Virus record (IMG/VR): IMGVR_UViG_3300032294_000718
Span: 1 to 25,317 of that record
DNA length: 25,317 bases
Reading direction: 5' to 3' (one strand)
Origin: a virus
In this document: positions 1 through 25,317 of the stretch, piece by piece
Position numbering within the stretch: position 1 is the stretch's first letter
Layout of the letters: each line of letters opens with the position of its first letter
Translations under genes and position numbers: made by a program
The notes under the pieces: generated by a model
What the model was told of the DNA's origin: nothing
The model's input: only the letters and a program-made list of their open reading frames with translations
Database searches by the model: none

Positions 1-33
1 ATTCAATCAGCAACAGTATTACAAGACGTATAA
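1..33 (+). CDS. 3' end of an upstream gene (partial, frame uncertain)
   Basis: The first bases can be read as the last ten codons of a gene ending IQSATVLQDV with a TAA stop at 31-33, leaving 11 bases before the next start at 45. A second frame (2-43, ending YYKTYKTK) is equally open, and the frame of the following gene is also open to the window edge. The choice is therefore not decidable here. No function can be assigned. Confidence 0.3.
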   Translation: MQSATVLQDV

Positions 34-44
34 AACAAAATAAA

Positions 45-332
45 ATGATAACACATATAGAAGATAAAAATTTATTTGGAAAAACAATAAACACTGTTTT
101 CACTAATCTACTTAGATATGATTTAAATGAAGATGATTGTGTTTTAAGATATGAACTAAGATACAGAAATCCTAATAGAGAATCGGTAGCTATACCTGAT
201 ACAACAATATCAAGTGGTGAATGGAAAGTTTCTGAAACGGTATTAAATGCATGGACTGGTAGTAATTTTTATTTAGCAGAAAAAATGTGTGAAAGTTTTG
301 ATTTCACAATATTAAGACATGAGAATGGTTAA
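45..332 (+). CDS. Small hypothetical phage protein (95 aa)
   Basis: I do not recognise this 95-residue protein. It has no signal peptide, membrane segment or obvious motif. It is mixed and fairly polar, with aromatic residues through the middle and an acidic pI by eye. The start chosen is the ATG after an A-rich leader; the frame is open further upstream to the window edge, so a longer form cannot be excluded. It lies just upstream of another small gene and the tail sheath gene, the place where T4-like genomes carry neck, tail-completion or small structural genes, so a minor virion role is possible. That is inference from position only. Confidence 0.6.
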   Translation: MITHIEDKNLFGKTINTVFTNLLRYDLNEDDCVLRYELRYRNPNRESVAIPDTTISSGEWKVSETVLNAWTGSNFYLAEKMCESFDFTILRHENG

Positions 333-346
333 TTTATAATTTAATA

Positions 347-354
347 TATTTATA
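347..354 (+). promoter_or_regulatory. TATTTATA late-type promoter box before the 371 gene
   Basis: TATTTATA preceded by A, 16 bases before the start codon at 371. It is one of nine copies of the same octamer found in leaders of virion-type genes in this window. No -35-like element stands upstream, as in T4 late promoters. The assignment as promoter is inference from repetition and position. Confidence 0.5.
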
Positions 355-370
355 CTAAACAATAACAAAA

Positions 371-760
371 ATGGCAATTAATTATACTTGGAGAATAACA
401 TCCTTAAAAAAATCAAATACTAACGATTTGAATGACGTTATTATTGGAACACGCTGGGAATGTATAGGTACAGATGATTCAGATGGAGTATCTGGTACAT
501 TTGTAGGAGCAACACCTTTTTCATTGAATTCGGTAAATCCTGATAATTTCATAGAATATTCATCTTTAACTGAAACGGAAGTATTGGGATGGATTAAAAA
601 TCATGTTAGTGGTTCAGCACCAACAAACTATTGGCCTCACATTAGTGAAAGAATACAAAAAGCAATTGAAGCTTCCAGAGGAGTTGTTCAAGATGTAGAT
701 GAAATTGATTTACCTTGGTCACCGGTATCTGGTTCTAATTCTGGTTCAGTAGCAAGATAA
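371..760 (+). CDS. Small conserved-type phage protein with YTWxI N-terminus (129 aa)
   Basis: The protein starts MAINYTWRITSL and continues with a strand-rich pattern (WECIGTDDSDG, then NFIEYSSLTETEVLGWI) and a C-terminal half that looks helical and Ser/Gly-rich at the end. The combination of a YTW-type start and a central 'F-I-x-Y-x-x-L-T-E-x-x-V-x-x-W' stretch resembles small uncharacterised proteins of marine T4-like phages, but I cannot name a family with certainty. There is no signal peptide or membrane segment. It is preceded by its own TATTTATA box and followed by a terminator-like hairpin at 784-819, so it appears to be a single late unit or the end of one. A minor structural role is plausible and unproven. 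Confidence 0.7.
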   Translation: MAINYTWRITSLKKSNTNDLNDVIIGTRWECIGTDDSDGVSGTFVGATPFSLNSVNPDNFIEYSSLTETEVLGWIKNHVSGSAPTNYWPHISERIQKAIEASRGVVQDVDEIDLPWSPVSGSNSGSVAR

Positions 761-783
761 TATTATAAAAAATAACATAGATT

Positions 784-824
784 AAATATCCAAAGCATTA
801 TATTATGTTTTGGATATTTTCTTT
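784..824 (+). terminator. Terminator-like hairpin after the 371 gene
   Basis: Arms 784-798 and 805-819 pair over 15 positions (one G-U) around a six-base loop TATATT, followed by TTTTCTTT. The stem is AT-rich and the U-tract is interrupted, so termination may be partial. The next late box (826-833) follows directly. Confidence 0.6.
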
Positions 825-825
825 A

Positions 826-833
826 TATTTATA
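826..833 (+). promoter_or_regulatory. TATTTATA late-type promoter box before tail sheath
   Basis: ATATTTATA context, immediately after the hairpin at 784-819 and 54 bases before the sheath start. The implied leader is about 45 bases and contains the 16-base element at 855-870 that recurs before the 3898 gene. Confidence 0.5.
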
Positions 834-854
834 TCTGTATTTCACAACTAGCAA

Positions 855-870
855 ATACAAACTTAAAATA
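855..870 (+). repeat. Leader element ATACAAACTTAAAATA, copy 1
   Basis: This 16-base sequence in the sheath leader is repeated identically at 3873-3888 in the leader of the 3898 gene. It lies 18 bases upstream of the start codon. It is A-rich and unstructured and could act as a translation enhancer; function is not shown. Confidence 0.6.
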
Positions 871-887
871 CAAATTGGAGAAATAAA

Positions 888-3230
888 ATGGCAGAAAGAA
901 TCGTATCACCTGGCGTATTCACAAGAGAAAATGACCTATCCTTCTTAGCGCAAGGAATTGGAGAAATTGGAGCAGCATTCATAGGACCTTTTAAGCAAGG
1001 ACCTGCATTCGTTCCAACTATTGTGAGAACACAATCAGAGTTCGAAAGTATTTTCGGAACACCTGATGGGACTTATTATACTGAATATGCAGTACAAAAC
1101 TATTTAAGAGAAGCTGGAATAGCAACAATCGTAAGAGTGGGTGGAATTGGTGGATACCAACAAACTGCACCTTTAGGAATTTTTGCAAGTGGTTCTGCTG
1201 GATTAGGTAGAAAACTAATTGGTGTACTACACTCAACAAAAAATGGATTTCAAAATTACGGATTTCAGGGAGCAACTGTAGTTAGTAATGATGCATTAGA
1301 TGGACAGTTTGTAGTATCTGCAAGTGGTATCGGAATTATATCAGCATCTATATTACCATCAGACCCTAATGATTTAGGTGATGTATTTGGGGAATCTCCA
1401 CTTGGTAGTAAAGCAGCTTATGTATATAATTACTTTGAAAATTTAGCATCTAATTATTCAGGTTCTGCAACTGGTTCTATTGCACATAATACTGTAATAA
1501 CTGGTTCTATATTACCAACGCAAGACTTTACAGAAGATGCTAAAGCAGCTGAAACTCCATTTGTTCAATCACAATTAATTAGTGGTGATAGATATAATCT
1601 TTTCAAATTTGTAACTTTAGGACATGGTACATTATATAATACTAAATTTAAAGTTGGTATTTCTAATGTAAAAGCAGCTGGTGAAGATGGTGGTACTGAT
1701 TATTCTACATTTACTGTGACAATCCGTTCATTTGATGATACCGATAAGAGAAAGAGTGTTGTTGAAACATATAACAATGTAAACTTAGACCCTGCTTCTC
1801 CTAACTATATTGCTAGAAGAATTGGTGATAGATATTTCACAATTGGTTTAGATGGTAAAATGACAGAATTTGGTGATTATACAAACAAATCACAATATGT
1901 TAGAGTTGAAATGGCACCTAATAGTGTAGCAAATCCAATTTCAGCAGCACCATTTGGACATGCACCATATTCACTTCCAATTGAAACAACAAACAATGCA
2001 GAATCACTTTTAGTTCCTGCTGTAACATACCAAACAAATTCAACTGGAAACACATCATCATCTCCAATCTATTTTAGTGGATTTGATTTTGAAACATCTG
2101 GTATCAAAATAGATAACTTAAATTATTTAAAACCAATACCAACACACACAATATTAACGGAAAATGGTTCTAACGTATCATTCGCATTTGATGCAAATGG
2201 TTTAAATTACCAAATGACTGGTTCGGTTTCATCTGATATGGTTAAGAGACAATTCGTATTAGGATTCCAACATGGATTTGATGGTATGAATCCAACTATA
2301 CCAATATTAAAAGCTGGTGATAATGGATGGGGTGCTGGAAATACACAAGGATTCAATTGTTCTACATCAGTATCAGCTGGTTCGGTTGCATATACTAAAG
2401 CAATTGCAGCAATTTCAAATCCTGACGAGTATGATATCAATATGGTAGCAACTCCTGGTATTGTAAGAAGTTTACATCCAGCTATTGTTACTAGAGTAAT
2501 TGATATGGTTGAAGAAAGACAAGATGCATTCTATATCGCTGATTTCAACGATTATTCAGATACAATAACTCAAGCAACCGAACAAGCTAACGCAGTTGAT
2601 TCAAACTATGTTGGTACTTACTATCCTTGGGTTAAAACAATTGATACAAATACTAACAAACTTACAACTGTTCCACCATCTACATTGTTACCAGCGGTTT
2701 ACGCTAGTAACGATAGATTGGCAGCTGAATGGTTCGCACCTGCTGGTTTAAATAGAGGTGGTATCGTAGGAGCAGTTAGTGTATTGAATAGATTAACACA
2801 TGCGGAGAGAGACACTCTATATGAGAACAAAGTAAACCCAATCGCAGCATTCCCTGGACAAGGTATTGTAGCATTTGGACAGAAGACATTGCAAGATAAG
2901 GCTTCAGCATTAGATAGAATCAACGTAAGAAGATTACTTATCACTGTTAAGAAGTTTATCGCTTCTACATCTCGTTTCTTAGTATTCGAACAAAATACTT
3001 CAGAGACAAGAGGAAGATTCTTGAACACTGTTAATCCGTATTTGGAAACAATTCAACAAAGACAAGGTTTATACGCATTCAAAGTGGTGATGGATGAAAC
3101 CAACAACACACCGGATGTAATAGATAGAAATATTATGGCGGGACAAATTTTCTTACAACCGGCTAAGACAGCTGAATTCATCGTAATTGATTTCAACATC
3201 TTACCAACTGGAGCAAGTTTCTCAGCATAA
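888..3230 (+). CDS. Contractile tail sheath protein (T4 gp18-like)
   Basis: This 780-residue protein has the two hallmarks of phage tail sheath proteins. The N-terminal segment (about residues 1-90, starting MAERIVSPGVFTRENDLS) resembles the sheath N-terminal arm followed by the GAAFIGPFKQGPA and IVRTQSEFESIFG region. The C-terminal domain (about 640-780) contains the RLLITVKKFIASTSRFLVFEQN and NIMAGQIFLQPAKTAEFIVIDF type strands that form the conserved core. The middle (about 100-520) is the variable surface region. The sheath polymerises around the tube and contracts to drive it through the host envelope. It is longer than T4 gp18 (about 660 aa), the excess lying in the surface domains. A GGAG ribosome-binding site lies at 877-880, seven bases before the ATG. 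The tube gene follows, the usual order. Certainty is high. Confidence 0.95.
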   Translation: MAERIVSPGVFTRENDLSFLAQGIGEIGAAFIGPFKQGPAFVPTIVRTQSEFESIFGTPDGTYYTEYAVQNYLREAGIATIVRVGGIGGYQQTAPLGIFASGSAGLGRKLIGVLHSTKNGFQNYGFQGATVVSNDALDGQFVVSASGIGIISASILPSDPNDLGDVFGESPLGSKAAYVYNYFENLASNYSGSATGSIAHNTVITGSILPTQDFTEDAKAAETPFVQSQLISGDRYNLFKFVTLGHGTLYNTKFKVGISNVKAAGEDGGTDYSTFTVTIRSFDDTDKRKSVVETYNNVNLDPASPNYIARRIGDRYFTIGLDGKMTEFGDYTNKSQYVRVEMAPNSVANPISAAPFGHAPYSLPIETTNNAESLLVPAVTYQTNSTGNTSSSPIYFSGFDFETSGIKIDNLNYLKPIPTHTILTENGSNVSFAFDANGLNYQMTGSVSSDMVKRQFVLGFQHGFDGMNPTIPILKAGDNGWGAGNTQGFNCSTSVSAGSVAYTKAIAAISNPDEYDINMVATPGIVRSLHPAIVTRVIDMVEERQDAFYIADFNDYSDTITQATEQANAVDSNYVGTYYPWVKTIDTNTNKLTTVPPSTLLPAVYASNDRLAAEWFAPAGLNRGGIVGAVSVLNRLTHAERDTLYENKVNPIAAFPGQGIVAFGQKTLQDKASALDRINVRRLLITVKKFIASTSRFLVFEQNTSETRGRFLNTVNPYLETIQQRQGLYAFKVVMDETNNTPDVIDRNIMAGQIFLQPAKTAEFIVIDFNILPTGASFSA

Positions 3231-3251
3231 TACAAAAACAAACAAATTAGA

Positions 3252-3259
3252 TATTTATA
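3252..3259 (+). promoter_or_regulatory. TATTTATA late-type promoter box before tail tube
   Basis: ATATTTATAA 21 bases before the tube start, in the 50-base gap after the sheath gene. No hairpin separates the two genes, so the tube can be read both from the sheath transcript and from its own promoter, which would favour high expression of this major protein. Confidence 0.5.
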
Positions 3260-3280
3260 ATTAAATAAAAGGGCAATAAA

Positions 3281-3778
3281 ATGGCAGATATTCTATCCTT
3301 CGATAAGATGTTCTATACGAACTTCGAACCAAAAATGAAAAACCGTTACATAATGGAGTTGACTGATACGTCAATCCCATCATTTACGGTAAGTGCGGCT
3401 AACCGCCCAACAATTCAATTTGAAACTGTAAAAATAGACCACATCAACGTTTATAGAAAATTGAAAGGTAAAGGTGAATGGCAGGACTTGGAAATTACTT
3501 TGTATGACCCAATCGTACCATCAGCAGCTCAAGCAGTAATGGAGTGGGTTCGTTTATCACATGAATCTATCACTGGTAGAGATGGATATGCAGAAATGTA
3601 TAAAAAAGATATCGATTTTTACCTATTAGGGCCTGTTGGTGATAAGATTGAACAATGGAAGTTGAAAGGTGCATTTATCTCTCAAGCAAACTTTGGAGAT
3701 TTAGCATATAGTACAACTAACGAACCTGTGACAATCACATTAACATTAACTTACGATTACGCAATCTTAGAATTCTAA
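3281..3778 (+). CDS. Tail tube protein (T4 gp19-like)
   Basis: This 165-residue protein has the length (T4 gp19 is 163 aa) and pattern of T4-type tail tube proteins. It starts MADILSFDKMFYTNFEPKMKNRY, has a central IQFETVKIDHINVYRKLKGKGEWQDLEITLYDP stretch typical of the tube beta-barrel, and ends in strands rich in T, I and V (VTITLTLTYDYAILEF). The tube is the rigid inner channel through which DNA passes. Its position directly after the sheath and before the tail chaperone and tape measure genes is canonical. It has its own late box and is followed by a strong hairpin pair (3787-3839), which would uncouple this abundant product from the downstream, less needed chaperone. Confidence 0.95.
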   Translation: MADILSFDKMFYTNFEPKMKNRYIMELTDTSIPSFTVSAANRPTIQFETVKIDHINVYRKLKGKGEWQDLEITLYDPIVPSAAQAVMEWVRLSHESITGRDGYAEMYKKDIDFYLLGPVGDKIEQWKLKGAFISQANFGDLAYSTTNEPVTITLTLTYDYAILEF

Positions 3779-3786
3779 AAAATATT

Positions 3787-3807
3787 CCTTACGGATGCTA
3801 CCGAAGG
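3787..3807 (+). other. Small hairpin just upstream of terminator
   Basis: CCTT/AAGG plus CGG/CCG around loop ATGCTA with one bulged A. It stands directly between the tube stop codon and the terminator stem, where it could protect the mRNA 3' end or aid termination. Role inferred from position. Confidence 0.4.
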
Positions 3808-3809
3808 AC

Positions 3810-3839
3810 AACCCTCATCAGAAATGGTGGGGGTTTTTT
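3810..3839 (+). terminator. Rho-independent terminator after tail tube
   Basis: Arms 3810-3820 and 3825-3835 form an 11-bp stem (two G-U pairs) capped by a GAAA loop and followed by a run of T. This is one of the clearest terminators in the window and closes the sheath-tube unit. Confidence 0.85.
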
Positions 3840-3863
3840 ATTTCCAATTTTTTAAAAATTATG

Positions 3864-3871
3864 TATTTATA
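3864..3871 (+). promoter_or_regulatory. TATTTATA late-type promoter box before the gp26-like gene
   Basis: GTATTTATATATAC context, 26 bases before the start codon at 3898 and just after the 3810-3839 terminator, so it is needed to express the downstream genes. It is the only copy with G rather than A before the octamer. Confidence 0.5.
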
Positions 3872-3872
3872 T

Positions 3873-3888
3873 ATACAAACTTAAAATA
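3873..3888 (+). repeat. Leader element ATACAAACTTAAAATA, copy 2
   Basis: Identical to 855-870. Here it begins two bases after the TATTTATA box and ends nine bases before the start codon. Confidence 0.6.
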
Positions 3889-3897
3889 AATAAAGTT

Positions 3898-4659
3898 ATG
3901 AACGAAAAGCAATATGATTTTCCAACGGAAGTGTTGGATTTACCATCGGAAGGTAAGGTTTATCCAAAAGATAACCCACTATCATCTGGCAGGATTACAA
4001 TTAAATTAATGACAGCAAAGGAAGAAGATATTCTTTCTTCTACAAACCTTATCAAAAAAGGTATTGTATTGGATAAACTATTTGAATCTATTATAGTTGA
4101 TAAAGTTAATCCAAATGATATTATAATTGGTGATAAAAACGCAATCCTTTTAGCAACAAGAGTATTAGGTTATGGACCTGAATACGATTTTACTTTTTAT
4201 TCATCTAAAAAAAGTGATACTGTTGAAATAAAAGCAGATTTAACACAGGTTAAAACCAAAGAAATTGATATATCACTTTTTGACAATAAAAATGAATTAG
4301 AGTATATAACACCAACTGGAAAAAACAAAATTGTGTTTAAATTATTAACTCATGGTGATGAAAGAGAAATAGAAAAAGAAGTAGAGGCACTTAAAAAATT
4401 AAATAAAGATTTATCATCAGATGTTACAACTCGTTTAAGATATATGATTAAATCAGTTGATGGAAATTCTGAAGTGGGTACTATTGCGAGATTTGTCAAT
4501 AATATGAGAGCATTGGATAGTAGAGCATTTAGAGAATATGTTAAAAAGGTCTCTCCTGATATGGATATGAAAGTACAATATACTCATACTGATGGTGAGG
4601 TGGAGGAGGCGCCTATCTCTTTGGGAGTGAACTTTTTTTGGCCTACCACCGAATCATAG
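3898..4659 (+). CDS. T4 gp26-like baseplate/tail assembly chaperone, zero-frame product
   Basis: The 253-residue product begins with a VLDLPSEGKVYPKDNPL stretch, then ITIKLMTAKEEDILSS and IKKGIVLDKLFESII, the pattern of the T4 base-plate (gp26) family, in which a short N-terminal 'LPSxGxxY' strand precedes a mixed alpha/beta body. The gene sits between the tube and tape measure genes, the position of tail assembly chaperones (lambda G/GT). These bind the tape measure before tube polymerisation and are absent from the virion. The zero-frame reading ends abruptly in FFWPTTES just after a run of seven T (4633-4639). A second frame continues from there (see 4640-4849) with sequence that looks like the natural end of the family. 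The protein may therefore be made in short and long forms. Confidence 0.85.
   Translation: MNEKQYDFPTEVLDLPSEGKVYPKDNPLSSGRITIKLMTAKEEDILSSTNLIKKGIVLDKLFESIIVDKVNPNDIIIGDKNAILLATRVLGYGPEYDFTFYSSKKSDTVEIKADLTQVKTKEIDISLFDNKNELEYITPTGKNKIVFKLLTHGDEREIEKEVEALKKLNKDLSSDVTTRLRYMIKSVDGNSEVGTIARFVNNMRALDSRAFREYVKKVSPDMDMKVQYTHTDGEVEEAPISLGVNFFWPTTES
4633..4640 (+). promoter_or_regulatory. Candidate ribosomal slippery site (seven T then G)
   Basis: In the zero frame the codons are AAC TTT TTT TGG. A Phe-tRNA in the P site on 4636-4638 can slip +1 and re-pair perfectly on 4637-4639, with a Trp codon waiting in the A site; the next codon is then GGC at 4640 in the frame that stays open to 4849. A -2 slip gives the same frame. 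The frame is not reached by a -1 slip. Alternatively the run of T is a one-base variant or sequencing change. Confidence 0.55.
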
Positions 4660-4849
4660 TATAAATTTACATACTCAAATTTTTGATATGGTACACTACG
4701 GTAATGGGTTTACTATTATGGAGTTGTACCAAATGCCAACCAGACTAAGAATGTTTTATTATAACAAATTACTTGAAGCAAAGAAAAAAGAAAATGAGGA
4801 AGTAGAAAAAGCAAATAAATCAGCATCAAAAGTTAGGGTTAGACGATAA
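4640..4849 (+). CDS. C-terminal extension of the gp26-like chaperone in the shifted frame
   Basis: Read from 4640 this frame gives 69 residues, beginning GLPPNHSINLHTQIFDMVHY, with a core GFTIMELYQMPTRLRMFYYNKLL and a lysine/glutamate-rich tail ending KVRVRR. The 'YGxGFTxxELYxMPxxLRxFYYxKL' character is what I would expect at the end of T4 base-plate chaperone proteins. It joins smoothly to the zero-frame body if one base is skipped in the T7 run, giving about 316 residues in total. If not reached by frameshift, an internal ATG at 4688 could start a free 53-residue protein, but it has no good ribosome-binding site. The stop codon lies inside the terminator stem at 4828-4862. Confidence 0.65.
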   Translation, partial: GLPPNHSINLHTQIFDMVHYGNGFTIMELYQMPTRLRMFYYNKLLEAKKKENEEVEKANKSASKVRVRR

Positions 4850-4862
4850 TCCTAACTTTTTT
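4828..4862 (+). terminator. Terminator overlapping the end of the frameshifted ORF
   Basis: AAAAGTTAGG (4828-4837) pairs perfectly with CCTAACTTTT (4851-4860) across a 13-base loop that contains the stop codon at 4847-4849; a T run follows. It is placed just before two TATTTATA boxes that restart transcription. Confidence 0.7.
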
Positions 4863-4880
4863 ATTTATAAGATATTTATA
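4862..4880 (+). promoter_or_regulatory. Two TATTTATA late-type boxes before the 4901 / tape measure unit
   Basis: The octamer occurs at 4862-4869 and again at 4873-4880, eleven bases apart. The second has the more usual ATATTTATAG context and lies 20 bases before the start codon at 4901. The doubling may give two start sites, or the first may be fortuitous within the terminator tail. Confidence 0.5.
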
Positions 4881-4900
4881 GATGTTAAACTATATTAATT

Positions 4901-5143
4901 ATGAAAAAATACAAAATATCGGAATCTAATTTAAAGGAATTTTGGAATCTATTTAGTAAAAAGCCAACTCCCGATAAATTACAAACAGTAATTGATAATG
5001 ACCCTGTACTAAAAAAACTTCAAGATGAATTGGATGATATCGATAGAAGCTATATTCCAAAACTTAGAAAAATGAAGCAAGAACAACCACGTACATTTGA
5101 GTATCTACAAAGTATAGGTATGATAGCAAAAGATTTTAAGTAA
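4901..5143 (+). CDS. Small basic/acidic helical protein preceding the tape measure (80 aa)
   Basis: I do not recognise this 80-residue protein. It starts MKKYKISESNLKEFW and is highly charged, with a predicted helical pattern (VLKKLQDELDDIDRSYIPKLRKMKQEQ) suggestive of a short coiled coil. It has no signal peptide or membrane segment. It lies eight bases before the tape measure gene and shares its transcript, so a partner of the tape measure, a second chaperone or a small internal protein are candidates. The N-terminal LKE could be read as part of a T4-type L-x-E processing site, but this is weak. Confidence 0.7.
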   Translation: MKKYKISESNLKEFWNLFSKKPTPDKLQTVIDNDPVLKKLQDELDDIDRSYIPKLRKMKQEQPRTFEYLQSIGMIAKDFK

Positions 5144-5151
5144 TATCATAA

Positions 5152-7548
5152 ATGGCAGACATTACCTCACTTACACCAGAACAGCAAAAAGAACTAAACT
5201 CTTTATTAAAAGAAAGAGAAAGGTTAGAGAAGCAAATTACATCAAACGTTGAAAAGGCTGCTAATGCACGTCATAATGAAAAAAAGCGTTTAGATGAGCT
5301 TATAAAGAAAGGTGACGAGGAACTTGACATAATGGAGAAAAAAATTAAAAATCTCCAAAAAATCAAAGATGCTGAGACTTATCAACTTAGTATTGGTAAG
5401 GCTTTGAATGTAAAAGATGAAAAAATATTAAAACTTATTGAAGGTAAAGTTACTAAAAGTAGTTTATTATCATCCGTAACTGCAAAGATTATATCACTAA
5501 AGAGTGAAGAAATAAATTTAGAGGGTGATGCATTAAAAGCAAGTGAGCAAAAAAGAGAAGTTTTTGAATCTTTAGCTAAAGGTGTAGTTGACCAAGCTAA
5601 ACACATGGCTCATCATGGTAAAGAAGTAAATAAATATGAAGAAGAAAGACATAAGTTATTAGAAAAAATAAAAGATTTTAGTGAAGAAGAAAAGGAAGAC
5701 GCACTCAAACTTTTACAAATAAAACAAAATCTACAAAAACAAGAAGAAAGAATACATGAGTTACAACACAAAGTAGCACATGAGGCCCATCACTTACCAG
5801 AAGGTATAAGAAATGCAGCATCGGGTGCAATGGATTTATTTAAATCTGTTAAAAATGCTGGTATGGCATTTGGTCCATTGATATTATTAGTAGCAGCTTT
5901 AGGTGCTGGATTGCATGCTTATATGGAATTAGATGCGGCAGCAGAAAAATATAGAGAAACTACTGGTTTTACTGCTGCAATGACTAAAAAAATAGATTAT
6001 GATGTACATCATATTGTAGTGGCATATAGAGGATTGGGTGTTGAGGCTAAAGATGCATACGATGTTATAAACGAAATGGCAAATGCTCAAAGTGATATGT
6101 TTCACTTTAGTGAAGCTACTGTTGGTTCACTTTCAATTCTAAATAAAAGGATGGGTATTGCTGTAAAAGATAGTGCAGAAGTATCATCCATGTTTGAACA
6201 AATTGGAGGATTGAGTGAAGAAACTGCTGCTAGTGTAACACTAGCCGCTGCATCTTTGGCTAAACAAACAGGCGTATCCGCAAAAGAAATGTTTCAGGAT
6301 ATGGCAAAGAGCTCTGGTGTATTATCCTCACACATGAAGGGTAATGTTCAGATGTTTATCCAACAAGCCGTTAAAGCTAAAATGCTTGGAAGTACTCTTG
6401 AAGATATGGCCAAAACTTCAGAAAAACTATTAGATTTTGAAAGTAGTATTGAGGAAGAATTAACGGCAGCAACTTTTGTAGGAGGGCAATTTAATTTAAG
6501 TAGAGCTAGAGCACTTGCGTATGAAGGAAAAATTGCAGATGCAAATGATGAAATATTAAATCAAATTCAAAGAAGTGGTGATTTCCGAAAGCAAGATTAT
6601 TATACACAACAACAATTAGCAAAAGCAGCGGGAAAATCAGTTGAAGAAATTGTAAAAGAATTGGGTGTTAGAGATAAATTGGGAAAGTTAAGTGGAGACC
6701 AATTAGCAAAAGCAAATAAGCTAATAGATAGTGGAGTAGATATAAGTAATTTAAGTGATGACGAACTCAAAAAGCAAGCAGAACAATTAGCAAAACAAGA
6801 AAGAATATCAGCAGTAATGACAGATATTCAAGATAAAATAGCAGGAATGGTTGAGGCCGTAGGTGGTAGGCTTACTCCTGTATTTGATGTATTAGCAAAG
6901 GTAGTGTATTTTATATCAGATGTACTTAGTGGTATTGCAAATATTATTACAACTATATTCAGTCCAACAGAATCATTTGGTAAACTATTTGAAAAAATGG
7001 GTCCTTGGGTTTCTGGTATTGCTACCGCATTAACAATAGCTGGTACTGCCATAATGGCTCAAATGGTTCCGGGATTGATAAGAGCTGGTATGGCAGCAGC
7101 AGCTCAATTACCAGCTATGATTTCAATGGCAGTAGCGGCGATAACATCCGCATCAGCTGCAACTTTAGGTATTGGGGCAGTTGCGATTGTGGGTGGTATA
7201 GCAGCTGCTGTAATGGCAATGAAATCCGCACAAAAAGTAGGAGATGTCATGGCACCTGCTGATGGTAAAACTAGGATATCTACAAAAGAAGGTGGATTAC
7301 TTGAATTATCAAAAAATGATGATTTAATTGCCGCACCTGGCGCAGCAAGTGCTCTTTCTGGTGGGCAATCATCTCCAATAGCATCATCAAATAATAATAT
7401 GATTAATGCATTGATAAACGAATTTAGAGGAGTTAGAGCAGATATGGCCGGTGGTAAAATTGGAGTTTATATGGATAATGATAAGGTTTCATCAAAAGTG
7501 GCTACAACAATGGACCGTAGTACTAGAAATAATTTTGCACTACAATAA
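5152..7548 (+). CDS. Tail tape measure protein
   Basis: At 798 residues this is the long, coiled-coil-rich, membrane-segment-containing protein expected directly after the chaperone genes. Residues about 10-215 are almost continuous charged heptad-like helix (many K and E). Residues about 236-258 form a hydrophobic segment (AGMAFGPLILLVAALGAGLHA). A central alpha-helical region follows, then a second long Ala/Gly/Ile-rich hydrophobic region at about 619-693. Tape measure proteins set tail length and are ejected ahead of the DNA, and the hydrophobic parts may help form a channel in the host inner membrane. With the usual rule of about 1.5 angstrom per residue the tail would be near 120 nm; this is an estimate. 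It heads a nearly gapless run of five genes to 13554. Confidence 0.9.
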   Translation: MADITSLTPEQQKELNSLLKERERLEKQITSNVEKAANARHNEKKRLDELIKKGDEELDIMEKKIKNLQKIKDAETYQLSIGKALNVKDEKILKLIEGKVTKSSLLSSVTAKIISLKSEEINLEGDALKASEQKREVFESLAKGVVDQAKHMAHHGKEVNKYEEERHKLLEKIKDFSEEEKEDALKLLQIKQNLQKQEERIHELQHKVAHEAHHLPEGIRNAASGAMDLFKSVKNAGMAFGPLILLVAALGAGLHAYMELDAAAEKYRETTGFTAAMTKKIDYDVHHIVVAYRGLGVEAKDAYDVINEMANAQSDMFHFSEATVGSLSILNKRMGIAVKDSAEVSSMFEQIGGLSEETAASVTLAAASLAKQTGVSAKEMFQDMAKSSGVLSSHMKGNVQMFIQQAVKAKMLGSTLEDMAKTSEKLLDFESSIEEELTAATFVGGQFNLSRARALAYEGKIADANDEILNQIQRSGDFRKQDYYTQQQLAKAAGKSVEEIVKELGVRDKLGKLSGDQLAKANKLIDSGVDISNLSDDELKKQAEQLAKQERISAVMTDIQDKIAGMVEAVGGRLTPVFDVLAKVVYFISDVLSGIANIITTIFSPTESFGKLFEKMGPWVSGIATALTIAGTAIMAQMVPGLIRAGMAAAAQLPAMISMAVAAITSASAATLGIGAVAIVGGIAAAVMAMKSAQKVGDVMAPADGKTRISTKEGGLLELSKNDDLIAAPGAASALSGGQSSPIASSNNNMINALINEFRGVRADMAGGKIGVYMDNDKVSSKVATTMDRSTRNNFALQ

Positions 7549-7559
7549 AAAATAATTAG

Positions 7560-9716
7560 ATGCCAACTTTAGAAGAATTATTTAGAAACAAAAAATACGA
7601 TAGACTTGGGGATAGGACTCCACAAGAAGCATTTGCGGTAAGAAATAGTAAAGATATTCAGATATCAACAATAAGTCCTTTACTTAATGCTACATCCGTT
7701 CAACTTATAAATAAAGTAAGATTAGGTACAAATTCTGAAAGATTTAGGGAAACTAGAGTTGAAAGCGAATTGGTTGGATTACTTCCATTTGCTAACTTTT
7801 CATCAGCCGTATTATATGGTACTGATATTTTAAGAATCTCATCTCAAAATACATCATTGGGAGAAGCTATGAAAGCTGGGACTGGTGGTAGGGGATTGGT
7901 AGCAACTGCTGCTAGAGTAGTAGGTGATACTGTTGGTGAGGCGGTACAATTTGGTGGTTCTCGATTATTAAAAGTACCATCAACGTTTAATGCAAAAACA
8001 GCAATTACAAAAGCTGGAGCAGCTATAAAAAATACATTAGGTTCTTTATTTCCGGATGTATTAATACCATCTAAAATTGTTGCAAGTCCTGTATTTACTG
8101 CTAAAGTTCCTGGGTTTAATGAAGAATATAGGATTCATGAGAATTTAGCAAATTTAAAAAACTTTTCAGCTGGAACTAAGGTAGCATCATTTTTAGCAAA
8201 AAACGCAACTGGAACACCTGACCAAATTAAACAAGCGGTTATTGGACAGGGATTGAATATAGCACAACAACAAACAAAAAGATTTGTATCAAATCAATTA
8301 GTTAAAGTATTATCTAAAGGTGGAGACAAAGCACAGCAAATGGCTAAAGAATTACAACAAAGTCAAGTTGTTTTTCTTAGATGGTCATCTTTAAAAAAAT
8401 ATTCTGATGTTGTAAAAAATGAAAGACAATTTGGAAAACCTCCATTAAATTTTGCTAATCAGGAATATACTAGCGCAGATACATTAATAGATGATAGATT
8501 AGACCTTTCAACTAAATACGCAATAGAATTTAGTGGTGAAGCTGATGAAAAGAAAAGAGGAAAAGCTAGATTTTTAAAAGAAAAAAATCAAGCCGAATCG
8601 AATTATATTGATGGTGAAGCTAATGGTGTTTGGAAATATTCATCAGTTCCAAGAACAAAATCTAGAACAAAGTATGGCCTATATGAAAGACGAGATGTTT
8701 TTAATGAAAGAGAGCCATATAACACTGGAACTGATGCTGCTAGTATTAAAAGAGATGAGGAGACTGATAGACTGGATATGATACCATTAAAATTTGTATC
8801 TGTTGGTAACGCATCTGCTGTAAATTTTAGAGGAACTATAACGGGATTGAGTGAGCAATTTTCTCCATCTTGGGATAGTAGTAGATTTATAGGTTCGCCA
8901 TTTAACTTTTATACATATCAAAGTATAGAAAGAACTGTACAATTTTCGTTTAAAGTATTTTCACTTAGTAGCATAGAACATAAAAATAATTGGAGTAAAT
9001 TGGCGTATTTAAGTTCATTATGCTATCCACAGCAATATACAGGTGGAGCTGGTGCTGTTACTGCTCCATTTTTAAAATTTACAATGGGTGATATGTATAG
9101 AGACAGAGAATGTTTTATTGAAAACATGTCTTATAATATAGATGATAACTATCCTTGGGAAATTGGATTAAATCGTAAAGATTTACAAAATTATAGATTA
9201 CCAATGATTGTAGAAGTAACAATTACATTGAAATTTGTTGAAGCAAAATCTAATACACATACCTACGAAATAGGTGAGGATAAGAAATTAAACCCAGTAC
9301 TTTTAGGTAAAAAATTATATAGCTATTCAGATAATTTTTCTGGTGATAAAAGTCAAGAAAATGATAAAAGATTCACATCAACAAATAAACCTGATGTAAG
9401 GCCTGACCCATCAAAACCACAATCTGAAACAAATCAACAAGAACAGGGAGACCCATATCCACAAGATTCAACAAACGAAGCGTTATTTATTCAGAAACAA
9501 TTTAAATTACAAAAAGCTCAAATATTCTACACACCATTAGGACAAACTAAAGCAAGGCAAGTTTATAGACAAAAGAAAACTGGTAAATTGTATTTTGGTG
9601 ATGGTACTCCATATACCGCTCTTGGTTTTAAAAATATTGGACCTGATTTAAGTTTTGTTACTAAAGTGGATGTTGTGGCTAATCCATTTACTCCTAATAT
9701 AGATAATATAGCATAA
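7560..9716 (+). CDS. Large baseplate/tail structural protein (718 aa)
   Basis: The N-terminal part (about 1-390) is rich in Ala, Lys and Gln with little recognisable motif. The C-terminal half contains a compact strand-rich domain (about 418-565) with the pattern 'FRGTITGLSEQFSPSWDSSRFIGSP', 'YTYQSIERTVQFSFKV' and 'SSIEHKNNWSKLAYLSSLCYPQQY', ending 'DDNYPWEIG' and 'LPMIVEVTITLKFV'. I associate this pattern with baseplate or tube-initiator-type proteins next to the tape measure in several contractile phages, though I cannot name the T4 equivalent with confidence (gp48/gp54-like is possible). The tail beyond 590 is low-complexity, rich in Pro, Gln and Asp. It follows the tape measure by 11 bases and is one base from the next gene. 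Confidence 0.75.
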   Translation: MPTLEELFRNKKYDRLGDRTPQEAFAVRNSKDIQISTISPLLNATSVQLINKVRLGTNSERFRETRVESELVGLLPFANFSSAVLYGTDILRISSQNTSLGEAMKAGTGGRGLVATAARVVGDTVGEAVQFGGSRLLKVPSTFNAKTAITKAGAAIKNTLGSLFPDVLIPSKIVASPVFTAKVPGFNEEYRIHENLANLKNFSAGTKVASFLAKNATGTPDQIKQAVIGQGLNIAQQQTKRFVSNQLVKVLSKGGDKAQQMAKELQQSQVVFLRWSSLKKYSDVVKNERQFGKPPLNFANQEYTSADTLIDDRLDLSTKYAIEFSGEADEKKRGKARFLKEKNQAESNYIDGEANGVWKYSSVPRTKSRTKYGLYERRDVFNEREPYNTGTDAASIKRDEETDRLDMIPLKFVSVGNASAVNFRGTITGLSEQFSPSWDSSRFIGSPFNFYTYQSIERTVQFSFKVFSLSSIEHKNNWSKLAYLSSLCYPQQYTGGAGAVTAPFLKFTMGDMYRDRECFIENMSYNIDDNYPWEIGLNRKDLQNYRLPMIVEVTITLKFVEAKSNTHTYEIGEDKKLNPVLLGKKLYSYSDNFSGDKSQENDKRFTSTNKPDVRPDPSKPQSETNQQEQGDPYPQDSTNEALFIQKQFKLQKAQIFYTPLGQTKARQVYRQKKTGKLYFGDGTPYTALGFKNIGPDLSFVTKVDVVANPFTPNIDNIA

Positions 9717-9717
9717 T

Positions 9718-10011
9718 ATGAGAAGTAGATACGAAAGAAATAGTACTAAAATAACTAAAGATGGTAGAGTAGTATATAAAGCTAAACGATATGCAAATAT
9801 ACCATTAAGAGAAACTGATATTTATGTGGCAACCGAAACTGGTGATAGGTTAGATACATTAGCTAATTATTTTTATAATAATTCATCTCTTTGGTGGATA
9901 ATAGCAACTGCTAATAATATACATGATGCTAAATTTTCTTTTCCAGATGGAACTATACTTAGAATACCAATACAATATATAGAAATTGTGAATAATGAAA
10001 ATCAAATATAA
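9718..10011 (+). CDS. LysM / tail protein X-like baseplate protein (gp53-type)
   Basis: A 97-residue protein whose central part, TGDRLDTLANYFYNNSSLWWIIATANN, has the classic small LysM-type fold pattern seen in phage baseplate proteins (T4 gp53 and P2 tail protein X): a Gly-Asp start, Leu-xx-Ile/Leu-Ala, an aromatic pair, then Trp-Trp-xx-Ala-xx-Asn. It ends in a 'PDGTILRIPI' strand, also typical. In baseplates this domain bridges the hub and wedge or contacts the tube; peptidoglycan binding is not implied. It is positioned between two large baseplate genes with one- and two-base gaps, so translational coupling is likely. Confidence 0.8.
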   Translation: MRSRYERNSTKITKDGRVVYKAKRYANIPLRETDIYVATETGDRLDTLANYFYNNSSLWWIIATANNIHDAKFSFPDGTILRIPIQYIEIVNNENQI

Positions 10012-10013
10012 AA

Positions 10014-13000
10014 ATGTTTCCAAAACTTACAAATATAGAACCTATCATTTCGGCAAGCATAAAGTCTAACGATACCATTCAAGCATCTAAATTAAATTGT
10101 TTTGTTAGAATTATATCTGGTGTGGGAACGGGATTGATTATGACTTCAAATCCTGACTGGAAACTTTTTAGTGCTGCTGGTTTTAGTGAACCTACATTTT
10201 ATGGAGATTCGGCTGGTAGTGGTACAATTGGGGTTAGTTGGACAGGAAAACCTGTATATGCAGCTCAGCAATCAATGGGGCAAGATGTTCCTTTTAAACC
10301 ATCACCAATAGTAACAGCTATAAATGTTAAAGAAGGTAAAGACCAGATATCAAGACATTGTGACCTAAAAATAACAGCATATACAATCGCTCAAGTTGAA
10401 GTATTACAAACTTATATGATGGAACCCGGTTTTTCTCTTTTTATAGAATATGGTTGGAATACCAATTTAGGAGTGAGTGGATTGATACCAATAAAATATA
10501 ATACTATTGTATCTGATGCTGGTAAATATAGTTTAGACCAAATTAGCTTACATAAAAAAAGAGTAGATACACATGGGGAATATGATTCATTTTTAGGATT
10601 TATAGTTGGAGGTACTGTTACATCAAATGGAGATTTATTTGACATTAATATAAAACTAAGAGGGGCACCTGGACTACCAACATATTTACAATCTCAAGCC
10701 AGTATAGAAGAAATAGTAGACGGAAAAGTTAGTAACAAATATTCAGTTACACCATTTGGAGTTACTGAATTGAATTTAGAGGCAGCTGAGCAAATGGCTG
10801 AAAGACGTTTTAAACAAATGTTTAATGATTTACCAAAAACAAGACAAACCACATTTGTTAGAGATTTGATTGGTAATAATGGTAAATTTAGTAATTTGGA
10901 TTTTATAAATTTCGATCCTGTTATTCAAGTACAAATATCGAATTTTGCAGAAGGTAGAGATGCATCTGGTGCAGAACTCCCTAAAGATGAACCAATAGTT
11001 CCTAAGAATGCAGGTAATACTGCAAAAGAAGTTGAAGAAGCGGGTGGACTTAATCCTAAAAAATTGCAAGAAATTGCTGAAGCAATAATTCAAAAACAAG
11101 CTGGGTTTAAGGATGTAGCAACACCACCCACAGTAGTTACAGGTGGTTTTTTTACAATAGATACAGCTTGGGAAAATTATTTACAAAGTAAACAAAGTGC
11201 AGGGGACCCTATAACAAGGGCGGAAATTGATGCAGCTATAGCAAAATACATAGATGTAAAATCTACTAATTTTACAGATGGAGTAGGTGGTACTGTTAAA
11301 GGATATTCATATACAAAAAAACCAGAACCACCACCGCCAGCCGCAACCAACACAGCAGCAAGCACTTCAGGAGCCGCAGGTACTTCCGGAACTGCAGGTG
11401 CTTCAACGGCTCAACAAACTGGAGGGGGTGGTACTGCACGAGTAGAGGCAGTTGCTGCAACTGAAATTAAATTAGCCGGTGGCTTGGTTCTTCCAAAAGA
11501 AAAATTATTTTCAAAAAATAGATATGTTAGATTTGGAAAAGCAGTAGATATAATAAATACAAATTCCGGAATACAATCATATATAGTAGCTGGTAGAAGT
11601 GTAAATGCTATTCTTAACGTAAAAAATACACCAATAGGTGCATTTAAGGGTATATATTCAACCAAACCTGAAACATTAGTAATACCTGGATTAATTCCTG
11701 ATTTTACTAAATTTTTTATGGAACAAAATTTAGCAAATTTAAGTGATAATGAACCGTTAGTTGATTTATCAATAGGACCATTATCATTTGCACAATCCAC
11801 GGCATTAAATTCCGGTGGATTTAAAGAAAACGCTTATTATTGGGGAAAATTGGAAAATTTATATATCAATTTTGAATTGCTTAAAAAAGAATTAGATACT
11901 CCAAATAAAACAATTCGTGAAATTTTAGAATCTCTACTAAACGAAATGAGTTCAGCTGTTGATGCATTTTGGAATTTTCAAATAGTTGAGAAAAGTGAAG
12001 CAGTTAAAGATAACACAGGTACAGAAAGAAACACTTTAATTTATACTGTAGTTGATGAAAATTGGATAGGAGCAAACCCAAATCCAGCTCCTGTAAAATT
12101 TACACATAGTGGTGAACAATCTAGATTTTTAGATGCGGATTTGAATATAGATATTCCGGGTTCGATGGCAAGTCAAATTGTATCAAAAAGATTATCATTA
12201 TCTGTGAATCCATCACAACCAAATTTAGAATTGGGTGGAATTTTTTCAAAAGGAGTGGACCAATTTTTAAAAGCATATATAGATGCAGGTTCAGCATCAA
12301 CGGGTACAACAACTACGAATACAACTACCACAACTACAACAACGGCAACAAGTGAAGATGATAAAAAATTAGAAGAAAGATTTAATAAAATTCCAAAAGG
12401 AACACTAACGGATGCACAGCAAAAAGAGATGCAAACACTAAAAGATGCACAAAACGCTAATAGTAAAGCAGCAACAGATTTAGATGCTGAGAAGGCTAGA
12501 TTAAAAGGGTTGGAATCCACACGTGACTCAAGATATAGAGCTCAAGCAGCTATATTAGATAAATATGATGGGACACGTGGTACGGATTTCGATGTTGATG
12601 GTGATGAAATAGATGACCCTAAACAAGCTGCAATTGAAAGAAAAAAATTAGAAGATATTGATAAAGAAATAGCTGCTTTAAAAAAGAAAGTAAATGACGG
12701 TAGTGCTGCTATAAAAACCAAAGAGGATGAAATTAACAAATCTGTGGAAGATTTTGAAAAAGGAGCTAATGAGCAAATTGTAGCAAATATTTCAACAAAT
12801 TTAGATAAAATTGATGTAGTACCCAACCCAGCTGAGAATTCAATAACAGCAACAGATTTAAATAATTTTCTTACTGACCCTGCTTTATTTAAACAAAAAT
12901 TTAGAATATATTGTTGTAGAGATGCTAAATACTTAAATATACTTAAAACGAATGCTATGGGTGTTAAATCTGGAGGTGGTGGTAGATTATCACATCCATT

Positions 13001-13187
13001 ACCTATAAAATATTCATTTACAATTTTAGGAAAAAGTGGTATTAGGAGAGGAGATACGTTTAATATAGATGGAATACCTAAAAAATATGAGCAAAATGGG
13101 TTATTCCAAGTTACAGAAATTGAACAAACTATTCAAAATATGAAATGGACAACTAGAGTTCAAGGGGAATATAGACAACAGCAATAA
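10014..13187 (+). CDS. Very large baseplate hub protein with low-complexity linkers and coiled coil
   Basis: This 1057-residue protein appears to be a hub protein split by insertions. N-terminal residues 1-250 contain strand-rich sequence with 'MEPGFSLFIEYGWN' and 'SFLGFIVGGTVTSNGDLFDINIKLRGAP', typical of gp27-like hub barrels. Residues about 437-478 are a Pro/Ala/Thr/Gly linker. A second folded region (about 490-755) follows. A near-pure Thr linker at about 763-778 comes next, then a charged coiled coil (about 785-930). The C-terminal domain ends 'IRRGDTFNIDGIPKKY', 'FQVTEIEQTIQNMKWTTRVQGEYR', the usual closing strands of hub proteins of the gp27 / late-control-D type. T4 gp27 is about 390 residues, so this is far larger than usual. 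The hub joins tube, baseplate and spike. The assignment to hub is good; internal domain limits are approximate. Confidence 0.8.
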   Translation: MFPKLTNIEPIISASIKSNDTIQASKLNCFVRIISGVGTGLIMTSNPDWKLFSAAGFSEPTFYGDSAGSGTIGVSWTGKPVYAAQQSMGQDVPFKPSPIVTAINVKEGKDQISRHCDLKITAYTIAQVEVLQTYMMEPGFSLFIEYGWNTNLGVSGLIPIKYNTIVSDAGKYSLDQISLHKKRVDTHGEYDSFLGFIVGGTVTSNGDLFDINIKLRGAPGLPTYLQSQASIEEIVDGKVSNKYSVTPFGVTELNLEAAEQMAERRFKQMFNDLPKTRQTTFVRDLIGNNGKFSNLDFINFDPVIQVQISNFAEGRDASGAELPKDEPIVPKNAGNTAKEVEEAGGLNPKKLQEIAEAIIQKQAGFKDVATPPTVVTGGFFTIDTAWENYLQSKQSAGDPITRAEIDAAIAKYIDVKSTNFTDGVGGTVKGYSYTKKPEPPPPAATNTAASTSGAAGTSGTAGASTAQQTGGGGTARVEAVAATEIKLAGGLVLPKEKLFSKNRYVRFGKAVDIINTNSGIQSYIVAGRSVNAILNVKNTPIGAFKGIYSTKPETLVIPGLIPDFTKFFMEQNLANLSDNEPLVDLSIGPLSFAQSTALNSGGFKENAYYWGKLENLYINFELLKKELDTPNKTIREILESLLNEMSSAVDAFWNFQIVEKSEAVKDNTGTERNTLIYTVVDENWIGANPNPAPVKFTHSGEQSRFLDADLNIDIPGSMASQIVSKRLSLSVNPSQPNLELGGIFSKGVDQFLKAYIDAGSASTGTTTTNTTTTTTTTATSEDDKKLEERFNKIPKGTLTDAQQKEMQTLKDAQNANSKAATDLDAEKARLKGLESTRDSRYRAQAAILDKYDGTRGTDFDVDGDEIDDPKQAAIERKKLEDIDKEIAALKKKVNDGSAAIKTKEDEINKSVEDFEKGANEQIVANISTNLDKIDVVPNPAENSITATDLNNFLTDPALFKQKFRIYCCRDAKYLNILKTNAMGVKSGGGGRLSHPLPIKYSFTILGKSGIRRGDTFNIDGIPKKYEQNGLFQVTEIEQTIQNMKWTTRVQGEYRQQQ
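11364..11399 (+). repeat. Two imperfect 18-base tandem repeats in hub linker
   Basis: ACTTCAGGAGCCGCAGGT is followed directly by ACTTCCGGAACTGCAGGT (four differences), coding for the related hexapeptides TSGAAG and TSGTAG. They lie in the Pro/Ala-rich linker and suggest growth of the linker by tandem duplication. Confidence 0.7.
12304..12352 (+). repeat. Threonine-codon microsatellite in hub gene
   Basis: A run of ACA/ACT/ACC/ACG codons broken only by single Asn and Ala codons, coding for a poly-Thr linker before the coiled coil. Mixed codons argue for selection on the Thr run, though it may still change in length by slippage. Confidence 0.7.
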
Positions 13188-13188
13188 T

Positions 13189-13554
13189 ATGGGAGTTAGT
13201 GCAATAGAATATAATGATTTAATAAAAGAACAGGGAAAATCTTTAATACAACCACATACAATTAGAACCCATGTTCCATATCCAACTGCCGATGATTATC
13301 GGAGGGGGTATATTGTTAGATATTTTATACAAATGATTAATGATGATAATGCACTTATATATGAGGTAAACGCAACTGATTATGCAAAATTTTCATTAGA
13401 TGTTTTATACAACACAGTTAATATAGATTGGAGATTGACTGGTAATTTGGAAAATATAAAATTATCAAACGGAAAATCAGTAAAATTGGGTTCTAAAAAA
13501 ATGAAAAATTTAATTTTCTATTTAGTAAATTATTTACAATTTAGTGGATATTAA
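13189..13554 (+). CDS. Small tail-module protein of unknown function (121 aa)
   Basis: I do not recognise a named family. The middle of the protein, 'YPTADDYRRGYIVRYFIQMINDD', followed by an IYEV strand and 'VNIDWRLTGNLEN', looks like a conserved small protein that recurs beside baseplate genes in T4-like phages of environmental origin. It has no signal peptide or membrane segment. It starts one base after the hub gene stop and closes the tail operon; its TAA stop is directly followed by the -33 element of the tmRNA promoter. A small baseplate or tail-completion role is likely from context only. Confidence 0.7.
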   Translation: MGVSAIEYNDLIKEQGKSLIQPHTIRTHVPYPTADDYRRGYIVRYFIQMINDDNALIYEVNATDYAKFSLDVLYNTVNIDWRLTGNLENIKLSNGKSVKLGSKKMKNLIFYLVNYLQFSGY

Positions 13555-13586
13555 TTTGGTGGTTTAATTATTTTTTCGTATATTTG
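13555..13586 (+). promoter_or_regulatory. Bacteroidota-type promoter of the tmRNA
   Basis: TTTG (13555-13558), 20-base spacer, TATATTTG (13579-13586). This matches the -33 TTTG / -7 TAnnTTTG consensus of the primary sigma factor in Bacteroidota. The start site should fall near 13591, giving a short 5' leader that RNase P would remove at 13600. The -33 element begins immediately after the stop codon of the preceding gene. Confidence 0.75.
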
Positions 13587-13599
13587 TATTTATCAATAT

Positions 13600-13985
13600 G
13601 GGGGTGACTCGGAATTGATTACAATGAGAAGTATAGTATTACATGTAGTGGGATGGCTCTCCAACCACTTTAATCTCGGAATCAACAAATAAACGCAGAA
13701 GAATTATCTTCATTCACCTTCGAAGATGCTATGGCATTCGTAGGTGCTGATTACGCTGTAGCAGCCTAATCAAACTCGGGTCGGTGCACATACAACCTAG
13801 GAACAGAAGTGTTTACAAAGGCTTTATTCGTTGGGCCCAAATCAACGAATTGGTGGAATCGCTGAACTAACCATTCGGCCCCAATTATTTTGGAAAGTGA
13901 ATAAGATTAAACTTTATCCTAAACATGTGACACGTTGGTATTATGGTTACTTTGTAAGACATGGGTTCGAATCCCATCACCTCCA
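13600..13985 (+). ncRNA. ssrA: Phage-encoded transfer-messenger RNA (tmRNA)
   Basis: tmRNA rescues stalled ribosomes by acting first as an alanine tRNA and then as a short mRNA that tags the nascent peptide for proteolysis. The acceptor stem is GGGGGTG (13600-13606) with CACCTCC (13978-13984), including a G-U at the third pair (G3-U70), the identity signal for alanyl-tRNA synthetase. The discriminator is A13985. The T arm is ATGGG-TTCGAAT-CCCAT. P2 contains TTACAA (13619-13624) with TTGTAA (13952-13957) and the conserved ACATGT (13641-13646) with ACATGT (13923-13928). A pseudoknot-like hairpin AGTGG/CCACT precedes the tag. Downstream, ATTCGTTG/CAACGAAT (13826-13833/13843-13850) with GGCC loop pairing to 13877-13880 gives another pseudoknot. 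The genomic 3' sequence after the discriminator is CGA, so CCA must be added after transcription. Length is about 386 nt, normal for one-piece tmRNA. Confidence 0.93.
13695..13769 (+). other. tmRNA proteolysis-tag reading frame (24 codons plus stop)
   Basis: The resume codon is taken as GCA at 13695, because the preceding AAATAAAC matches the A-rich single strand and the UAGUC-like motif that stands before GCA in E. coli tmRNA. The tag then begins AEELSSFTFED, continues AMAFV and ends GADYAVAA with a TAA stop. The hydrophobic Ala-Ala terminus is the expected ClpXP-type degron. At 24 residues it is longer than most bacterial tags (commonly 8-15). The exact resume codon is inferred; upstream codons in the same frame are also sense codons. 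Confidence 0.75.
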
Positions 13986-13989
13986 CGAC

Positions 13990-14027
13990 AATCCCGAACT
14001 ATTATTTGGTAGTTTGGGATTTTTTTT
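13990..14027 (+). terminator. Terminator of the tmRNA gene
   Basis: AATCCCGAACTA (13990-14001) pairs with TAGTTTGGGATT (14010-14021) over 12 positions (one G-U) around the loop TTATTTGG, followed by a long T run. The loop also carries the TTTG element of the next promoter. Confidence 0.9.
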
Positions 14028-14036
14028 GTATCTTTG
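14005..14036 (+). promoter_or_regulatory. Bacteroidota-type promoter of the polymerase gene, embedded in the tmRNA terminator
   Basis: TTTG (14005-14008, in the terminator loop), 20-base spacer, TATCTTTG (14029-14036). The start codon of the polymerase at 14042 is only five bases after the -7 element, so the transcript would be leaderless or nearly so. Confidence 0.65.
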
Positions 14037-14041
14037 TACCT

Positions 14042-15325
14042 ATGAAGATTATTGAGTCTATCGGTGAATTAAACGAATTAAAGAGATTGCTGGAAACGGA
14101 AGCATCTATTTGGTATCCATTGTGGGTAGATAATGAGAAGCATCCGCAAAACACTCATATATCGTTTGTATTCATCCAAACCCAATCGGACAAGTATATC
14201 ATACCACAACAACACACAGACGCTCTATCACTCTCTAATGAGCAAATAAATGAGTTGTTAAATACTGCCGGTGAAAAGTGGGTATTCCAAAAGAAAAAGC
14301 TACTACAATCTTTTGTTACACTTAGGGAAGGATTGAATGATGTTGACACCGCTTATTTTTTAAAGAATGGTGAAACGATAGACTACTCTCAACCACTACA
14401 ACACTTAGTAGCTCCTTATTTACACAAAGGTTACAAAGAAAACATCATTCAATCTATTCCCATTCTTAAACTCGCGGAAGCAATAGAACCACAATTACTT
14501 AAACATACAAATCAAAAGAGTAAAACTTATAATTGGTACAACGATACATTCTTACCTACCCTTTCAGATATTGAACGATTTGGGATTCGGGTCGATGGGA
14601 AAAAATTTATTGATAGATGGCCACAAGCTCATAAACAGCTTTCATCCGATAATAGAGTGTTTACGGAATACAATCCATTTACGGTGACCGGTAGACCATC
14701 CAATAGACATGGTGGCGTAAACTATGCTGCCCTAAACAAAACAGATGGTAGTAGAGATGTGTTCGTTTCCGATGGAATATTTCTACAAATGGATTATAAT
14801 GCATATCACCCAAGACTAATTGCTAAGTTGGTTGGGTTCGATGTGCCGGATGGAAATATGCACCAATGGTTAGCTGACCAATATGGTTGTAGTGTGGATG
14901 AATCAAAGGGGATAACATTCCAATTACTTTATGGTGGTATCGATGATGAGTTCCGCCAAATACCATACTTCGATAAGGTAGCTGATTACATTGATACGTT
15001 ATGGATTGAAACACAACGGAATGGATACCTACAAACACCACACCGTCATATTCCATTAGAGTGGATAGAACAACCAAATGCACAAAAGGTATTCAACTAC
15101 TTATTACAAGCGGTGGAAACTGAAATGAATGTGGATGTGATGAGAAAGATATTGAATTATGTGGATGGGAGTGGAATCCGATTTTGCCTTTATACATACG
15201 ATTCGTTCCTTTTTGATGTTCCGACTGGTATAGATAAAGGAATTGTTAGGGGATTGAAGGAAATAATTGAAGGAAGTGGGTTTCCTGTTAAGGCTAGTTG
15301 GGGATTAGATTACGGAAAATTATAA
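14042..15325 (+). CDS. Compact family A DNA polymerase with degenerate exonuclease domain
   Basis: The 427-residue protein carries the palm motifs of family A polymerases. 'FTVTGRPSNRHGG' stands for the TGRLSS region. Motif A is QMDYNAYHPRL with catalytic Asp251. The O-helix is KGITFQLLYGG (Lys289, Phe293, Tyr297, Gly298). Motif C is YTYDSFLFDVP with Asp387 in place of the usual HDE. The arginine four residues before the O-helix lysine is replaced by Val, and the motif A to O-helix distance is about 15 residues shorter than in E. coli Pol I. N-terminal residues 1-200 align by pattern with a 3'-5' exonuclease domain: a D-N-E (30-32) may correspond to the first acidic motif, but the Asp of motif II and the Tyr-x3-Asp of motif III are missing. 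The ATG at 14042 is preferred because the longer reading starts inside the tmRNA. Proofreading is probably absent; polymerase activity is likely but not certain. Confidence 0.8.
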   Translation: MKIIESIGELNELKRLLETEASIWYPLWVDNEKHPQNTHISFVFIQTQSDKYIIPQQHTDALSLSNEQINELLNTAGEKWVFQKKKLLQSFVTLREGLNDVDTAYFLKNGETIDYSQPLQHLVAPYLHKGYKENIIQSIPILKLAEAIEPQLLKHTNQKSKTYNWYNDTFLPTLSDIERFGIRVDGKKFIDRWPQAHKQLSSDNRVFTEYNPFTVTGRPSNRHGGVNYAALNKTDGSRDVFVSDGIFLQMDYNAYHPRLIAKLVGFDVPDGNMHQWLADQYGCSVDESKGITFQLLYGGIDDEFRQIPYFDKVADYIDTLWIETQRNGYLQTPHRHIPLEWIEQPNAQKVFNYLLQAVETEMNVDVMRKILNYVDGSGIRFCLYTYDSFLFDVPTGIDKGIVRGLKEIIEGSGFPVKASWGLDYGKL

Positions 15326-15331
15326 CAATCA

Positions 15332-15339
15332 TATTTATA
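15332..15339 (+). promoter_or_regulatory. TATTTATA late-type promoter box before the nuclease gene
   Basis: CATATTTATAC, 25 bases before the start at 15365, in the 39-base gap after the polymerase gene. No terminator precedes it. It would drive the nuclease and the 1427-residue protein as one late unit. Confidence 0.5.
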
Positions 15340-15364
15340 CTATATACAAAAATAGTGCTATAAT

Positions 15365-15967
15365 ATGAAAAAAATCAGTATCCTTATCGGTTTCCTACTC
15401 CTTTCGTTAATTTCGTTTGGACAAGATGTTAGAATTAAAAACGAAGTATTTGAAGTTCTTTATTCCCAATCATTAGAACAACCCTTAGTAATTAAGTATC
15501 GTTCAACAAATAGACCTACAAATGTGAATAGAGGGGCTATGGATTTTTACAAAGAACCAAACATTAAAACATCGGATGCGGATGATTACGCTAAAAATAT
15601 ATACGATAAAGGACATGGTGCACCGGCTGCAACATTCTCTGATAATATGGTAAATCTAAAACAAACATTCTCATACTTAAATTGTATAATGCAAGACCAA
15701 TACCTTAATAGAGGTGAGTGGAGATTGTTAGAAGAACAAATCCGTAAATGGGATGATACTGAAAATATAACTGTACTAATAAAAACATTCTTTGATACAC
15801 CTGTAAAAAGAGTTCCAACTGGAGCTGCAATTCCTTCTCATTTACAAAAACATATCTATTTTGAAAAAAGTAACAAATGGAGATGTTTTGTATTTCTAAA
15901 TCAAAAACCAAAATTTCATTGGGATGAATTAGAAATGATATGTGAAGCTGAAGACCACAAATTTTAA
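15365..15967 (+). CDS. Exported DNA/RNA non-specific endonuclease (NUC1 family)
   Basis: The protein has 200 residues. Residues 1-20 (MKKISILIGFLLLSLISFGQ) form a clear Sec signal peptide: a lysine start, a hydrophobic core and a Bacteroidota-type end. The mature part has the hallmark DKGHGAPAA (Asp81-Ala89) with the general base His84, equivalent to the DRGH of Serratia nuclease but with Lys for Arg. It also has the metal-ligand motif LNRGEWRLLE, with Asn115 and Glu123 eight residues apart, as in Serratia nuclease (Asn119, Glu127). The family cleaves DNA and RNA using one Mg ion held by the Asn. Length is short but sufficient for the core fold. Export would place it in the periplasm or outside. 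The stop overlaps the next start by one base, so the two are translationally coupled. Confidence 0.85.
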   Translation: MKKISILIGFLLLSLISFGQDVRIKNEVFEVLYSQSLEQPLVIKYRSTNRPTNVNRGAMDFYKEPNIKTSDADDYAKNIYDKGHGAPAATFSDNMVNLKQTFSYLNCIMQDQYLNRGEWRLLEEQIRKWDDTENITVLIKTFFDTPVKRVPTGAAIPSHLQKHIYFEKSNKWRCFVFLNQKPKFHWDELEMICEAEDHKF

Positions 15968-18900
15968 TGAATATGAATTTATCTGAATTAATAAACGAAA
16001 TACTTTCTGAATGGGCATACCGAGTAGATGATGGAATGCCAAACCCAAAGAACCCAACCCACTTAAAGGAGTTGGGTGTTGTACTTTCAGAAATGGGGTT
16101 ATCTCATATTAAGAATACATTAGTAGAAAATCTATTAATGGAAAAAGGAACAACTCCACAACCTGTTGAGGAAAAGGAAGGTTCTTTTTCAAATCCAGTT
16201 CTTAATAAAAAAATTAAATACAAAAATGCAAAAGGTGAAGATGCTGAAGGTATTGTTGGTAACCTATTAAGATTACCAGCTGAACATCCTGGTAGAAAAG
16301 CAGCCGAAGCCCTTTTACCTGCTGATGGAACTCCGGAAAGAGATAAGATGAATCAGGATTTAGGTGGACAAGGACAAGCTGGTGGTGCTGAAAAACCAAA
16401 GGATGATAAAGGTGGTGAAGAACCTGCAGCTGGTGGTGGTGAAGAAGAAAAAGCAAAAGCAGCACAAGCTATGTTTGACCCTAAAGCAGACCCAGCAATG
16501 GCGGCTCGTTTAGATAAAGAAAAAGAAGTTCAAGCTCAATTAGCAAAAGATGCTGAAGCAGATAAGCAAGCAGAAAAACCAGCAGAGGAACAACCAAAAG
16601 CAGATAGTGAATTTGCTCCGATAGATAGTAAGGATGTAGCAAAGGAAATGCCACAAGCTGACCCGGACACATTTGCTGGAGGTTCTGATATTCCTGATGG
16701 TGTAACTCCTGAAGAATTAGAAAAATTCAATACCGATATTAGTAAAGTAGCACAACAAATAGCTGATGCAAAGGCTAAAGGAGAACCAGCACCAAATATC
16801 AACTTATGTGATGTGACTGTGCCGGGTACAAACTTATATTGTGATGATAACTTAGGAATACCAAGAGATGAGATGCCACAATTTAAAGGTACTGCTCAAC
16901 CTGGTAGTAGAGCAGCTGGAATGGAAGCTGATGCTAGTGGTGAAGTAGATACTGAACCTGTATTCAAAGAAATGTTGAAAGAGAAAGGTATTAAGACATT
17001 ACAAACTGAAATACCTGCTGATAAATTAAAAGCAACACAAAAAGATTTAGTTGGAGCAAAAGTAATTGGTATGATGGGAGCTTTAGAGAAAGACCCTAAT
17101 CATCCAAAAATTACTGCACCAATATATGTGAGTAGAGATGGACATGTAATTGATGGACATCACCGTTGGGCAGCAATTGTAGCATATAATGCAGCACATC
17201 CAGATGCACAAATACCAATGAAAACAACGGTATTGGATATGGATATTAAAGATGCAATTCCAATGGCAAATAAGTTTGCAGAAGATATGGGTATTGCAGC
17301 TAAGAAAGCAGATGCTAATAAAGAAGATGTAGTTGAACCGAAAGCAGCTGAAGTAAAACCAAACGAAAGTGACCCAACATCAAATGTGAAAACATTTAAA
17401 GGTGAATCATCTGGTAAAGAAATTAAAACAGTAGAATTAGAAGGTGGTGGATTCCTTTTTGGTACTCAACATGGTGATACTAAAATGGCTGATGATATTA
17501 TAAATCAAGTCAAAGCAACTATACCAAAAGAAAAATGGAAAGATGTTGTATTCGTTGGAGAAGGTGGTGCGACTGGAGATAGTGGTGAGTTAGAATTCAA
17601 TGATGAAATGGAATATTCTGCACCTAAGTTTAAAGAAATGGGTGCATCAATTGATACTTGGGATGGTGATGAATTAGATGTACACAATGACCAATCTGGT
17701 TTGTATAAATCACAAGCTGAACAAACCGGTCTTTCACAAAGTAAAATCAAAGCTGGTAATTGGGCTAGTATGATTGGGCAGGGTGAAGGAACTGATACAA
17801 TGTCACCAAATGATTATTTGGATGATGAGGGTAAAGAATTCTTACAAAACGCAGCTAAAGAAGCGGGATTCCCACCAATAGAAAATTGGGATAACCCATC
17901 TGAACAGGATAAAGATACATTATATAGATTATCATTCCCAAAAGATAATGGTGATAAAGAGACCGGTGTTAATGATGTTCAGGTTGCATTTAATAAAGCA
18001 AGAGACCTTAACTTAATTAAAAAACAAAAGGAATTAGCTGCACAAGGTAAAATACCTATCGTAATGGCAGGTGAATCTCATGCTGAATTAGTTGATGATA
18101 TAATGAAGGGTAAAGAGGAAGAACCAAAAGGAACTGAAAAATTACCTGAACCTGAAGAACCATCAACTGAAGATGGCGGAGTAGTTTATAGTTTGGGTGG
18201 TGGATATTATTCGGATACACCCAAAGGACCTGCTCAATATAGAGTTGTTGAAAGTGTAGTTGAAGAAGTATTAGTGGAAGGTAATGAAACGTTTGCTTAT
18301 TTATTATTTGAGGCAACTGTAACTAAAAAAACATCAAAAGGTAAAGTTGTTAAATTAAAAACAATAGATAAATCACAGCAAAAGAAAGCAACAACTGTAG
18401 CTAGAGTTAAATCAGCTAAAGAAAAAGAACCAACTCCAGCACAAACACCTCAGCAACCTACACCTGAACCATCTGCAGATAAAGAATCTGGAAGACAAGA
18501 AATGGATTCTCCAAAAACAGAGCAAGAAAAAGAAAAGATGAGAAAGTTTACCAATAAATCGGTAACAAGCTCATTAGAACTTACAAAAAGTGATGTTAAA
18601 GCACAAGAAAAACAAGCTAAAGATGAGTATGAAAAGGCAGTTAAAGCTTGGGAAAAGGGTGGAAAGAAAGGTCCTAAACCTCAATTCACAAAAGGATTGG
18701 GAGCTGGTAGTCCTGAAAGTAGAGCAGGAGAATCTGCTGTTGTTAAAGGATGTTTAACATTAAAAGAAGAATATACAAAATGTATTGCAAAATCTAAAGA
18801 TAAAAATGGATGTTATCAAAAAGCTAGAGAGGCTGCAAGAAAACAACTTGAAACCTTTTTAGGTTCGGATTCATATCTTACATCGGAGTGGATTGATTCT

Positions 18901-20250
18901 GCTATGAATACTTTAGATTTAATTCATGAAGAAATTGGATTTGAAAATATTGAAGAAATCGGTTGGGATAACCAACAAGGTAGAGCGCTAGTTGGTTCAC
19001 AAGGACATGGTACTTCTGCTGATATGTTTATCAAAGGTAAACCAACAAAGGAATTTCCAAAAGGTAAAAGAATTGGTATTTCTCTTAAAAAAGACCTTAA
19101 AGTATTTGTATTTAATGGTGGATGGGCAAAATTAGAAAAAGTAGTAACTGATAGAGGATTTAGCTTAGGTGAAAAATCCACAATGGAATACTACAATAAA
19201 AGAAGATATGAAGAACTTTCAAAAATAAGAGACTTCGCAACACAAAATAATGCAGCCTTTTGTAAAGATTTTAAACATTTAAAAGATAATCCAAATAGAA
19301 TAAGTAGTAAACCACAAAATGTTCAAAGTAGAGTAAATGATATACTCAAAAAAACTGGAAAATCTGATTTATCAAAAGTAAGTTGTGCGGATTTTATTAA
19401 AAGTATTATTAATGAAAAACCACCTACTGTTGATTCTATGAAAGTTATTGGTGATTTGTGTAAAACATCTACCAATCCAGAATTAAAAGAAGCATACAAA
19501 CAATTAAGAGCATTGGATAGAGAAATGACAGATGGTATTGCTAAAGATTTTATGAAACCTGAAAATCAGGCAGTTGTAAAAAAATTAGTAAGAGATGAAA
19601 CACATATCTCTGATATTCTTTTTGCAGATAATCCTAATTTAGATGAATTGAAAGTAGTATTTGGTACTGAACCCGCAATATCAATGAAGCCTGAAAAATT
19701 GGCAGAATTGTTTGGGATACAAAAGCTACATGAACAATATAAAAATGAAAAAGACCCTAATAAAAAAGCTGCACTAAAAAAGAAAATGGAAGATATTATT
19801 GATTCTAAAATTACAATTAATAATAAAAAAGGTGTGATGTCCGTTGCTATTACTATTACAGATAAGAATGGTGTAGAATCACAACTTCCACTTTTTGAAG
19901 CTAAAATTAGAACTAGAGGATTTGGTAATTCACCGACTTTTGAAATGCCACAAACGGTGTTTGGTGGGTTGGCATACAAATACGGACACACTCGATATAA
20001 TGAATGGCAAGATGACGATAAAGAAATAGTTGTAGCATCTGCTATTAAAGATATTGAGGATGATTTTTCTGAAGAATTAGAATTTTTAGATGATAAAACT
20101 TCTGCGGAAATTCTAAAAAGATTAAAAGATTTAGAAATAATATATCCAAATAGTCCAGCTCTTGCTAAATTTAAGAAAAAATATCTGAATAGTAATAACA
20201 AAGGTGTTCAAACTGCAAAACAAAAAGTAAAGGCTACTAAGAAAAAATAA
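15967..20250 (+). CDS. Giant multidomain protein with ParB-like and nuclease-like segments, possibly packaged
   Basis: Domains by eye in this 1427-residue protein: an N-terminal helix (1-60, MNMNLSELINEILSEW); a low-complexity Glu/Gly/Ala/Lys region (about 110-240); a ParB/sulfiredoxin-like segment (about 340-430) with PIYVSRDGHVIDGHHRWAA, where the Asp-Gly-His-His-Arg at 396-400 is the diagnostic motif; an unassigned alpha/beta region (about 470-720) with FGTQHGD (498-504), VVFVGEGG and IVMAGESH (698-705); a charged linker (about 790-900); and a C-terminal region with Asp1019 followed by GISLKKD (1037-1043), resembling a PD-(D/E)XK-type active site with Ser in place of Glu. A later FEAKIRTRG (1310-1318) could instead supply an E-x-K. 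Start 15967 is coupled to the nuclease gene; ATG 15973 is possible. Phage polyvalent proteins that are injected with DNA have similar mosaics. Overall role is unknown. Confidence 0.65.
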   Translation: MNMNLSELINEILSEWAYRVDDGMPNPKNPTHLKELGVVLSEMGLSHIKNTLVENLLMEKGTTPQPVEEKEGSFSNPVLNKKIKYKNAKGEDAEGIVGNLLRLPAEHPGRKAAEALLPADGTPERDKMNQDLGGQGQAGGAEKPKDDKGGEEPAAGGGEEEKAKAAQAMFDPKADPAMAARLDKEKEVQAQLAKDAEADKQAEKPAEEQPKADSEFAPIDSKDVAKEMPQADPDTFAGGSDIPDGVTPEELEKFNTDISKVAQQIADAKAKGEPAPNINLCDVTVPGTNLYCDDNLGIPRDEMPQFKGTAQPGSRAAGMEADASGEVDTEPVFKEMLKEKGIKTLQTEIPADKLKATQKDLVGAKVIGMMGALEKDPNHPKITAPIYVSRDGHVIDGHHRWAAIVAYNAAHPDAQIPMKTTVLDMDIKDAIPMANKFAEDMGIAAKKADANKEDVVEPKAAEVKPNESDPTSNVKTFKGESSGKEIKTVELEGGGFLFGTQHGDTKMADDIINQVKATIPKEKWKDVVFVGEGGATGDSGELEFNDEMEYSAPKFKEMGASIDTWDGDELDVHNDQSGLYKSQAEQTGLSQSKIKAGNWASMIGQGEGTDTMSPNDYLDDEGKEFLQNAAKEAGFPPIENWDNPSEQDKDTLYRLSFPKDNGDKETGVNDVQVAFNKARDLNLIKKQKELAAQGKIPIVMAGESHAELVDDIMKGKEEEPKGTEKLPEPEEPSTEDGGVVYSLGGGYYSDTPKGPAQYRVVESVVEEVLVEGNETFAYLLFEATVTKKTSKGKVVKLKTIDKSQQKKATTVARVKSAKEKEPTPAQTPQQPTPEPSADKESGRQEMDSPKTEQEKEKMRKFTNKSVTSSLELTKSDVKAQEKQAKDEYEKAVKAWEKGGKKGPKPQFTKGLGAGSPESRAGESAVVKGCLTLKEEYTKCIAKSKDKNGCYQKAREAARKQLETFLGSDSYLTSEWIDSAMNTLDLIHEEIGFENIEEIGWDNQQGRALVGSQGHGTSADMFIKGKPTKEFPKGKRIGISLKKDLKVFVFNGGWAKLEKVVTDRGFSLGEKSTMEYYNKRRYEELSKIRDFATQNNAAFCKDFKHLKDNPNRISSKPQNVQSRVNDILKKTGKSDLSKVSCADFIKSIINEKPPTVDSMKVIGDLCKTSTNPELKEAYKQLRALDREMTDGIAKDFMKPENQAVVKKLVRDETHISDILFADNPNLDELKVVFGTEPAISMKPEKLAELFGIQKLHEQYKNEKDPNKKAALKKKMEDIIDSKITINNKKGVMSVAITITDKNGVESQLPLFEAKIRTRGFGNSPTFEMPQTVFGGLAYKYGHTRYNEWQDDDKEIVVASAIKDIEDDFSEELEFLDDKTSAEILKRLKDLEIIYPNSPALAKFKKKYLNSNNKGVQTAKQKVKATKKK

Positions 20251-20280
20251 CCCGTTTTTATCCTTCCCTTTCATTTTTAA

Positions 20281-20288
20281 TATTTATA
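20281..20288 (+). promoter_or_regulatory. TATTTATA late-type promoter box before the 20309 gene
   Basis: AATATTTATAG, 20 bases before the start codon at 20309, in the 58-base gap after the giant protein gene. It is the only promoter-like element before the 20309-22002 gene group. Confidence 0.5.
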
Positions 20289-20308
20289 GTTAATTAAAAG
20301 AAAAGAGG

Positions 20309-20740
20309 ATGAAGACGCAGTTACTTTGTACATTTACAACAAAAGGAGAATTACAAAATACTCTACAACAAATTAGAGAAACGTATCATATAGTGTATAA
20401 TTACATCTATATTTTACAAAATAAATCTAATTTGGATGAGTTGTTTATTACATATAATATAGATACAGCATTCCAACCGGATACTCCGTTGGAAAATACA
20501 ATATTAATACATAGAAAGAAGGAATCTAATTCACTTTACACTATTAATGCTCTTAACGAATTAGTTAAAGAAGAAAATGGTGGGGTGTTAGATACTTCTT
20601 TTGTCATTAATTGGCAAAAGTTTAAGAATTCAATCATACTAACAAATGCAGAAGGTACTAAGAAAATTCAGACAAGAGTTTTTGAAGTAATGTCATTTGG
20701 TGAGGCTGAAACAAATAACAATAAAAATAGTGAGGGATAA
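20309..20740 (+). CDS. Hypothetical protein (143 aa)
   Basis: I do not recognise this protein. It starts MKTQLLCTFTTKGELQNTLQQIRETYHIVYNYIYIL, which suggests an alpha/beta fold with a short first strand, a helix and a second strand. The middle 'NTILIHRKKESNSLYTINALNELVKEENGG' and 'SFVINWQKFKNSIIL' are strand/helix alternations. The C-terminus is a polar tail rich in Asn and Glu. There is no signal peptide or membrane segment. It shares a transcript with the SpeD-like gene seven bases downstream, so the two may act together, but nothing in the sequence shows how. The AGAGG before the ATG is too close to be a normal ribosome-binding site. Confidence 0.7.
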   Translation: MKTQLLCTFTTKGELQNTLQQIRETYHIVYNYIYILQNKSNLDELFITYNIDTAFQPDTPLENTILIHRKKESNSLYTINALNELVKEENGGVLDTSFVINWQKFKNSIILTNAEGTKKIQTRVFEVMSFGEAETNNNKNSEG

Positions 20741-20747
20741 TTAAAAA

Positions 20748-21149
20748 ATGTTTACACCAAATCATTTACATTTACTTGTAAAAGGATACATAAAAACCCC
20801 ACCGCAAACCGAAAACGTATTAAACGAATGGTTTAGACAATTAGTTACTAAGGTAGGAATGAAAGTGGTAGCAGGACCTACATCGGTTTATGTGAATGAA
20901 CCTGGAAACGAAGGAATAACTGGAACGGTAACATTAGCAACATCACATTCCAGTATTCATGTTTGGGATAACCAAAATCCAGCTATGTTTCAATTTGATT
21001 TATATAGTTGTTCGGATTTTACACCAACACAAGTATTAGACCACATTGATGAATGGTTTGAATTAAATGAAGCCTATTGGCAATTTATAGATAGAAACGG
21101 AAGTACCTTTGAATTAGTAAATTCTGGGCATTTCACAAAAAACAAATAA
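20748..21149 (+). CDS. SpeD-like protein (S-adenosylmethionine decarboxylase family)
   Basis: This 133-residue protein has the compact pattern of prokaryotic class 1B AdoMet decarboxylase: an N-terminal strand (HLHLLVKGYI), then TSHSSIHVW (residues 65-73), then FQFDLYSCSDFTPTQVLDHI (about 81-100). By pattern, Ser66 matches the serine that becomes the pyruvoyl group (Ser63 in the Thermotoga enzyme), His71 matches His68 and Cys88 matches Cys83; spacing differs by a two-residue insertion. The residue before the serine is Thr, where the family normally has Glu, so self-cleavage is uncertain. The family makes decarboxylated AdoMet for spermidine synthesis, and phage relatives are known; some homologues may use other amino acids. 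It lies between an unknown gene and the endolysin. Assignment to the family is good; activity is not established. Confidence 0.72.
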   Translation: MFTPNHLHLLVKGYIKTPPQTENVLNEWFRQLVTKVGMKVVAGPTSVYVNEPGNEGITGTVTLATSHSSIHVWDNQNPAMFQFDLYSCSDFTPTQVLDHIDEWFELNEAYWQFIDRNGSTFELVNSGHFTKNK

Positions 21150-21165
21150 TTTAAATACTAACATT

Positions 21166-22002
21166 ATGATACTTAAAAAAGGAGACAACAACGAAAATGT
21201 TAAGTTGATGCAACAAAAGCTGGGAATCGAACCAGCAGTAACTAATTTTGGACCTAAAACTGAAGCAGCTGTAAAAGAATGGCAAGCAAAGAATGGTTTA
21301 GTTGCGGATGGTATAGTAGGACCGGCAACTTGGGCAAAAATTATGGGAGAATCAACACCAGTACCAGCCGCACCAGTTCAACCTGTGGTAAATGTTGGTG
21401 GATTAAAATTAGATAAATTAAGAGGACATATTCCTGATGCAGTAATCCAAATGATTCCTGATACTGCAGCTAAGTTCCAAATCAATACTCCATTGAGATT
21501 GGCACACTTCTTAGCACAATGTGGACATGAGAGTGGTGGATTCAGAGTAACACAAGAAAACCTAAACTATTCAGCTAAAGGATTGGCTGGTATTTTTAAG
21601 AAATATTTCCCAACTGAAGCAGCAGCAACTCCGTATGCTAGACAACCACAAAAGATTGCAAATAAAGTATATGCAAATCGTATGGCTAATGGTTCGGAAG
21701 CAAGTGGTGATGGCTACAAATTCAGAGGTAGAGGATACATTCAATTAACGGGTAGAGATAACTACACTCAATTCGGTAAAGCAATTGGTGAAGATATAGC
21801 ATCAAACCCTGATAAGGTATCATCACAATACGCACTATTATCAGCAGCTTGGTTCTGGTCTAAGAACGGATTGAACAAATTAGCAGATGGTGGAGCAGGT
21901 GATACTGTGGTAACATCTATCACTAAAAGAGTAAATGGTGGTACAATTGGATTGGCAGACCGTATTAAACATTTCAAAGAATATTATCATTTATTGGCAT
22001 AA
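21166..22002 (+). CDS. Endolysin: peptidoglycan-binding domain plus GH19 lysozyme
   Basis: Residues 1-62 (MILKKGDNNENVKLMQQKLG to GIVGPATWAKIMG) are a PG_binding_1 repeat domain. A Pro/Val/Ala linker (about 66-80) follows. The rest is a glycoside hydrolase 19 domain: RLAHFLAQCGHESGGF with the putative acid Glu122, QENLNYS with Glu131, then 'KFRGRGYIQLTGRDNYTQFG' (the strongly conserved RGxIQLTGRxNY block) and a 'AAWFWSKNGLNKLAD' helix. GH19 endolysins cleave between the sugars of peptidoglycan to release progeny. The length of 278 is normal for this two-domain arrangement. There is no signal peptide, so a holin or similar is needed for access; none is evident in the window. It follows the SpeD-like gene by 16 bases. 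Confidence 0.93.
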   Translation: MILKKGDNNENVKLMQQKLGIEPAVTNFGPKTEAAVKEWQAKNGLVADGIVGPATWAKIMGESTPVPAAPVQPVVNVGGLKLDKLRGHIPDAVIQMIPDTAAKFQINTPLRLAHFLAQCGHESGGFRVTQENLNYSAKGLAGIFKKYFPTEAAATPYARQPQKIANKVYANRMANGSEASGDGYKFRGRGYIQLTGRDNYTQFGKAIGEDIASNPDKVSSQYALLSAAWFWSKNGLNKLADGGAGDTVVTSITKRVNGGTIGLADRIKHFKEYYHLLA

Positions 22003-22005
22003 TAA

Positions 22006-22039
22006 TTTGGTAGTTTGAGGAAAAATTCGTATATTTATA
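22006..22039 (+). promoter_or_regulatory. Hybrid promoter before the 22058 gene
   Basis: TTTGG starting at 22006 is 20 bases from TATATTTA (22030-22037), the same spacing as the host-type promoters here and with the same TTCG before the -7 element. The last G of TAnnTTTG is A, which creates the late octamer TATTTATA at 22032-22039. The site may be read by both polymerase forms. Confidence 0.5.
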
Positions 22040-22057
22040 GAATATAACATTAGAAAA

Positions 22058-22909
22058 ATGGCAAATATTAAATTAAAAGGATTATTAAAGGAAGCCGAAG
22101 ATTTTAAGGCTAGAAGTAAAGAAACTGGAAAGTTAGTACACTTCAAATCAAAAGATGCATACCAAGCTGCATTAAAAGCTGGTTCGCATGAAGACCCTAA
22201 AGCTGAAAAAGATAAAACTCCTAAAGCATCTGCGAAACCAAATGATATGTTTGGTGGTGATTATGCAAAAGATAGAGGTGGTAAAGTTTCTAAATCAGAT
22301 GCATCGGTAGATGGACAAACTGATGATGAATTATACGATGCGTTGTATGATATGGGATATGATTTCGGAGAACTTGGTAGTGATGATTTTGATGAAAATG
22401 GATTTGCTGACGCAGCAATGAATTTAGGTTATCGTTGGGATGATAAGAATAAAGTATGGAATCATAGAGATACAATGGGTGATGAAGCTCCTAAAGCTGA
22501 TACTCCTAAATCTAATCTTCCAAAAAAAGCATCTCAATTAAAATATAAACACGCAGAATCATTAGAAACAGCTCTAAATGCAGAAACTGGATTACAAGGT
22601 ATTGCTGATATTGATGATAATGGTGCTATTATATACAATGCTAGTGATGGTAGTATGCCAACGTACACATTATTTATGGGTTCAAATATTGATTATGGTA
22701 ATCCGGATGAATTTAGAGTAAGTTTAGAATCTACTTACGCTAATGACCCGGCGGATTTAAGTGGTAAAGTTGATAAAACTTTTAAATCAGCAGATGAAGC
22801 TATGGCATTTGCAGCAGCTGTTGCTAAAAAATATAAGAAAGAATTGCAAATGGATATTGATGATGATACAAACGAATCAACGAAACTAACCAAACTGATT
22901 AAAAAATAA
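22058..22909 (+). CDS. Probable internal virion protein of unknown function (283 aa)
   Basis: I do not recognise a family. The protein starts MANIKLKGLLKEAEDF, with LLKE-A at 9-13 fitting the T4-type prohead protease site (L/I-x-E then a small residue) near the end of a short basic leader. Residues about 25-85 are Lys/Asp/Ala-rich and probably disordered. Residues about 90-145 form an acidic folded block (DDELYDALYDMGYDFGELGSDDFDENGF, then a WDDKNKVW segment). Residues 165-270 look like an alpha/beta domain ending in an Ala-rich helix, and the C-terminus is STKLTKLIKK. No signal peptide or membrane segment is visible. The promoter and terminator make it a single-gene unit. A core or injected internal protein is a reasonable guess, not shown. 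Confidence 0.65.
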   Translation: MANIKLKGLLKEAEDFKARSKETGKLVHFKSKDAYQAALKAGSHEDPKAEKDKTPKASAKPNDMFGGDYAKDRGGKVSKSDASVDGQTDDELYDALYDMGYDFGELGSDDFDENGFADAAMNLGYRWDDKNKVWNHRDTMGDEAPKADTPKSNLPKKASQLKYKHAESLETALNAETGLQGIADIDDNGAIIYNASDGSMPTYTLFMGSNIDYGNPDEFRVSLESTYANDPADLSGKVDKTFKSADEAMAFAAAVAKKYKKELQMDIDDDTNESTKLTKLIKK

Positions 22910-22911
22910 AC

Positions 22912-22943
22912 AAAAGGGAGAAACTAAAAATTCTCCCTTTTTT
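22912..22943 (+). terminator. Rho-independent terminator after the 22058 gene
   Basis: AAAAGGGAGAA (22912-22922) pairs perfectly with TTCTCCCTTTT (22931-22941) around loop ACTAAAAA, followed by further T. It lies three bases after the stop codon and insulates the replication genes that follow. Confidence 0.9.
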
Positions 22944-22944
22944 A

Positions 22945-22976
22945 TTTGGTATACTCGGGTATTTTTCGTATATTTG
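22945..22976 (+). promoter_or_regulatory. Host-type promoter P1 of the ssb-uvsX unit
   Basis: TTTG (22945-22948), 20-base spacer, TATATTTG (22969-22976), with TTCG directly before the -7 element, as in the tmRNA promoter. The predicted start is near 22981. The -33 element directly follows the terminator T run. Confidence 0.7.
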
Positions 22977-23035
22977 TGTATATCCACAATCATATATAAA
23001 TGCTAATAGCTCTGAAAAATATACCTCAAAAAACA

Positions 23036-23067
23036 TTTGGAATTATGAGAAATTTGTCGTATATTTG
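23036..23067 (+). promoter_or_regulatory. Host-type promoter P2 of the ssb-uvsX unit
   Basis: TTTG (23036-23039), 20-base spacer, TATATTTG (23060-23067) preceded by GTCG. It lies exactly 91 bases downstream of P1 and gives a predicted leader of about 85 bases before the ssb start. Confidence 0.7.
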
Positions 23068-23097
23068 TATTTCTATTATATTTATTAATGTAACGGA

Positions 23098-23156
23098 GGT
23101 GTAGGAAAGACACCAAAATAAAACCATAAAACTTAAACTCTTAAAACTTAAAAGAC
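23098..23156 (+). promoter_or_regulatory. Structured then A-rich leader of ssb; possible autoregulatory operator
   Basis: GGTGT (23098-23102) pairs with ACACC (23110-23114) around AGGAAAG. The following 42 bases up to the start codon are unpaired-looking and A-rich, with repeated CTTAAA units. T4 gene 32 mRNA has a folded nucleation site followed by an unstructured A-rich stretch through the ribosome-binding site, to which gp32 binds to stop its own synthesis. The similarity in layout is seen; the regulation is inferred. Confidence 0.45.
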
Positions 23157-23981
23157 ATGGCTATTAACTTAGACGCAATTAAGAGCAGACTTAACAAACT
23201 GCAAAACACCCAAAGAACAACTGTAGAACTTTGGAAGCCAGCACCAGGCAAACACACAATCCGATTGGTGCCGTACAAATTCAATAAAGAAAATCCTTTT
23301 ATTGAACTTTATTTTCACTACAACATTAACAACAAATCTTACTTATCTCCGATGAGTTTTGGTAGACCTGACCCTATTGTTGAGTTTGCTGATAAACTTA
23401 AAAGAATGGGTGATAAAGAAGATTGGAAAGCTGCAAAAAAGATGGAGCCGAAACTTAGAACTTTCGTACCAGTATTGGTAAGAGGTGAAGAAGGCGAAGG
23501 TGTTCGTTTTTGGGGCTTTGGAAAAACTGTATATCAAGAAATTCTTGGGTATATGGCAGATCCTGATTATGGTGATATTACAGACCCAAATGAAGGTAGA
23601 GATATTACTGTTGAAGTAGTATCGGCTGAAGACAGTGGTACTTCTTACCCTGTAACAACTATCCGTGTTAAACCAAAGGAAACTCCATTGGCAACTTCAA
23701 AAGAAGAAACGGATAAGTATCTAAATTCCCAAAAGGAAATTACTGAACTTTATTCAGAATTAACTTATGCAGAATTGAAAAATGTATTAGAAGGTTGGTT
23801 AAATCCATCTGGAACTTCTGATGATGAGGTATCGGCATCTGCTCAAACCCTATCATCAACGGCTAAGGATGAAGATGAAGCTCCATTCGATACAACTCCA
23901 TCAAAACCAGCAACACCTGCAGCAGCTCCTAAAAAAGTTGATGATGTGGCAGCAGCTTTTGATGACCTTTTCAATTCATAA
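23157..23981 (+). CDS. Single-stranded DNA-binding protein (T4 gp32-like)
   Basis: This 274-residue protein has the order of T4 gp32. The basic N-terminal segment (1-25, NLDAIKSRLNKLQNTQRTT) is for cooperative binding. The OB-type core (about 22-200) contains 'LWKPAPGKHTIRLVPYKFNKENPFIELYFHYN' and 'RFWGFGKTVYQEIL'. A Ser/Thr/Pro-rich linker (about 218-258) leads to an acidic tail, VDDVAAAFDDLFNS, for partner contacts. It coats single-stranded DNA during replication, recombination and repair. The region SPMSFGRPDPIVEFA corresponds to the T4 zinc site but has no Cys, and the whole protein contains no Cys, so the structural zinc is evidently lost. Two promoters and a long leader precede it, and uvsX follows after 15 bases, which fits joint action. 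Confidence 0.9.
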   Translation: MAINLDAIKSRLNKLQNTQRTTVELWKPAPGKHTIRLVPYKFNKENPFIELYFHYNINNKSYLSPMSFGRPDPIVEFADKLKRMGDKEDWKAAKKMEPKLRTFVPVLVRGEEGEGVRFWGFGKTVYQEILGYMADPDYGDITDPNEGRDITVEVVSAEDSGTSYPVTTIRVKPKETPLATSKEETDKYLNSQKEITELYSELTYAELKNVLEGWLNPSGTSDDEVSASAQTLSSTAKDEDEAPFDTTPSKPATPAAAPKKVDDVAAAFDDLFNS

Positions 23982-23996
23982 AATAAATAAGTTAAT

Positions 23997-25118
23997 ATGG
24001 CGAAAGCAACTAAGGAAGTGGACTTAGCAGAAGTGCTAGCGGAGTCCCTTAACAAACAATCAAAAGACCAAAAAGTAGCATTCTTTTTGGACAACAATGA
24101 TTCTCCTACAAACGTAGATGGTTGGATTTCAACCGGAGCATCAATGTTGGATGTGGCAATCTCTAATAGACCTTATGGTGGATTGCCTGTTGGTAGAATT
24201 ACCGAAGTTACTGGATTAGAACAAAGTGGTAAATCATTAGTATCAGCTCACTTACTTGCCGAAACACAAAAGTTAGGTGGTATCGCTGTATTGATTGACA
24301 CTGAGAATGCAGTAAGTAGAGAATTCTTAGAAGCCATTGGAGTAGATACAACCAAATTACTTTATGTAGCAGCTGAGACTGTTGAACAATGTTTCGAATA
24401 TACTGAAACTATTATTGAGAAAGTGAGAACTAACTCAAAGGATAAGTATGTAACAATCGTTGTGGATTCAGTAGCAGCAGCATCAACTGAAAAGGAGATG
24501 GAAGCTGATTATGGTAAGGATGGTTACGCTACGGATAAAGCAATTATCATTTCCAAAGCAATGCGTAAAATCACAAACCTTATTGGTAGACAGAAAATCA
24601 CTTTGGTTTTCACAAATCAATTAAGACAAAAGATGAATGCAATGCCATTTTCTGACCCTTGGACAACTTCTGGCGGTAAAGCAATCGCTTTCCATGCTTC
24701 AGTTCGTTTAAGATTAAAGAGTATGGGAACGATTAAAGCTAAAGAAAATGGTAACGATAGAATTGTAGGTATCAAAGTAAGATGCCAAGTTGTAAAAAAT
24801 CGTATGGGACCACCATTGCGTTCAGCAGATTTTGATATCTTCTTTGATAGTGGTATTGATAACTACGGAGCTTGGTTGGGAATGATGAAAGAAAATGGAA
24901 TTGTGAAGCAAAGTGGAGCATGGTATGAATATACTGATATTGATACTGGCGAAGTGATTAAGTTTCAGGCAAAAGATTTTCCTTCTACATTAGAAAACAA
25001 TACGGAAGTTAAAGAACAAATCTATAAGAGGATTTGTGAGGCAACAATTTTACAATACAAAAAAGACTCATTAGATACTGATAATCTGGTTATAGACTCG
25101 GAAGTTATCGGTGACTAA
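23997..25118 (+). CDS. uvsX: UvsX/RecA-like recombinase
   Basis: The 373-residue protein has the RecA core. Walker A is GLEQSGKS (73-80), Walker B is IVVDS (154-158), and the L1/L2 region includes 'FTNQLRQKMNAMPFSDPWTTSGGKAIAFHASVRLRL', in which TSGG-KA-FHAS-R-R is the conserved RecA/UvsX signature. It forms ATP-dependent filaments on single-stranded DNA and catalyses strand exchange for recombination-dependent replication and repair. In T4-like phages UvsX works with the gp32-like protein, and here the two genes are adjacent in the same transcript. Length lies between E. coli RecA (about 353) and T4 UvsX (about 391). The start follows an A-rich leader without a strong Shine-Dalgarno sequence. 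Confidence 0.94.
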   Translation: MAKATKEVDLAEVLAESLNKQSKDQKVAFFLDNNDSPTNVDGWISTGASMLDVAISNRPYGGLPVGRITEVTGLEQSGKSLVSAHLLAETQKLGGIAVLIDTENAVSREFLEAIGVDTTKLLYVAAETVEQCFEYTETIIEKVRTNSKDKYVTIVVDSVAAASTEKEMEADYGKDGYATDKAIIISKAMRKITNLIGRQKITLVFTNQLRQKMNAMPFSDPWTTSGGKAIAFHASVRLRLKSMGTIKAKENGNDRIVGIKVRCQVVKNRMGPPLRSADFDIFFDSGIDNYGAWLGMMKENGIVKQSGAWYEYTDIDTGEVIKFQAKDFPSTLENNTEVKEQIYKRICEATILQYKKDSLDTDNLVIDSEVIGD

Positions 25119-25133
25119 TTAAAATAATAAGTT

Positions 25134-25317
25134 ATGAATAAGCATTTAATAACAATGTTACGAACATCCGCCGAAGCTGATAAAGCTAAAGCACTACTAA
25201 CTTTGGACCTTTTGGGTAATAACGGAGTAGGTATTGGTGACCATTCTACAAAGGATTTCTATAATAACGCTGAAGAAGCACTTACAATGTTGGTAGATGC
25301 TGATGATAGATTGAAAG
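25134..25317 (+). CDS. 5' part of an unidentified gene (partial)
   Basis: Sixty-one codons are visible before the window ends, starting MNKHLITMLRTSAEADKAKALLTL and continuing through LGNNGVGIGDHSTKDFYNNAEEAL. The sequence looks soluble and helical, with no motif I can name. It begins 15 bases after the uvsX stop and is probably part of the same replication/recombination transcript. Confidence 0.7.
   Translation, partial: MNKHLITMLRTSAEADKAKALLTLDLLGNNGVGIGDHSTKDFYNNAEEALTMLVDADDRLK

Follow-up and report, generated by a model that had tools for sequence, protein, structure and literature searches.

Phage tmRNAs are usually viewed as supplements to the tmRNA of the host cell. A 25,317-nt stretch of viral DNA (hereafter the window), a fragment deposited as a 25.3-kb IMG/VR virus contig, raises the question of whether a tailed phage carries a complete, working tmRNA gene and, if so, whether the peptide tag it encodes is the one that bacteria use. 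A survey of 18,146 phage genomes recorded tmRNAs in 402 of them (PMC9004378), and phage tmRNAs are also known from mycobacteriophages and phage G (PMC4131195), from huge phages, there also together with SmpB (PMC7162821), and from Cellulophaga phages (PMC8776804).

An earlier note, made from the letters alone, had proposed that both halves of a complete one-piece tmRNA lie here, with acceptor stem, T arm and P2, and had named Rfam and ARAGORN searches as the check; both searches agree with it. ARAGORN called a single tmRNA in the window, with the tag AEELSSFTFEDAMAFVGADYAVAA followed directly by stop, so that the frame ends in Ala-Ala-stop as had been read by eye (Table 1). The only Rfam family matched in the window was RF00023, which aligned to 13600-13988 over its full length (model positions 1-374 of 374) with 82.1 bits (E 1.1e-30), above its gathering score of 47. 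The tRNA-like domain consists of a 7-bp acceptor stem with G3-U70 and a T arm, with no anticodon arm; both helices are 100% paired in 32 sequences, and the acceptor G-U is invariant. The gene-encoded end (CCACGA) lacks a 3' CCA, and 13600-13985 corresponds to the RNA minus its CCA. The GCA resume codon, with UA at -5/-4, opens a frame ending in small hydrophobic residues (AVAA-stop), and P2 and four pseudoknots are present.

Table 1. Positions of the tmRNA gene, its structural elements and its neighbors in the window
Feature	Positions	Strand	Basis and remarks
One-piece tmRNA gene (ssrA)	13600..13986	+	ARAGORN; Rfam RF00023, 82.1 bits
Acceptor stem, 5' strand GGGGGUG	13600..13606	+	Pairs with 13978-13984; G3-U70 is 13602 with 13982
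P2, 5' strands 13619-13624, 13633-13640, 13641-13646	13619..13646	+	Pair with 13952-13957, 13937-13944, 13923-13928
PK1	13647..13683	+	Stem 1 13647-13651/13665-13669; stem 2 13655-13660/13678-13683; by eye, alignments A2, A3
UA at -5/-4 before resume codon	13690..13691	+	A invariant; U in nearly all relatives
Tag frame, resume codon GCA, AEELSSFTFEDAMAFVGADYAVAA, TAA 13767-13769	13695..13769	+	ARAGORN; protein-level constraint
In-tag hairpin A (GAAGA-AUUA-UCUUC)	13698..13711	+	97-100% paired, compensatory changes
In-tag hairpin B (P5-like), entirely within frame	13716..13745	+	79% of cells paired, four pairs with two-sided changes
In-tag hairpin C, over ADYAVAA codons	13746..13765	+	90-94% of cells paired, mostly invariant
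PK2 region, GCAC 13786-13789 with GUGU 13809-13812	13775..13815	+	Covaries in main-type relatives; window type by eye
PK3, GGCU 13820-13823 with GGCC 13834-13837; UUCGUUG 13827-13833 with CAACGAA 13843-13849	13820..13849	+	Covarying helices
PK4, UGGU 13851-13854 with ACCA 13870-13873; GCUGAA 13861-13866 with UUCGGC 13874-13879	13851..13879	+	99-100% of cells paired, AU/UA exchanges
T arm AUGGG-UUCGAAU-CCCAU	13961..13977	+	100% paired; two-sided changes in all five pairs
Acceptor 3' strand CACCUCC and discriminator A	13978..13985	+	Sequence; followed by CGA
Tail gene block (sheath, tube, baseplate, large structural ORFs)	888..13554	+	PHROG, Pfam; upstream of tmRNA
Bacteroidota-type promoter, -33 TTTG 13555-13558, -7 TATATTTG 13579-13586	13555..13586	+	Sequence, relatives
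Intrinsic terminator (AATCCCGAACTA...TAGTTTGGGATT and T run)	13990..14028	+	Sequence; similar hairpin in most relatives
Next-gene promoter, TTTG 14005-14008, TATCTTTG 14029-14036	14005..14036	+	Sequence
DNA polymerase (family A, phage type)	14042..15325	+	PHROG 17, E 8e-14; syntenic tmRNA neighbor

Comparative alignments indicate that this fold is maintained. P2, including the ACATGT/ACATGT match singled out in the earlier note (13641-13646/13923-13928), is kept through compensatory changes in 31 relatives, with 84-94% of cells paired. Across 32 aligned tmRNAs, 87% of cells in the acceptor stem, T arm, P2, PK1 stem 1 and in-tag hairpins are paired, compared to 38-50% in sliding controls, and two-sided changes occur in 22 of 61 pairs (shuffled mean 13.4, with no shuffle out of 500 reaching 22). 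Among 22 closer relatives, PK2-PK4 and in-tag hairpin A are paired in 93% of cells, with two-sided changes in 18 of 36 pairs; no shuffle of 500 reached this number, and while related sequences can beat such shuffles without structure, sliding controls here were only 34-40% paired. The segments suspected of forming pseudoknots thus resolve into four, of which PK2-PK4 are backed by covariation and PK1 is recognized by eye only. PK1 stem 2 contains one mismatch in the window sequence, and the family carries PK1 as two alternative, unrelated alleles. These alleles, along with PK2/PK3 modules that are swapped among otherwise similar RNAs, suggest recombination among phages. Two relatives (L009 and L031, with tmRNAs of 433 and 422 nt) bear an insertion of ~40-50 nt between PK2 and PK3. 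As judged from its sequence, the tmRNA is real, complete, conserved and very probably functional.

The gene sits between a block of tail genes and a DNA polymerase gene whose homolog in Flavobacterium phage immuto is annotated as DNA polymerase family A; family hits elsewhere on the contig include an endolysin, a gp32-like protein and UvsX/RecA. Among annotated phages, the best matches of the sheath were Microcystis phage Mel-JY01, LR756508 (a 484-kb uncultured phage) and Flavobacterium phages 'immuto', and the polymerase matched these phages only. No INPHARED phage showed full-length DNA similarity at the tmRNA gene. Shine-Dalgarno sites precede two of 17 window ORFs and one of 24 in the Flavobacterium phage, and the few informatively named relatives in bacterial genomes belong to Flavobacteriales, Flavobacteriaceae and Flammeovirgaceae MAGs. 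Consistent with the earlier proposal of a tailed phage probably infecting Bacteroidota, the T4-like tail genes indicate a T4-like myovirus, and the promoter type, the scarcity of Shine-Dalgarno sites and the Flavobacterium relatives point to a probable Bacteroidota host. Since the window-wide excess of promoter-like sequences is modest and is not seen in immuto (see below), the main grounds for this host are the promoter next to the tmRNA, the few Shine-Dalgarno sites and the relatives. Mel-JY01 (L162), the closest annotated sheath relative, has Shine-Dalgarno cores at nine of 23 ORFs, unlike the window. Directly after the polymerase gene, the window encodes a DNA/RNA non-specific endonuclease (15365-15967; Pfam Endonuclease_NS, E 2e-20); a 1427-aa ORF with no Pfam match (15967-20250) lies between it and later genes, which include an S-adenosylmethionine decarboxylase-like ORF (20748-21149; Pfam AdoMet_dc, E 3e-13), possibly a phage polyamine gene.

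A search with the polymerase ORF yielded 80 loci, four on contigs that begin inside the polymerase gene, leaving 76 that are informative. ARAGORN found a tmRNA at 65 of the 80 and a profile added nine, three of them cut by contig ends, such that 74 of the 76 informative IMG/VR relatives carry one. In most it lies directly upstream of the polymerase gene, and in some at least one gene intervenes. No tmRNA was found within the 22.5-kb contig of the close relative L003 (polymerase 90% identical) or in the distant L081. When polymerase identity falls below 50%, only L204 has a tmRNA beside the polymerase; the distant phage G177 carries one of the same tag type inside a tRNA array. Three large relatives (188-274 kb) encode 22-26 tRNAs each, with the tmRNA tens of kilobases away from them.

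The earlier note had also assigned the gene its own promoter and terminator, and both withstand comparison. A promoter-like TTTG-N20-TATATTTG directly precedes the gene; the strict pattern is found at 15 of 23 loci, and the remaining eight, compared by eye, depart from it only in spacing or at the final base of the -7 box. With slightly wider spacing, the pattern occurs four times on the + strand of the window versus 0.8 expected, and the window as a whole shows a modest excess (7 versus 2.2 expected); we looked for such an excess in Flavobacterium phage immuto and did not see it. Downstream lies a hairpin with a T run; the promoter of the following gene has its -33 box inside this hairpin. 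These elements support the prediction that the phage tmRNA is an independently transcribed gene.

tmRNA genes often serve as integration sites (PMC11915505, PMC9004378), and a phage could in principle have recently captured a host copy through imprecise excision or transduction. We regard this origin as extremely improbable. In a full-length tree the phage tmRNAs form their own clade apart from sampled Bacteroidota chromosomal tmRNAs (support 0.98), the gene occupies a genomic position common to dozens of phages, and no integrase was found among the window ORFs with a family hit in PHROG or Pfam. The same observations, with the completeness of the gene, led us to reject an integration remnant, in keeping with the earlier argument that the gene is not left over from integration: dozens of phage contigs carry it in the same position.

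What sets the phage RNA apart is its tag. The window tag has 24 residues, and all members of the long-tag phage family, assessed by eye and by script, encode 23-26. By comparison, tags of 70 Bacteroidota chromosomal tmRNAs are almost all 9-10 aa, with two long values that look like wrong ARAGORN frames, and 10 aa is the commonest length in the tmRNA database (PMC11915505). The phage tag is therefore about two and a half times the bacterial length, with ~15 aa extra. Its family pattern is x-x-E-[LIM]-S-[ST]-[WMF]-[TNS]-[FYW]-[EDG]-D-x-M-x-[FW]-x-G-A-(x)-[DE]-[YL]-A-x-A-A, from which a few members deviate (e.g., S for the second D, or E/N-S for G-A); among 31 aligned long tags the last two residues, A-A, are invariant, as are E3, S5 and M13. 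A degenerate version of the core F-[ED]-D-[AV]-M-A-F-V-G-A was present in 93 IMG/VR stretches. All except two cut by contig ends continue into a short tag end, which is A-A-stop in all but one (M-A-stop). The core did not occur in 395 Bacteroidota genomes. Because its tag is longer than bacterial ones and conserved among related viruses, the virus seems to have a way of its own of labeling incomplete proteins. The RNA clade also includes a phage (G182, L342) with a similar body and a short, host-like tag, GVNNYALAA; given this phage, and the absence of the gene from L003, neither gene nor extension is indispensable. ARAGORN sets wrong tags (VNKPEHYLSAP, EQPQLYLSAV) in L002, L005, L041, L045 and others, whose true tags end in AVAA, and annotation by ARAGORN alone is thus a pitfall in this family.

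The location of the stop codon offers a clue to how such a tag arose. Several of the host tmRNAs that we checked have a post-tag hairpin (P5) that starts within the final codons of the tag and extends across the stop codon. Members of the phage family have a similar hairpin in frame, with the stop codon downstream of it. Most simply, the reading frame would have been extended across P5, and the new end would have reacquired a YAVAA-type signal. This geometry invites the objection that the extension is kept only for the RNA hairpins it encodes, as a relocated P5. In that case the added amino acids would do nothing as peptide, and the tail would function as an ordinary host tag does. In favor of that view, three in-tag hairpins keep their pairing, two with compensatory changes, and where P5 spans the stop, read-through alone would lengthen the tag. 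However, pairing alone should yield no codon-position bias, and such a bias is evident. On a parsimony tree built from the non-tag part, changes at codon positions 1/2/3 number 34/31/95 in the whole tag and 30/25/70 in the extension, defined as codons 2-18 (p = 4.6e-7); when the tree is built from the tag sequence instead, the entire tag shows 22/21/72. As the RNAs recombine, a single tree overestimates such counts, but to the same extent at each codon position. Noncoding flanks divided into arbitrary triplets are flat (5', 74/70/79; 3', 184/152/177). Within the extension, position 3 accumulates the most changes per site among paired bases (4.7 versus 1.5) and is also highest among the few unpaired sites (3.3 versus 2.8 and 1.4).

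This bias, which holds within paired and unpaired bases alike, indicates that the extension is conserved as protein as well as RNA. The hairpins account for part of its conservation; that they account for all of it is unlikely in light of the codon-position pattern, which is lacking off-frame, and of the invariant E3, S5 and M13. The gene, its structure, its conservation and the protein-level selection on its extension are established by computation, and the phage tag is unusual in being long, phage-specific and under such selection, a peculiarity that had escaped the earlier note. That the locus is a working phage tmRNA and carries a selected long tag is, as a single claim, highly likely.

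Which partners the RNA would use bears on what it does. SmpB was found in none of 25 related records and in two of 16 additional records of the family (G439 and G448, the two being identical at the locus), leaving 39 of 41 without it; records may be fragments, as the 25-kb window is, so SmpB may lie outside those examined. We considered phage-encoded ClpP as a partner and rejected it, as none was present in 13 records. With SmpB missing from most records and ClpP from 13, host SmpB, AlaRS and proteases are the likely partners. The rarity of SmpB could also suit an RNA whose main effect is to compete with host tmRNA or serve as its decoy, tying up SmpB rather than tagging proteins, and mycobacteriophage DS6A, with its reduced, tRNA-like tmRNA, provides a precedent (PMC4131195). 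A decoy, though, needs no tag frame, resume signals or pseudoknots, all of which are kept here, nor a tag under protein-level selection, and G439 and G448 carry SmpB plus the same tag type; we find this role quite improbable. On these two contigs SmpB, encoded at 45458-45868 (L444/L445; 146 bits), accompanies a tmRNA with the tag NDNKSTMTFEDAMAFVGAGEVLMAA, so that both parts of trans-translation occur together in a phage.

The earlier note had offered three possible roles, namely rescue of ribosomes on damaged mRNA, a substitute for host rescue, and the tagging of host proteins. We favor a tagging RNA that would operate as follows. Transcribed from its own promoter during infection and matured at its ends by host enzymes (RNase P, CCA addition), the RNA would be charged with alanine via G3-U70 and bound, presumably, by host SmpB. 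It would enter ribosomes stalled on truncated or damaged mRNA and free them, adding to the unfinished protein a tail of 25 residues, the tmRNA's own alanine plus 24 coded ones. Tagged proteins would end in ...FEDAMAFVGADYAVAA, with YAVAA as a ClpXP-type end signal. Because the stop codon lies beyond the hairpin that in several host tmRNAs spans it, the tail would also carry the conserved aromatic, acidic and hydrophobic extension E-L-S-[ST]-x-T-F-[ED]-D-x-M-x-F-x-G, unlike the short host tag. There is an even chance that the extension makes the tail a stronger or multi-part degron, through which protein fragments would be removed and both ribosomes and amino acids returned to use while the infection proceeds; the tag thus suggests possible new degron sequences for Bacteroidota. 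A bolder idea, which we advance tentatively, is that a large group of Bacteroidota phages evolved a tag that is dual-coded as RNA hairpin and peptide, rerouting rescued polypeptides to some protease, adaptor or fate other than that to which the host tag leads. If true, phage tmRNAs change the outcome of trans-translation and do not merely top it up. A conserved, host-unlike and protein-selected tag offers a direct handle on what phage tmRNAs do, and a tag swap, or comparison of the short-tag relative (L342) with long-tag phages, could expose the fate of tagged proteins.

How the RNA relates to known tmRNAs clarifies what is new about it. With Bacteroidota chromosomal tmRNAs (RF00023) it shares the one-piece form, G3-U70, P2, four pseudoknots, a tag ending in A-A and, in most, the UA before the resume codon; it differs in its 23-26-aa tag, where hosts have such tags as GENNYALAA, DNNYSYRLAA and ANDYSYAMAA, and in the in-frame position of its P5-like hairpin. 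Other phages, too, have long tags. Mycobacteriophage ET08, used in place of Bxz1 and filed under the same species, has a phage-borne one-piece tmRNA with a 25-aa tag (ATDTDATVTDAEIEAFFAEEAAALV), but the host phylum, tag sequence and C terminus (AALV) are different, and we detected no relation beyond both being tmRNAs. Cellulophaga phage phi38:1 likewise infects Bacteroidota and encodes a 22-aa tag (AQIEANMEAVNAILNLEVAVGV); it is a podovirus, however, and its tag is unrelated and ends in AVGV. Methylophilales phage Melnitz, a myovirus with T4-like genes, carries a complete ssrA for which roles in maintaining translation or tagging host proteins were proposed; that gene is two-piece, permuted and of alphaproteobacterial type, with a glutamine riboswitch (PMC9004378). 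According to work cited in PMC11986505 (its refs 24 and 34), Mycoplasma also has a longer-than-usual tag, with extra residues recognized by another protease. That system is cellular with an unrelated tag sequence, and Lon was shown there to read the tag. On this precedent Lon could be a second protease that reads the phage tag, a step we propose with low confidence. Our literature search, which covered few subscription journals, returned no description of this tag family or of a long phage tag conserved across a lineage. Phage tmRNAs and long phage tags being already known, the new element is a lineage-wide, phage-specific extended tag.

LR756508.1 holds a full tmRNA (92434-92880; L330) whose tag, by eye, is GVNNADYESAGFTAEDFAQMDGESLYHGSERKPAAV (36 aa), with ARAGORN picking another frame. 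If the rerouting proposal is correct, the long tags in the unrelated phages ET08, phi38:1 and LR756508 would be parallel cases. Besides its full tmRNA, LR756508.1 contains a 112-nt candidate tmRNA consisting of the tRNA-like domain only (414804-414915; L333; 58 bits to RF00023), which resembles the tag-less tmRNA of mycobacteriophage DS6A. A Flavobacteriales MAG encodes, besides a normal tmRNA with the tag GENNYALAA, a second one (L253, G027:C23:7011-7352; 112 bits) with the tag ADTSVLALAA, possibly on a mobile element.
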